From: Spiroplasma endosymbiont of Amphimallon solstitiale
Lineage (GTDB): Bacteria; Bacillota_I; Bacilli_A; Mycoplasmatales; VBWQ01
Direction of reading: 5' to 3'
NCBI RefSeq assembly: GCF_964030965.1
Contig: NZ_OZ034999.1
Coordinates: 1,178,001-1,242,000, forward strand
Length of the DNA stretch: 64,000 nucleotides
Positions 1 through 64,000 of this stretch are shown here, piece after piece. The translations under genes were made by a program, and so were the position numbers. Numbering within the stretch: the first letter of the stretch is position 1; every line of letters begins with the position of its first letter. Below the pieces are notes generated by a model. That model was not told the origin of the DNA. It did no database searches and saw only the letters and a program-made list of their open reading frames with translations.

Positions 1-324
1 TTTTGTTGAAATACTTTTTATTTTATTTTCCTTTAAAAAATTAGCAATTATATCAAGAGCATAATTTTTAGTAATTAACAAATGATTAATAGTATTAATT
101 TCTATTAAAGTTAAAATTATTAATTTTCTACCTGCATTTTGTTTATTTTTTTGAATTTTATTCAATATTTCTAATGGTAATAAGTTTTGATTTAATAATC
201 TACAAACTCTATGTACAGTTGATTTACTATAATCAATGGCTTTTGCTATTTTACGAATCGAAAATCCATAACTTTTATATTCTTTTATTGCTATTATTGA
301 TTCAATAGTCAGATACTTATACAT
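1..324 (-). CDS. IS30-family transposase, N-terminal part
   Basis: This is the first 108 codons of the transposase that is complete at 27334-28278. It carries the N-terminal helix-turn-helix (FSIRKIAKAIDYSKSTVHR, residues about 20-38) that binds the terminal repeats. The DDE catalytic domain lies beyond the window edge, so I cannot tell whether this copy is intact. The ATG at 324 follows an AGAAAGGAATTAG ribosome binding site. Confidence 0.9.
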   Translation of the reverse strand, partial: MYKYLTIESIIAIKEYKSYGFSIRKIAKAIDYSKSTVHRVCRLLNQNLLPLEILNKIQKNKQNAGRKLIILTLIEINTINHLLITKNYALDIIANFLKENKIKSISTK

Positions 325-409
325 TGTGCTAATTCCTTTCTTTTCTTAATTATAGAATTAACACAATTTAATTTTTATATAAGTGTCCTTTTTAATTTTA
401 CAATTCAGG
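1..409 (-). mobile_element. IS30-family element, partial (runs off the left edge)
   Basis: The inner terminus CCTGAATTGTAAAATT (minus strand, ending at 409) is the same as the left end of the complete IS30 at 27249-28309, and the transposase start is also the same. The far end lies outside the window. The 5' leader of about 85 bases between the terminus and the start codon matches the complete copy. Confidence 0.9.
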
Positions 410-567
410 TTATAAAAAAAATAATTTAGTAACAATCTAGTTCATTAATTATAATTTTTATTTATAAGTATTAAAAGAGAATACCATTCAATTGAAATGT
501 ATATTTAAGTAGTCCTATTTTACTTATTAAAAGTAAAGCAGGACTTTTATAATTAAAAGGGGGAAAA

Positions 568-1032
568 ATGAAAACAAAAAAGAATTCAGAACAAACACCT
601 TTATTAAATAAAAATAACAATAATTACAATGCAATCAAAAGTCAAGATCAACCTTCAACAAGTCAAGAACATGTTAATGGATATCATCAAGAAAATTTAG
701 AAGTTAGAAATGAAGACAATATTAATTACACAAGAACAGAAAGTCAAGATCAATTTTCAACAAGCGATGAAGAAGAGTGAATAAATGATACTAATAGTCG
801 TTATGGTGGAATAACACAAAAAAGATTAGATATTAATGGACGTTGAAAATATCGTACGAGATTTGAACCTGGTGTAGTATATTCTAGTATAATGATTCAT
901 GAAAATGTTATTGATATTTCTAATGATTTAAAATGACAGAAAACTATTCGTTTGAAAAACGGTAGAGTGATTTTAGAATTATCAAATTTAGATGAAAATA
1001 ATCAATTTGAACAAAAATTTGGCAATGTTTAG
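568..1032 (+). CDS. Unknown polar protein, 3' end replaced by IS256
   Basis: A 154-codon frame with a good site (AAAAGGGGGAAAAATG) and two in-frame TGA tryptophans. The first 70 residues are low-complexity and polar, with two copies of an (E/K)SQDQ-(P/F)STS motif (residues about 25-33 and 58-66). The second half has more ordered composition. The final residues (GNV) and the TAG stop come from the IS256 starting at 1021, so the native C-terminus is lost. I recognise no family. The SQDQ repeat region looks disordered; a host-interaction or secreted role would be guesswork, and no signal peptide is visible. Confidence 0.6.
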
Positions 1033-2394
1033 TAATCTGTGTAACTTACAAAAATAACTATGTTTAATTAATTCTAGTAAATATAATTAAATGACTAGAA
1101 AGAGTGAGTTACAGATGGCTAAAAAACAAAATATTAATAATAATGATCCAATATCAAAAGCAGTAGATTTATTATTAGAAAATACTGAAGATTTAACAAC
1201 AGTTTTTAAAGAAGGGGGTTTATATAAAGAATTAACAAAACGTTTAGTTGAAAAAATGTTGAATTCTGAAATGCAAAATTATTTAGGATATGAAAAAAAT
1301 CAACATAGTAATACTGAAAATGCTCGTAATGGTACAAGTTCAAAAAAATTAATAACTCAACAAGGTAAAATTGAGATTGATGTACCAAGAGATCGCAATA
1401 GTGATTTTACTCCTGTAATAGTTGCAAAAAGACAGCGAAGATTTGATGGTTTTGATCAACAAGTGCTTTCACTATATGCAAAAGGTATGACTCTATCTGA
1501 CATTAGAATGCAGTTACAAGAGTTATATCATGGTGCTGATATTAGTGAAAGTGTTATTAGTCAAATTACTGATGATGTTATTGATGATGTCAAAACATGA
1601 CAAAATCGACCATTAGAAAGCGTTTATCCGATTGTTTATTTTGATTGTATAGTAGTTAAAGTTCGACAAGATAAACGGATTATTAATAAATCAGTTTATA
1701 TAGCATTAGGAGTTGATTTAGAAGGTAAAAAAGATGTTTTAGGCTTATGAATTAGTGAAAATGAAGGTGCTAAATTTTGATTAGCTAATTTCACAGAAAT
1801 GAAAAATCGAGGCTTAAATGATATTTTGATTGCTTGTAGTGATAATTTAACAGGCATGTCAGAAGCAATACAAGCAATTTATCCTAAAACAGAACATCAA
1901 TTATGCATTGTTCATCAAATTCGAAATAGTTTAAAATATGTTTCATACAAACATCGAAAAACTCTAGTTACAGATTTAAAACCAATTTATAGTGCATGTA
2001 GTGAAGAACAAGCAATGCAAGCTTTAGAATCATTTGAAAGTAAATGAAATAAACAATATCCCCAAATTGCTAAATCTTGATATAAAAATTGAGAAAATTT
2101 GATGATTTTTATTAGTTATCCTGCAGAAATCAAACGAGTAATTTATACAACAAATGCTATTGAATCTGTTAATAGTCAATTACGAAAAGTTATTAGAAAC
2201 AAAAAAGCTTTTCCTAATGATATGTCAGTTTTTAAAATATTTTATTTAGCAATTGAAAATATAACAAAAAAATGAACATTGCCTATTCAAAATTGAAATA
2301 CAGCAATTGCTCATTTTATGATAAAATTTGAAGACAGAATTAATCTGAACTAGTACTTTGTAAAACAAAGATACACAGATTTCTAAAAAGCCTC
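1021..2394 (+). mobile_element. IS256-family element, copy 1 (1374 bp)
   Basis: Same length and termini as the copies at 23950-25323 and 41155-42528: one end GGCAATGTTTAGTAATC, the other GAGGCTTTTTAG on the opposite strand. Unlike the other two copies, its flanking octamers differ (AAAAATTT at 1013-1020, TTTTATTT at 2395-2402), so it is not sitting in its original target. The right flank is the phage-1 gene seen intact at 46073-46279; the left flank is an unrelated gene. Confidence 0.92.
1091..2353 (+). CDS. IS256-family transposase
   Basis: A 420-aa DDE transposase of mutator/IS256 type when TGA is read as Trp. The diagnostic C-terminal helix [15 protein letters not shown] is present (residues about 352-366), as are the catalytic aspartate regions [10 protein letters not shown] and [12 protein letters not shown], and the [14 protein letters not shown] block. 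Length is typical of the family. The sequence is almost identical to the copies at 23991-25253 and 41196-42458, differing at a few residues (for example QAI versus QAV), so all three moved recently. An internal ATG at 1115 is a possible alternative start. Confidence 0.95.
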
Positions 2395-2536
2395 TTTTAT
2401 TTTGTTTTTTAAGTGCTTTTTTATTAGGGTCTTTTAATGATTTTCCAAAAGAAATTAAAGCACTTCCTAATTTTACTAATACATAACCACCACTAATACA
2501 AGCATTAGCAATAATTATAATTAAACTTGTATCCAT
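2395..2536 (-). pseudogene. Phage-1 small membrane protein, truncated by IS256
   Basis: The first 47 codons match the intact 68-aa gene at 46073-46279 (MDTSLIIIIANACISGG...). The IS256 at 1021-2394 replaces the C-terminal basic tail, and the frame reads on into the IS. One N-terminal membrane segment (residues about 3-28) is followed by a lysine-rich stretch. Holin or another lysis role is possible from size and position but not demonstrated. Confidence 0.8.
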
Positions 2537-2555
2537 TATATTAATCACCACCTTT

Positions 2556-2678
2556 CTAAAATATTTGATTAATTTTAAATACAATTTTTACAATAACAAA
2601 AATAATTAAACCAGCAACAGCAGAAGATAATATAACTCCAATTAAACCTAAAATAATCTTTATAATTTTAAAAATCAT
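2556..2678 (-). CDS. Phage 40-aa membrane protein
   Basis: Forty residues, almost entirely one hydrophobic segment (KIILGLIGVILSSAVAGLII) with basic ends. The same gene, in the same place after the fibre gene, occurs at 45931-46053 and, in phage 2, at 27032-27154. Conservation in three phages argues that it is a real gene. Role unknown; holin-like or virion membrane component are possibilities. Confidence 0.8.
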   Translation of the reverse strand: MIFKIIKIILGLIGVILSSAVAGLIIFVIVKIVFKINQIF

Positions 2679-2688
2679 AATTTTATTC

Positions 2689-4449
2689 CTACAATTCTTC
2701 TAATTTTCATATATTACCTTTTAAATTACCTTTTCCACTATAAATAGTAATTAATTTTGCATGTTGAACTGATAAAATTACTATATTAACACTATCATTA
2801 AAGGTTTGTATTGGTACACCAGCAATTTTGTTATCCGTTATAATAAATTCTTGAATAGTATAAACTGGATTATATATACTTCAAGAATAATAAACTCTAT
2901 AATGTTTATTAACTATAAAATCATAAGTAATTTGTCAATTATCTCATTTATTTTTTTCTCTTGTTCCTACATCTTTTCATTGTTGATTATTTGGACTTGG
3001 TGTTGGATTATTTGGTAATTCAATATCTCAACAATTTTCTTCAACTTCATTTGTTTCTAAACTTTTTGAATTAATTTTTATTTTTGGTGTAACATCAACT
3101 TTAATTGTATTTTGTAATTCTTCTAATGAAAGAATAGCACCATAATTAATATCTCCACCTTTTAAATATAAACTACAATTAAAACTACTTTCTCTAACAG
3201 TTAAAGTTAATATTACATCTTCATCTTTAATTTTAAATTTTGCAAGTAAATAATCTCCACCTAAATAATTACCAGTTTTAAATTCTACTTTATGCTTTAT
3301 ATTTGCTTGATTTACTGGTAATTCATCTAATGTTATAATTACTCTATATACAGTATTAAAATTAATTTCAAACGTATCTCATTCACGATTATTTTTACTT
3401 TTACTTATTACTTTTCATATTTCTTTATCTTGTTTAGTATTTACTTTATCATCAACATATTTTTTTGTAGTTGCATCTTTATCTTGTTCTGGTTCACCTA
3501 TATTAACAATTCTTTTATTATTAGCAGTAATTAATCTTTTTTCTTTAGGTTGAATAATATTTGAACTATTTGGGTCTATTTCTCATAATGATTCACCATT
3601 AGCACTAATAGTATTAGTTTTTTCATCAATCTTAATATTTTCACCAGCAATTAATTTATCTTGCTTTTGTTCTATTAAATTATCAACATATTCTTTATTT
3701 GTACCATCAGTTTCAAAAGTAGGTGTACCAACATCAATTATTCTTTTACTATTAGCAATAATACCTTTATTATCTTTTAATTTAACAAAATTAAGATTAT
3801 CTTTATCAACTTCTCATAATGAATCAATATTACTATCAACATTTAATTTTAATTTAGGTATAGTATCACTAACATCTTGAATAGTAATACCAGTACCAGC
3901 AATAATTCCTTCTTTTCGTAAAAATGTTTTATTACCAGAATCTCAAGTAATTACTCTTGTATCACTTTCATCAAAAATACTAGGAGTATTAAAATTATCT
4001 GTATTACATGAAATAGGATTATTAATTGCTTTTCTTGGTGTATGTAAATTTGCTTGTTGTAATAAATTATATACTTCCATTAATACATAATCTGGTTCAC
4101 TTGGGGGACTAATACTACTTGATAAACCATTACCACTAATAGATACACTACTTCTTATAAATGCCATTCCATCAGTTAAATAATATATAGTCATTCTTGC
4201 TGTTGCTCTTTTAACTAATTGTTGTTGAGTTTCATTAAGATTTTTAAATCCTATTACTTCAATTTGATTACCAGTAATAGTATTTATACGCTCACTTGCA
4301 ATAGCAATTGCCATAATAGTAAAATCAGTTTTAGTATTATCAGTAGTAGTTTGGTCAGCATCTGGTATAAAACCATATATAGTTTTTAAATCATCTTTTG
4401 TAATATAATTTAAATTTACATTTCAATCAATATTATTTTTGTTTTCCAT
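2689..4449 (-). CDS. Phage-1 fibre / receptor-binding protein
   Basis: 586 aa, intact in this copy. The N-terminal part (about residues 1-140) is compact. The middle is built of repeating trimeric-fibre-type units: NKEYVDNLIEQKQDKLIAGE near residue 250 and TKKYVDDKVNTKQDKEIWK near 340. The C-terminal 200 residues form a globular domain ending EELQE-like, which is strongly shared with the phage-2 fibre (23156-27027). This repeat plus globular-tip layout is typical of phage fibres that bind the host surface. It starts with ATG overlapping the upstream gene by 17 bases. The copy at 43011-45920 is interrupted by IS1595. Confidence 0.8.
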
Positions 4450-5215
4450 AATTTTTAAACCTTTCATATCCATGTACTGCTTGTGATTTATTAACTACAC
4501 CAATAACTGATTTATATTTCTTTTGTTGAATTACTTTTTTACCTATATTTTTAGAATTTCTACGTGCTAAGTATTCTTTATCTTCTTTATCTAATCCGCC
4601 ATGATAATACTGTCTTATAAGTACTGAATTAGCACCGGTACCGTAAGCACCAGTTGCTTTACACATATCAATTCACATTTCTTTTGATATCATAAAGTAA
4701 TCATATGATTTACTTAAATTAGTTCTATATGTTAATGTAGCAATACCATAAGTACTAGACTGTTGTTGTATTACTGGAGTTCATATACCACCTGCTAATG
4801 CACTACTAGAAAGATTTACATAAACTCCAATCATACTGTCATAATCTTCTTGTGTTAAAGAATTCATTATTATTTCTTTACCTTTATCCATTAATGACTT
4901 ACCATTTAAATATTGTTTTTGAATATGTTGTAATTTAGCAATATTATTATTAGTAATATGTGTCATGATTTTTTTATGAATTACTGGTAAATTAGTAAGT
5001 GTTTGAAGATTTTTATTAAAACTATTTAATTCATCTTGTAACTTTCCTTTTCCTAAAGTTTTAGAAAAAATTCTAGTTTTTAATATTCCTGCTGGATTTT
5101 TTAAAAAACTATTAAATAATGAATTACTTTTTTTAAATTTTTCTATTAATTCAGCAGTTTGTATATCAGTAACAGCAGTCTCTAATATCATTCTTAACAA
5201 TAATATAATAGGCAT
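4433..5215 (-). CDS. Phage-1 260-aa structural-region protein
   Basis: 260 aa, immediately downstream of the major capsid gene (5-base gap) and overlapping the fibre gene. The N-terminal 110 residues are helical and lysine-rich; the C-terminal half holds a YDYFMISKEMWIDMCKAT block followed by a glycine-rich GAYGTGANS segment and a basic tail. Position suggests a minor virion or head-completion protein, but I recognise no family. The phage-1R copy (40863-43027) is split by an IS256 insertion. Confidence 0.7.
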
Positions 5216-5220
5216 TTAAA

Positions 5221-6411
5221 TTACTTCTTTGTAAAAGTTACTTGTAAAGAACCATCATATAAAGTTTTACCTTCAACATTAGCACTTGTTGCTGTTAAAT
5301 CTGAAAAATTAGCATTACCTTTAACATAATTAGGATTTTTAGCAATAACTGCTTTTTCTACTTCATCTGCTGTTGGAGTATCACCAGCCATAGTTATTTT
5401 TCCTAAATTAGTAAATTCAATTGCTGTAGCAATATCAATACTTGAAGTAACTGTAAATCCTTTAACTAAATCGGGTCTTAATGCTTTACCTTCTGAAACT
5501 AAAAACTTATGAAAATTCTTAACATTCCCATTAGTTTGTAAAACAAAAATATTATCTTGACCACGATTAAAAGGAAATGCTAATGCTTCTTTATGAACTA
5601 ATACAGCATCACATCCTAAAAAATTAAATCCTTCTTTTTTATCAATAACTCCAGCAGGATAATTTCTACCTAATCAAGGACATTCTACAATTTTAATACC
5701 ACCAATTTCTACGATTTTACCATCTTTTAATGCTTGTGAAGCACTATCACTACCTAATGTAGTTGTTGATAATAATACTAATGGTTTAAAGAAACTAGAT
5801 ACTCATAATGTATAATCTTCTTCATCTGTACCAATATATTCATCACTAATTCTTGCTTTTAATGTTGCTAATGTATTTGATATTTTTAATCACAAAAGCA
5901 TACGATAATCATCAATTTTTGGTGTACTTGGTAATGCAATTTTAATAATGTCGTTATCTTTTGCTGTTTTAACTGCTAATGATAATAATTTTGCTACTAA
6001 ATATGTTTCAACTGATTTTGCTTTAGCATCAATTCAACTTGATGCTAAACTATCTGATACAAGAACATTACCATCTTCATATTTTGCACCTAATCTTTTT
6101 AAATCTAATGTTTCTTCTTCAAAAGTAATTTGTTTCTTTTTATCTAGTAAAATTTGTTCAACTCTTGTTGCTGTTAAATCATTAGCACCAGCACCAGCAT
6201 TATAATCATCTGTAAGATTTCTTTTTGTAATATTATAAATAGCAGTACCAGCATCTAATTGTTCTCTATTTTCTATTGTAGCATTAATTAATGCAACTCT
6301 TTTTGATAATAAAACTTTTAAATTTTTAATATATTTTACTGATAAATCTGCTTTACCACTAGGTGTACTAGGGTCATTAATTGTTGTTGATTGTGTTGTA
6401 ATAATTGCCAT
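5221..6411 (-). CDS. Phage-1 major capsid protein with spiralin-like tail domain
   Basis: 396 aa. Call rests on position directly after an acidic scaffold-like protein, on length, and on an HK97/P22-type mixed alpha-beta composition; I see no single diagnostic motif. The last 60 or so residues (TPTADEVEKAVIAKNPNY ... YDGSLQVTF) resemble repeat modules of Spiroplasma spiralin and other surface lipoproteins, which would be an appended surface domain. Site AAAGGAGAATAAAAATG. The copy at 39667-40857 gives the same translation where I compared them. Confidence 0.75.
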
Positions 6412-6413
6412 TT

Positions 6414-6638
6414 TTATTCTCCTTTAATTTGTTTTCAATCATTTATTAGTTGTTTTTGAAAATTAATTAGTTTTTCTAAATCAATATTACTTGCTTTATA
6501 TTCAATAATAAGTTTTTCAATATTATAGTCTTCTGGTAATACTATTTTAGTACTTCTAGTAATTTTAAAAATATCAGGATAATCTCTTTTAATATTTTCA
6601 TATTTTTTATTAAATTCTTTTAATGTCATATTAACCAT
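6414..6638 (-). CDS. Phage-1 74-aa protein between scaffold and capsid
   Basis: 74 aa (MTLKEFNKKYENIKRDYPDI core), overlapping the end of the scaffold gene by 8 bases and ending two bases before the capsid start. A second in-frame ATG at 6629 could be the true start. Identical to 39440-39664. A protein of similar size and place (19296-19481) precedes the phage-2 scaffold. No function recognised. Confidence 0.7.
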
Positions 6639-7119
6639 CTACCATTCCTATTTTTCTAGTATCTACTTCATCTTCTTTATTTTCTTTAAATTTATCTTTT
6701 ATATCTAAAGAATTACTAATATTTGTATCTTTATTTTTATTAAATAAATGTGGAAAATCTTTATTTAAATTTGATAATTCTTCATCAATATCTTCTTTAT
6801 CACCAAGATATCTTTTTAATAAATTAATATTTTCTTGTGATAAATCATATTTTTTATAACTTTCTGAATGTCTAATTTCTCTATCTTTATCAGTTTTTTC
6901 TTTATATAAAGCATTATATTTTTCTTCTAATTCTTTATATTTTTCTTCTAAAGTTGGTTCTTTAGTTTCTTCAGTTTCTGGTTCTTTTTTCTCTTCAGAT
7001 TCAGATTCTTTTTCAGTATTTTCTTCTGATTTTACTTCTTCTTCCTTAGTTTCTTCTTGTTCATCTTTTTCTTTTTCTTCCATAGTATTACCTTCTTTCA
7101 TTTCATTTTCATTTAACAT
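6631..7119 (-). CDS. Phage-1 scaffold-like acidic coiled-coil protein
   Basis: 162 aa, with a glutamate/lysine-rich stretch (residues 10-60) and coiled-coil heptads around residues 60-85 (EEKYKELEEKYNALYKEK). Location just before the capsid gene and composition fit an internal scaffolding protein that guides capsid assembly. Start chosen at the ATG at 7119 because AAAGGTGGTGG lies 6-9 bases upstream; the GTG upstream falls inside that site. Confidence 0.75.
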   Translation of the reverse strand: MLNENEMKEGNTMEEKEKDEQEETKEEEVKSEENTEKESESEEKKEPETEETKEPTLEEKYKELEEKYNALYKEKTDKDREIRHSESYKKYDLSQENINLLKRYLGDKEDIDEELSNLNKDFPHLFNKNKDTNISNSLDIKDKFKENKEDEVDTRKIGMVDG

Positions 7120-7135
7120 AATTACCACCACCTTT

Positions 7136-9961
7136 CTAAGTTGAACTTTTTGGATTTATGACCAATGATGTAGTTTGTAAGTTTCAATTAGCATTCGTTT
7201 TAACAAGAGGTAATCCCATGCTAAATGTAAAAGTTACAATAAATTGATATCTTAGTACTATATATTTATTAAAACTAGTATAACCCACTATTTTAAATCA
7301 AATTGATGAAGCAATTGTATTTTCTCGACTTAAATTATCATTTGTTCATAATAAATCATTAACATAAGTATTATTAATATTATCTGTTGCTTTTAAAGTT
7401 GCTGATTGACGAGGATATTTATCGTGGGATTTTTTTTCATTAATAATATTAAATGTTCAATTATCTGTAGCATCATTATGATTCCCAGAATTATTATCAT
7501 AATAATTAACATGTGATTCAAATTGTGGATTATTCTCATTAATATCTTTTAATTCACTTAAATTAATTTTTATAGGTGTAAACCAATTTTTTGAATTTGT
7601 TACTGTTTCATAAATTGCGTTCATATTAAAATTAAAATTAAATGTTATACTTTCATAATCTTCTTGAAATTTTTCAAAACTATCATAACCATAATCTTTA
7701 AATGAAAATAATACTGCTTTACCATAACCACTTAATTCATCATTTATATCAGGTCTCATCTGATAAGGATAATTTGGTCTTATATCACGTGAACCTTGAA
7801 TGTTATTTGTAATTCCATATTGACTTTGATTACTTAAATCAATAAATATAGGATGTGCTCTTTCTATTAATGGGGGTGGTTGAATTGCTTGTGGATAATT
7901 AAATGGTTGGTCAAATTTAAAAGTATTATTTGCTAAAATAAATGTATTTTGAATTAATCTACTATTATTACTTGCTTTACCTACTGTTTGATAAGTACCA
8001 CTTCAAATACTAAAATTATCATTAACAGCACCATTTCTATTATCTGGCATTGAATAAAATGTTATTTTAAAATTACTTTTACCTACAACTTTAATATCAA
8101 TCATATCAATTGCTCATTTTAATATATTAGTATCAGTAAATTTAGGTTCATTTAATAATGGAATTAAACTATTTTCTTTTGGTAATAATGAAATTGTATC
8201 TTTATCACCAGCACCATTTTGAACTAAATTTACAGTATCATAAATTCCTTGTGAAGAAATACTTCCATCATTAATATTAAAATTTTGTAAATTAATCCTA
8301 TCAGTTAAATTAAATGTAAATGATGTCATATGACTTGCTGTTCCAGCAACTGCTTGTATAGCATCTGGAGTATCATTTCTAAAGACATCTAATGGAATTA
8401 ATGCTGGATTAGTACTTTGTGAACTATATAATAATGTTGTATAAAAATTATATAATTCAGCAGATATTAAGCCATTTATATAAGGAAATTGTGGTATTAA
8501 TAAATTACTTGATAATTTAGCACCAATATCTAAACCACCAACAAAAGCATTCATAAATGAACCAAATATAGGTATAGTATTAAGATTAATTTTAATAGTT
8601 TCTCTTACTGTTAAAGGTATTTCACTAATAGGATTATAAATAAAATAATGTAATGCATTTATAGTATTTAATTGCTTAAATTTATTATTATTCATATTAT
8701 AATGATTATTACCAATAAATTTTTTATTATTTTTATTATAATATTGAAAATATGGATTACCAGCAGTTGCATAATTATAATCTTCTATTTCAGCACCATT
8801 TAAAAAATTATTATCTCAATAATTTACTAATCTATTTGAAACATCAACTTTATTAGTATTTTTAGTTTTTTCAACATTAGTTCTTAAATGACCTTCATAA
8901 TGTTTTGTTGCTCCATCATCATAATTTGGAGAAATTACTTTTTGTCAATCTTGATAACTATCCATTGTACTTTCACCACGTACAGTTAATACATAATTAG
9001 TTTCTGGTAATGCTTGAAAACTTACTGGGTCATAAGTTGAACATTGATATTGTCATGGAAATAATAATTTACTTGGGTATTGTCGATATTTATGTTGTTT
9101 AGTATTAATAGGATTATTATCAATATCTCTACCTCATAATGCTATTGAAATAGGTTTTACTGAACCATAAAAAGATATTTGACAATGAGTTACTGGTAAT
9201 GGTGTTAAATAATTATCATCTAAAACAATATTATTATTTTCATCCAATGTTGGTAATGCTACTGGGTCGCCCGGCGCCCCTAATTGTACATATTGATTAA
9301 TTGCTAATCCACTATGTGCTAATTTATCATTTAATGAACTAAAAGTACATTGAATAAAAGCCAATTCTTTATTTTCTGGATTATAAGTTTTAGTTGCAAC
9401 TTCAAGAATATATCATTGTCTATCAACTTTAATTGATTTATCAGTATTTATAACTTTATTAATTTCTGGAATCATATATAACTTATATAAATTTGAAACA
9501 ATATTATTAATAAAATCAAAATTCTTTTTTTCATTTGGAATATTAATAACTACATTTTTAATTGCTTGTTCTTGAATAAAAGCATTATTTGCTGGTGTTG
9601 CTGAATAAGTAATACCTAATTGGTCACTTATAATATTTCCATAAAATACATCACCAATTTGTAATTGTTTATATGCTAAATCTGGATTATCTTTATCTTG
9701 AATAGGATAATAAGAATGGTCTCATACTGCTTGTATTGCTTCTCTACCAGTAAAGATTTTACTAAAACTAGTATAATCATTAGGAATTGAAGTTGGTGGT
9801 TTATATCCCGTTTCTGTTGAATTTATAGCACCTAAAATAATAGTAAAAGGACATACACGAAATTGTAAATCTTTATTTTGTGTAAAATCTTTTTCAATTT
9901 CACCAGTTGATTTTCAAACTGTTTTAATTAATTGATGATTTATTTTCGGTATCATTCTCAT
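7136..9961 (-). CDS. Phage-1 large tail/knob-like structural protein
   Basis: 941 aa, the largest gene of the phage, between portal and scaffold. Near residues 465-500 there is a hydrophobic, glycine-rich stretch (PIFGSFMNAFVGGLDIGAK) inside an otherwise beta-rich, Asn/Tyr-rich protein. Short-tailed phages such as phi29 have a tail-knob protein with membrane-active hydrophobic loops; that analogy is inference from layout only. The phage-1R homologue (35984-38935) is conserved in the first third but strongly diverged after about residue 260 and shorter (926 codons once its MITE is removed). The start overlaps the portal gene by 38 bases. Confidence 0.65.
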
Positions 9962-11225
9962 TTTTAGTTTCTCCTAAAAAAGTATTATTAAATTCAATTT
10001 CTTCTTTTTGATATTTTCTATTTTCATTAATAATTTGTTGTGCTTCTTCTTCACTTACACCATATCTTTTAACTATAATTCTTTTAATATTAGTAATTCC
10101 TAATCTTAATTCTGCTTCATCAATTTCAAGTGATTTTAATCTATCTATAATAGTATTTTCTTTAATTTCAAATGTTCATTTAGATTTATCACCATCTAAT
10201 CCCATTAATATAAAACATCTTTGAAATATTTCATTTCAATCACTTTGATTTAAAGTTCTTTTAATTCTTGTAGTTTCCATATCTCTTGAATTAGTAATTA
10301 ATACTTCTGCTTCAGTTTTTTGACTTGTAGTATCATTTACTGGACTATATCCAGCACCTTCAAATGTTTTATCAATAATAAATTGTATAAAATCCGCATA
10401 TTTATCTAATACTGGACTACCTTGTATTATGGCAATTGGCGGTGTACCACTAGTACTTCCTAAACTTCTTAAATTTGTTTGTAATACAAAATCACCAAAT
10501 AATTTTTTCATGTCAAATGCAGTTTTAGTTTGATTTACTTCTTGTTCAGTAATATCAGCAAATACTCTTGTACGATTATATTCAAGTTCTTTTCATATCA
10601 TTTCAAAAGTATGGTTTAATAATTTTTGTAAACCTTTAATTGGAGTCATATCTGGATAATAATCACCAATAACTCCACCAAAGAAATTCTTTTTAGGTAA
10701 ATTTTGCATAAATTTAACTGGAATAATCCCTAAATTATGGTTTTCTATTAAAGGTAATTGTAAATCTTTACTTATTTTTTCTTGTAAACCATCTAATGTA
10801 ACTGTATCACTCGTAAAATATCTAATTATTTGATTTGGTGTATATGTTGTTTTAACAAATATACTTTGGTCATCATATTGTATTCTTGACCATGTTGATG
10901 CACTATATTCAGTTTCTAATACTCTTGCTACTCTTGATTGAGCATATGGTTGAGCAAAATTTAATGAAATTCTACCAGTTTTACTTTTATCAATTTGAAC
11001 AATACTATAACCATAACCAGATTTAATATGACAATCTTGATAAAATAATGAATCTAAATTATTTCATTCTTTTAATTTTTTAATTGCTCTTTTATATTCT
11101 TCATGTTCACTTGTTAAAGTATAACCATTACCTCATAATAATTTACTTCCATGATTTGCTATTATTTCTTGAAGATTTATCAGACATCAAAATGGTATTA
11201 ATATTTCAGTATTAGGATTATTCAT
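9924..11225 (-). CDS. Phage-1 portal protein
   Basis: 433 aa, directly after TerL (3-base gap), the classical place of a portal. It shows typical portal features: N-terminal alpha/beta domain with KSGYGYSIVQ, a stem-like helical region, and a C-terminal QRCFILMGLDGDKSKWTFEIKE-type block (shown here without further extension) followed by an acidic/basic helical tail. Portals form the dodecameric DNA channel at one capsid vertex. The 1R copy (34720-36021) has the same length and differs at scattered residues. Confidence 0.82.
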
Positions 11226-11228
11226 ATG

Positions 11229-12581
11229 TTACTTCCTTTCAAAATAAGGATTTATATCTGCACTTAAATTTCTAATATATGGTTCTATAGCATAATCAAA
11301 TGCATCACGTAAATGGTCATTACCCGCTAATGGTATTTGTTTAATACTTTTAGGGTCTCATACAGCCAATCTAAATTCATCTAATAATGCTTGTGCATTC
11401 ATACTAATATTTAAGCGTTCTGAAGCCATTAAAGCCAAATTCTTACCTATTCTAAACTCTAACCTTAACTTCACACAATCTTTAAAATATAGCCATGAAT
11501 TAACTTGATATTTAATTGCTGTATCATTTAACATTTCAATAAATGTATAATTACTAAAATCACAATATACAGTTAATCCATATTCATATAACAAATTATT
11601 TTCTTTTGCTAATTTAATATAAAACTCAACTACTAATCTTGCTAATTGTTTATTATCATAACGTACTAATTTATTTTCTATTTTTAAACAATCAATAACA
11701 TTAACAAATTTAAAATTATAATCAAAACCTATTAATAAACATGCTAAAGCATCATCTTTAAACCCATAATCTAATCCAGCACTAAATCTATAACTTGGTT
11801 GTAATAATCTACTAATCTTATGAATAAGATGTGAATATATTCCACCAGATTCATAACCTACTAAACCATGACTTCTTACTCTTGCAGATATCGGGTCTAG
11901 AACTTCTATTTCTAATAATTGATGTTTATCACTATCTTTTAAATGAGTATTTAATTTTCAATTTTGATAATGATAAATGGTATTATCAATAATAGTAAAT
12001 TGTTCATATTCATTAATAATTTGTTTTTCATTTTGTGGACAAGCATTTATAGTTTTTTTAATAAATTCATTTAAAATACTTCAAGGATTACAACTTTCAA
12101 TTTCTAATAATTGATTTGCTCCACGAATAGCATCTTTTAAATCTTGATAATCATTTTCAGTAATTTCATATCTTTCATCACTTCATATAATTACATAATC
12201 ATATAAATAATTACTTGCTAATCCAGTTAATTTAACATTACTATTATCTTGTGAATGTAAATATTTACAAGTTATTTTACTACCATTAAATTCAATAGTT
12301 TTTTTAGTTTCACTAATAATAAAATTAATTGATGGATATGTTGCTTTAATAATTTGTTTTAATTCTTGTCAACTATCATTTAATTGTTTTGACATATTAC
12401 GAATTAAATAAGCATGAATATTAATATTTTCTAACATTAATAAAATACCAAGAAATTCAATATCACTAAATGTTTTACCAGATTTACGACTACCTAATTG
12501 TTTAATTTTAGTAATATTTAAAGGTTGTTTTAAATACATTCTTTTAGCAATATCTAATAAATAACCAAAATTACTTAACAT
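11229..12581 (-). CDS. terL: Terminase large subunit
   Basis: 450 aa. Walker A-like GSRKSGKTFS at about residues 30-39, a Walker B-type YDYVIIWSDE near residue 130, and the C-terminal nuclease motifs SAGLDYGFKDDA (about 270) and VYCDFSNYTF (about 350). It powers DNA packaging and cuts the concatemer. It overlaps the end of the small subunit gene by 7 bases. The copy at 33364-34716 has the same length with few changes. Called phage TerL of PBSX/Terminase_3 type, subfamily uncertain. Confidence 0.92.
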
Positions 12582-12970
12582 TTATTCTTACCTTTATTTT
12601 CTAGATTAACTTGTATAAGGGCTGTATTATCATTACTTTTTATATCAATTTTTGTAGATAAATGATATTCTTTCACAAATGCTCTTTCTAAATATCATGC
12701 AGTATTATTTGCATTTACTTTTAAATATCTTTGTGTATTAATATGGCGTATTTGTAAATATGCTCAATTAATTTGTTGTAAAAAAGTATTTCTCTTTTTT
12801 TGTTTTCAACTATAAAGAGTATTTTCAGTAATATCTAAATAAATTAGCATACCAACTTTCGTAGGTATTTCATCAAACTCTTTACAATGAATAAAATAAT
12901 TTTCTAATGCTTCTCTTAATTTTGTAGCATCATTAAAAATTGTTCTTATTTTTATTTTTTCTTCTTGCAC
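12575..12970 (-). CDS. terS: Terminase small subunit
   Basis: 131 aa DNA-recognition subunit, first gene of the late operon. It contains a helix-turn-helix-like start (TKVGMLIYLDITENTLYSWK, residues about 29-48) common to TerS N-termini, followed by helices and a C-terminal tail. Start: the upstream ATG at 12988 overlaps AAAGGAGA, which is itself the ribosome binding site, so I use GTG at 12970. The homologue is at 32975-33370. Confidence 0.82.
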
Positions 12971-13130
12971 ATAAAAATCTCCTTTCATATGCTTTAAAAA
13001 ACGAAAAATTATGATATAATTAATATAATCTTTAAGTTAGAATTCGCTAGTAATAACTTATTAACTTTATTAATTACTTCATATATTTTTTTATTTAATT
13101 TTTATAATATAATTATAACAAAAAATAGCA

Positions 13131-13295
13131 TTATACTGCTATTTTTTTATTTTTTCTTCTTTTATTTTTAATTTTTTTTATTAAATAATCTATTAAACAT
13201 CACATAATACCTAGTCCTATTACACCTACACCTATCAATAATCATTTAGGGTCTTGGCCATGATGTTCAATATTTGTTAAGTACTGTCCTATCAT
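13131..13295 (-). CDS. 54-aa membrane protein
   Basis: One membrane segment (LLIGVGVIGLGIMWCLIDYLI, shown as its core, residues about 19-38) followed by a lysine/arginine-rich tail. It occupies the position between the transposase and TerS that in copy 1R holds a different, 139-aa membrane protein (32392-32811). A weak hairpin (AAAATAGCA/TGCTATTTT, 13122-13148) at its end could terminate transcription. Function unknown. Confidence 0.6.
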
Positions 13296-13354
13296 TTTTT
13301 ATTTTCCTTTTCTATTTATATTTTTCTTTATTGTACATTATTTTATTAAAAAAG

Positions 13355-13382
13355 AAAAGATAACTAATAAAAGTTATCTTTT
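13355..13382. terminator. Bidirectional hairpin between divergent genes
   Basis: Perfect 11-bp stem AAAAGATAACT / AGTTATCTTTT with a 6-base loop and A/T runs on both sides. It lies upstream of both neighbouring genes, so it does not end either of them. The same hairpin occurs at 32305-32332 beside the other transposase. It may isolate the divergent promoters from read-through or mark an element end. Confidence 0.7.
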
Positions 13383-13390
13383 AAACGTAA

Positions 13391-13405
13391 ATAGAATTTG
13401 CAGTT
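13391..13405 (+). repeat. Transposase-flanking direct repeat, left pair, copy a
   Basis: ATAGAATTTGCAGTT occurs here and at 14830-14844, 111 bases upstream and 126 bases downstream of the transposase gene. The right transposase has its own pair with a different core (AACTTGAAAATTCTAT in that orientation). Confidence 0.8.
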
Positions 13406-13515
13406 TATTTTATCGTTCTTTAATATTATACTCTAAAACCAAACATTTTTCAACAATATTTTAATAAATTTGATATATTTAAGGTGCGAAAATAAATATA
13501 GAAAGGTATTAAAAA

Positions 13516-14703
13516 ATGTTTAGTTTTAAAGAATTTCTAAAATCTGAAATCACTAATATTTTAGCAAAATATTTTCAAAAAATCCATGATTTTGATGAAT
13601 ATTTTTTTCAAAATAGAGATAAAAATCAATATAAAGTTGCTTGAACCTGTAATAGAACAGTAAATACTCCAATTGGAATTGATACTTTTAGACAAAGAGT
13701 TTATTGAGATACAATTAATAAAAAACATTATTATCCAATTTATGAAGAATTTGGTATTAAAAAAAGAGCAAGAATTACTAATGATTTATATTTTGAAATA
13801 TTAGATAATTTAATTGAAAATTTAATAAGTAAAAAAGGTTATTTTAATATTCAATCAGAATTTAAATATACTTCTTTTTCTAAAAATCTTATTTCAAGGA
13901 TTTTTAAAGATGCAAAAATTCCAAAATTAATACCAGAACAAAAATTTAAAGTATTAGATAATCAAAAATTAAATATATGTGCAGATGATGCTTATATAAC
14001 TTGTTGAGATGAAAATGGTTTAAAACAGCAATATTGTTGTAGACTTTTAACTTTTAATCTTGGTAGAAAAAAAATTTATTCATATAGAAATAAATTAGAC
14101 AAGAAAATAACTTCATTTATGTTATTTAAAACTAATAATGCACCAAAACAAGAAGAATTACATAATTTTACAATGCAAACTATTAATAATCATTATGATA
14201 TTAAATTAAATATATTTGCTATTAATTGAGAATATAATAATTATAATTTAGTAGTTGCTGGTGATGGGGCATTATGAATTAGAGCAATGGCTAGTTGATT
14301 GGGTTGTTATTATATTTTAGATAAATATCATGCTTATAGTTATTTATGAAAATCTTTTGTTAATGTTCGTGGTAAACATCAAAAGAAAGCACTTGATTGA
14401 ACAAAGTATTTAGATGTAACAACTACTTTTTCAAATGGTAATTATAATGGATTAATTACTATTTTAGAAAATAATCATAATAAAGTTACTAAAAAAACTT
14501 ATAATTATTTTAAAAATAATGAACAAGGAATTATTAATCAAAATGCTGATTGAAATATTGGATGTTCTGCTGAAAGTGATGTTTATCATTTTTTAAAATC
14601 TTTAACTAATGGAGCAAAAATATATCATCATCAAACATTAAATAATATGTTAATAGCAAAAGCAAATTATTTAAATGCTAGAAGTTATTTGAATAGTACT
14701 TAA
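13516..14703 (+). CDS. ISLre2 / Mbov_0401-like transposase, copy L
   Basis: 395 aa. Recognised from the UPF0236/ISLre2 (Mbov_0401 family) pattern: N-terminal NLISKKGYFNIQS region, acidic residues in CADDAYITCWDENG, then VVAGDGALWIRAM followed by YYILDKYHAYSYLWK, and a C-terminal GCSAESDVYHFLKSL block. These give the D...D...E arrangement expected of this DDE-type family. It stands divergent from the phage-1L late operon and reads toward phage 2. I infer it integrates or mobilises the phage, because no tyrosine or serine integrase is present. RBS AGAAAGGTATT before the ATG. Confidence 0.8.
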
Positions 14704-14829
14704 TAAGTTAAAACTTCATATTTTTAAAACCTAATTTTAAGATTAGTATTTTTGTGTTATTTAAATGTAATTTTGAAATTATATTTTTAACTATTTATAC
14801 ATTTTATGATATAATTTAATTAACAAATC

Positions 14830-14844
14830 ATAGAATTTGCAGTT
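14830..14844 (+). repeat. Transposase-flanking direct repeat, left pair, copy b
   Basis: Second copy of ATAGAATTTGCAGTT. Its surroundings (AATTAACAAATC before, ATATTGT.AATGTTA after) are conserved, in inverted orientation, at 30842-30880. These matches stop abruptly on the phage-2 side. Confidence 0.8.
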
Positions 14845-14864
14845 ATATTGTTAATGTTACTCAT

Positions 14865-15095
14865 AATTCTAAGGGTTAATCTCATACGTCCTTGTCAAAG
14901 TTACGAAATAATTAATTATTATATTAGTAACTTATTTCCAAAAATGAATTATTTGAAAAATAATGAAAATTAGACAAAATTACTCTCTTTAACCCTTAAA
15001 TTTATATTCGACGTATTTTAAAAAATATACATTTAAAAAAAATTATTCTCAAACTTATTAAGGAAAAAGACAAGAAATAATCTTGTCTTTTTTTG
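14865..15095 (+). ncRNA. Candidate pseudoknotted RNA with terminator
   Basis: No open frame. Helix A TAAGGGTTAA (14870-14879) pairs with TTAACCCTTA (14989-14998); helix B ATACGTC (14884-14890) pairs with GACGTAT (15010-15016), crossing A and so forming a pseudoknot. A third helix AAGTTAC/GTAACTT (14898-14904/14927-14933) sits inside. An intrinsic terminator AAAGACAAGA/TCTTGTCTTT plus T run closes the unit at 15066-15095. Family not recognised. A regulatory or packaging RNA is possible. Confidence 0.55.
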
Positions 15096-15149
15096 TAATT
15101 GTAAAATTTTAAAATTTTTAATAAACCTCTTTAGCACTATTATCAACAC

Positions 15150-15410
15150 GTGTTAAGGAATTAAAAAAGTGAACCACAACACAGTTGTTCAAAATAGTGG
15201 CTAGCATGTGGACTTGCATGAATAAATAATAAGTGGATGATGCCTAATAAATTATACTAACCATTTAATGGTAATTCTTGGGGTGGGAGCGAATTGGAAA
15301 CTAGTATATATAGACCTGTTGTAGGGACCTATTGTATTAATTCTATTCTTTATTTAACCAACCTTGCCACTACCAAGTGAGCAAGTGTTGGTTTTATTTT
15401 TTATTTTTTT
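15150..15410 (+). ncRNA. Candidate structured RNA ending in a strong terminator
   Basis: About 260 bases without a gene and visibly richer in G and C than its surroundings. It includes short hairpins (ACCATTTAATGGT near 15263) and GAAC...GTTC pairings. It ends in a terminator hairpin AACCAACCTTGC / GCAAGTGTTGGTT (15356-15393) followed by T-rich sequence. Base composition and the terminator suggest an independent small transcript on the plus strand. I recognise no known RNA family. Confidence 0.45.
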
Positions 15411-15425
15411 TTGAAAAATTTTTTT

Positions 15426-15570
15426 GGGCGAGAAAATAAATTTCAAACTTGTAAAAAAAATTGAGCGGTGCCGGTTCAATTAAAATATTAATTTGTTTAA
15501 CACAAATTAAATAAATATTGAATCGAATGCCTTAATGTTTTTTAAAATTTCACAATTTATTTTTGAGCCC
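15426..15570. other. Long imperfect hairpin upstream of phage-2 early genes
   Basis: Outer stem GGGC (15426-15429) with GCCC (15567-15570), a small internal loop that could form tandem G-A pairs (GAG against TGA), then AAAATAAATT / AATTTATTTT (10 bp). Inside, GGTTCAAT pairs with ATTGAATC and TTAATTTGT with ACAAATTAA. The nested pairing covers nearly the whole region between 15410 and the first gene. It could be a leader RNA of the early operon or a replication site. Confidence 0.5.
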
Positions 15571-15678
15571 AGAATTGCTGGAATGAATAAAACGAATAGT
15601 AGTAGTATTAATAATCTAAAAATCAAAATATATGTTCTTTATGCTAGAAGCAACAGAACATATTAGGAAAGGATTATT

Positions 15679-16197
15679 ATGCAAATAGAATTTAAAAAAG
15701 AACAAATTATTAAAGATAAACCACAATCTATTCTTATTGATTATGTTGAATATAAATTATCACTTCCAAAATGAATGATTAAAAATAATTCTTTTATTGT
15801 TGATAATAATTACACATATTGAGTTTTTAATTTAGGCAATATTAAAAGAGAATTAAGTGGTAATGAATTAATAAAATTATTAGAACCATATATTTCTGAA
15901 CAAAAAATAACTGTTAATAAACCAACTGCTCCAAAAGAATACTATCTTAATGATATAAAACTTGAACCACTAACATTTTATGAACAGCATAATAGTTGAT
16001 TTATGGGTGAAATAACTGATAACAAAACAAACATTACTAATCCTTGTTTTAAATATAACATTACGTGAGAAGAAAACAGAAAAGGCTTTAAAATAAATAA
16101 TCCATGTAATAAGAATGACTTAGCAATTAATTATATAGTTACTTCTTATAAGGAAAGTTCAACTCATAATGAAAAAGTATTTTTGTTGAACATGTAA
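15679..16197 (+). CDS. Phage-2 early protein, unknown
   Basis: 172 aa, first gene of the phage-2 operon, with site AGGAAAGGATTATTATG. Soluble, mixed charge, no motif I know; two cysteines near residues 119 and 142. It overlaps the next gene by 29 bases, which fits a tightly packed phage early operon. Confidence 0.65.
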
Positions 16198-16339
16198 ACA
16201 AAATAAATTAGATTATTTATTCTTTAATACTAATGATATAAAAACAAGAAAATATTTTTTAAGAGATAAAAATAGTAAAGCAATTTGTTATGACTGTATT
16301 TTAAATATTAGGTTAAGTAGGAGGTATAAATATGGATAA
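16169..16339 (+). CDS. Phage-2 small zinc-ribbon protein
   Basis: 56 aa with two CxxC pairs (CWTCK at residues 6-10 and CYDC near 41-44), one of them containing a TGA tryptophan. Overlaps both neighbours. A protein of the same plan is encoded by phage 1 at 50490-50678 (CSYC...CIYC), so both phages keep this small zinc ribbon at the start of their early regions. Probably nucleic-acid binding; role unknown. Confidence 0.65.
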
Positions 16340-16634
16340 ACAAAAACCATTTTCTTATAAAGACCAAGAAATTATTAATGAATATAATAAAAAACGTAGT
16401 AAAGAAATAACAGAAGAACATTTAAATAATATAAAAAAATTAAGAGCAGATTTTAAAAAAGAAGAATTTAATGAATATAAGGAAAATTTAATTTGTTCAT
16501 TAAATATATTTTTAGGTCATTATATAGAACAATACAAAAAAGAAGAAGATACATTTTATTTAAATCAATTAAAAGGTTCAATTGATACTATTAAATTCTT
16601 AATTAATAAAATAGAATCCGAAGAATTTGATTAA
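16332..16634 (+). CDS. Phage-2 early helical protein, unknown
   Basis: 100 aa, lysine- and glutamate-rich, predicted mainly helical (EEHLNNIKKLRADFKKEEF). Site AGGAGG seven bases before the ATG. Two bases separate it from the resolvase gene. No family recognised. Confidence 0.65.
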   Translation: MDKQKPFSYKDQEIINEYNKKRSKEITEEHLNNIKKLRADFKKEEFNEYKENLICSLNIFLGHYIEQYKKEEDTFYLNQLKGSIDTIKFLINKIESEEFD

Positions 16635-16636
16635 TA

Positions 16637-17074
16637 ATGCAATATGACTTAATTATTGGGATTGACCCTGCTGGAATTGGCAATAATGGAATTGTTATAT
16701 ATTCAAATGAAACAAATAGGATTATTTATACGGAAACATTCAACACAACACATGTTTTTGAAAGTAAAAATCGTTTTAAAAGAATACTATCGATAATTAA
16801 AGAACAATTTTTTGATAAAAAAATATTAGTTATTGTAGAAAATTTCTTTTTAAGTTCAAAACAATTATTAACTAATCCATTAGCAACTCCTAAAATTATT
16901 GGTGCATTAATGGTATTAGTAGAAGATGTTATGAACTGAGATTATTCAGAAAGTGAACCAAAAAATAAAACTAAAATAGAAAATTATAAAGGAAATATAA
17001 AATTTACAAAACATGAACAAGATGCATATAAGCATATTCAATACTATTTAAGGAATTATAAAAATGAAAGATAA
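16637..17074 (+). CDS. RuvC-like Holliday-junction resolvase
   Basis: 145 aa. RuvC fold signature: first strand IIGIDPAGIGNNGIVIY with the catalytic Asp (residue 9), second acidic residue in ILVIVENFF (Glu, about residue 66), and the C-terminal pair in KHEQDAYKHI (about residues 128-134). Phage RuvC-like enzymes cut four-way junctions formed during recombination or before packaging. It overlaps the next gene by 11 bases. I did not find a counterpart in phage 1, which carries RecT and a nuclease instead. Confidence 0.75.
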
Positions 17075-17357
17075 AGCCAATTATGTCAAATTAACAGTAA
17101 AACTAAGTAACACTATTGAAGCAAAATATTACGAAAAAGGTAATAAAGAATTATATTATAGTGTTCGTGGTCAATGAAATGGTTTAAACTATGTTACTTT
17201 AATTTTTAACAACCCAAAATTTTATAGACGATGTATTTTATTAAACAAAAATGATGAAATTTTAGTAACTGGTCAAATTTTTAATACTTTAAATATTCCT
17301 AAAAATCGTGCATTTTGTTCAATTAATGTTAAATGATTTAAAAAATGAAAAGAGTAA
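17064..17357 (+). CDS. SSB-like (OB-fold) protein, tentative
   Basis: 97 aa. Pattern of short beta strands with aromatic residues (YYSVRGQWNGLNYVTLIF) and NDEILVTGQIF, as in small OB-fold single-strand DNA-binding proteins, where the second motif resembles the GDxVxVxGxL strand. It sits next to the RuvC-like gene, consistent with a recombination/replication module. The fold call is inference; no acidic C-terminal tail is present. Confidence 0.45.
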
Positions 17358-17360
17358 AAA

Positions 17361-17522
17361 ATGATATTATGAAAAATTTTATTAATAGTACTAATATTAA
17401 TAACATCTATAACACTAATAATATTTTTAATATTTATTATTAAAGAATTAAAAAATGAATATAAAGTATTAAAAATATTAAGTGAAATTGCTAATCAAAT
17501 TAAAAATAAGGAGAATAATTAA
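17361..17522 (+). CDS. Phage-2 small membrane protein
   Basis: 53 aa with one N-terminal membrane segment (ILLIVLILITSITLIIFLIF) and a charged helical tail. Stop and next start share bases (TAATG). The phage-1 counterpart by layout is the 60-aa single-pass protein at 50305-50487, although there the membrane segment is C-terminal. Confidence 0.6.
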
Positions 17523-17758
17523 TGATAATATTGCCTACTTTATTTGAAAATAAAGATGAAATTGAAATATTATCACCATTTCCAAAAGCAATTCATACAA
17601 GTAATGATATTAGAGCAATTATTTTAAGACAATATCCAAATGTTAAATCAAAACACATAATTGTTTCTGACCCCGAAAGTAATGTTGCATTAATAGTTGG
17701 TGATAATGATATTTATCAAGGTTGAATTAAAGTAACAATTAAAAAATTAGAAAATTAA
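17522..17758 (+). CDS. Phage-2 early protein, unknown
   Basis: 78 aa, ends KVTIKKLEN with one internal TGA Trp. The LIVGDN stretch near residue 58 resembles LIIVGNN in the phage-1 85-aa protein at 47248-47505, which lies just behind the hammerhead; weak similarity only. Function unknown. Confidence 0.6.
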
Positions 17759-17769
17759 AGGAAAATAAA

Positions 17770-17952
17770 ATGATTAATGATTATGAATGACTATGATATT
17801 GTGATAGTTATGGTTGTAAAAATAACAATAGTAATCAAGAAATATATGTTTGCTCAATTAAAAAAGATACAAAATTAGGATTATGTAAAACTCATTTTAA
17901 TAATTACAAAAATATAACAATTGATTATGTTATTGAAATTAAGGGAGAATAA
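17770..17952 (+). CDS. Phage-2 small Cys/His protein
   Basis: 60 aa with CDSYGC, a further Cys in YVCSI, and a C-terminal LGLCKTHFNNY, a C-x4-C ... C-x2-H arrangement that could bind zinc. The protein at 52290-52463 has the same pattern (CQSKNC ... FLCKNHAINL), so this is a shared phage gene. Confidence 0.6.
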
Positions 17953-17956
17953 ACAA

Positions 17957-18070
17957 ATGCAAAAGGAAAAAATTAAAATTAGAAATTATGAATTTGAATT
18001 AAATTCTTATGTAGTAGATTCCTTATTAGATGTTATAAGAGAACTGATAAAAACAAATAAAGGAGAATAA
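17957..18070 (+). CDS. Phage-2 37-aa protein
   Basis: Very short frame between two well-supported genes, ending one base before the next ATG with its own GGAGAATAAA spacing. Charged N-terminus, then a helical VVDSLLDVIRELIK segment. Supported mainly by its exact fit in the operon. Confidence 0.4.
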   Translation: MQKEKIKIRNYEFELNSYVVDSLLDVIRELIKTNKGE

Positions 18071-18071
18071 A

Positions 18072-18890
18072 ATGCCAAACGAAAATCCACAATCAAATTA
18101 TACTTTAACTAAGTTAATAAGAACTGGAATAAGTCCAATTTGTGCAATGATAGGTACAAGTGCTTATTATGGTCAAGTAATTACAAATCCAGTATTAGGT
18201 TCAATTAATAGTTTATTATTTGGTAAAAAATTAGGTTTAGATATATGAAATTTAAATCAAAGACCAAATACTAAAACTAAATTAATTAATAGTTCTAAAA
18301 AAATTATTTTAGGTTTAGGAACAATTGGTTTAGCAAATTATAGTAAATGAACAGAAAATAATATTAATCCTATTATTCCAACAACACCAATTCCAATAAC
18401 TACTACAACTACAACAGAAGGTCCTCCATGATTATTATTAAATAAACAAGAACATCAGTCATTAATGGATTGAGATACATATATTAGTTTAAATGCTTAT
18501 GGTATTTCAAATATTATTAGTGGAATTCTAGAATTAATACCTAATAGGTTTCAAAATATAAGAAAGATAGCAAATATGGGTACTGGTGGGTGTTTGATTT
18601 TAACTGGTGTAGCAATGGGTATTAATAATGATTTTAATAATGCTTATGCAATTCCTACTATTGTTGCTGGTGCTTCTGAAATTATTCATAATTTACTTCC
18701 AATAGAAACAAATCATAATAAAGAAATGCAAGAAACTTTATTTACAAATGAAACTGCAAGATTAATTAATGATAATAGATTCACAATTAATAGTGAAACA
18801 AGTAGTCAATATGGAAGCGATTTACATGAAGTACCATTAAATAATGATAATGCTTCATTAACTTGAGATTATAATCACATGAGTTTATAA
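18072..18890 (+). CDS. Phage 272-aa membrane protein (phage 2)
   Basis: 272 aa, same length as its phage-1 homologue at 46313-47131. Hydrophobic segments near residues 10-60 and 165-215, with a Thr/Pro-rich linker (TTTTTTEGPP, about 112-121) between them; the strongly conserved C-terminal third ends in WDYNHMSL in both. In phage 2 it opens the structural operon; in phage 1 it ends the opposing early operon. Possibly a virion or entry membrane protein, not assignable to a family. Confidence 0.7.
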
Positions 18891-18906
18891 AGGAGGTGAA
18901 TAATTT

Positions 18907-19065
18907 ATGAATAAAGAAAAATTACTTGAATATTATGATGTTAAATTAAAACAACATGAAAAAGATTTAGAAGACATACGACTAAATGAACGTTTAATTG
19001 CAAATCTTTTAATGGATGCAAAATGTATAATTGAAAGAATTAATAAAGGTGAATTTGATGAATAA
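18907..19065 (+). CDS. Phage 52-aa helical protein
   Basis: 52 aa, starts MNKEKL and ends GEFDE; a phage-1 gene at 47808-47966 has the same length and the same ends (MNKEKL ... GEFDND), so the two are homologous. Strong site AAAGGAGGTGAATAATTT. No function recognised. Confidence 0.65.
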   Translation: MNKEKLLEYYDVKLKQHEKDLEDIRLNERLIANLLMDAKCIIERINKGEFDE

Positions 19066-19105
19066 TCAAAAATAAACAATAAATAATTGAAAGGAAAATA
19101 TTCAA

Positions 19106-19294
19106 ATGAAAGAATTTTTACATGAATTAATAATTATTGGAACAAGTGTTGGAACATTAATTTGCAGAGAAATTATTGTTTTATTAAAAAGATTTATCAC
19201 AATTCCAAAACATGTTAGAGCAAATAACAAAATTATTAAACATCAAAAAAAATTAGCAAAATTAAATGAAAAGATTAATAAAGGAGAAAAATAA
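19106..19294 (+). CDS. Phage-2 62-aa membrane protein
   Basis: One membrane segment in the first 28 residues and a basic helical tail (KHQKKLAKLNEKINK). This matches the plan of the phage-1 68-aa protein at 46073-46279 (KKQNKINKLQSKLNS). A holin-like role is possible from size and topology only. Confidence 0.6.
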   Translation: MKEFLHELIIIGTSVGTLICREIIVLLKRFITIPKHVRANNKIIKHQKKLAKLNEKINKGEK

Positions 19295-19295
19295 T

Positions 19296-19481
19296 ATGAC
19301 AAAAATCGAATTTAATGAAAAATATAGAAAACAAGATATCAGTATTGATAGAGATTTTGATTTACATATTGATAATTGTTTTAAATTTTCTGATATTGAT
19401 ATATTAGAAAATGCAGTTAATGATTATAAAAAACTAATAAGTGAAATGCCAGAATTAGTTAAAGATTGATTATTGGGATAA
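19296..19481 (+). CDS. Phage-2 61-aa protein before scaffold
   Basis: 61 aa (MTKIEFNEKYRKQD...), resembling in start and size the phage-1 74-aa protein (MTLKEFNKKYENIK) that also lies in the scaffold/capsid block. Ends WLLG after a TGA tryptophan. Start ATG at 19296, one base after the previous stop. Function unknown. Confidence 0.65.
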
Positions 19482-19498
19482 GATTAGGAGAATGTTAA

Positions 19499-19876
19499 AT
19501 GTTAGAAAATGAAAATAATGTTCAACAAACAACTGAACCTTTAACTGAAAACAATGCTTCTTCACAAGAAATAGAAAATAAAGTTAATGAAGCAGAAAAT
19601 AAGTTAAATAAACTTAATCAAGAAATTAAAGAAAAAGAAATGATTAATATATTTAAAAAATATCAAGTTAAAACTGAATTTTATGATTATTTAAAATTTA
19701 AAACTAATAATCTAGAAAATTCAAAAATTGAAGAAACTATTAAAAAAATGATTAAAGAACAACCAGTATTTAAAGAAACAATTAATACAGGTGGCAATAA
19801 ACAAATAATTATTAATAATAAAACAAATGATAAAGAAAATTTTTTAATTAATTATAAAAAGAAAAATTATTTATAA
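19499..19876 (+). CDS. Phage-2 scaffold-like protein
   Basis: 125 aa, acidic and coiled-coil rich (NKVNEAENKLNKLNQEIKEK, residues about 28-47), directly before the capsid gene: the same layout as the phage-1 scaffold. Site TTAGGAGAATGTTAA. It ends in a lysine-rich tail, as scaffolds often do where they bind the capsid. Confidence 0.7.
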   Translation: MLENENNVQQTTEPLTENNASSQEIENKVNEAENKLNKLNQEIKEKEMINIFKKYQVKTEFYDYLKFKTNNLENSKIEETIKKMIKEQPVFKETINTGGNKQIIINNKTNDKENFLINYKKKNYL

Positions 19877-20646
19877 ACGAAAGGAAGAAATAAAATGTCA
19901 GTACCATTTAATCAAAATTTAGACAATACAGAGAGATTAGTAGAAGCGCCAGAATTTATAGAGTTTTTTAAAATTTCAAATAGTCCATGGGCAAACTTTT
20001 TCCCTACTGAAATTGTTGACTCAGTAAATATTGAGTTTATTGTTAAAAAACCAAAAAAACCAGAAGTAAAAATTATTGCTTGAGATGATAAAAGTAAAAG
20101 ATATGAATTACCATATGTTGATACAGATAAAATTAGTAAAAAAATAACTAAAAAATATCTTGCAGGAGAAATTATTGCAGATGTAGATTTAAAAGCAAAT
20201 AATGGACAAAATTTATTAGATAGTATGCAATATGAAGTTGCAAATGATTTAGCAGATAAATTGGCAATTGATGATACACAAGCAATTGCAAAATTTGCTA
20301 CTAAAATCGATATTGAAGATACAACACCAGTAGGCTATTTAAAATCAATGTTATCTGCTTGAAATACTTTGTTTCAATTTAGAAACATTGCAAATAGTAA
20401 ATTTTTTATTACTAATGGTCTTTATGATAGTTTAGTTTATTTAGCAGATAATAAAGGTTTAATTACCGATAATCAGTTGGCACAACAATTACGTTTAAAT
20501 GGAAATAATTTATATGTAAAAGGTGTATTATGTGAAATCGTTCTTGATGACTATATGATTTTTACTAATGATAAAAATGAACAACAATTAATGACCTTTA
20601 TTTTAACAACACCAAGAGCGATGAAAAGATACATGATAGAAAATAC

Positions 20647-20809
20647 TTTTAATTTTGTAGAAAAGTATGGATGACCAAAAATTATTCATCAATTTACACT
20701 TAAAATATTATTTTTAATTAAAAATTTGTTAAAAGTAACATTATTTAGTGTAAAAATTCTCTAAAAATAACACTTTATCATGTATCATTACTTTTCTACA
20801 AAATTAAAG
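20647..20809 (+). mobile_element. MITE copy A (163 bp)
   Basis: Ends TTTTAATTTTGTAGAAAAGT and its inverse CTTTTCTACAAAATTAAAG; target duplication GAAAATAC at 20639-20646 and 20810-20817. No coding capacity. Termini match those of the IS1595 element at 43469-44609. Confidence 0.92.
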
Positions 20810-20967
20810 GAAAATACAGTTATTTATGTAGATTTTATTAAAGATGATAAAGCAGGAAGAGCATATAAAGTTGCTGGTGAAGTTGTTGGAGAAGCAATAC
20901 CATATATTTCTAATAATGAAACAACATCAAGATGAATGTTATATGGAATTATTAAAACAGAAAAAAC

Positions 20968-21130
20968 TTTTAATTATGTAGAAAAGTATGGATGACCAAA
21001 AATTATTCATCAATTTACACTTAAAATATTATTTTTAATTAAAAATTTGTTAAAAGTAACATTATTTAGTGTAAAAATTCTCTAAAAATAACACTTTATC
21101 ATGTATCATTACTTTTCTACAAAATTAAAG
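20968..21130 (+). mobile_element. MITE copy B (163 bp)
   Basis: Almost identical to copy A and in the same orientation, 158 bases downstream in the same capsid gene. Target duplication GAAAAAAC at 20960-20967 and 21131-21138. Confidence 0.92.
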
Positions 21131-21436
21131 GAAAAAACTGATTTAAAAACTAAAATTACAAATTTAACAACAAATATTACTGCAAATGTTAATAACAATA
21201 ATAAAGAATTAGATACACAAATAAAAAGTACAGATGAACTTAAATCATTAAATCCAAATTTAACAAATCCAACTATTAAATATTTTAGTGATGCACAAGG
21301 TAAAACTAATGTAAGTAATCAAAAACAAAAAGCAGGTGACTTATATATAACTATTACTGCAAATGTTAATGACTTAAATTATAAAGGAACAACAAATCCA
21401 ATTAAAATAACTCTTAAATAAAGGAAATTAAATGCA

Positions 21437-23152
21437 ATGCCAATCGGTACAACTAATACAGCAATACTTTTAAACATAAATAAACCAAAACATACTAGAA
21501 TTAGTCAACAACAAGAAAATAAAAGTTTTTGATGAGAAATTTTAGAAATGATTGGTGTACAAGTAATTGCAGTAGCACTTGCTCCTTTTACTGGCGGTTT
21601 AAGTGAAAGTTTAACACTTGGATTAGGTGCAAGTGATTTAGTTGCTAGTATTACTGCTGTTGGTGTAGAGTTTTTAACTGATTTTACTATTAATCAAGTT
21701 TATGATTATTTAAAAGGAAATGTAACAAAATTAAATACTTTCTTTAATATATTACCTGCATTTGCTGGACTTAATAAAATTAGTCGTGGTTATCGTACTA
21801 CTAAATTTATTAAACTTGCACAAAAAACTAAAACATTAGAACAAATTGGAATTAAAGAAACAAAAAACTTACAAGAAATTATTAGTCAAGTAAGTGGAAA
21901 AGAAATTTTAACAGATAAAATTATTGGTAATAAACGTTATTTAATGAATTATAGTTTTACTCCTAATCGTGAAACAGTATTACGAGATTTAGGTTATGTT
22001 GCTGAAAGACAATATAAAAATAATTTTCAAAAATTAGAAGCACAGGAGTTAAAAGATTACTTATTATTACAAAATACATTAATAAAATTAAGTCCACAAT
22101 TAACTCCTAAATTTAAAATCAAAGATATTGAAAAAGCAAATAATTTTTTAAAAAAATATAATACTGATTTAAAAAAAGTATTATCTATGAACCAACATGA
22201 TTGATTAAATTTAGTTCATACAATACACACAGAAAATAGATATGGAAAAACTTTAATTTTGGATTTACAAAAAATTCGTGCTAATGCTATTAAATTTAAT
22301 TTTAAAAATAGTATTATTCATCAACTTGTTTTAAAAGCAAATCAAATTTTTAAATATTTTGATATTAGATTTTATTTAAAAAAAGGTTTAAATAAATTTT
22401 GAAAAGATACTTCATATTTTGAAAAAATACGAGAAAGTATATATAAATTACAAGAAAAATTTGAAAAACTAGAAAAACAAGCATTTGAAAAAATTAATAA
22501 ATTAAAAGAAAAAGCAACTGATTTATTTACTAGTGCAGAAAAAAGAGCAATTAAACATGCACAATTAATTCCATTAAATTCACCAGTATTTATGGGTTGT
22601 AAAATTCAACCTTTGTCATTAGATAAATGTGCAATTACTATTTATCATCGTAATCCTAAATATAAACCAATTACAGTTGTTGATAGTATTCTTAAAGCAA
22701 AAACTTTTGTTACTCAAATACATCCATTTCATTGATATCGTTGATATAGTGGTTGATACATTGGTTATGGTGTTAATCGTAATAAATGATTAAAAGCAAT
22801 AGCATTTGCTCCACCAGTTGTACAACAAGTAATTAGAGATAGTTTTAAAGTATATAGAGAAATATTTAGAATAATAAGAACTTATCATAAAGTAGTAAAT
22901 GTTATTAATAATCCTATTGAAAATATTAATAAATCATTTAAAAATGTTGGTTTAAAGTTTTCAGTAAATACTTTATTTGGTACTGGATTATTACATCATT
23001 TAGAAAAATTTGCATATAGTCAAGTTGTAACAAAAAGTAAAAACTTAAAAAAAGGAAAAAATAAAATACAAAAAGAAATTGAACATATCACACATAGAAA
23101 AACTAAAACAAAAACTAAACATTATAAAAAAGCATTTTTTAAGGAATGATAA
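21437..23152 (+). CDS. Phage-2 571-aa virion-region protein
   Basis: 571 aa, intact, after the capsid gene, in the place the 260-aa protein has in phage 1. An N-terminal hydrophobic stretch (residues about 35-80: VQVIAVALAPFTGG..., with ASDLVASITAVGVEFLTDF) suggests membrane contact; a long helical lysine-rich middle follows; near residue 425-450 is an unusual Trp/Tyr-rich run (HPFHWYRWYSGWYIGYG) largely coded with TGA. C-terminus basic. It could be an internal or ejection protein. No family recognised. Start is the second of two nearby ATGs; the first gives only a short frame. Confidence 0.6.
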
Positions 23153-23949
23153 AATATGATTAATAAACTTTGAACTGATGTCAGTCTTGAAAATTATAAT
23201 AACTGATATCCATTAACTGGAAAAATTACAGAAACACCACCACAATATATCAATACATGACCAAATGTTAATGATTGATTTAAAACTTTTGCTATTCGTG
23301 CACAAAATGATATTAATGCTTATCTTGATTTTATTTTATCTAAATTTCCTTTTGATAGTTTTAAAGATGAATTAATTAAAGAAACATTAAGAGATATGGT
23401 TTATGTAATGGTTGAACATTGAGTATTTAATCGTACACCAATTGAATTTAATGTTGATGCTACTATTCAATTTAATAATGGTAGTCAATTTAGTGCAAAT
23501 AGTACTCCTACGATTAATGTTTGAGATTTAGCACCTAGTAGAATGAAAATATGAGCAAGATTAACAGAATTAAAACAAATATTTTCAAGTTATAATGATG
23601 ATGAAATAGATGTTGAAAAAATTGACTTAAAAGCATTTTATACTAGAAATCAAGTTGATGAATTAATTAAAGAACAAAAAAAATTTACATTATTAAAACA
23701 AATGAAATTATATGATGATTTAGTTGATGATAATGAAAATGAAATATATAGAGGTCCTGTTACAAATTTTATAAATAAAGGTTATGTTGCAACTGATTAT
23801 GATAAAGAAACTGAAACAATGATTTTAGATTGACCAGATGAAATAGGAACATTACCACCTGACGCATTACAAAATAATCCACAAATTGGTGATTATACAC
23901 ATGCACCAACTTGTGATTTTTCTTTTAATTATGTAGAAAAGTATGGATG

Positions 23950-25323
23950 GAGGCTTTTTAGAAATCTGTGTATCTTTGTTTTACAAAGTACTAGTTCAGA
24001 TTAATTCTGTCTTCAAATTTTATCATAAAATGAGCAATTGCTGTATTTCAATTTTGAATAGGCAATGTTCATTTTTTTGTTATATTTTCAATTGCTAAAT
24101 AAAATATTTTAAAAACTGACATATCATTAGGAAAAGCTTTTTTGTTTCTAATAACTTTTCGTAATTGACTATTAACAGATTCAATAGCATTTGTTGTATA
24201 AATTACTCTTTTGATTTCTGCAGGATAACTAATAAAAATCATCAAATTTTCTCAATTTTTATATCAAGATTTAGCAATTTGGGGATATTGTTTATTTCAT
24301 TTACTTTCAAATGATTCTAAAGCTTGCATTGCTTGTTCTTCACTACATGCACTATAAATTGGTTTTAAATCTGTAACTAGAGTTTTTCGATGTTTGTATG
24401 AAACATATTTTAAACTATTTCGAATTTGATGAACAATGCATAATTGATGTTCTGTTTTAGGATAAACTGCTTGTATTGCTTCTGACATGCCTGTTAAATT
24501 ATCACTACAAGCAATCAAAATATCATTTAAGCCTCGATTTTTCATTTCTGTGAAATTAGCTAATCAAAATTTAGCACCTTCATTTTCACTAATTCATAAG
24601 CCTAAAACATCTTTTTTACCTTCTAAATCAACTCCTAATGCTATATAAACTGATTTATTAATAATCCGTTTATCTTGTCGAACTTTAACTACTATACAAT
24701 CAAAATAAACAATCGGATAAACGCTTTCTAATGGTCGATTTTGTCATGCTTTGACATCATCAATAACATCATCAGTAATTTGACTAATAACACTTTCACT
24801 AATATCAGCACCATGATATAACTCTTGTAACTGCATTCTAATGTCAGATAGAGTCATACCTTTTGCATATAGTGAAAGCACTTGTTGATCAAAACCATCA
24901 AATCTTCGCTGTCTTTTTGCAACTATTACAGGAGTAAAATCACTATTGCGATCTCTTGGTACATCAATCTCAATTTTACCTTGTTGAGTTATTAATTTTT
25001 TTGAACTTGTACCATTACGAGCATTTTCAGTATTACTATGTTGATTTTTTTCATATCCTAAATAATTTTGCATTTCAGAATTCAACATTTTTTCAACTAA
25101 ACGTTTTGTTAATTCTTTATATAAACCCCCTTCTTTAAAAACTGTTGTTAAATCTTCAGTATTTTCTAATAATAAATCTACTGCTTTTGATATTGGATCA
25201 TTATTATTAATATTTTGTTTTTTAGCCATCTGTAACTCACTCTTTCTAGTCATTTAATTATATTTACTAGAATTAATTAAACATAGTTATTTTTGTAAGT
25301 TACACAGATTACTAAACATTGCC
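23950..25323 (-). mobile_element. IS256-family element, copy 2 (1374 bp)
   Basis: Bounded by GAGGCTTTTTAG and, inverted, GGCAATGTTTAG; target duplication TATGGATG at 23942-23949 and 25324-25331 lies inside the MITE. Confidence 0.95.
23991..25253 (-). CDS. IS256-family transposase, copy 2
   Basis: 420 aa, intact; differs from copy 1 by single residues (KAWQN for KTWQN, QAV for QAI). Family motifs as for the gene at 1091-2353: [22 protein letters not shown] and [15 protein letters not shown]. With intact ends and frame it may still be mobile. Confidence 0.95.
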
Positions 25324-27031
25324 TATGGATGACCAAAAATTATTCATCAATTTACACTTAAAATATTATTTTTAATTAAAAATTTGTTAAAAGTAACATT
25401 ATTTAGTGTAAAAATTCTCTAAAAATAACACTTTATCATGTATCATTACTTTTCTACAAAATTAAAGGATTTTTCTGCTAAACAACAAAAACGAATTACT
25501 ACTAATGAAAATGAAATTACCAAATTAAATAGTGAATTAATTAAAGCAAACGAAAATATTAATGATGTTAAAAATAATTGATTTAATATTGAAACTAGTC
25601 CTTTATGAAAGAAAGTTGAAAATAATAATATAGAAACATTTAAATGATATTTTATTAAAATCAGTTATCAATATTCAACAGAAAATGACTTTATGAAATT
25701 TTATAAAGTAATTAAAATTTATTTAAATAATGTTTTTAATGAATTTGAATTGTTAAATGTTGATTCCATGACTTATAAAGAACAAATCTCAAATAAAAAT
25801 ATTTTAAATATTGGAACTATTTACTATAACAATAGAAATAAAACATTTAGTGGTGGAGGTAATTCTTATCCTGAACGTGGAAAAATTAACTTAATTGGTG
25901 ATATAGAAGAAATATATCAATATCAAGGAATACATACACCAACTGAATTTATAGCAGAAGAAAGTACTGAACGTGATTATTATACAAAACTAGAAACTAA
26001 TAATTTATTAGATAAAAAACAAAATAAATTAATTGCTGGTGAAAATATTACTATTGATGAAAATAATAAAATTAGTGCTACTGGTGGTGGAGTTGACCCA
26101 AATAATTATTATACAAAACCAGAAATAGATAAAAAATTAGAAGATGTAAAGTCACAATTTCCTATTGCATTTCAATTAAATGCTGTTAGTCAAGAAATTC
26201 CTAATTTAGAAACTACTAATAAAACTATTGTTGGTGCTATTAATGAAAATAAAGCAAATATTGATAAAAAACAAGATAAAGAAAATTGAAAAATAATAGG
26301 TAAAAGTATAAGTAATCGTGAATATGCAGAATTTAAACTTAATTTTAATACTCTTTATAGAACAATTATTACATGAGAAAAACCACCATTTAATCAAGTA
26401 AATTTAAGATTTAAAGTAGAATTTAAAACTGGTAATTATTTAGGTGGTAGTCCTAATGATAAAATTTTTCTTACAAAAGGTTTAATTAATGATGAAGAAG
26501 CTATTTTATATTTACAATTTTTAGCTAAAAATAAATGACAGTTAATTATAGAAGGTGGAAATGAAGAATATGGAAATATATATTCATTAGAAGAATTACA
26601 AAATACTATTAAAATTGATATTAATCAACAATTAAAAATTACTTCAAAAAGTTTAAAAGTAAATGAATTAGCAGAAAATAATTTTGATATTGAATTACCA
26701 GAAAATCCACCAAATCCAAATAATCAAAAATGAAAAGTAGTAGGAACAAGAGAAAAAAATAAATGAGATAATTGACAAATTAATTATGATTTTATAGTTA
26801 ATAAACGATACAGAGTTTATTATTCTTGAAGTATATATAATCCAGTTTATACTATTCAAGAATTTATTATAACGGATAACAAAATTGCTGGTGTACCAAT
26901 ACAAACCTTTAATGATAGTGTTAATATAGTAATTTTATCAGTTCAACATGCAAAATTGATTACTATTTATAGTGGAAAAGGTAATTTAAAAGGTAATGTA
27001 TGAAAATTAGAAGAATTACAGGAATAATATT

Positions 27032-27154
27032 ATGTTTTTTAAAATAATAAAAATTATTTTAGGTTTAATAGGAGTTTTATTATCTTCTGCAGTTGCTGGT
27101 TTAATTATATTTATTATTATAAAAATTGTATTAAAAATTAATCAAATATTTTAA
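27032..27154 (+). CDS. Phage-2 40-aa membrane protein
   Basis: MFFKIIKIILGLIGVLLSSA start; homologue of 2556-2678 and 45931-46053, again directly behind the fibre gene. A single membrane span with basic ends. Role unknown. Confidence 0.75.
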   Translation: MFFKIIKIILGLIGVLLSSAVAGLIIFIIIKIVLKINQIF

Positions 27155-27248
27155 AAAAAGGTGGTGAATATTATGTTAAGTCTATTTAAAAGAAAAGAAA
27201 AAAGTAATATTAGTGATAATCAAAATGAAAAAGTAAAATTTTTAACTA

Positions 27249-28309
27249 CCTGAATTGTAAAATTAAAAAGGACACTTATATAAAAATTAAATTGTGTTAA
27301 TTCTATAATTAAGAAAAGAAAGGAATTAGCACAATGTATAAGTATCTGACTATTGAATCAATAATAGCAATAAAAGAATATAAAAGTTATGGATTTTCGA
27401 TTCGTAAAATAGCAAAAGCCATTGATTATAGTAAATCAACTGTACATAGAGTTTGTAGATTATTAAATCAAAACTTATTACCATTAGAAATATTGAATAA
27501 AATTCAAAAAAATAAACAAAATGCAGGTAGAAAATTAATAATTTTAACTTTAATAGAAATTAATACTATTAATCATTTGTTAATTACTAAAAATTATGCT
27601 CTTGATATAATTGCTAATTTTTTAAAGGAAAATAAAATAAAAAGTATTTCAACAAAAACTTTATATAACATGTTTAAAACAAATCGAATGGGTTTTGATG
27701 AAAATAACTTATTGAGAAAAGGAAAAAATAAACCTCACAAACAAAAAGAAACTAGGGGCAGAATTAATAATTGTAAGTCTATTCATGAAAGAAATTTAAT
27801 CATTCCTAATATTAAAAATATAGAAGAATTTGGTCATTTAGAGGGTGATACTATCATTGGTAAAGATCATAAAAGTTCTATTATTACTTTAGCTGATATA
27901 TGATCAAAAACCACAATTCCTTTAGCAACTAAAAATAATAAATCAGAAAATATTACAAAAAGTATAATAAAATTTATTTCAAAGTTACAAAAAGGAACAG
28001 TTAAAACTATTACTTTTGATCGTGGTAAAGAATTTAGTAAATGAAAATTAATCGAAAAAAATTGTAATGTTAAGATTTATTTTGCAGATCCTGGTAAACC
28101 TTGTCAAAGAGGTTTAAATGAAAATAATAATGGTATTTTAAGAAGATATTTACCAAAATCTACAGATCTATCTTCATATAAACAAAAAGATTTAAATACT
28201 ATAGCATTTCAAATTAATTCTACACCCAGAAAATCACTATCTTATAAAAGACCAATAGATTTAATACAATTATTTTAAAAAACTGTCCCATTTATATTTA
28301 CAATTCAGG
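27249..28309 (+). mobile_element. IS30-family element, complete (1061 bp)
   Basis: Terminal repeats CCTGAATTGTAAAATT at the left and TTTACAATTCAGG at the right, with a 3-bp target duplication CTA (27246-27248 and 28310-28312), which is normal for IS30. A partial copy lies at 1-409 and a solo end at 54750-54792. Confidence 0.95.
27334..28278 (+). CDS. IS30-family transposase
   Basis: 314 aa. N-terminal helix-turn-helix (SIRKIAKAIDYSKSTVHR), then the DDE triad in HLEGDTIIGKD (about residue 170), TFDRGKEFS (about 230) and GLNENNNGILRRYLPK (about 262), the standard IS30 signature. Reads through several TGA codons. Intact, so probably active. Confidence 0.95.
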
Positions 28310-29428
28310 CTAATAAAAATAAAAGTACTCATGCTTCAATTTTAAATTATTTTGGTTTTAATGATTTTAATCATGAAACTTATTTTACTGATTTTGTAGC
28401 AGAAAATAATGCTAATTTATATAATGCTCCATTAGATATTAATAATGAAACTATTAAACAATATTTAATTCAACAAGAATTTTACAGAAAAAATTGAAAT
28501 TCAATTTTTAAATTAAGTAAATTAGGAATTAGTGCTTATTTAATTTATATTGCTAATGATGACTTATATTTTCAAGTAGTAGATATACAACAAAGAGTTT
28601 ATGATATTACTGGTAAATTAATTCAATGTACTATTTTTTATGATAGTTATGAACAAAATGCACAAATGGTAAGATTATTTGAAGTTTATACATTAAATAA
28701 TGAACAAGTAACTATTAATCGTGCAATTTATAGTATTAGTGATAATAAAAAACAATTTCCATTAGATTTCAAAACATATAGTAATAATTCAAATTTAGAA
28801 CAAGAACAAACACTAAATATTAATTATATACCAATAGCAATTATGCGAAATAAAGCAAATGAATTAGCAGATTGTAATAAAGTAATGGATAAAATTAAAG
28901 CATTAGATGTTATTTATGAACAAATTGTTTTAGATACAATTTTAAATTCACCTAAATTTATATTTAGTCAAACTTATGGTAATGTTCAATCAACATTAGA
29001 AGAAGCAGTAAGAACATTAGTTACTAAAAACTATATATTTAAAAGTGGTGGAGATAATAATGAACAAAATGAAAATATTAATATGACAAATAGTAATTTT
29101 AAAGGTAAAAATTTAACTGATATATATGATTGAAATGTTAATGAAATATTTAAACGTTGTGGTATTCATATACCAAGTCAAAAGAAATCTGCACAACAAT
29201 CAGTTCCCGAAAGTACAGCAGTAAATATTTCAACTATTAATTATATTGAACAAAAATTATGACAATTTAATATTGATATTCTTAAATTTATTCAAATATT
29301 AGTACGTTTAGATAAAGATTTATTAAATAGTAAAACATTTAATATTAATGATGAACAAGAAATTAATAATTTAACTGTTAAGTTAAAATTATTTAATCCC
29401 GAAAATAACCAATTAATAGGAGAGAACA

Positions 29429-30841
29429 ATGGAAAACAACAACAACAAACCACAAACGAAGTTTCCACAGAAACAGAAGCAAACTAAACTTAATCAAGCA
29501 GAAGTAGAAAATGATTATTTAATTGATAATATTCCTTATGATTTTACTAATATGATGGGTGCTACTAGTGATCCTGATATTAATAGAGCATATGATGAAT
29601 TTAAAAAAAGAACAATTTATATTTATGAAATTGAACGTTTATTTAAAAATAATGAAAATAATAGTTTAAGATTTTCAGCAAATACTATTAAAATTGGTTT
29701 TATTGATATTGAGAAAGTATTAAAAACTACTGCTGTTGAAACATCAGACTTTACTATGCAATTAAATCAAAGAGCAAGTACAAACATTAATGATAATACT
29801 ATTGAATATAGTATGACTGATATTAAAAATTTAATATTTCAAGAAATAAATTTATTAAATCAATTTAAGTTATATGCTGTATCTATTAATGAACCATTAA
29901 CTGAAAATAATATTGATAATTTATATATCATTAATAATTATTCACAACCTTATCAAAATCCAAAAACAAGAAGTACTAAAAGTATAACTATTATTAAAAT
30001 TAAAGATTTTAAAACAAGAGATGGTTATCCAATCATTATTAAATTACAAAAACCATTAGATAAAGATACCAAGGTTATTGGTTTAAAAATTAAAGCCCCT
30101 AGAAGCATGATTTTTGGCAATATAAAGGTACTTGGTGAAGTTGACAATATGGAAGTATACCCAAAGTTATTTGTCAAAGATAAGATAGCATTTCCACTAT
30201 TATCAATGCCTATTGAAACTCAACCAAAAGTTAGAATTTTACAACAATGATTTAGTGAACAAATATTACCTTGAAAATTAGCAAAACAATTTATAGAACA
30301 AGAAAAATCAGTTTTAGATTTAATTAAAATTAGTAGTGGAACTGAAACAAGAAAAGAAGTTATTAAAAATGCAAGAGTAACACATGCTTGACTAGGTTAT
30401 GAGATGGGTACTGTTTGAGATGGTAAATGACCATTAAAGAAACAAAAAGAATTAAAAGATAAAGAAGTTTGAAATTTTGCGGGTGAAAGTCAATTTTATC
30501 AATATGTTGCAACTAATAATAAATTTGATGATATTGAAATTGAAATAAAAGACGCACCAACTAATGATAGCTTACAGCAACTATTATTAAATATGCTAAG
30601 TTATACATATAACTATAATAGAAATTTTGATGGAGCAGAATATGATGAAAAAGGTAAACCCAATAATAAAATGGCAGAATTACGTGATAAATTTTCAGGA
30701 CAAAAACCTGATGAAATCATTACTAATTTATTTAAACAATGGGAATTTGAATATCCAAATTATATAAACCTATTACAAATTAAAATATTTAAACAAGTAT
30801 TTATTATGGGACGTATGAGATTAACCCATAGAATTCAATAA
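29429..30841 (+). CDS. Phage-2 470-aa structural-region protein
   Basis: 470 aa following the portal-like gene, with site AGGAGAG. Polar N-terminus (Asn/Gln/Lys), beta-rich middle, and a C-terminal domain starting near residue 270 (WFSEQILPWKLAKQF). No family recognised. By position it may be a neck, collar or tail protein. It is the last phage-2 gene: 13 bases after the stop the conserved repeat region of the next transposase begins, so anything that once followed (for example a terminase) is absent. Confidence 0.6.
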
Positions 30842-30853
30842 CATTTACAATAT

Positions 30854-30869
30854 AACTTGAAAATTCTAT
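30854..30869 (+). repeat. Transposase-flanking direct repeat, right pair, copy a
   Basis: AACTTGAAAATTCTAT, repeated exactly at 32281-32296. It lies 127 bases beyond the transposase stop. Flanking sequence is the inverted counterpart of 14815-14860. Confidence 0.8.
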
Positions 30870-30995
30870 GATTTGTTAATTACATTATACCATAAAATTT
30901 AAAAATACTAAAAAATATAATTGTAAAATTACATTTAAATAACACAAAAATTCTAATCTTAAAATTAGAATTTAAAAATATTAAGTTTTAATTTA

Positions 30996-32171
30996 TTAAG
31001 TACTATTAAGATAACTTTTAGAATTTAAATAATTTGCTTTTGCAATTAACATATTATTTAAGGTTTGATGATGATATATTTTTGCTCCATTAGTTAAAGA
31101 TTTTAAAAAATGATATACATCACTTTCAGCACTACAACCAATATTTCAAGAAGCATTTTGATTTACAATACCATGAGCATTATTTTTAAAATAATTATAT
31201 ACTTTTTCATTAACATTAGGTTTTAAAAAAGAAAGTAATTGATTACAATCACCACTTGCAAAAGTAGTAGTACCATCAATATATTTTGTTCAATCATGAG
31301 ATTCTTTTTTCTTACCTTTAACTCCAACAAAAGATTTTCATAAATAACTATAAGCATGATATTTATCTAAAATATAATAACATCCCAATCAAGTAGCCAT
31401 TGCTTTAATTCATAATGCACCATCTCCTGCAACTACTAAATTATAATTATGATATTCTCATTGAACACCCAATATATTTAATTTAATATCATAATGATTA
31501 AGAATAGTTTGTGTTGTAAAATTATATAATTGTTCTTGATTTAAACCATTACCAGATTTAAATAATAAAAATGAAGTTATTTTATTTTGTAATTTATTTC
31601 TATATGAATAAATTTCTTTTTTTCCTAAATTAAAAGTTAAAATTCTACAACAATATTGCTGTTTTAAACCATTTTCATCTCAACAAGTAACAAAAGCATC
31701 ATCTGCACATATATTTAATTTTTGATTATCTAATACTTTAAATTTTTCTTCTGGTATTCATTTTGGAATTTTTGCATCTTTAAAAATTCTTGAAATAAGA
31801 TTTTTAGAAAAAGAAGTATATTTAAATTCTGATTGAATATTAAAATAACCTTTTTTACTTATTAAATTTTCAATTAAGTTATCTAATATTTCTAAATATA
31901 AATCATCAGTAATTCTTGCTCTTTTTTTAATACCAAACTCTTCATAAATTGGATAATAATATTGTTTATTAATGGTATCTCAATAAACTCTTTGTCTAAA
32001 AGTTCCTATTCCAATTGGAGTATTTACTGTTCTATTAACTCTTGAATCAATTTTATATTGATTTTTATCTCTATTTTGAAAAAAATATTCATCAAAATCA
32101 TGGATTTTTTGAAAATATTTTGCTAAAATATTAGTGATTTCAGATTTTAGAAATTCTTTAAAACTAAACAT
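30996..32171 (-). CDS. ISLre2 / Mbov_0401-like transposase, copy R
   Basis: 391 aa, homologous over its length to the gene at 13516-14703 but clearly diverged in the middle (for example GKKKESHDW for GKHQKKALDW) while N- and C-terminal parts are nearly the same. Key blocks CADDAFVTCWDENG, VVAGDGALWIKAM and GCSAESDVYHFLKSL are kept. It is divergent from the phage-1R late operon and reads toward phage 2, the mirror image of copy L. Confidence 0.8.
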
Positions 32172-32280
32172 TTTTTAACACCTTTCTATTTATTTTTTTG
32201 TCCTAACTATTCTAACAAATTTGTTAAAATATTGTTGAAAAATGTTTGGTTTTAGAGTATAATATTAACAAACGTTTAAT

Positions 32281-32296
32281 AACTTGAAAATTCTAT
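32281..32296 (+). repeat. Transposase-flanking direct repeat, right pair, copy b
   Basis: Exact second copy of AACTTGAAAATTCTAT, 110 bases upstream of the transposase start and next to the hairpin at 32305-32332. Confidence 0.8.
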
Positions 32297-32304
32297 TTAC
32301 GTTT

Positions 32305-32332
32305 AAAAGATAACTTTTATTAGTTATCTTTT
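32305..32332. terminator. Bidirectional hairpin between divergent genes
   Basis: AAAAGATAACT / AGTTATCTTTT, same as 13355-13382 and at the same distance from the transposase. Confidence 0.7.
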
Positions 32333-32391
32333 CTTTTTTAATAAAATAATGTACAATAAAGAAAAATGTAAATAGTAAAGGAAAATAAAAA

Positions 32392-32811
32392 ATGCAAATA
32401 TTATGATTATGAATATCTTTAGGAATAATAGGAGTAATTATTTGGATTTTATTAATAAAATATGGAATTAAATATTGTAATAAGAATAATGCCATAGGGA
32501 TAGTAATGCTATTTATTGCTTTAAATATATTAGGATTAGTTATTGGATGAGCGATTTTATGAAATAATCAAAATATTTTGAAAGGTAATTTTTGAAAAAA
32601 TGCTGAAAAATTATCGAAGATAAGAGAAGAAAGAAGACAATATAAAAAATCAATAAGAGAAGAACAAAATAAATTTACCGCAAAAAAATATAGAGAATGA
32701 AGAGAAAAAAGAATTAAAGAAAAAGAAGAAAAAAATAAACTTAAGGCTAAAGACTATAGAGAATGAAGAGAAAAAAGAATTAAAGAAAAAGAAGAAAAAA
32801 ATAACAATTAA
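32392..32811 (+). CDS. 139-aa membrane protein with basic tandem repeat
   Basis: Two hydrophobic segments (residues about 3-25 and 37-56) followed by a highly charged cytoplasmic-type tail in which a unit YREWREKRIKEKEEKN occurs twice (residues about 99-114 and 121-136), encoded by a 60-base direct repeat. It replaces the unrelated 54-aa protein found at the same place in copy 1L. A hairpin AACAATTAATTTGTT plus T run at 32804-32826 ends it. Function unknown. Confidence 0.65.
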
Positions 32812-32974
32812 TTTGTTATTTTTTGTTATAATTATATTATAAAAATTAAATAAAAAAATATATGAAGTAATTAATAAAGTTAATAAGTTATTTTTTCAGC
32901 AATTCTAACTTAAAGATTATATTAATTATATCATAATTTTTCGTTTTTTAAAGCATATGAAAGGAGATTTTTAT

Positions 32975-33370
32975 GTGCAAGAAGAAAAAATAAAAATAAG
33001 AACAATTTTTAATGATGCCACAAAATTAAGAGAAGCATTAGAAAATTATTTTATTCATTGTAAAGAGTTTGATGAGATACCTACTAAAGTTGGTATGTTA
33101 ATTTATTTAGATATTACTGAAAATACTCTTTATAGTTGAAAACAAAAGAAAAGAAATACTTTTTTACAACAAATTAATTGAGCATATTTACAAATACGCC
33201 ATATTAATACACAAAGATATTTAAAAGTAAATGCAAATAATACTGCATGATATTTAGAAAGAGCATTTGTGAAAGAATATCATTTATCTACAAAAATTGA
33301 TATAAAAAGTAATGATAATACAGCCCTTATACAAGTTAATCTAGAAAATAAAGGGAAAAATAAATGTTAA
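32975..33370 (+). CDS. terS: Terminase small subunit
   Basis: 131 aa, same protein as 12575-12970 with one or two changes. GTG start chosen because AAAGGAGA lies 8 bases upstream; the ATG at 32957 would bury that site in the gene. The conserved 150-base leader before it contains TATAAT-like boxes (TTGTTATAATTATATTAT, 32822-32839) that could be the late promoter. Confidence 0.82.
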
Positions 33371-34716
33371 GTAATTTTGGCTATTTATTAGATATTGCTA
33401 AAAGAATGTATTTAAAACAACCTTTAAATATTACTAAAATTAAACAATTAGGTAGTCGTAAATCTGGTAAAACATTTAGTGATATTGAATTCTTAGGTAT
33501 TTTATTAATGTTAGATAATATTAATATTCATGCTTATTTAATTCGTAATATGTCAAAACAATTAAATGATAGTTGACAAGAATTAAAACAAATTATTAGA
33601 GCAACATATCCATCAATTAACTTTATTATTAGTGAAACTAAAAAAACTATTGAATTTAATGGTAGTAAAATCACTTGTAAATATTTACATGCTCAAGATA
33701 ATAGTAATGTTAAATTAACTGGATTAGCAAGTAATTATTTATATGATTATGTAATTATATGAAGTGATGAAAGATATGAAATTACTGAAAATGATTATCA
33801 AGATTTAAAAGATGCTATTCGTGGTGCAAATCAATTATTAGAAATTGAAAGTTGTAATCCTTGGAGTATTTTAAATGAATTTATTAAGAAAACTATAAAT
33901 GTTTGTCCACAAAATGAAAAACAAATTATTAATGAATATGAACAATTTACTATTATTGATAATACTATTTATCATTATCAAAATTGAAAACTTAATAGTT
34001 ACTTAAAAGATAGTGACAAAAATCAATTATTAGAAATAGAAGTTCTAGACCCAATATCTGCAAGAGTAAGAAGTCATGGTTTAGTAGGTTATGAATCTGG
34101 TGGAATATATTCACATCTTATTCATAAGATTAGTAGATTATTACAACCAAGTTATAGATTTAGTGCTGGATTAGATTATGGGTTTAAAGATGATGCTTTA
34201 GCATGTTTATTAATAGGTTTTGATTATAATTTTAAATTTGTTAATGTTATTGATTGTTTAAAAATAGAAAATAAATTAATACGTTATGATAATAAACAAT
34301 TAGCAAGATTAGTAGTTGAGTTTTATATTAAATTAGCAAAAGAAAATAATTTGTTATATGAATATGGTTTAACTGTATATTGTGATTTTAGTAATTATAC
34401 ATTTATTGAAATGCTTAATGATACAGCAATTAAATATAGGGTTAATTCATGGTTATATTTTAAAGATTGTGTGAAGTTAAGACTTGAGTTTAGGATAGGT
34501 AAGAATGTGGCTTTAATGGCATCAGAACGCTTAAATATTAGTATGAATGCACAAGCATTATTAGATGAATTTAGATTGGCTGTATGAGACCCTAAGAGCA
34601 TTAAACAAATACCATTAGCAGGTAATGACCATTTACGTGATGCATTTGATTATGCTATAGAACCATATATTAGAAATTTAAGTGCAAATATAAATCCTTA
34701 TTTTGAAAGGAAGTAA
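33364..34716 (+). CDS. terL: Terminase large subunit
   Basis: 450 aa, intact. ATPase motif GSRKSGKTFS, Walker B-type YDYVIIWSDE and nuclease motifs GLDYGFKDDA and YCDFSNYTF as in copy 1L; scattered substitutions only. Overlaps the small subunit gene by 7 bases. Intact terminase genes in both copies mean packaging functions may still be made even though virion genes are broken. Confidence 0.92.
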
Positions 34717-34719
34717 CAT

Positions 34720-36021
34720 ATGAATAATCATAATACTGAAATATTAACTCCTAATTGATGCATGATAAATCTTCAAGAAATTATAGCAAATCATGCAAGT
34801 AAATTATTATGGGGTAATGGTTATACTTTAACAAGTGAACATGAAGAATATAAAAGAGCAATTGAAAAATTAAAAGAATGAAATAATTTAGATTCATTAT
34901 TTTATCAAGATTGTCATATTAAGTCTGGTTATGGTTATAGTATTGTTCAAATTGATAAAAGTAAAACTGGTAGAATATCTTTAAATTTTGCTCAACCTTA
35001 TGCTCAATCAAGAGTAGCTAGAGTATTAGATACTGAACAAGGTGCTTCAACATGGTCAAGATTACAATATGATGACCAAAGTATTTATGTTAAAACAACA
35101 TATACTCCAAATCAAATAATTAGATATTTTACTAGTGATTTTATTACTTTAGATGGTTTACAAGAAAAAATAAGTAAAGATTTACAATTACCATTAATAG
35201 AAAATCATAATTTAGGTATTATTCCAGTTAAATTTATGCAAAATTTACCTAAAAAGAATTTCTTTGGTGGAGTTATTGGTGATTATTATCCAGATATGAC
35301 TCCAATTAAAAAATTACAAAAATTATTAAATAAAACATTTGAATCAATTGAACATGAACTTGAATATAATGTTACTCGTGTATTTTTAGATATTACTGAA
35401 CAAGAAATAAATCAATCTAAAACTGCTTTTGATTTAAAAAAATTAATAGGTAAATTTATTTTACAAGCAAATTTAAGAAGTTTAGGAAGTACTAGTGGAA
35501 CACCACCAATTGCAATATTACAAGGTAGTCCAATATTAGATAAATATGCAGAATTTATACAATTTATTATTGATAAAGCATTTGAAGGTAGTGGCTATAG
35601 TCCAGTAAATGATACTACTAGTCAAAAAACAGAAGCAGAAGTATTAATTACTAATTCTCGTGATATGGAAACTACAAGAATTAAAAGAACTTTAAATCAA
35701 AGTGATTGAAATGAAATATTTCAAAGATGTTTTATATTAATGGGATTAGATGGTGATAAATCTAAATGAACATTTGAAATTAAAGAAAATACTATTACAG
35801 ATAGATTAAAATCATTAGAAATTGATGAAGCAGAATTAAGATTAGGAATTACTAATATTAAACGAATTATAGTTAAAAGATATGGTGTAAGTGAAGAAGA
35901 AGCAGAACAGATTATTAATGAAAATAGAAAATATCAAAAAGAAGAAATTGAATTTAATAATACTTTTTTAGGAGAAACTAATAATGGGAATGACACCAAA
36001 ACAGAATCATCAATTAATTAA
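34720..36021 (+). CDS. Phage-1 portal protein
   Basis: 433 aa, intact; homologue of 9924-11225, with differences concentrated around residues 185-215 and at the extreme C-terminus (NNGNDTKTESSIN here). Overlaps the knob gene by 38 bases in another frame. Confidence 0.82.
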
Positions 36022-38935
36022 AACTGTATGAAAAAGTACAGGTGAAATTGAAAAAGATTTTACACAAAATAAAGATTTACAATTTCGTGTATGTCCTTTT
36101 ACTATTATTTTAGGTGCTATAAATTCAACAGAAACGGGTTATAAACCACCAACTTCAATACCTAATGATTATACTTCATTTAGTAAAATCTTTACTGGAA
36201 GAGAAGCAATATTATCTGTATGAGATAATAGTTTTGATTTAATAGAACCAGATTTAAAAACAATAGATTCTACTGGTAAAAAGGTTTTAAAAGTTGGTGA
36301 TGTATTTTATGGAAATATTTTAAGTGACCAATTAGGTATTACTTATTCAGCAACTCCAGCAAATAATGCTTTTATTCAAGAGCAAGCCATTAAAAATGTA
36401 GTTATTAATATTCCAAATGAAAAAAAGAATTTTAGTTTTATTAATAATATTGTTTCAAATTTATATAAGTTATATATGATTCCAGAAATTAATAAAGTTA
36501 TAAATACTGATAAATCAATTAAAGTTGATAGACAATGATATATTCTTGAAGTTGCAACTAAAACTTATAATCCAGAAAATAAAGAATTGGCTTATATTCA
36601 ATGTACTTTTAGTTCATTAAATGATAAATTAGCACATAGTGGATTAGCAATTAATCAATATGTGCAATTAGGTGCAGTTGGTGAACCGGTTGCAATACCT
36701 ACACTTGATTTAAATAAAAACATTATTTTAGATAATAATTATTTATCACCTAGACCAGTTACACATGCACAAATAACTTTTTATGGAACAGTTGGTACTA
36801 TTGCTATCGGATTATGAGGAAGAAATATTAACAAAACTGATAATAAAGAAATCACTATGAATCCCACACATTTAATTTTCCCTTTAAATTATCAAGCATC
36901 TACATATGACCCAGTTAGTTTTAGCGCTTTACCAGAAACTAATTATGTTTTAACAGTAGGTGCAAAATCAACAGTTGATACTTATCAACAATGACAAGAA
37001 ATTATTGCACCAAGTTATGATGATGGTGCAAAAAAGACTTTTGAAGGTCATATATTAACTGATGTTGAAAAAACAACAGCGACTAATAAATTAGAAGATA
37101 ATGGAAAATATACTCCTTATTGAAATAATAATTTTTTAAATGGAGTCAATTTAGATACTGATAAATTTTATACTCTTGGTAATCCTTATTTTGTATATTT
37201 TAATCAAAAACTTAAACAACCACGTGGTCAAATTAATGGTTATATTATTAATAATTTACAATTTAAAAATTTAAGAAATTTAAATGCTTTAATGTATTTT
37301 ATTTATAATTCTATGAATGAAATACCATTATCAGTAAGAGAAACAGTTAAAATTCAATTAAATACTATACCAGTATTCGGTAGTTTCTTTAATGGATTTA
37401 CTGGTGGAATGAATATAGGATTTAAAAAAGTTTCAAATTTATTAATACCAAAGTTTAATATAGTTAACTTTTTAATGAGTGCCGAATTATATAAATTTTA
37501 TAGTACAGTATTATATTCAAAACAAACTGAAAAAAATATAATTCCTTATGATGTATTTAGAAATGGTACACCTGATGAAATACCAGCAATTTTAGGCACA
37601 ACAAGTCATATGACTAGTTTTACATTTAACTTGACTGATAATATTAAACTTTCAAGTTATGATATTGATAATAATAGTATTATTGATACTAAGTATATGA
37701 ATTTAGTTAATATATCACAAAATAATCCAAATAATAATAAACAAATATATTTATTACCACCAGTAGAAGATTTTGACTTACAATCACCAATTTTTAATAA
37801 TGATAATTATAATGGTTTTTATATAGACATGATTGATATTTTAGTTCAAGGAAAATGTAATTTTAAATTAACATTTTATAGCATGCCAAATGATTATGAA
37901 GGTGCTGTAAGTGATGATTTTAGTATTTGAGCAGGAACATATCAAACAGTAGGTAAAGCAAGTGGCAATATAAGATTAATTAAAAATAATTTTTTACTTG
38001 CAAATAATACTTATAGTTTTAAAAATAAATATAACTATCCAAAAGCAGTTAATCCACCACCACCAAATCAAATCCCACACTCTATTTTTGTAGATTTAAG
38101 TAATGTAAAGTTTTCTAATCAGTATTATAATGCAGAAAGTAAAAACGGAATGTATTATATAGGCCAGAAACCAAGTAATTATCAATCATGAATAAAAGAT
38201 ATTTCAATTGATATAACTAATTATGGTTATCAATACATAAAAGATTTTATAAATGATTATAAACACTTTCAATTAAATTTAAACTTTCAATTAAAATCTC
38301 AGGAAGGTGAAGGATTTATAAATGAATTTAATAGTAGTAATCCCATTATAATTGATGATTTAAGAAATATACCTATAAATAATAGTGATAATAATAGATA
38401 TTTATACAGTAATGAAAATGATTATTTTAGTTATAAAGATAATACCTTTAATTTTGTAGAAAAGTAATGATACATGATAAAGTGTTATTTTTAGAGAATT
38501 TTTACACTAAATAATGTTATTTTTAACAAATTTTTAATTAAAAATAATATTTTAAGTGTAAATTGATGAATAATTTTTGGTCATCCATACTTTTCTACAT
38601 AATTAAAAGATAATACTGAACATGAAGGTAATAATTGTAAGTATTTAGTTTATAGAGAAGCCGTAGAATTATCAAATTATTACATTAATCCTACCTTAAA
38701 TGAAAATCAATATTTTTATAAAAATTTAGGAGATACGAATTTAAATGTTGATAAACATAAAAAAACAATAACATTTTTACAATTATGAGTAATTATTAAC
38801 ATAAATGAAAATACTAACAAAATTAATATAACATTTAATTTTATTGGTTCCTTAATAGCCTTTACTGGTGCAAGTGTTAATTACCAAGGTGAAATTAACT
38901 TTAATAATATACAAATTTCACCAAGATTAACTTAA
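35984..38935 (+). pseudogene. Phage-1R large tail/knob protein, split by a MITE
   Basis: Without the MITE (38446-38608) and one GATAATAC copy the frame is exactly 927 codons (926 aa). The first 260 residues match copy 1L closely; beyond that only blocks such as SVRETVKIQLNTIPVFGSF, TSHMTSFTFNLTD and KFTFYSMP-like segments are kept, and the last 250 residues are largely different. The hydrophobic loop (GSFFNGFTGGMNIGFKK) is retained. Translation now stops just inside the MITE, so the C-terminal 105 residues are lost. Confidence 0.75.
38446..38608 (-). mobile_element. MITE copy D (163 bp)
   Basis: Opposite orientation to copies A-C; target duplication GATAATAC at 38438-38445 and 38609-38616. 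Confidence 0.92.
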
Positions 38936-38958
38936 AAATTAGAAAGGTGGTGGTAATT

Positions 38959-39447
38959 ATGTTAAATGAAAATGAAATGAAAGAAGGTAATAATATGGAA
39001 GAAAAAGAAAAAAATGAACAAGAAGAAACTAAGGAAGAAGAAGTAAAATCAGAAGAAAATACTGAAAAAGAATCTGAATCTGAAGATACAAAAGAACCAG
39101 AAACTGAAGAATCTAAAGAACCAACTTTAGAAGATAAATATAAAGAATTAGAAGAAAAATATAATGCTTTATATAAAGAAAAAACTGATAAAGATAGAGA
39201 AATTAGACATTCAGAAAGTTATAAAAAATATGATTTATCACAAGAAAATATTAATTTATTAAAAAGATATCTTGGTGATAAAGAAGATATTGATGAAGAA
39301 TTATCAAATTTAAATAAAGATTTTCCACATTTATTTAATAAAAATAAAGATACAAATATTAGTAATTCTTTAGATATAAAAGATAAATTTAAAGAAAATA
39401 AAGAAGATGAAGTAGATACTAGAAAAATAGGAATGGTAGATGGTTAA
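38959..39447 (+). CDS. Phage-1 scaffold-like protein
   Basis: 162 aa, acidic then coiled coil, nearly the same as 6631-7119 (a handful of changes in the Glu/Lys stretch). ATG at 38959 preceded by AAAGGTGGTGG. Confidence 0.75.
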   Translation: MLNENEMKEGNNMEEKEKNEQEETKEEEVKSEENTEKESESEDTKEPETEESKEPTLEDKYKELEEKYNALYKEKTDKDREIRHSESYKKYDLSQENINLLKRYLGDKEDIDEELSNLNKDFPHLFNKNKDTNISNSLDIKDKFKENKEDEVDTRKIGMVDG

Positions 39448-39664
39448 TATGACATTAAAAGAATTTAATAAAAAATATGAAAATATTAAAAGAGATTATC
39501 CTGATATTTTTAAAATTACTAGAAGTACTAAAATAGTATTACCAGAAGACTATAATATTGAAAAACTTATTATTGAATATAAAGCAAGTAATATTGATTT
39601 AGAAAAACTAATTAATTTTCAAAAACAACTAATAAATGATTGAAAACAAATTAAAGGAGAATAA
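39440..39664 (+). CDS. Phage-1 74-aa protein before capsid
   Basis: Same translation as 6414-6638; overlaps the scaffold gene by 8 bases and ends 2 bases before the capsid start. Function unknown. Confidence 0.7.
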
Positions 39665-39666
39665 AA

Positions 39667-40857
39667 ATGGCAATTATTACAACACAATCAACAACAATTA
39701 ATGACCCTAGTACACCTAGTGGTAAAGCAGATTTATCAGTAAAATATATTAAAAATTTAAAAGTTTTATTATCAAAAAGAGTTGCATTAATTAATGCTAC
39801 AATAGAAAATAGAGAACAATTAGATGCTGGTACTGCTATTTATAATATTACAAAAAGAAATCTTACAGATGATTATAATGCTGGTGCTGGTGCTAATGAT
39901 TTAACAGCAACAAGAGTTGAACAAATTTTACTAGATAAAAAGAAACAAATTACTTTTGAAGAAGAAACATTAGATTTAAAAAGATTAGGTGCAAAATATG
40001 AAGATGGTAATGTTCTTGTATCAGATAGTTTAGCATCAAGTTGAATTGATGCTAAAGCAAAATCAGTTGAAACATATTTAGTAGCAAAATTATTATCATT
40101 AGCAGTTAAAACAGCAAAAGATAACGACATTATTAAAATTGCATTACCAAGTACACCAAAAATTGATGATTATCGTATGCTTTTGTGATTAAAAATATCA
40201 AATACATTAGCAACATTAAAAGCAAGAATTAGTGATGAATATATTGGTACAGATGAAGAAGATTATACATTATGAGTATCTAGTTTCTTTAAACCATTAG
40301 TATTATTATCAACAACTACATTAGGTAGTGATAGTGCTTCACAAGCATTAAAAGATGGTAAAATCGTAGAAATTGGTGGTATTAAAATTGTAGAATGTCC
40401 TTGATTAGGTAGAAATTATCCTGCTGGAGTTATTGATAAAAAAGAAGGATTTAATTTTTTAGGATGTGATGCTGTATTAGTTCATAAAGAAGCATTAGCA
40501 TTTCCTTTTAATCGTGGTCAAGATAATATTTTTGTTTTACAAACTAATGGGAATGTTAAGAATTTTCATAAGTTTTTAGTTTCAGAAGGTAAAGCATTAA
40601 GACCCGATTTAGTTAAAGGATTTACAGTTACTTCAAGTATTGATATTGCTACAGCAATTGAATTTACTAATTTAGGAAAAATAACTATGGCTGGTGATAC
40701 TCCAACAGCAGATGAAGTAGAAAAAGCAGTTATTGCTAAAAATCCTAATTATGTTAAAGGTAATGCTAATTTTTCAGATTTAACAGCAACAAGTGCTAAT
40801 GTTGAAGGTAAAACTTTATATGATGGTTCTTTACAAGTAACTTTTACAAAGAAGTAA
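39667..40857 (+). CDS. Phage-1 major capsid protein
   Basis: 396 aa, intact, with the spiralin-like C-terminal module described for 5221-6411. Sequence agreement with copy 1L is complete wherever I compared it, in contrast to the diverged knob genes upstream. Confidence 0.75.
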
Positions 40858-41154
40858 TTTAAATGCCTATTATATTATTGTTAAGAATGATATTAGAGAC
40901 TGCTGTTACTGATATACAAACTGCTGAATTAATAGAAAAATTTAAAAAAAGTAATTCATTATTTAATAGTTTTTTAAAAAATCCAGCAGGAATATTAAAA
41001 ACTAGAATTTTTTCTAAAACTTTAGGAAAAGGAAAGTTACAAGATGAATTAAATAGTTTTAATAAAAATCTTCAAACACTTACTAATTTACCAGTAATTC
41101 ATAAAAAAATCATGACACATATTACTAATAATAATATTGCTAAATTACAACATA

Positions 41155-42528
41155 GAGGCTTTTTAGTAATCTGTGTATCTTTGTTTTACAAAGTACTAGT
41201 TCAGATTAATTCTGTCTTCAAATTTTATCATAAAATGAACAATTGCTGTATTTCAATTTTGAATAGGCAATGTTCATTTTTTTGTTATATTTTCAATTGC
41301 TAAATAAAATATTTTAAAAACTGACATATCATTAGGAAAAGCTTTTTTGTTTCTAATAACTTTTCGTAATTGACTATTAACAGATTCAATAGCATTTGTT
41401 GTATAAATTACTCTTTTGATTTCTGCAGGATAACTAATAAAAATCATCAAATTTTCTCAATTTTTATATCAAGATTTAGCAATTTGGGGATATTGTTTAT
41501 TTCATTTACTTTCAAATGATTCTAAAGCTTGCATTGCTTGTTCTTCACTACATGCACTATAAATTGGTTTTAAATCTGTAACTAGAGTTTTTCGATGTTT
41601 GTATGAAACATATTTTAAACTATTTCGAATTTGATGAACAATGCATAATTGATGTTCTGTTTTAGGATAAACTGCTTGTATTGCTTCTGACATGCCTGTT
41701 AAATTATCACTACAAGCAATCAAAATATCATTTAAGCCTCGATTTTTCATTTCTGTGAAATTAGCTAATCAAAATTTAGCACCTTCATTTTCACTAATTC
41801 ATAAGCCTAAAACATCTTTTTTACCTTCTAAATCAACTCCTAATGCTATATAAACTGATTTATTAATAATCCGTTTATCTTGTCGAACTTTAACTACTAT
41901 ACAATCAAAATAAACAATCGGATAAACGCTTTCTAATGGTCGATTTTGTCATGTTTTGACATCATCAATAACATCATCAGTAATTTGACTAATAACACTT
42001 TCACTAATATCAGCACCATGATATAACTCTTGTAACTGCATTCTAATGTCAGATAGAGTCATACCTTTTGCATATAGTGAAAGCACTTGTTGATCAAAAC
42101 CATCAAATCTTCGCTGTCTTTTTGCAACTATTACAGGAGTAAAATCACTATTGCGATCTCTTGGTACATCAATCTCAATTTTACCTTGTTGAGTTATTAA
42201 TTTTTTTGAACTTGTACCATTACGAGCATTTTCAGTATTACTATGTTGATTTTTTTCATATCCTAAATAATTTTGCATTTCAGAATTCAACATTTTTTCA
42301 ACTAAACGTTTTGTTAATTCTTTATATAAACCCCCTTCTTTAAAAACTGTTGTTAAATCTTCAGTATTTTCTAATAATAAATCTACTGCTTTTGATATTG
42401 GATCATTATTATTAATATTTTGTTTTTTAGCCATTTGTAACTCACTCTTTCTAGTCATTTAATTATATTTACTAGAATTAATTAAACATAGTTATTTTTG
42501 TAAGTTACACAGATTACTAAACATTGCC
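41155..42528 (-). mobile_element. IS256-family element, copy 3 (1374 bp)
   Basis: Target duplication ACAACATA at 41147-41154 and 42529-42536; the empty site is visible in copy 1L near 4925. Confidence 0.95.
41196..42458 (-). CDS. IS256-family transposase, copy 3
   Basis: 420 aa, intact. Shares QAV with copy 2 and KTWQN with copy 1. Family motifs as at 1091-2353. Confidence 0.95.
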
Positions 42529-43468
42529 ACAACATATTCAAAAACAATATTTAAATGGTAAGTCATTAATGGATAAAGGTAAAGAAATAATAATGAATTC
42601 TTTAACACAAGAAGATTATGACAGTATGATTGGAGTTTATGTAAATCTTTCTAGTAGTGCATTAGCAGGTGGTATATGAACTCCAGTAATACAACAACAG
42701 TCTAGTACTTATGGTATTGCTACATTAACATATAGAACTAATTTAAGTAAATCATATGATTACTTTATGATATCAAAAGAAATGTGAATTGATATGTGTA
42801 AAGCAACTGGTGCTTACGGTACCGGTGCTAATTCAGTACTTATAAGACAGTATTATCATGGCGGATTAGATAAAGAAGATAAAGAATACTTAGCACGTAG
42901 AAATTCTAAAAATATAGGTAAAAAAGTAATTCAACAAAAGAAATATAAATCAGTTATTGGTGTAGTTAATAAATCACAAGCAGTACATGGATATGAAAGG
43001 TTTAAAAATTATGGAAAACAAAAATAATATTGATTGAAATGTAAATTTAAATTATATTACAAAAGATGATTTAAAAACTATATATGGTTTTATACCAGAT
43101 GCTGACCAAACTACTACTGATAATACTAAAACTGATTTTACTATTATGGCAATTGCTATTGCAAGTGAGCGTATAAATACTATTACTGGTAATCAAATTG
43201 AAGTAATAGGATTTAAAAATCTTAATGAAACTCAACAACAATTAGTTAAAAGAGCAACAGCAAGAATGACTATATATTATTTAACTGATGGAATGGCATT
43301 TATAAGAAGTAGTGTATCTATTAGTGGTAATGGTTTATCAAGTAGTATTAGTCCCCCAAGTGAACCAGATTATGTATTAATGGAAGTATATAATTTATTA
43401 CAACAAGCAAATTTACATACACCAAGAAAAGCAATTAATAATCCTATTTCATGTAATACAGATAATTT

Positions 43469-44609
43469 TTTTAATTATGTAGAAAAGTAGTGGTATTAGT
43501 AAAATTAGCAAAAATATATTTTTATATGGTATTTTTAATATTAAAGAGGTGATTTTAAATGAATAAAAATACAGTAAAAGAAATTTTAAATAATTTGTCT
43601 GATAAAGATTTTATTGAGATTTTTAGAGAAAATAAAACTAGAATTAAACAAATTGAGAAAAAAGAAAAATTTGAAGCAGTCGAACAAAAATTCAAAGAGA
43701 AAGGGATTCAATGTCCAGATTGTAGTTCTTTTTTGTGTACTAAATATGGTAGTAAAGATTATAAGCAAAGATATAAATGTAAAAGTTGTAATATTACTTT
43801 TCATGCTTTTAAAAATCATTATTTTTATTGAAGTCATTTATCTCATGATCAATGAGATTTATTGATACAAATAGCTACTTTAGGTCAATCTGCTTACATT
43901 ATTTCTCAATTTATTAATACTACAAATAAAACTGCCTGATTTAATCGTCAAAAATTTATGAAATCAACACAATTAGTAAAAACACAAAATCAATTTGTAA
44001 AATTAAAAGCTAGAATTGAAATTGACGAAACTTTTATCAAAGAAATTCATAAAGGAAACTTTAAAGATCCAAATGATCCAAAAAAACAATGAATTGAAGA
44101 AAATGCTAAAGATTTAAATTGTTGTATTCAAATGGCAATTGATGAAAACCGAAATATCTATGCTCAAACAACAAATACTAAAAGATTAAATAAAAAATGA
44201 GTACAAGAAAACTTAACATCGAAACTTATCGAAGAAAATTCAATTATAGTTTGTGATATGCAAGTATTATATGATACAGTAGCTAAACAAACTAAATCCA
44301 CTATCCAGCAGTTTAAATCAAAAGAAAATAAAGAATTAAATTATAAAAAATTAAGTAATGTCAGTAAAATACAATCAAGTTTAAAAGAATTTATTACTCA
44401 TTACCATGGCATTGGATTTACCAATATTCAAAATTACCTCAATTTATGGAAATGAAAATATCAACACTACGGATTAACCCCTTATCAAAAATCCAATGTG
44501 TTATATTTCAGTTTGTAAAAAAAATAAATCCCAAAATTTAATAAAATCAAATTTTAAGTCAAGTTGATGACTTTTTTTATTTTACCACTACTTTTCTACA
44601 AAATTAAAA
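43469..44609 (+). mobile_element. IS1595-family (ISXO2-like) element (1141 bp)
   Basis: Inverted ends TTTTAATTATGTAGAAAAGT and CTTTTCTACAAAATTAAAA; 8-bp target duplication GATAATTT (43461-43468, 44610-44617). The ends are shared with the 163-bp MITEs. A hairpin (AAGTCAAGTTGATGACTT, near 44559) precedes the right end. Confidence 0.93.
43559..44518 (+). CDS. IS1595-family transposase with zinc ribbon
   Basis: 319 aa. N-terminal zinc ribbon CPDC...CKSC (residues about 52-81), then the ISXO2-like catalytic core with IEIDETFIKEIHKG (Asp, about 159) and IIVCDMQVLYDT (Asp, about 235), and a C-terminal LKEFITHYHGIGFTNIQNYL block. Frame intact with several TGA tryptophans; site AAAGAGGTGATTTTAA. The likely source of transposase for the MITE family. 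Confidence 0.9.
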
Positions 44610-45930
44610 GATAATTTTAATACTCCTAGTATTTTTGATGAAAGTGATACAAGAGTAATTACTTGAGATTCTGGTAATAAAACATTTTTACGAAAAGAAG
44701 GAATTATTGCTGGTACTGGTATTACTATTCAAGATGTTAGTGATACTATACCTAAATTAAAATTAAATGTTGATAGTAATATTGATTCATTATGAGAAGT
44801 TGATAAAGATAATCTTAATTTTGTTAAATTAAAAGATAATAAAGGTATTATTGCTAATAGTAAAAGAATAATTGATGTTGGTACACCTACTTTTGAAACT
44901 GATGGTACAAATAAAGAATATGTTGATAATTTAATAGAACAAAAGCAAGATAAATTAATTGCTGGTGAAAATATTAAGATTGATGAAAAAACTAATACTA
45001 TTAGTGCTAATGGTGAATCATTATGAGAAATAGACCCAAATAGTTCAAATATTATTCAACCTAAAGAAAAAAGATTAATTACTGCTAATAATAAAAGAAT
45101 TGTTAATATAGGTGAACCAGAACAAGATAAAGATGCAACTACAAAAAAATATGTTGATGATAAAGTAAATACTAAACAAGATAAAGAAATATGAAAAGTA
45201 ATAAGTAAAAGTAAAAATAATCGTGAATGAGATACGTTTGAAATTAATTTTAATACTGTATATAGAGTAATTATAACATTAGATGAATTACCAGTAAATC
45301 AAGCAAATATAAAGCATAAAGTAGAATTTAAAACTGGTAATTATTTAGGTGGAGATTATTTACTTGCAAAATTTAAAATTAAAGATGAAGATGTAATATT
45401 AACTTTAACTGTTAGAGAAAGTAGTTTTAATTGTAGTTTATATTTAAAAGGTGGAGATATTAATTATGGTGCTATTCTTTCATTAGAAGAATTACAAAAT
45501 ACAATTAAAGTTGATGTTACACCAAAAATAAAAATTAATTCAAAAAGTTTAGAAACAAATGAAGTTGAAGAAAATTGTTGAGATATTGAATTACCAAATA
45601 ATCCAACACCAAGTCCAAATAATCAACAATGAAAAGATGTAGGAACAAGAGAAAAAAATAAATGAGATAATTGACAAATTACTTATGATTTTATAGTTAA
45701 TAAACATTATAGAGTTTATTATTCTTGAAGTATATATAATCCAGTTTATACTATTCAAGAATTTATTATAACGGATAACAAAATTGCTGGTGTACCAATA
45801 CAAACCTTTAATGATAGTGTTAATATAGTAATTTTATCAGTTCAACATGCAAAATTAATTACTATTTATAGTGGAAAAGGTAATTTAAAAGGTAATATAT
45901 GAAAATTAGAAGAATTGTAGGAATAAAATT

Positions 45931-46053
45931 ATGATTTTTAAAATTATAAAGATTATTTTAGGTTTAATTGGAGTTATATTATCTTCTGCTGTTGCTGGTT
46001 TAATTATTTTTGTTATTGTAAAAATTGTATTTAAAATTAATCAAATATTTTAG
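45931..46053 (+). CDS. Phage-1 40-aa membrane protein
   Basis: Same as 2556-2678: one hydrophobic span, directly behind the fibre gene. Confidence 0.8.
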   Translation: MIFKIIKIILGLIGVILSSAVAGLIIFVIVKIVFKINQIF

Positions 46054-46072
46054 AAAGGTGGTGATTAATATA

Positions 46073-46279
46073 ATGGATACAAGTTTAATTATAATTATTG
46101 CTAATGCTTGTATTAGTGGTGGTTATGTATTAGTAAAATTAGGAAGTGCTTTAATTTCTTTTGGAAAATCATTAAAAGACCCTAATAAAAAAGCACTTAA
46201 AAAACAAAATAAAATTAATAAATTACAAAGTAAATTAAATTCTATTAATAAACAAACAGAAGTAAAAAGTATTTATTAA
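46073..46279 (+). CDS. Phage-1 68-aa membrane protein
   Basis: Intact version of the gene cut at 2395: N-terminal membrane segment (LIIIIANACISGGYVLVKLG) and a Lys/Asn/Gln-rich helical tail. Strong site AAAGGTGGTGATT. Last gene of the late operon, followed by a terminator. Holin-like size and topology, not proven. Confidence 0.72.
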   Translation: MDTSLIIIIANACISGGYVLVKLGSALISFGKSLKDPNKKALKKQNKINKLQSKLNSINKQTEVKSIY

Positions 46280-46282
46280 TAA

Positions 46283-46306
46283 AAAATGCCTATTAAAGGC
46301 ATTTTT
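46283..46306. terminator. Bidirectional terminator between converging operons
   Basis: AAAATGCC / GGCATTTT stem with 7-base loop and A and T runs; it ends the plus-strand late genes and the minus-strand early genes. Confidence 0.88.
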
Positions 46307-46312
46307 ACTTAT

Positions 46313-47131
46313 TTATAAACTCATATGATTATAATCTCAATTTAATGAAGCATTATCTAAAAGTACATCACTCATATTAGCGCCATATTGACTACTTGTT
46401 TCACTATTAATGGTAAATCTATTATCATTTATTAATCTTCTTGTTTCATTATTAAATGCTGTTTCTTGCATTTCTTGAATATGATTTGTAGTTTCCATTG
46501 GTAATAAATTATGAATAATTTCACTTGCTCCAGCAACTATTGTCGGAACTGCATAAGCATTATTAAAATCATTATTTATCCCCATTGCAACACCACTTGA
46601 AATTAAACAACCACCAGTTGCCATATTACATATCTTTCTTATATTTTCAAATCTATTCGGTATTAATTCAGTAAAAGCACTAATAAGATTTGCAAAAGCA
46701 AAAGCATTTAATGAAATATAAGTATCTCAATCCATGAAATTATTATCATTATTAGTATTAATATTAAATAATAAATCTGGTGGAAATGGGTCAACAGTAG
46801 TTGTAGGAATTGGTGTTGTTGGAATAATAGGATTAATATTATTTTCGTTTCATTTAATATAATTTGTTATAAAAGTTGTACTTAAACCAATTGTTATTTT
46901 TTTAAATATATTAATTAATTTATTTTTAGGTGTTGGATGTTGATTAATATTTCAAATATCAATTCCTAATTTTTTACTAAAAAATAAAGCATTAATACTT
47001 CCTAATATTGGATAATTTAATAAATGTCCATAATATGAACTTATACCTATCATTGCTGATAATGGTGATATTCCCGTTCTTATTAATTTTAATAAAGTAT
47101 AATTTGAATTTGTAGTTTCTGTATTTGGCAT
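46313..47131 (-). CDS. Phage 272-aa membrane protein (phage 1)
   Basis: 272 aa, homologue of 18072-18890: shared N-terminus (NYTLLKLIRTGISPLSAMIG), Pro/Thr linker (IPTTPIPTTTVDPFPP) and a conserved C-terminal third (MATGGCLISSGVAMGINNDF ... WDYNHMSL). Two hydrophobic regions. Last gene of the early operon. Role unknown; strong conservation in both phage types marks it as a core gene. Confidence 0.7.
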
Positions 47132-47134
47132 TTT

Positions 47135-47245
47135 CTATTCTCCTTTTATAATAATGTTCATAAGTTTATAAATTAAATAATTGTTATAAAAATTACATTC
47201 TTTATAATCTTCTGTTAAATATATTAATAACTCCATATTATTCAT
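47135..47245 (-). CDS. Phage-1 36-aa protein
   Basis: Short frame fitting exactly between neighbours (start overlaps the previous stop, ends 3 bases before the next ATG). Aromatic and hydrophobic. Support is positional only. Confidence 0.4.
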   Translation of the reverse strand: MNNMELLIYLTEDYKECNFYNNYLIYKLMNIIIKGE

Positions 47246-47247
47246 GA

Positions 47248-47505
47248 TTAACTTTCTTTTATAAATTTAAATTGCATATTTCCAATAGTATCTCTATTAT
47301 TACCAACTATAATTAAATATCCAGTTTGATTATTTTCTAATATTCATGAATAAAAAATATCTTGTGGATATAATTTTGGATATAAATTTAATGCTAATAA
47401 ATAACATAAAGCATCTTCTTTATTTTTTAATAAACTTACTGTTGGACATTTTATTTCTTTTGGACTTTTGTCATTATAAAATCATTCAGTTCTAATATTT
47501 CTCAT
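47248..47505 (-). CDS. Phage-1 85-aa protein downstream of the hammerhead
   Basis: 85 aa with two TGA tryptophans. Contains KNKEDALCYLLALNLYPKLY and GYLIIVGNNRD, faintly like the phage-2 protein at 17522-17758. Its start lies 19 bases 3' of the hammerhead core, with site AAAGGATGTG between, so ribozyme cleavage would set the 5' end of its mRNA. No family recognised. Confidence 0.65.
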
Positions 47506-47523
47506 TATTTCACATCCTTTTAT

Positions 47524-47604
47524 GAACTCATCAGCACCGTAATAAACGGTGGACTATAGAATTATAATGTTATCCAAATTTTTAATAATTCTATAGTTTC
47601 GTTC
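47524..47604 (-). ncRNA. Type II hammerhead ribozyme
   Basis: All conserved parts are present, read on the minus strand 5' to 3': stem II strand GAAC (47604-47601), GAAA (47600-47597), stem III CTATAGAATTAT paired with ATAATTCTATAG (47596-47585 and 47565-47554; loop of 19), cleavage triplet GTC (47554-47552), stem I CACCGT / ACGGTG with loop TTATT (47551-47535), CTGATGA (47534-47528), and the second stem II strand GTTC (47527-47524). Cleavage is expected after the C at 47552. Stem II is the open one, which makes it type II. It lies between two early-operon genes. Confidence 0.93.
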
Positions 47605-47704
47605 TGTATAGATATAAAATTTAGGACTTACATTGACATATTTTAAGCAAGAATAAAAAATAGGGAATAGGAGTTAGAAAGGATATATGTCAAATGCCTA
47701 AATA

Positions 47705-47815
47705 TTAATTATTTTCAATATTAATATCATCAATATTTATATTGATAGTTATTCCAACTAAATTTTTTAATTCTTTTAATTTATCTATTATTTCTAAAAT
47801 ATCTTGTTTAGTCAT
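47705..47815 (-). CDS. Phage-1 36-aa protein upstream of the hammerhead
   Basis: Short helical frame (MTKQDILEIIDKLKELKNLV) overlapping the previous gene by 8 bases. Followed by 100 non-coding bases that lead into the ribozyme. Confidence 0.5.
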   Translation of the reverse strand: MTKQDILEIIDKLKELKNLVGITININIDDINIENN

Positions 47816-47966
47816 TATCAAATTCACCATTTTTAATTTTTTCATAAATTATTTTTAAAGTATGTTGTGCTGATAAATTATAATTTTTTAATGCTTCTTC
47901 TATTGGTAATTTATAATATTTATTAATCTCATTTATTAAATAATTATTTAATTTTTCTTTATTCAT
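47808..47966 (-). CDS. Phage 52-aa helical protein (phage 1)
   Basis: 52 aa; homologue of 18907-19065 by length and by its start (MNKEKL) and end (NGEFDND). Directly behind recT. Confidence 0.65.
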   Translation of the reverse strand: MNKEKLNNYLINEINKYYKLPIEEALKNYNLSAQHTLKIIYEKIKNGEFDND

Positions 47967-47983
47967 AATGAATTTACCTTTCA

Positions 47984-48826
47984 CTAAACTTCAAAATTTT
48001 CTATAATTTCTTCTTCTTTTTCTAATTCTTTTAATTTAGATAAAGTAGAATTTATATCAGTATTATCAATATTATTATTTGAATTAATAATTTTAACTTC
48101 ATCACCAGTATTATCCTTATATGCAATAGTTTCTTCATCAATTACTACACCTTGGTCTAATTGAAGTGCCAAATTAATATCATCTTGATTATTTAATACT
48201 ATAATTGGTGTTTTATTAATTTCACGAATTAATGCTTTAACTACTGTTTTTAAAGCCATTTGGTCAAATGCAGAAGTTCATATATGATTTAATTTTCATT
48301 CTTGACTTTTTTTATTATAAGTTTTTCCATATTTATCTTTATGTTGATTAATTTCTTCAACAGTCATTCCTTTATAAAAATTATTAATTTTACCATTTTT
48401 ATCTAAAAGTGAAATATAACAATAATAACCAATAGTATTAATTGTTTTTCTTTCAAAAATTAATGCTGGATTAATTTCTCATTTATTATTTTCTTTATTA
48501 AATTTATGTGCAGTTGTTATTTTTTCTCTTTGAAAATCAACAACTAATCCAGTTCTTTGTAATAATGTTAATCAACCATCTTCTTGAATTTGAACTTGTA
48601 ATTCATCACCATAAGGAATTAATGCTAATTCTTTTTTAATTGGATTAATTGAAAGATTTAATTTATATAAATTAATTAATGCATTAATTAAACTTTGTGT
48701 ATTCATATTTTTTAAATCTTTACTAGAATTTATAATCATTTCATAATAATTTCTAAATTTTACATATTCTTCTTTATTACTTTTAATAAAATTAGGAATT
48801 TTTAATTCATTTTTATTATTACTCAT
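47984..48826 (-). CDS. recT: RecT-family single-strand annealing protein
   Basis: 280 aa. RecT pattern: LALIPYGDELQVQIQEDGWLT-type core (residues about 64-84) followed by a hydrophobic block with LLQRTGLVVDFQ, and the C-terminal AFDQMALKTVVKALIRE motif that resembles the conserved KK-x-V-KR-L helix of RecT. Acidic tail (KELEKEEEIIENFEV). RecT pairs complementary single strands during phage recombination; its exonuclease partner is likely the PD-(D/E)XK gene at 49521-50171. Confidence 0.85.
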
Positions 48827-48947
48827 TAGTTGATTCTCCTTTTTTATTTAATAATTCTAAAATTTCATCTAATTTTTTATTAATTTTTCCTAAATGTTTT
48901 AATAAAATTAAAATTGATTTATCCATACCAGAACTTTTTTTATCCAT
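48819..48947 (-). CDS. Phage-1 42-aa protein before recT
   Basis: Short helical frame (ILILLKHLGKINKKLDEILE) overlapping the recT start by 8 bases. Function unknown. Confidence 0.5.
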   Translation of the reverse strand: MDKKSSGMDKSILILLKHLGKINKKLDEILELLNKKGESTNE

Positions 48948-48956
48948 AAGTTGCTC

Positions 48957-49148
48957 CTATCATTTTTTAATTGTTTTAAATCTATTATCTAAATGTACTT
49001 CAATATTTTTATTAGGATTAACTATTAAATGACTATTAATAACAATTCAATTATTTACATTACTATCTAATTTTTTAGGTAATTTATCAAATTCAATTGA
49101 ATTACAAGAATAAATAATTTTTTCTTTAATTGATTTTTCATTAATCAT
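48957..49148 (-). CDS. Phage-1 63-aa early protein
   Basis: 63 aa, overlaps the previous gene by 8 bases, ends KKW (TGA then TAG). No motif recognised. Confidence 0.55.
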
Positions 49149-49362
49149 TTTTATCATTCTTTTCTAATCTAAATTTAAAAATAAAATCTATATCATTTTC
49201 TTCAAATTCTTTTTTTACAATTTTATTTCAATTTTTATATTGAATTTCATTTTTAAAACTTAATAATATACTTAATAAGTTATTTTTTACTTCTTCATAA
49301 TTTCATTGTTCATCTGTAATTACTGATGTAGCACAAACAATTTTTTTTACTTTTCTATTCAT
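49141..49362 (-). CDS. Phage-1 73-aa early protein
   Basis: 73 aa, charged, two TGA tryptophans, overlapping both neighbours by 8 bases. No motif recognised; supported by operon packing. Confidence 0.55.
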
Positions 49363-49528
49363 TCTTTAATTCTCCTAAATCTGTAAAAATTCTTGTTTTT
49401 AATAAAAATAATTCATGTTTAATTTGATTTCTAATTTCAATTTTTATTTCTTCATCATATACTTCTTCTATTAATTCAGTTAAATATTTAATATTTTCTT
49501 TAATTTCATTTGTTTCTTTTTTAATCAT
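49355..49528 (-). CDS. Phage-1 57-aa coiled-coil protein
   Basis: 57 aa helical protein (KETNEIKENIKYLTELIEE). Start ATG at 49528 overlaps the nuclease gene end by 8 bases with site AAAGGAGAAAATAAAA. Confidence 0.55.
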   Translation of the reverse strand: MIKKETNEIKENIKYLTELIEEVYDEEIKIEIRNQIKHELFLLKTRIFTDLGELKNE

Positions 49529-50171
49529 TTTTATTTTCTCCTTTAAAATATTTTGTTTTTGCATTAAATCATTCAATTAATAATTCACTGGTTATTTCAA
49601 TTTCTATTGTTTCTTGATTATTTTTATTAGTTAAATAAACATAAGTTTTATTACATGGACTTATATCATTAGCAAGTAACATACAATAATAAGCAGTTAA
49701 TTGTAATTTAATTCTTTTTAATTTATCTTCATCAATACAAGCATAAGTTTTATAATCTACTAAATAATATTTATTTTCTTTTTTATTTAAATAAACTAAA
49801 TCGGGTGTTCCAGCAATTACATTATCATTAATAGGTTTTTCAATAATAAATTCATAATTATTTTTATCTTTAAATTTTTCTTTTAAAAACATAAGTGATT
49901 TTTTACAATAAGAATAATTTATATTATTAGTTACTGGTTTTAATTTTTTTAATAAATTATTAATTATATTTTCTTCATTAATATTTTGTAAATATAATTC
50001 ATTAAGTTTATGAACTCATTTACCACGAACTGAAGCATTTTTTAATACTTCTGGTGCTATATGACTATATCCAAAACCTAAATAATTATCAATAATTCTA
50101 GAAACTGATATTAATTCTTTATCTTCTAAAAAATATTGATGAGTTTCTTTTTTAAAAATTAATTTACTCAT
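49521..50171 (-). CDS. PD-(D/E)XK phage exonuclease
   Basis: 216 aa. RecB/lambda-exonuclease-type active site: Asp in VIAGTPDLVYLN (about residue 122) and the VDYKTYA strand (Asp and Lys, about 137-139), preceded by an alpha helix with EEN-type acidic residues. Makes the single strands that RecT pairs; the two form a phage Red-like recombination system separated here by four small genes. Confidence 0.8.
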
Positions 50172-50286
50172 ATTTATTTCTACCTATTAATAATCAAAAA
50201 CATTTATTACATAATCTATTACCAAAAGAAGATTGTTTTCTACATTTATCACAAGAACCAATCATTCTATATTCTCTATATTCCAT
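50164..50286 (-). CDS. Phage-1 40-aa zinc-ribbon protein
   Basis: CDKC and CNKC pairs 14 residues apart in a 40-aa protein, overlapping the nuclease start by 8 bases. Probably zinc binding. Confidence 0.6.
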
Positions 50287-50304
50287 AAATATTAATCCTT
50301 TCAA

Positions 50305-50487
50305 TTAATGTTTAGAAGCAATAATTATTAATGTTAAAATCATAATAATAATTCCAATTGTTAAAAATATAATTCTACTTTTTCATGATTTTTTATAAAA
50401 TTCTTTTTGCTCTTCAATTAATTCAATTTGTTCTTTTAATAATTTATTTTGTAATTTTTCATTTTCTTTTTCTTTTTCTTCTTCCAT
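50305..50487 (-). CDS. Phage-1 60-aa membrane protein
   Basis: Glu/Lys-rich coiled-coil first half, then one C-terminal membrane segment (IIFLTIGIIIMILTLIIIAS). Start overlaps nothing but lies 3 bases after the previous stop. Confidence 0.6.
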
Positions 50488-50489
50488 TT

Positions 50490-50678
50490 TTAATATTTCC
50501 TTTCTTTTTTTTCATATCAAATTTCTTTTAAATGTAATCCTAATTTTCAACAATAAATACAAATAACTTTATTATTTTTATCTTGTAAAAATATATTTTT
50601 AAAATAAAATAAATGTTTCATTCTAAATTTTTCACAATAACTACAAAAATATCTTTGTTCTTTAAAATTATGTTTCAT
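50490..50678 (-). CDS. Phage-1 62-aa zinc-ribbon protein, first early gene
   Basis: CSYC and CIYC pairs, 28 residues apart; same plan as the phage-2 protein at 16169-16339. Site GAAGGAAAAAAT before the ATG. Its promoter probably lies in the TATATATTAACATATT-rich stretch near 50700-50715. Confidence 0.65.
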
Positions 50679-50764
50679 ATTTTTTCCTTCTTTAACTTTA
50701 ATATGTTAATATATATTTGATAGAGTATGTATATATATAAAAAACCCCCTATTTTCTTAAATAA

Positions 50765-51003
50765 TACAAATGTAATTGTTAATTAGATTAATGGGTTCTT
50801 TACTGAGCCATAATAAGGCTATTCAAATTAATCTATAATTACATTAAGCGATACAGTGTAACATTTTAACTTGCTTAACATTAAATGCTCTTTTATTCTG
50901 ATATAGAAGTATTTACATAAAGTACTCACTATTAGACTTCTACGACAGTTTTATGAAGTTTTAATCTTTTAACAAAAAAAGAACGATAGTTATATCGTTC
51001 TTT
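50765..51003 (+). ncRNA. Candidate structured RNA with terminator
   Basis: No frame between the divergent genes. Helices: ATGTAATT / AATTACAT (50770-50777 / 50837-50844), TAGATTAAT / ATTAATCTA (50784-50792 / 50827-50835), AGCC / GGCT inside it, and AGAAGT / ACTTCT around 50905-50942. It ends in AAAGAACGATA / TATCGTTCTTT (50978-51003) followed by T-rich sequence, an intrinsic terminator on the plus strand. Family not recognised. Confidence 0.5.
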
Positions 51004-51045
51004 GTTATTTTATGAAACTAGGAGTTAAAGTGATACGCCCTTATT

Positions 51046-51705
51046 ATGTTATCAAAATATATTTATTCATTTTTATCAATAAACAAAGGTTTAAATGATG
51101 ATAATAAAATATTATTACCATATTATTTTGAATTAAAATCAAGCCCAATAAAACCTACTGGCAAAGATATTTGAAAATTCAAAGATGTAACAGTAATACT
51201 AAAATCCGTTTATTTTGATTTTACAGATATTAATAACATCAAATTAAAAAATAATGATATTAGTCAAAATGAATTATTCAAACTAGATGATAATCAATTT
51301 AACTGATTATCTATAACTAACGAATTAGAAAGTAATAATATACCTTCTTTAATTCCAGCAGATTGAACACTTGGTAATGGTGAATATGGTAAGTATTTTA
51401 CAAGAGCAATTATGGATAAAAGTAAAATTGAAAATGCTTTTAATTTGTATGGTTCAAATCAATCTCAATTATTTTCTAAATTAGAATTTTATAAAGAAAT
51501 TTCACAAATTGATAATAATAGTGAATTTGAATTGCAAATTGAAAATCCGATTAATAACTTAAATCGGATTGAAATTAGTGGTATATTTGGTGCTGGTAAT
51601 TATGATTTAATTTTAATAACTGATAAACAAGAAATAAATTTAACTAATATTAATTTATTTGATAAATATAATGAAAATATTTCATATATTAATATTGAAA
51701 TTTAA
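51046..51705 (+). CDS. Unknown 219-aa phage-region protein
   Basis: 219 aa, Asn- and Ile-rich, beta-type composition in the last third (FELQIENPINNLNRIEISG...). No motif recognised. The nearest ribosome-binding-like AGGAG is about 21 bases from the ATG, so translation may be weak or begin elsewhere. It follows the structured RNA and terminator. Confidence 0.5.
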
Positions 51706-51714
51706 TATCTATAT

Positions 51715-51954
51715 TTAATTTAGTAAATTTTTATTATCAAATTTTCCTTTTTTAATTTTTTTAATTAAGTCATTATAAACTTCAATTTCAACTTGAAGAC
51801 AAAGTAATGTGCGCATTGTATCCATAATTAAATTTTCATTATTGTTTTTATTATCTTGTTCTTTTTCAAGTTTTATTTCTAAAAAATCAAAAAAATCTTT
51901 CTTATCTTTTATTTCTTCTTGTAATTTTTTAATCATAAATTTTTTATCAATCAT
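51715..51954 (-). CDS. Unknown 79-aa coiled-coil protein
   Basis: 79 aa, highly charged and helical. Downstream of the poly-G gene on the same strand. No family recognised. Confidence 0.5.
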   Translation of the reverse strand: MIDKKFMIKKLQEEIKDKKDFFDFLEIKLEKEQDNKNNNENLIMDTMRTLLCLQVEIEVYNDLIKKIKKGKFDNKNLLN

Positions 51955-51977
51955 AGTTTAAAATCCTTAATTTTATT

Positions 51978-52273
51978 TTAATTATTAAAATATCCATCAG
52001 GATAACTACCATTTCATTTTATATCTTCATCATAATGTGATTTAATATCAAAATATAAATTTATATTTGTACCATTATTGATTTTATGAGACCATATTGT
52101 TGTTCCAGCCCCCCCCAGTAGACTGTATAGTCATGTCCTAAATATGATTTATAACCATTAGTTTGATTATGTGCTAGTGAACCAATTATTAAACCAGTTA
52201 CTCCGCTTATTGCACCAGTTAGCGCTAATGCTAATGTTATTTTACTTAAATTTGTTTTTATTCATGTTTTCAT
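51978..52273 (-). pseudogene. Membrane-anchored protein with out-of-frame poly-G tract
   Basis: Starts ATG at 52273 with site AGGAGAAATTTATT; N-terminal hydrophobic segment (ITLALALTGAISGVTGLIIG) suits a membrane anchor or signal. At codons 53-55 there is a run of eight G (minus strand; C run at 52109-52116). With eight the frame stops after about 17 more codons; with nine or six it continues as AGTTIWSHKINNGT to ...GYFNN and ends at 51978 (98 aa). So the gene is off as read, and may be switched by slippage. Confidence 0.6.
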
Positions 52274-52289
52274 AATAAATTTCTCCTTT

Positions 52290-52463
52290 TTATTTTTTCT
52301 TTAATTTTTGACAAGTTTTTAATCATTTTGGTAATAATACATGTTTTAAATTAATTGCATGATTTTTACAAAGAAAAAGACTAAATGTTGTTGATTTTAA
52401 TTCTAATAATACAATATTACTTCATTTGTTATTACAATTTTTACTTTGACAAACAACATTCAT
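52290..52463 (-). CDS. Small Cys/His protein, phage early type
   Basis: 57 aa with CQSKNC and FLCKNHAINL; same pattern as 17770-17952. Begins inside the end of the preceding short frame. Confidence 0.55.
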
Positions 52464-52527
52464 TTTGTAAAATCTTTTTTAAAGATTTCAAATTATTTAC
52501 AACTTTTAATGATTTTTCTTTATTCAT
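52441..52527 (-). CDS. 28-aa leader-like peptide
   Basis: Short frame MNKEKSLKVVNNLKSLKKIL... with a reasonable site (AAGGAGTAAATTATA), overlapping the next gene by 23 bases. May serve translational coupling. Weakly supported. Confidence 0.3.
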   Translation of the reverse strand: MNKEKSLKVVNNLKSLKKILQNECCLSK

Positions 52528-52610
52528 TATAATTTACTCCTTAATTTTTAACATTTTATTGCTTAATTGTAACCATTTTTTGACTTTTTTACAAGTATGC
52601 TTTTAAATGC

Positions 52611-52642
52611 AAAATAACGCCTAAATTAAAGGCGTTTATTTT
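52611..52642. terminator. Hairpin with A/T runs
   Basis: AACGCC / GGCGTT stem extended by AAAATA/TATTTT; likely intrinsic terminator in either direction. The rest of 52528-52829 holds only AT-rich sequence with possible promoter boxes for the transposase at 52830. Confidence 0.75.
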
Positions 52643-52829
52643 ATGATACCTATACTATTAATTATATTGAAATTGTTTATTATATTTTAAATATGAAAGC
52701 ATTTTTTAAAATTTTTTTTATTTTATTTAAAATAACACTTATATATTTATATAATAATTAAGTAAATTAATTTTTTAAATATATTTACAATAAATTTAGA
52801 TTTTTTTAAAATAGTTAGGAGAAGTAAAT

Positions 52830-53951
52830 GTGAATTTTAATTATAAATGAAATTTTAGAGAACAAAGTGCAAAAATTGATAAATTAGTTTTAGAACATAT
52901 AACAAAGAAATGAGAAAAATGAGATTGAAGAATAAAAAATACAAGAGATAAAAAGAAATATAAAATTGTTGATTATCAATATCGAACAAGAAAAATAATG
53001 TATGGATTAGTAACTTATAAAAGAAGAATTTATGAATATTTTGATGAAAAATTACAAAAATGAGTTCGTGTTTGTTTAGTTGATGAATGACTAGAATTAC
53101 CTAAATATAAAAGAATTGGTGAAGATATTGAAGACACTATTATTGAAAATTTTGCTGATGGAAAAAGATATCGTGATATTTGTGCTATTTGTAAAAAAGC
53201 AGGTATTAGTGTTAGTAGTGTTCATAGAGTTTTTAAAAATTTTGAAATAGTTGAAACAAATCCAGTAAAAGTAAAATTAGAAAAAAATCAACCTATTTTT
53301 GTAGCAATTGATGATGGTCATCGAAAATTTTGAAATTTTAAACGTAAAGGTATAAAACACTCTATGCGTTTAATAGTAACATATACAGATAATATTAATC
53401 ACAAAGTACAAAATAAAAGAGTAAAAGCAATTATTAGACCAACAAAAACAAAAATTGGAGTTAAAAAAACTGCTGAATTTGTTAAAGAACATTGTCAAAA
53501 ATTTTATGAAAATATTGAACAAGCAAAAATTATTATTTGTGGTGATAGTGCAGGATGAATTAAAGAAGTTGCTGATTATTTAGGTGCACAGTTTGTTTTA
53601 GATAAATTCCATTTAATTAGAACATTATATCTTGGTATAATGGCTGGAAATAAAGGAAAGTATGTAAAAGAATATAATCATTGTAAAAATTTAATTAATA
53701 ATGGTCAATATGAACAATTAATTGATTATTTATATAAAGAATTAGATAATCATAAAAAATTAAAGAAAAAATATTTTAAAAATAATAAACAAGGTATTGA
53801 AAATCAAGGTGCAAAATGAAATATCGGTTGTTTTACAGAAACAAATATTTGACATGTTTTAAAAGAAATGCTTGGTAATAGAACATATAATATTTTAATT
53901 TATATTAAAATGGTTATTTTTAAATGTAATAAGATAAATTTAGAAACATAG
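52830..53951 (+). CDS. ISLre2 / Mbov_0401-like transposase, second type
   Basis: 373 aa with GTG start (site TTAGGAGAAGTAAAT; the overlapping ATG is out of frame). Same family as the genes at 13516 and 30996 but a different member: N-terminal TRDKKKYKIVDYQYRTRK, helix-turn-helix-like GKRYRDICAICKKAGISVSS, then FVAIDDGHRKFW, IIICGDSAGWIKEVADYLG and FVLDKFHLIRTL, and the ending GCFTETNIWHVLKEML. May close the phage-1R unit on its right side. The C-terminus (IYIKMVIFKCNKINLET) may be frayed. Confidence 0.78.
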
Positions 53952-53953
53952 TT

Positions 53954-54559
53954 TTAATGAACATAGTAATTATTAATTATTTCACAATTTTGTATTGCAT
54001 CTCAAAAATTATTATTGTTTATCTTTACTTTTAAACCAATAATGAAAAAAGTTAATGATAAAGTTATTATTGCTAAAATTGGTACTAAAATTACACAAAA
54101 AATAACTCCAATTTGTAATTGAATTCAATTGTAATAATTTCCATTACAATTAGTTATTGAACATACAGATTTGGGAGAACAACCTAAAATATGGATTATA
54201 CTGGTTCTACTTAATATTCCAAATCCATTTTTTTCCTTTAATTTTGTAGAAAAGTAATGATACATGATAAAGTGTTATTTTTAGAGAATTTTTACACTAA
54301 ATAATGTTACTTTTAACAAATTTTTAATTAAAAATAATATTTTAAGTGTAAATTGATGAATAATTTTTGGTCATCCATACTTTTCTACATAATTAAAATT
54401 TTTTTCTAGGTTTATATATTTTTTTGTTAATAAATTGTAAATATGAGAATGATAATCACAAGAACCTATAATAGTTAAACCTATAATCATAATTAAAATA
54501 GTAAAAATAAATAATAATACAGTTAATAACTGTAATTTTTTCAGTGTTTTAATTTTCAT
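53954..54559 (-). pseudogene. Small membrane protein, split by a MITE
   Basis: Removing the MITE and one target copy gives exactly 145 codons (144 aa): membrane segment near residues 10-32, a Cys-containing loop (GSCDYHSH ... GCSPKSVCSITNC), then a second membrane segment near 92-118. Four or more cysteines in the outer loop could form disulfides. No family recognised. Site AAGGAGAATTTAAAG. Confidence 0.7.
54236..54398 (-). mobile_element. MITE copy E (163 bp)
   Basis: Same orientation as copy D; target duplication TTTTTTTC at 54228-54235 and 54399-54406. The only copy outside clearly recognisable phage structural genes. Confidence 0.92.
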
Positions 54560-54749
54560 CTTTAAATTCTCCTTAACTTTACTTCATAAGTTTAACATTT
54601 AACAAACTTAATTATAAGTATTTTAGTTGCAATTAATTGAAAAAAATTATATTATTTAAATACAATTTCATAAAAATCCAAATTATTTCTTGTCTAAAAA
54701 ATAATAAGACTATATGAATTAATTTATTCCGGATTTTTGACAATCTCCC

Positions 54750-54792
54750 TTTAATTTTTATATAAGTGTCCTTTTTAATTTTACAATTCAGG
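54750..54792 (-). mobile_element. Solo IS30 end (remnant)
   Basis: 43 bases matching the left terminus of the IS30 at 27249, with the terminal CCTGAATTG intact and the rest of the element missing. It abuts and truncates the gene at 54781-55023. The remaining gap 54560-54749 has no gene I can support. Confidence 0.85.
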
Positions 54793-55023
54793 TAAATTAA
54801 AAATTGTATTAAGTAATATACTATTTTCAGTTTTTTTAATAGTTGGAGCAAAATAATTAGATATACCTTTATATTTTACTTCTAAGTTTTTATAAAAATG
54901 ATTCATTATCTGAAAAAGATTTTTTTTACTAATAATTTCTTCGGGAAATAACTCTTTTAATAAGTCAAGTCGTTTTAATTCTGTAATATTTAAATCTTTT
55001 TTTTCATTATACTCTGATTTCAT
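54781..55023 (-). pseudogene. Unknown helical protein truncated by IS30 remnant
   Basis: Start placed at 55023 because AGTAGGA lies just upstream; a longer frame begins at 55050. Charged helical protein (MKSEYNEKKDLNITELKRLD), no motif recognised. Its last four codons and stop are IS30 sequence, so the C-terminus is lost. Confidence 0.6.
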
Positions 55024-55056
55024 TTTTTTCCTACTTTCTTCAAGTTTCATTAATTC

Positions 55057-55100
55057 TAAATAAAATAAACCATTGTCATTTTTTAAATGACAATGGTTTA
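55057..55100 (-). terminator. Strong intrinsic terminator
   Basis: Long stem AAACCATTGTCATTT / AAATGACAATGGTTT with T run on the minus strand, 80 bases after the Abi-like gene. Confidence 0.88.
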
Positions 55101-55179
55101 TTTTACACTAGTAATTAATTGATATCATTATAATATACTTATTAAATTAAATCTACTAAAATTTAATAATTTTTCTATA

Positions 55180-55917
55180 CTAAGTATGGATTATACTTTG
55201 ATTATCTTCCTTAACACAATCATGAATTTTAACATCATAACTATTAAATAAATTTTCATAATCAACATTAAATGGCACTAGTAATTGGTTTTTACTAGAA
55301 AAACGAGTAATTAATAAGTGCAAATAATGATGATCATTATTAGCATTTAAAGTTTGTTCATAATAAGCGAACCGTTCTTTATACTTAAATTGAATTGCTA
55401 ATACTTTAAAATTATGTGATAAATAATTACGAATATCTTTAATATACTCTAACTGTTCTAATAAAATTTTACTATCATTAAATTCTTTGATACCAAAATA
55501 ATGAGCAATCTTAGCGATACTTTTATCATTTAAAGTTTGTAATAATTTCATTGTTCATTCAAATGACATAACTTCTATTAAACTACGTATTGTTCGTGAT
55601 TTTAAAACACCATTTCTATTATATTTATTATAACCAGCACGAATCAAACGTAAAGCTGTTTTCATTTGAGTTAGGTGTTCTGGATTAAGAAAAGTAGCAT
55701 TATCTAAATTTTGAACATTATCATTAAAAAGTTGATGTAATAAAGCATTTTTTAAAGAATTTTCAATCATTAAAATATGTTTTAAATACAATAAACGTAA
55801 ATCAATGTTTAATAATAATAAATCTTTAAGTTGATGTTGAGGATAATTACGCTTTAATAATTCTAAATATTTTTCTTCAACAATATTTTCTGCAAATCAC
55901 TCTTCATTTAATAACAT
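55180..55917 (-). CDS. Abi-family (Abi_2) HEPN protein
   Basis: 245 aa. Features of Abi_2/AbiD-F proteins: KHILMIENSLKNALLHQL near residue 45, a SLIEVMSFEWTMKLLQTL block near 115, and a HEPN-type RxxxxH motif, YIKDIRNYLSHNF (about residue 165), which in HEPN proteins forms the RNase active site. Known members abort phage infection by stopping growth. Standing next to dense prophage remnants makes a defence role plausible but it is not shown. Start ATG at 55917 with GGAGTGAATTAC. Confidence 0.75.
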
Positions 55918-55938
55918 GTAATTCACTCCTTAAATAAA

Positions 55939-57852
55939 CTAACCTCTAATTTTATAAATACCAACGCGAATAGAAGAATTTTCAGATTCTTTTGTTTCAC
56001 TTTTAATATCTACTTCTTTTTTTCTTCGTAACAACTCTTGTTCAATAAAGTCATCAACGTTTATATTGGTACTTTGATAAGTAGCAGTTCAATCAAATGT
56101 TTTATTAGTAAAGTTATTTTTAGGTTTATTACTATCTTTAAAAAATTCTTGTACTTCTTGATTCATAAATGCTTTTTGCTTACGTTTACGTGAAAATAAA
56201 TTAGTAAAGAATTTCTTAAAATTAAAAATTGATCAAAACTGACGAAAATTAATAGTCATTGCTAAACCAAAAATTAAAATTGATGAATACAATAATGAAT
56301 AACCGATAACTCGTAATACAAAACTATAATCTGTGAAATTATATGTTGGTGGATATTTATCAAAGAAATAAAGACATCCAAATAATGTTACTGCTAAAAT
56401 TGGAATAATTAACACTAAAGTATTTTGAATAATAAAACGTAAATCACTATTATACGTCAAATGTTTTCAAACATAAACTCAGATTGAAATTAAACGATAA
56501 ACTCAACCAATACAACTTGATAAAAGAATCATATATAAACTTAATGATAAATATTGATAACTTTGATGTTTTCAACCTAAATTTGATAATATTCAACCCA
56601 AAATAACACCTAAAACAAGATTTATTATTGATTGAATATATGAACCTCAAATTGTTTCTTTGTGTTTTACAGTAGCATTTACAATAACTTTTCCTGGTTC
56701 GGTTGCCACTTGAATTGTATTTTTTAAAGATAAAAGTAAAATAAATCATGGTTGTGACAAAAATAAATTAATAAAAAGATTTTTTGAAGAATCAAAATTA
56801 CCATAAGAATTATTAATATTTGTAATACTTAAAGCAGACACTAAATATTGAGTAATAATAAATTGATTAATAAATAAAAAACCAGCAATCATATAAGCAT
56901 ATAACTCAAATTTAGTATACACAGTTCATCTAATTCGTCCACTTTTGGCAATTCAATATCCAAAAACTTCGCGAAAAGAACTAATTAAAATTAAAGCAAT
57001 GGAGCGCATTGTTGTGGCAATAATAATATAAATAGTGTAAATTGATGTTGTTGTCAGTGATAAAAATAAAGTAATTAAAATAATATCAATGTTAGAAATA
57101 ATCATGTCAGGTAAACGATTCAGGGCTACTCATCACGATTGTTTTAGCATCCTTTTTTGTTGTGTTCATTTTTTATGTTGTAATCATGGATATTCAATTT
57201 TAATAACGATAAAAGTAACAAATGCTTTTAATACACCACAAACAAAATAAGCAAAAAAAGGAATATACATATCTATTGGTTTACCATCAGACTTTCGAAT
57301 AACTAATAACGTCATTAGTAAAATATACATAATAATCTCTGAAAAAATAAAAATTAAACGATTTAAATAACCTTTTTGATCAGCTTGAATTAAATTTTGA
57401 TAAGCACCACTAAAATAAAAAAAGATTAATTCACGTGATCCTAAAGAAATAATAATAAGTGCTACTTGTCAAAAAGGAATTTCCATATCTAAACCAATTT
57501 CTGGTAAATGAACACTAGCTAATCCTAAAATAAAACCAGCACTGACAAGAATAATTAAATATATTCTTCCTGAATGATGATAATTTTTTCTTGTCGTATT
57601 AATAATATCGTTGACGGTTTCATAATCATCATTTTGTAAAGGGCGATATAAAGAAAAAATGGTAATTAAACCAAGTCCTCCTTCTGTCAAACTAAGGTAA
57701 GTCAAAAAAGAAATAATAACACGAATTAAACCATTAATTTTTTCACCGTATGCTAAACCAGTAACATAAAGAAAAGTTAACTGTAAAATAGAGATAACAA
57801 TTGTCATGATAACACCAACAATTGTATTAAAAATACCTTTTTTAGTTGTCAT
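55939..57852 (-). CDS. Large membrane protein, MOP-flippase-like
   Basis: 637 aa with about 12-14 membrane segments (for example IFNTIVGVIMTIVISILQLT at the start) and a hydrophilic C-terminal tail of about 110 residues rich in Lys, Asn and Glu. Topology and the TEGGLGLITIFSLYRPL region resemble polysaccharide/lipid flippases of the MOP (Wzx/MATE) group, which move lipid-linked sugars. Family call is moderate. ATG at 57852 chosen over the GTG at 57864, with GGGTGAAGTA as site. Confidence 0.65.
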
Positions 57853-57978
57853 TACTTCACCCAATCTATATAAATAAAACTAATTTTGTTTTTTACTTAA
57901 ATATGTTAACAACCCAAAATTAAAAGTTCAATATTATTAATCACTATTAAAAATAAAAAAAATAGCAAAAAAATAAAA

Positions 57979-58008
57979 ATTTAATCTATATATTAGTATA
58001 GATTAATT
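57979..58008 (-). terminator. Intrinsic terminator
   Basis: TTAATCTATA / TATAGATTAA stem directly after the pseudouridine synthase stop. Confidence 0.75.
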
Positions 58009-58011
58009 TTA

Positions 58012-58938
58012 TCATTTTTCTTTTTTAATCTGTTTAATTAAATCTGTTTTTAAATCTTTTATTATAAAATTTTGATCATTCAAATAAGTAAATGGTTCTT
58101 CTAAATCATTAAATGACAAATAATAAGCAAATAATGCAATTTTATTAGGGGTAACTATTGTTGACCCATACTTAGTGTCACCAACAATTGGCAAATTTAA
58201 AAATTGTAAAGTACTACGAATTTGATGTTTTCTACCAGTAATTAATTGACACTCAACTAAAGTAAAGTCTTTAGTATTAAATATTGGTGTAAAGATGGTG
58301 CTACAACTTTTACTTTGTTCACTTGGTTCAATTGAAAATTTCATTTTCATTGTTAACTCATCATGAGTAATATAACCAGAAATATTTAAATTTTTAGTTA
58401 ATTGGCCAGAACAAATAGCCAAATATTTTTTAATAATTTTACCATTTTTGGTAGCATTATGAAGTGCGTTTTGTGTCATTTTATTTTTTGGATAAATAAT
58501 TAAACCCTTAGTTAGTTTATCTAAACGATACTGATGACTAATATTAAATGTTTGCTCACGTTTCTTCTTCGGGTATTTTTGTTGTAAATAATATTTTACC
58601 ATGTTATCTAAGCAAGAACCATATGGTTGATGGACAACAATATTATGATCTTTATTAACAATTAAAAAATTATCATCTTCATAAAACAATTCAATTGGTG
58701 CTTCTTTAGTAATTTTTTCTGGTTTATAGTTAACAACTAAATTACTTTCATAAATGACTACTAAATCATTTTCTTGTAAGCGATATTTAAAATCAGTAGT
58801 AGTTTTATTATTAACTCTGATTTTTTTTGTTCTAAACAAACGATAAATTTTTGACAGTGGTAGTGTTTTAAATACTTTTTTTAAATAATTAATTAAAGTT
58901 TGATCAGCATCATTGGCAGTAATTGTTAAGGTAGTCAT
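58012..58938 (-). CDS. Pseudouridine synthase, RluC/RluD type
   Basis: 308 aa. N-terminal S4-like RNA-binding domain (residues about 1-75, KTLPLSKIYRLFRTKKIRVN), then the catalytic domain with the HQYRLDKLTKGLIIYPK block that contains the catalytic Asp, a conserved KKYLAICSG, and GRKHQIRSTLQFLNLPIVGD. It modifies uridines in 23S rRNA. Which of RluC or RluD cannot be told from sequence alone. Site AAAGGAGAAAT. Confidence 0.9.
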   Translation of the reverse strand: MTTLTITANDADQTLINYLKKVFKTLPLSKIYRLFRTKKIRVNNKTTTDFKYRLQENDLVVIYESNLVVNYKPEKITKEAPIELFYEDDNFLIVNKDHNIVVHQPYGSCLDNMVKYYLQQKYPKKKREQTFNISHQYRLDKLTKGLIIYPKNKMTQNALHNATKNGKIIKKYLAICSGQLTKNLNISGYITHDELTMKMKFSIEPSEQSKSCSTIFTPIFNTKDFTLVECQLITGRKHQIRSTLQFLNLPIVGDTKYGSTIVTPNKIALFAYYLSFNDLEEPFTYLNDQNFIIKDLKTDLIKQIKKEK

Positions 58939-58949
58939 AATTTCTCCTT

Positions 58950-60026
58950 TTAATTTTTATTAATAAAACCAGAAATAGTTGCAATTAGATTAGAAAAAGC
59001 ATGTAAACCAATAGTATATGTAGTATTACCCCGTGTCATTATAAATAATAAGGGTAATATAATACTAAATCCTAAATAACCAATAATATTATTTCAATCA
59101 CCACTATCCATAACATGCATTGATGGGAAATAAATTAATGAAGCAACATATGCTAACCAACGATAACGAACAATGGTAAAAGTACCATGACGATATGATA
59201 TTTCTTCATTAATTGGAGCAATAAAAATAGTACTAAGAACTAAAACAAAAATGCCATATGGACTATTCATTAATAAGTTTAAAACATCTTGATTTTTTGA
59301 AGTATTATTACTTGTTAACATATTAAATTCACTAAATTTAGGAATTATGTTGAAAATAATATTTAAAATAGTACCAATAACAGCAAAAATGGTAACTCAA
59401 GTTATTAAATCTAATTTTGCTTCTTTTAAAGTAGTAATAATTCTCTCACGTAATGATCTACAAAATATTAATACTAAAATTGATCCTAACAATTGAAATA
59501 ACTGTTGAATTAAAAATGTAGTAGCAAGCGAAGTTACATCATCATCTTTACCACTAATAACTTTTGTTGCAATAAAAAATAAAAGAACAAATACTACACT
59601 AATAAAACCAAATACACTATGACTATAAGCAGCCCACCCACCTTTTTTAATCATAGTTTCTCAATCAATACCAACTGAAACAACTAAGCCAAAAATTGGC
59701 AATAAACTAAAAATAAAAAGACTAAGAAATGAACTTTGACTAGTATCTTTTACAGCATAAGTTTTGATTAAACTATAAAGAATTGGAATTATAATAAAAG
59801 ATATAAGATAAATTATTGTTAGAGTTCAACTGGCTGTTTTGAAATTAAAGTTATTGGTGTCATCACAACTAAGTGATTTTGAAGTAAATTTATCAATAAA
59901 TGACTGTTTTTGTTCATTTTTTTCTAAATTATTACTATTAATGTTATCAGTTTGGTTTACATTAATTCTACGTATGATATCATTGTTGTGAGAAACATTA
60001 ATTTGATTAGATTTTTTATTAAACAT
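58950..60026 (-). CDS. CPBP-family intramembrane protease
   Basis: 358 aa. Polar N-terminal 70 residues, then about eight membrane segments. CPBP (Abi/CAAX protease) motifs: NEEISYRHG (EExxxR, about residue 264), and PSMHVMD with the His of motif 3; a C-terminal GLHAFSNLIA matches motif 4. Substrate unknown. ATG at 60026 used; GTG codons at 60041 and 60053 are alternatives, and the AAAGGGTGAAAG site fits the one at 60041. Confidence 0.8.
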
Positions 60027-60211
60027 GTATAAGTACTGCACGAAAACTTTCACCCTTTGTTAGTAAAATTAGTATTTAATATTAATTTTTAGTATAACAT
60101 ATAGTGAGAAATCTTGTAATATAATAAACTTGTAATTTTACATTAATTTATTATAATGCAATTCAATATTTATATGTGAAGAGTTTAAAAAGAAAAGGAG
60201 GATAGAAAAGA

Positions 60212-60904
60212 ATGCCTAAATACAAGATTAATATTATCGATTTACCATATAATTATGATGCTTTAGAACCTTACATTTCACAAGAAACAATTAAACATCA
60301 TTATGAAGAACTTCATAAGAAATATTTAACTTCTTTAAAATTAGTGATGGATAAACATCCGAAAGTTTTTTCTGATTATAATCTTGAAACTAAAGGGGAA
60401 CTAAATCGTTTATTAAGTAATTATTGTAAATTAGAAGATATATGTGAGGATAAAGAAACTTGTAATGTAAAAAAATTACAAAGTAGCATTCGACAATTTG
60501 GTGGGGGAGTAATTAATCATAATCTTTTCTTTTCACTATTGGGGAAAAATAAAGGTTTTAATGAAAAATCAGCTATTGGTAAAGCAATAATTAATCGCTT
60601 TGAATCTTATGAAAAATTTGAAGCTGTTTTAACAAAAACTGCCATGGATATTTTTGGAAGTGGTTGAGCATGATTAGTAATTGACAATAATGGTACATTA
60701 AGACTATACAAAACTTTTAATCAAGACAATCCATGATTCTTGAACATGTACCCATTGATCGCTATTGATGTATGAGAACATGCACATTATCTACAATATA
60801 AAAATGAACATGAGAAATACTTACAAGCATTATTAAAAGTTATCAATTGAGAACAAGTAAATAATAATTATCAAGAGTATTTAAATGAAAAAACTAAAAA
60901 ATAA
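60212..60904 (+). CDS. sodA: Superoxide dismutase (Fe/Mn)
   Basis: 230 aa. All four metal ligands are visible: His in ETIKHHYEELHKKYL (about residue 29), His in GGGVINHNLFF, and Asp and His in DVWEHAHYLQY. Also the LPYNYDALEPYIS start of the family. It removes superoxide in the cytosol. An insertion (KLEDICEDKETCNVKK, residues 74-92) is unusual and cysteine-containing. Strong site AAAAGGAGGATAG. Confidence 0.93.
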
Positions 60905-60907
60905 GTA

Positions 60908-60936
60908 AAAAAGAACTCAGTTGAGTTCTTTTTTTA
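60908..60936 (+). terminator. Intrinsic terminator of sodA
   Basis: AAAAGAACTCA / TGAGTTCTTTT stem with T run, just after the stop. Confidence 0.88.
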
Positions 60937-60965
60937 TAATATTATTAATATTAATCTAAGCTAAG

Positions 60966-61202
60966 TTATTTTTTAGAAGAATTTTTGGAAGAAATAACAG
61001 CAATTCTAGTTTTTTTAATTTCTGCTTTTTTTTCTATTTTGATTTTTTCAACATGCTTTTTAAAACCACATCGATTACAATTCAATTGAATATTTTTTGC
61101 TTCTAAAAATTCGGCAATTAAAATAACCCTACCACAACGATGACAAGCAAAAGCATTTTCTGGCTTTTGTGCTAAACGAACAGATGCATATGTATCTTTC
61201 AT
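60966..61202 (-). CDS. Zinc-ribbon protein, unknown
   Basis: 78 aa with CHRCG and CNRCG pairs (residues 20-24 and 42-46) and a Lys-rich C-terminus. Resembles small RNA-binding or ribosome-linked zinc ribbons, but I cannot name it. Convergent with sodA. The region 61203-61543 behind it holds no gene I can support; it is AT-rich and includes the ligA promoter region. Confidence 0.75.
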   Translation of the reverse strand: MKDTYASVRLAQKPENAFACHRCGRVILIAEFLEAKNIQLNCNRCGFKKHVEKIKIEKKAEIKKTRIAVISSKNSSKK

Positions 61203-61543
61203 AACTTACTCCTAACTCATATAAAATTAAAGTAATTATTTTTAGTTTTAATACTATACTTAAAACTTATCAAAGGTTAATATTAAAAAATGTGTCTAGT
61301 TATATACAAAAAAACCTTTAAGTCAAATAAACTTAATAGGAGTTTAAAAACCAAATACTTAATTAGCCATTATTTTTTAATACTAATTTTATTATAATCA
61401 TTTTTTTTAAAAAAATGTATATTATTATTTATTTTATTTACATTACTAAATTATACTTTTATAAAACAATATTACAATTAAAGTAATAATTCATTTATAA
61501 TTAATTATGTCTTATTAACAAACCAATTAGGGGAGAAAGTAAT

Positions 61544-63551
<2,008 letters not shown>

Positions 63552-63559
<8 letters not shown>

Positions 63560-63866
63560 AATTGAAAAGAAAATGACAACAAAAATGCTACATGAATTTG
63601 CTAACGAACTTATGTTCAATTTAAGCGAAGAACAATGTGAAAATCTTTTACTAGAATTTAAAGCTATTGAAAAACAAATGGAAATTGTGACAAATATTAA
63701 TACAAATGATATTGAACCTTTAAATTACCCATTTCCTATTATTAATAATTTATTACGTTCCGATAATGTTGGAACTCATTTAACATCTAAGAGTGTTTTA
63801 AATATTGCTCCAGAAGTTGAAAATAATTACATTAGTATTAATCAGGTGATTAATCATGAAAATTAA
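63552..63866 (+). CDS. gatC: Aspartyl/glutamyl-tRNA amidotransferase subunit C
   Basis: 104 aa. GatC pattern: helical N-terminus (LHEFANELMFNLSEEQCENL), the central IEPLNYPFP block and a C-terminal LRSDNVGTHLTSKSVLNIAP segment like the RxD...AP region of the family. Small chaperone-like subunit of the complex that makes Gln- or Asn-tRNA by transamidation. Overlaps gatA by 11 bases. Confidence 0.93.
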
Positions 63867-63998
63867 TTACCACCAACTTTCAATTCGTCAACTTCATGAA
63901 TTATTAAAAACAAAAATACTTACTCCAGATCAATTAACTAAATTAGTATACAAACGATTAGAACAATTCAAAAAATTAAATGCTGTTGTTACTTCACT
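63856..63998 (+). CDS. gatA: Glutamyl-tRNA amidotransferase subunit A, start only
   Basis: First 47 codons before the window ends (SIRQLHELLKTKILTPDQLT ... KLNAVVTS), matching GatA N-termini, where the LNAxx segment precedes the amidase domain. Translationally coupled to gatC. The catalytic Ser-Ser-Lys region lies outside the window. Confidence 0.88.
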   Translation, partial: MKINYHQLSIRQLHELLKTKILTPDQLTKLVYKRLEQFKKLNAVVTS

Positions 63999-64000
63999 GG

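Follow-up and report, generated by a model that had tools for sequence, protein, structure and literature searches.

The paired direct repeats that flank the transposase genes of two prophages in a Spiroplasma endosymbiont are most likely not integration sites: one copy of each pair lies within a predicted small antisense RNA, the other where the transcript that would pair with it begins. Sequence comparisons and folding models make it probable that the two copies are the antisense and target halves of a system controlling the early operon of an integrase-less transposable prophage. The analysis covered a stretch of 64,000 nucleotides (hereafter the window) from the Spiroplasma endosymbiont of Amphimallon solstitiale, and the features discussed are listed in Table 1.

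A sequence-only reading of the window had proposed that each of its two transposase genes is bracketed by its own private pair of repeats, and pattern searches bore this out. The left pair consisted of exact copies of ATAGAATTTGCAGTT and the right pair of exact copies of AACTTGAAAATTCTAT, placed in both elements at −125 and +129 from the transposase gene. When up to two mismatches were allowed, no further match appeared in the window (chance expectation ~0.8–0.9). Across the 2.1-Mb genome, ATAGAATTTNNNGTT was present only in the left pair, in the pair of a third copy of the element at ~1.39 Mb (1392878 and 1394305) and in one transposase fragment; ATAGAATTTNNNNGTT, the version with the four-base core, was present only in the right pair and at one unrelated site. 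The repeats were therefore almost confined to these genes. Comparing the sites beside other Mbov_0401-type genes, a check proposed in the same reading, showed the layout again, with identical or different cores, in further genomes of this genus. More distant Mbov_0401 genes had flanks with short AT-rich matches only, except for an 11-bp matched core at a 46%-identical gene. The whole-genome searches and the conservation across genomes ruled out a chance origin of the repeats.

The search of six genomes yielded ~22 5′ sites and ~29 3′ sites, which fell into four core classes (GCA, TCAA, ACATC and TTTGCTA). The proposal that the core is shared within a pair and differs between pairs, at matching distances from the gene, also held. 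The same class was found at both sites in 13 of 14 elements, a degree of matching reached in 0 of 200,000 permutations, in which related elements are not independent, and the single exception was a broken element in genome G004. GCA and TCAA elements were interleaved on the genealogy of the transposase gene.

The repeats were internal to the mobile unit and did not form its boundary; the unit is the whole prophage. Judging from its ends and gene content, it is a transposable phage of ~17–20 kb, bounded by terminal inverted repeats that match imperfectly and by 8-bp target duplications; the right end (RE) carries an Mbov_0401/UPF0236 transposase, the left end (LE) an exonuclease–RecT operon, and genes for terminase subunits and a portal protein lie inside. 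In alignments, the 3′ flanks of close copies ended in GGGTTAATCTCATACGTCC or a variant of it and then diverged, and the LE end, GGGCGYATCACTTTAAC, was obtained by aligning the right element with the third copy. Target duplications of 8 bp were found for four elements: the right element had CATAATAA, the third copy GCAATAGC, the left element TTGTCAAA and an element of the same-genus genome G002 TAATCATT. The left element had been split by an IS256-associated rearrangement, which moved its LE part to genome positions 1426601–1431433, and its duplication was present at both separated ends. In an empty-site test, a 678-aa open frame was restored when the sequences on either side of the right element were fused and a single duplication was retained. 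Both window transposases scored above the cut-offs of the Mbov_0401 family (NF046004; 202.6 and 196.2 bits against 162) and of the UPF0236 Pfam domain (54.8 and 58.6 against 24.3), and below that of ISLre2 (NF033529; 56.9 and 51.3 bits against 200). The genome contained 53 matches to the transposase protein, most of them distant or broken. Inverted repeats and a duplication of fixed length that enclose a phage genome encoding a DDE-type transposase are the marks of a transposable (DDE) phage. The suspicion that these phages integrate without a classical integrase was therefore right, although the repeats are not the sites at which they do so. No integrase or repressor was recognised among the prophage proteins scanned. 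We rejected a reading of the repeats as the target duplication of a 1.4-kb insertion sequence, since inverted-repeat ends and 8-bp duplications lay elsewhere and the sequence flanking the repeats on both sides was conserved between elements.

Table 1. Coordinates of the prophage, repeat and predicted RNA features in the window.
Feature	Element	Position	Strand	Remarks
Prophage, portion within the window	Left	2395..14891	.	LE part displaced
Predicted ~70-nt antisense RNA	Left	13348..13418	-	Transcript predicted, its 5′ end placed by the promoter; T run after hairpin core 13359-13378
5′ repeat	Left	13391..13405	-	Inside the predicted small RNA, which carries antisense AACTGCAAATTCTAT
Small-RNA promoter	Left	13425..13453	-	TTGAAA-17-TATAAT; 11/12 consensus positions, best of the region
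Mbov_0401-family/UPF0236 transposase	Left	13516..14703	+	
Outward RE promoter	Left	14787..14815	+	TTAACT-17-TATAAT, extended -10
3′ repeat	Left	14830..14844	+	Predicted target site where the RE transcript begins
Right terminal inverted repeat (RE tip)	Left	14873..14891	+	
8-bp target duplication	Left	14892..14899	.	TTGTCAAA; partner at displaced LE, genome ~1431431
Interrupted 678-aa open frame	Around right prophage	29429-30808 and 51041-51705		
8-bp target duplication	Right	30801..30808	.	TTATTATG on the + strand
Whole prophage	Right	30809..51040	.	IS256 insertion included
RE tip	Right	30809..30827	-	
3′ repeat, TCAA core	Right	30854..30869	-	Predicted target site
Extended -10 box of outward RE promoter	Right	30884..30893	-	
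Transposase	Right	30996..32171	-	
Small-RNA promoter	Right	32235..32263	+	
Predicted ~70-nt antisense RNA	Right	32270..32339	+	Transcript predicted; hairpin core 32309-32328
5′ repeat	Right	32281..32296	+	Inside the predicted small RNA
Early operon	Right	46313..50678	-	Exonuclease 49521-50171, RecT 47984-48826
LE intrinsic terminator	Right	50978..51003	-	AAAGAACGATATAACTATCGTTCTTT and T run
LE tip	Right	51024..51040	-	GGGCGTATCACTTTAAC
8-bp target duplication, second copy	Right	51041..51048	.	

Several further observations were made on these elements and on the window. The target TTGTCAAA or its complement recurred at the ends of different elements in different genomes and may mark an insertion hot spot (window 14892–14899; L101, L102, L104, G001:C48, G003:513441 and G005:1366039). 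A repeat of ~164 bp was present inside phage genes at window positions 20637, 20950, 25324, 38441 and 54221; the interrupted upstream frames gained a fixed tail (FNYVEKYGW...) and the downstream frames began with MYHYFSTKLK, as if the insertion supplied them with a new start. In the early operon, the minus strand of window 47522–47612 could form a three-way junction resembling a hammerhead ribozyme (z-score −3.7), with CGAAAC, GUC and CUGAUGAG in place; its score against the Rfam hammerhead was far below threshold, and its CTGATGAGTTC was also present in L032, L072, L074 and L081.

The placement of the two repeat copies pointed to a pair of RNAs. The 3′ copy was located shortly after a predicted outward promoter, beyond the transposase gene and near the RE tip, and the 5′ copy within a predicted small RNA at the head of the divergent late operon. 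Relative to their own promoters the two copies were oppositely oriented, which is what an antisense RNA and its target require. The promoter scan of the region found overall no excess of promoter-like sites; the hairpin of the small RNA was too A+T-rich for the terminator scan, and its terminator was read from the sequence by eye. The predicted duplex between small RNA and leader averaged −23.6 kcal/mol within a class and −13.1 kcal/mol between classes. A second complementary segment beside the core was also class-dependent (AACGAUA of the small RNA with UAUUGUU of the leader; AACGUUUA with UAAAUGUU); its versions at the two sites were complementary yet differed, the 5′ site having C and the 3′ site T, and the spacing was not the same at both. 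The promoters and terminators around the repeats were conserved down to 46%-identical relatives. A short phage RNA with its own promoter, a 3′ end and complementarity to an early leader is predicted here from the sequence. The Rfam search of positions 13300–14900 gave no match at E values up to 1 and so detected no relation to any described immunity RNA. The small variable membrane gene beside the 5′ site was rejected as the determinant of class because it differed among elements of one class. In some TCAA elements (G002:C1:99251 and G002:C4:176785), the 5′ site contained up to three tandem copies of AAGTTATC-type units, which would provide the small RNA with extra copies of part of its pairing segment.

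The target leader acquired a possible function when the two ends of the element were considered together. The RE promoter points out of the element, and its predicted transcript would run into the LE operon only in a form that has RE and LE joined. Behind the LE tip lay a strong intrinsic terminator, a leader of ~360 nt without a clear gene and then the exonuclease–RecT operon. In the predicted fold of the joined leader, the stretch just 3′ of the core paired with the 5′ arm and loop of the LE terminator; the probability of the terminator fell to 0.00–0.07, while that of its arm being paired to the RE leader was 0.83–0.98. In none of five RE/LE combinations from three classes did any of 200 shuffles reach these values; in two of the five, RE and LE shared a class but are not known to come from a single element. 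Masking the stretch that the small RNA would bind brought the terminator back to 0.92–0.95, and masking the core alone gave 0.93, 0.91 and 0.43. The leader centre TATTGT, part of the antiterminator segment, was invariant, whereas the core varied. Explicit cofolding with the cognate RNA restored the terminator for the GCA and TCAA classes and not for ACATC (0.02). As a measure of class specificity, cofolding was rejected because it did not discriminate (off-diagonal values 0.78–0.93), so the claim of class specificity rests on the duplex energies and the covariation. The leader of the TTTGCTA class formed no antiterminator with an LE of another class, and a search for an LE of the TTTGCTA class found none.

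A comparable junction was found in related phages. The two Spiroplasma phage MaM-2019a records (OL689226 and OL689227; ~19 kb) share with the window elements the gene order, a UPF0236 transposase at RE, a RecT-type operon at LE, the LE terminator and a predicted antiterminator; their transposase was only ~26% identical to that of the window. Contigs of this type have been assembled from the DNA of S. poulsonii phage-like particles (PMC12453411). Both records start with the end of the transposase gene, and in both the RE tip is joined to the LE tip through 5 bp (ATTTT or ATAAT), a junction that suggests a circular or concatemeric form. In both, the LE terminator was predicted to be sequestered by the RE leader (terminator probabilities 0.05 and 0.03, reached by 2 of 200 and 0 of 200 shuffles) through an antiterminator of the same kind but of unrelated sequence. 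These junctions and folds indicate that the joined form exists in relatives and that the antiterminator logic recurs with unrelated sequence. In OL689226, a leftward unit by the transposase was predicted to pair with the early leader over ~31 nt (−23.9 kcal/mol; 0 of 300 shuffles); unlike in the window elements, this small-RNA-like unit matches the leader beside the first early frame and not the RE leader. No significant small-RNA target was found in the leader of OL689227 itself. Searches of viral contigs gave neither the joined RE–LE form of the window phage nor any terminase or RecT relatives.

Altogether, we infer that the repeats serve antisense-RNA control of lysogeny or immunity, in the manner of the P4 CI or P1 c4 RNA. 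In the integrated state, the early operon would lie apart from its promoter and be shielded by the LE terminator, the early promoter and half of the antiterminator being placed at one prophage end and the terminator at the opposite one. Upon infection or excision, the joined ends would bring the RE promoter and the antiterminator before the early operon; by the folding model, the RE leader would then pair with the 5′ arm of the terminator and allow transcription into the exonuclease–RecT genes. Pairing of the small RNA with the core and its neighbour would restore termination and turn the early genes off. The small RNA of a resident prophage could in this way silence phages of its own core class, whether they enter from outside or have excised, and it may double as an attenuated leader of the divergent late operon. 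For the full form of this proposal, a lysogeny switch that combines RNA with the geometry of the element and in which insertion itself would silence the phage and a covarying antisense RNA would confer class-specific immunity in place of a repressor protein, we see the chances as evenly balanced.

The same sequence and folding evidence would also accommodate a small RNA and target that are real but control copy number or lytic timing, as in the antisense-controlled attenuation of plasmids, and not superinfection immunity. The position of the small RNA at the head of the divergent late operon agrees with such a role, and so does the presence of two GCA-class prophages in one chromosome; strict immunity would not predict that pair, and immunity is therefore not strict. 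The variation of the core among elements is easier to understand as escape from the RNA of a resident relative, and we regard control of copy number or timing as rather unlikely, although it fares best among the alternatives.

Somewhat less likely still is an option that the sequence-only reading had also offered: the repeats could be binding sites of the transposase, the one on the transposase-promoter side serving autoregulation and the subterminal one at RE end recognition, with both changing together with the residues that read the DNA. The columns that separate GCA from TCAA elements fell into three islands only, namely the 5′ site, transposase codons 41–45 and 70, and RE. The codons (window 13636–13650 and 13723–13725; VAWTC or IDSRV, and K or Q) switched exactly with the repeat class, whereas the rest of the gene followed a different genealogy, and the inner part of the inverted repeats was class-specific and resembled the repeat. 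RNA pairing alone leaves this switch of the protein unexplained. It suggests that the transposase may read class-specific bases, perhaps only those of the inner inverted repeat, and a protein-binding role of the repeats is therefore kept as a possible reading. Against it, no copy of the repeat was found at LE, where the transposase must bind too, and binding sites do not predict the complementary second segment with its unequal spacing at the two sites, the opposite orientation to the two promoters or the antiterminator that spans the junction. Given the antisense geometry, the second segment and the antiterminator, a small RNA and its target fit better than binding sites.

Recombination within one element could homogenise its repeats, which might make them functionless relics of an ancient duplication whose copies gene conversion has kept similar. 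This is very improbable, since the class-separating changes were confined to functional islands at both ends, the C/T difference in the second segment would be erased by conversion, and the surrounding promoters and terminators have been conserved in distant relatives. The repeats might instead be attL/attR-like recombination cores, one of two options offered in the sequence-only reading, with the transposase cassette or the phage excised between them, an explanation that suits direct repeats with a variable core identical within the pair but that is now largely refuted and retains almost no probability: the element ends are inverted repeats with 8-bp duplications elsewhere, no site-specific (tyrosine or serine) recombinase was recognised among the proteins scanned, every 5′ site found in the home genome adjoins a transposase gene or its remains so that no solo deletion product was seen, and the related phages join their inverted-repeat tips.

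The antisense reading has precedents in other phages. In P4 and P1/P7, a short phage RNA (CI and c4, respectively) pairs with the leader of an early transcript and favours its premature termination, and specificity resides in short complementary stretches. The small RNA described here, predicted from sequence and folding to pair with an early leader, would resemble them in this respect. No sequence relation to them was detected in the Rfam search, and the small RNA differs in the proposed use of an intrinsic terminator and of an antiterminator built from both element ends, so that control would need the joined form; it also belongs to a mollicute phage that integrates by a DDE-type transposase. 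Phage Mu likewise integrates by a phage-encoded DDE transposase and produces a 5-bp target duplication. The elements studied here share this mode of integration with Mu and other transposable phages, but differ from Mu in the transposase family, in the 8-bp duplication and in that no protein repressor was recognised.

Non-phage elements offer further parallels. In Tn916, a terminator near one end insulates the element genes from host transcription, and the canT RNA antiterminator, which is processive, probably cis-acting and located inside the element, is needed after excision (PMC11658703). An insulating terminator near one end and an RNA antiterminator for the excised form are predicted here as well; unlike canT, the antiterminator would be a local alternative pairing across the end junction, under the control of an antisense RNA. 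For ICEA of M. agalactiae, the portion of the source drawn on here describes excision and circularisation driven by a Mutator-like DDE transposase without a preferred insertion site, and proposes that circularisation induces the element genes (PMC6030558). A DDE transposase and expression proposed to follow the joining of ends are thus shared with Mycoplasma ICEs; ICEA is conjugative and not a phage, and that portion of the source contains no description of an antisense RNA for it (PMC6030558).

If correct, the proposed switch would account for both the integration and the silence of mollicute phages that lack an integrase, which would rely on a DDE-type transposase and, apparently, on an antisense RNA in place of a repressor protein. 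An element whose antiterminator exists only in the joined form would have a simple means of detecting its free state, and immunity groups could be predicted from sequence by means of the covarying cores.

Follow-up and report, generated by a model that had tools for sequence, protein, structure and literature searches.

Type II hammerhead ribozymes have been described in phages, where they cluster around genes and cleave both in vitro and in E. coli, and in 2011 Perreault et al. proposed that phage hammerheads process transcripts between cistrons (PMC3088659). A 2017 review noted the link to phages and considered the function of hammerheads in prokaryotes unsettled (PMC6155905). Here we analyse an element on the minus strand of a 64-kb window (the whole stretch of DNA that was analysed) from the genome of an insect-associated Spiroplasma. 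With the known phage and prophage type II elements (PMC3088659; RF02276) it shares the permutation with an open stem II, the core nucleotides, the GUC site and a short stem II, as well as a possible pairing of loop I with the 3′ tail, a phage gene context and the proposed cutting of a long transcript. It differs from them in its mollicute host, in escaping detection by the Rfam model, in its long, AT-rich stem III (12 bp, 19-nt loop), and in standing in its Spiroplasma prophage as a single element rather than in a cluster. Type II elements on IMG/VR viral contigs (e.g. L093, L097, L098 and L156) likewise lie between two genes, some with the same GAAC/GTTC stem II, and, as in the window, their 3′ end precedes a start codon, at a distance of about 20–28 nt, with a Shine-Dalgarno motif in between; however, they are mostly GC-rich, have a shorter stem III, and follow the upstream stop codon within a few nucleotides, compared to ~100 nt here. 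The claim of the earlier note that intercistronic use was undescribed was therefore too strong, given the 2011 proposal and the frequency of the same placement in viral contigs. Our literature search, with preprints and most subscription papers outside its scope, found no report of hammerheads in Spiroplasma; the element is apparently the first hammerhead in Mollicutes, in a host group that is new. We consider it likely that we are dealing with a true type II hammerhead and that it serves to process the polycistronic mRNA of a Spiroplasma prophage.

Anatomy and detection of the ribozyme

Positions 47604–47524 of the minus strand read GAAC-GAAA-CTATAGAATTAT-(19 nt)-ATAATTCTATAG-TC/CACCGT-TTATT-ACGGTG-CTGATGA-GTTC (slash, predicted cut), and direct reading identifies all elements of a type II hammerhead:

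47524–47604, minus strand: whole type II hammerhead (reading, MFE fold, covariance model R1)
47601–47604 and 47524–47527, minus strand: stem II, GAAC paired with GTTC (sequence, MFE fold)
47597–47600, minus strand: core GAAA (G12 A13 A14 A15.1), from sequence, invariant in 17/17 intact copies
47585–47596, minus strand: stem III 5′ strand, 12 perfect pairs with 47554–47565
47566–47584, minus strand: stem III loop, 19 nt, one A differing among copies
47554–47565, minus strand: stem III 3′ strand (sequence)
47552–47553, minus strand: U16.1 and C17, with the cut predicted at 47552/47551 from the position relative to the core
47535–47551, minus strand: stem I hairpin (sequence, fold), predicted 5′ end of the downstream product
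47528–47534, minus strand: core CTGATGA (C3–A9), from sequence, invariant
47520–47523, minus strand: tail AUAA directly 3′ of stem II, which could pair with UUAU of loop I as a possible pseudoknot

The fold and the order of the segments fit type II, with loops closing stems I and III and stem II left open. Stem I pairs CACCGT (47551–47546) with ACGGTG (47540–47535) over 6 bp around the 5-nt loop TTATT, while stem III is extended beyond its 12 perfect pairs by A15.1–U16.1, and the triplet G16.2 U16.1 C17 (GTC) ends at 47552. The nucleotides required of a hammerhead core (CUGANGA, GAAA, an A15.1–U16.1 pair and H17) are present as CTGATGA, GAAA and GTC. The minimum free energy fold of the region is exactly the hammerhead structure, at –21.6 kcal/mol (z = –4.3) compared to a mean of –10.8 kcal/mol for shuffled sequences, 1 of 200 of which folded as well as the native one. 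The earlier description of a complete type II hammerhead, with its elements and coordinates, was thus borne out to the base by reading, fold and covariance model, whereas the covariance search that it suggested, with the Rfam hammerhead II model (RF02276), gave no match, and a model of phage type II elements, R1, did.

Specifically, Rfam 15 returned no match to the window element at the gathering threshold and no hammerhead match at E ≤ 10, and RF00008 and RF02276 found nothing when searched genome-wide. The RF02276 gathering score, below which the window element falls, is a detection threshold and not a structural criterion. In a control on five viral contigs (L093, L097, L098, L118 and L156), that threshold was reached by only 4 of ~24 descriptor-positive type II elements, all four from a single contig, so the miss reflects the poor sensitivity of RF02276; for the same reason annotation pipelines probably overlook most phage type II hammerheads, many of which the Rfam model leaves undetected. 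Because the control showed most descriptor-positive elements being missed, we built R1 from a set of 50 type II hammerheads of phages, gathered from IMG/VR by DNA pattern and including none from Spiroplasma; these training elements were chosen for pairing, and their covariation is not independent evidence. R1 matched 47524–47604 of the minus strand with 51.6 bits (E = 9e-14), the sole match in the window.

Copies and conservation among prophages

Applied to the whole genome, R1 found only four sites, all identical copies of the window hammerhead. Across 320 genomes of the order it detected 17 intact elements (4 in this genome and, in two related Spiroplasma genomes, 3 in G002 and 10 in G004) and none in the remaining genomes, and a 395-genome sample of the class contained only two further genomes with a match, one of these matches lying directly before a likely ribosome-binding site and ATG. 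Among the 17 intact copies in three genomes there are zero changes at core or stem positions, and hence none of the uncompensated losses of stem pairing that the earlier note had named as contrary evidence. Variation is confined to one A in the stem III loop and to loop I, which occurs in five variants (TTATT, TTATTT, TTGTT, TAAAT and AGTAA). The probability that all variable columns would fall in loops by chance is roughly 4e-4 for these closely related copies; because of that relatedness, the invariance is weak evidence of selection, and it comes with no covariation within Spiroplasma.

The same relatedness of all copies would suit a remnant hammerhead that has lost cleavage in vivo and is maintained through copying of the prophage family, as would the decay of some prophage copies by insertion or truncation, and the loss of the loop I/tail contact in 7/17 copies (UUAU can pair with AUAA in the other 10). 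We nevertheless consider a remnant unlikely, since core and stems are unchanged in the 17 copies while both loops vary, and since not all type II elements of phages have the pseudoknot: at least four Watson–Crick loop I/tail pairs occur in about 22% of them. Lost in two of the five loop variants, the pseudoknot was also rejected as a strict requirement. Among the decayed prophage copies, one (L073, 10580–10960) contains two truncated tandem copies of the 5′ half of the repeat-plus-ribozyme unit, and in another (L072, 11110–11240) the sequence stops just 5′ of the ribozyme, probably through insertion.

No intact ribozyme was found in these decayed copies, in the Spiroplasma phage MaM-2019a, or in a divergent RecT lineage (10 copies in G005 and two in this genome). 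MaM-2019a (OL689226, ~19 kb) resembles the window prophage in carrying its RecT module on the strand opposite the module of TerL, portal and capsid, but its RecT is only 26% identical, and no hammerhead, whether of type I, II or III, was found in it even when the stem requirements were relaxed. The divergent lineage, with 52% identity in RecT, has relatives of the 272-aa gene that follows the ribozyme in the window, there directly preceded by other genes and without a hammerhead, so the hammerhead was probably either gained in front of the 85-aa/272-aa gene pair here or lost elsewhere. A small gene and a 272-aa relative are also paired without the ribozyme at L068 (17454–18486) and L060 (17032–18103), the small gene having weak similarity to the 85-aa gene; the L068 pair directly follows a capsid-like gene, and such pairs may therefore move between early and late modules. 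Prophage copy numbers are high in these Spiroplasma genomes, with 10 RecT matches in G005 (a 1.49-Mb genome) and 13 in G004.

Operon context and predicted products

Gene families and the terminator scan place the ribozyme between genes of one apparent prophage transcription unit on the minus strand, in the order PD-(D/E)XK exonuclease, RecT, small ORFs, ribozyme, 85-aa gene and 272-aa gene:

50978–51003, listed on both strands: terminator-like hairpin upstream of the operon (intrinsic-terminator scan)
49521–50171, minus strand: PD-(D/E)XK exonuclease gene (PF12705, E = 3e-8; phrog_298)
47984–48826, minus strand: RecT-family single-strand annealing protein gene (PF03837, E = 7e-25; phrog_148)
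47633–47693, minus strand: inverted repeat TTGACATAT ... ATATGTCAA, 9-bp arms, ~30 nt upstream of the ribozyme
47515–47520, minus strand: Shine-Dalgarno-like motif AAAGGA for the 85-aa gene, 9 nt upstream of its ATG (sequence)
47248–47505, minus strand: 85-aa gene, directly 3′ of the ribozyme, matching no family and found in G000, G002 and G004 alone
46313–47131, minus strand: 272-aa gene, last of the operon, no family match, relatives in ribozyme-less prophages
46282–46306, listed on the plus strand only: terminator-like hairpin just past the last operon gene (intrinsic-terminator scan)

The ribozyme ends 18 nt before the ATG (47505) of the 85-aa gene and lies about 100 nt from the last small ORF, with the inverted repeat in between. 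The scan listed no terminator-like site from RecT to the 85-aa gene, and the AAAAA/TTTTT flanks of the hairpin at 46282–46306 could allow it to serve the minus strand as well; a promoter between RecT and the ribozyme may exist in such AT-rich DNA. These data support the earlier placement of the element in a minus-strand prophage operon, refine the distance given there (about 20 bases before the 85-aa gene), and agree with a predicted cut just upstream of that gene's ribosome-binding site. Facing the unit, on the plus strand, is a convergent late module that includes a portal-like gene, a gene resembling those for tail or head fibres, and large ORFs that appear to occupy the terminase position; in the window prophage copy, this module is interrupted by transposase genes.

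All 17 copies stand before the same 85-aa gene, which is broken in one of them, and each is preceded by the inverted repeat (loci L076–L091), whose arms are invariant around a middle of 28–58 nt. A search of RecT lineages that lack the hammerhead did not find the repeat, which possibly forms an RNA hairpin that protects or regulates the upstream transcript. Neither the 85-aa nor the 272-aa protein has a Pfam, PHROG or phage match, and a search of viral contigs for the 85-aa protein found none. The 272-aa protein has no clear membrane span, and its AlphaFold model (pLDDT 41) was set aside as too poor. A weak match to a Borreliella plasmid, located in AT-rich DNA upstream of the ribozyme, was discarded.

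Judging from the anatomy of the element, self-cleavage would occur in the host: once the operon is transcribed, the RNA would fold and cut itself between 47552 and 47551, leaving an upstream piece whose 3′ end is the 12-bp stem III hairpin bearing a 2′,3′-cyclic phosphate, and a downstream mRNA that starts with a 5′-hydroxyl and the stem I hairpin and has its own ribosome-binding site ~31 nt from the new end. The ribozyme would thereby probably cut the long phage mRNA into separately usable pieces. By topology, the type II permutation places a closed stem III on the upstream product and a closed stem I on the downstream product, whereas in types I and III one new end is unpaired. Since type II alone closes both new ends with a hairpin, its likely use would be to make the 85-aa/272-aa pair independent of the early genes in stability and translation, with both fragments protected, and the closed hairpins may shield both mRNAs from exonucleases. 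For the 272-aa gene, the ribozyme is not essential, because related prophages carry relatives of this gene without it.

Placement before ribosome-binding sites in phages

Non-redundant hammerheads in viral contigs were surveyed with fixed core patterns, which fixed part of stem II and the 15.2–16.2 pair and were not identical between types, and were scored as positive when a Shine-Dalgarno-like motif and the start codon of an ORF no shorter than 40 codons lay up to 50 nt downstream. Among the matches listed, this arrangement was found for 116 of 155 type II elements (75%; median distance 24.5 nt, quartiles 20–28) compared to 11.6% of random same-strand positions; the proportions for type I (41%, n = 135) and type III (36%, n = 47), again among the matches listed, were obtained with differing patterns. 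Usually, no more than about 10 nt separate a type II element from the stop codon of the preceding gene. With 18 nt to the ATG and AAAGGA in between, the window element fits this general placement. A PHROG scan of the genes downstream of phage type II hammerheads returned mixed functions and no single class. The strict positioning of type II elements ahead of ribosome-binding sites, now quantified, provides a specific and testable model of phage mRNA cutting, of which the Spiroplasma family is a compact case, with one ribozyme, one gene pair and natural loop variants. More tentatively, and a little short of probable in our judgement, type II hammerheads may be used by phages in general to process mRNA between cistrons. 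They would occupy a fixed window ahead of ribosome-binding sites because no other permutation gives closed hairpins at both new ends, and, as the Spiroplasma prophages would show, their use would extend to wall-less, genome-reduced bacteria and their AT-rich phages that read TGA as tryptophan.

Alternatively, the ribozyme may be catalytically real and act mainly as a translational switch, with cleavage unmasking the Shine-Dalgarno motif and turning on the 85-aa gene. In the window copy, the motif is indeed predicted to be 0.59 unpaired in the uncut RNA and 0.99 after cutting. However, accessibility hardly changes in the G002 copies (0.97–0.99 to 0.98–1.00) or in the commonest G004 copy (0.72 to 0.74), and averaged over 123 type II elements of phages it stays the same (0.53 before and 0.55 after cutting). 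Pairing of the sequence upstream of stem II with the downstream tail, considered as a general rule, was likewise no better than in permuted sequences. Unmasking was therefore rejected as a general rule, being predicted for the window copy and not for other copies or phages generally, and we regard a switch as the main function as quite improbable. A resemblance to a hammerhead that arose by chance, or in a hairpin serving as a terminator or protein-binding site, would account for two adjacent perfect hairpins in an AT-rich intergenic region, but this scarcely credible reading is effectively refuted by the profile match (R1 E = 9e-14), with all core nucleotides and three stems occurring together, no type I, II or III hammerhead in a descriptor scan of 60 dinucleotide shuffles of the window on both strands, and the site not listed by the terminator scan.

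Processing between cistrons, the reading that we prefer, can be set beside one viral contig with many such elements. In L156 (IMGVR_UViG_3300025889_000748), 12 consecutive type II hammerheads occupy ~3600–9100, with every successive intergenic gap containing one, and all are followed by a GAAGGAGGAC-like motif (a strong ribosome-binding site) and an ATG; R1 detects 10 of the 12.
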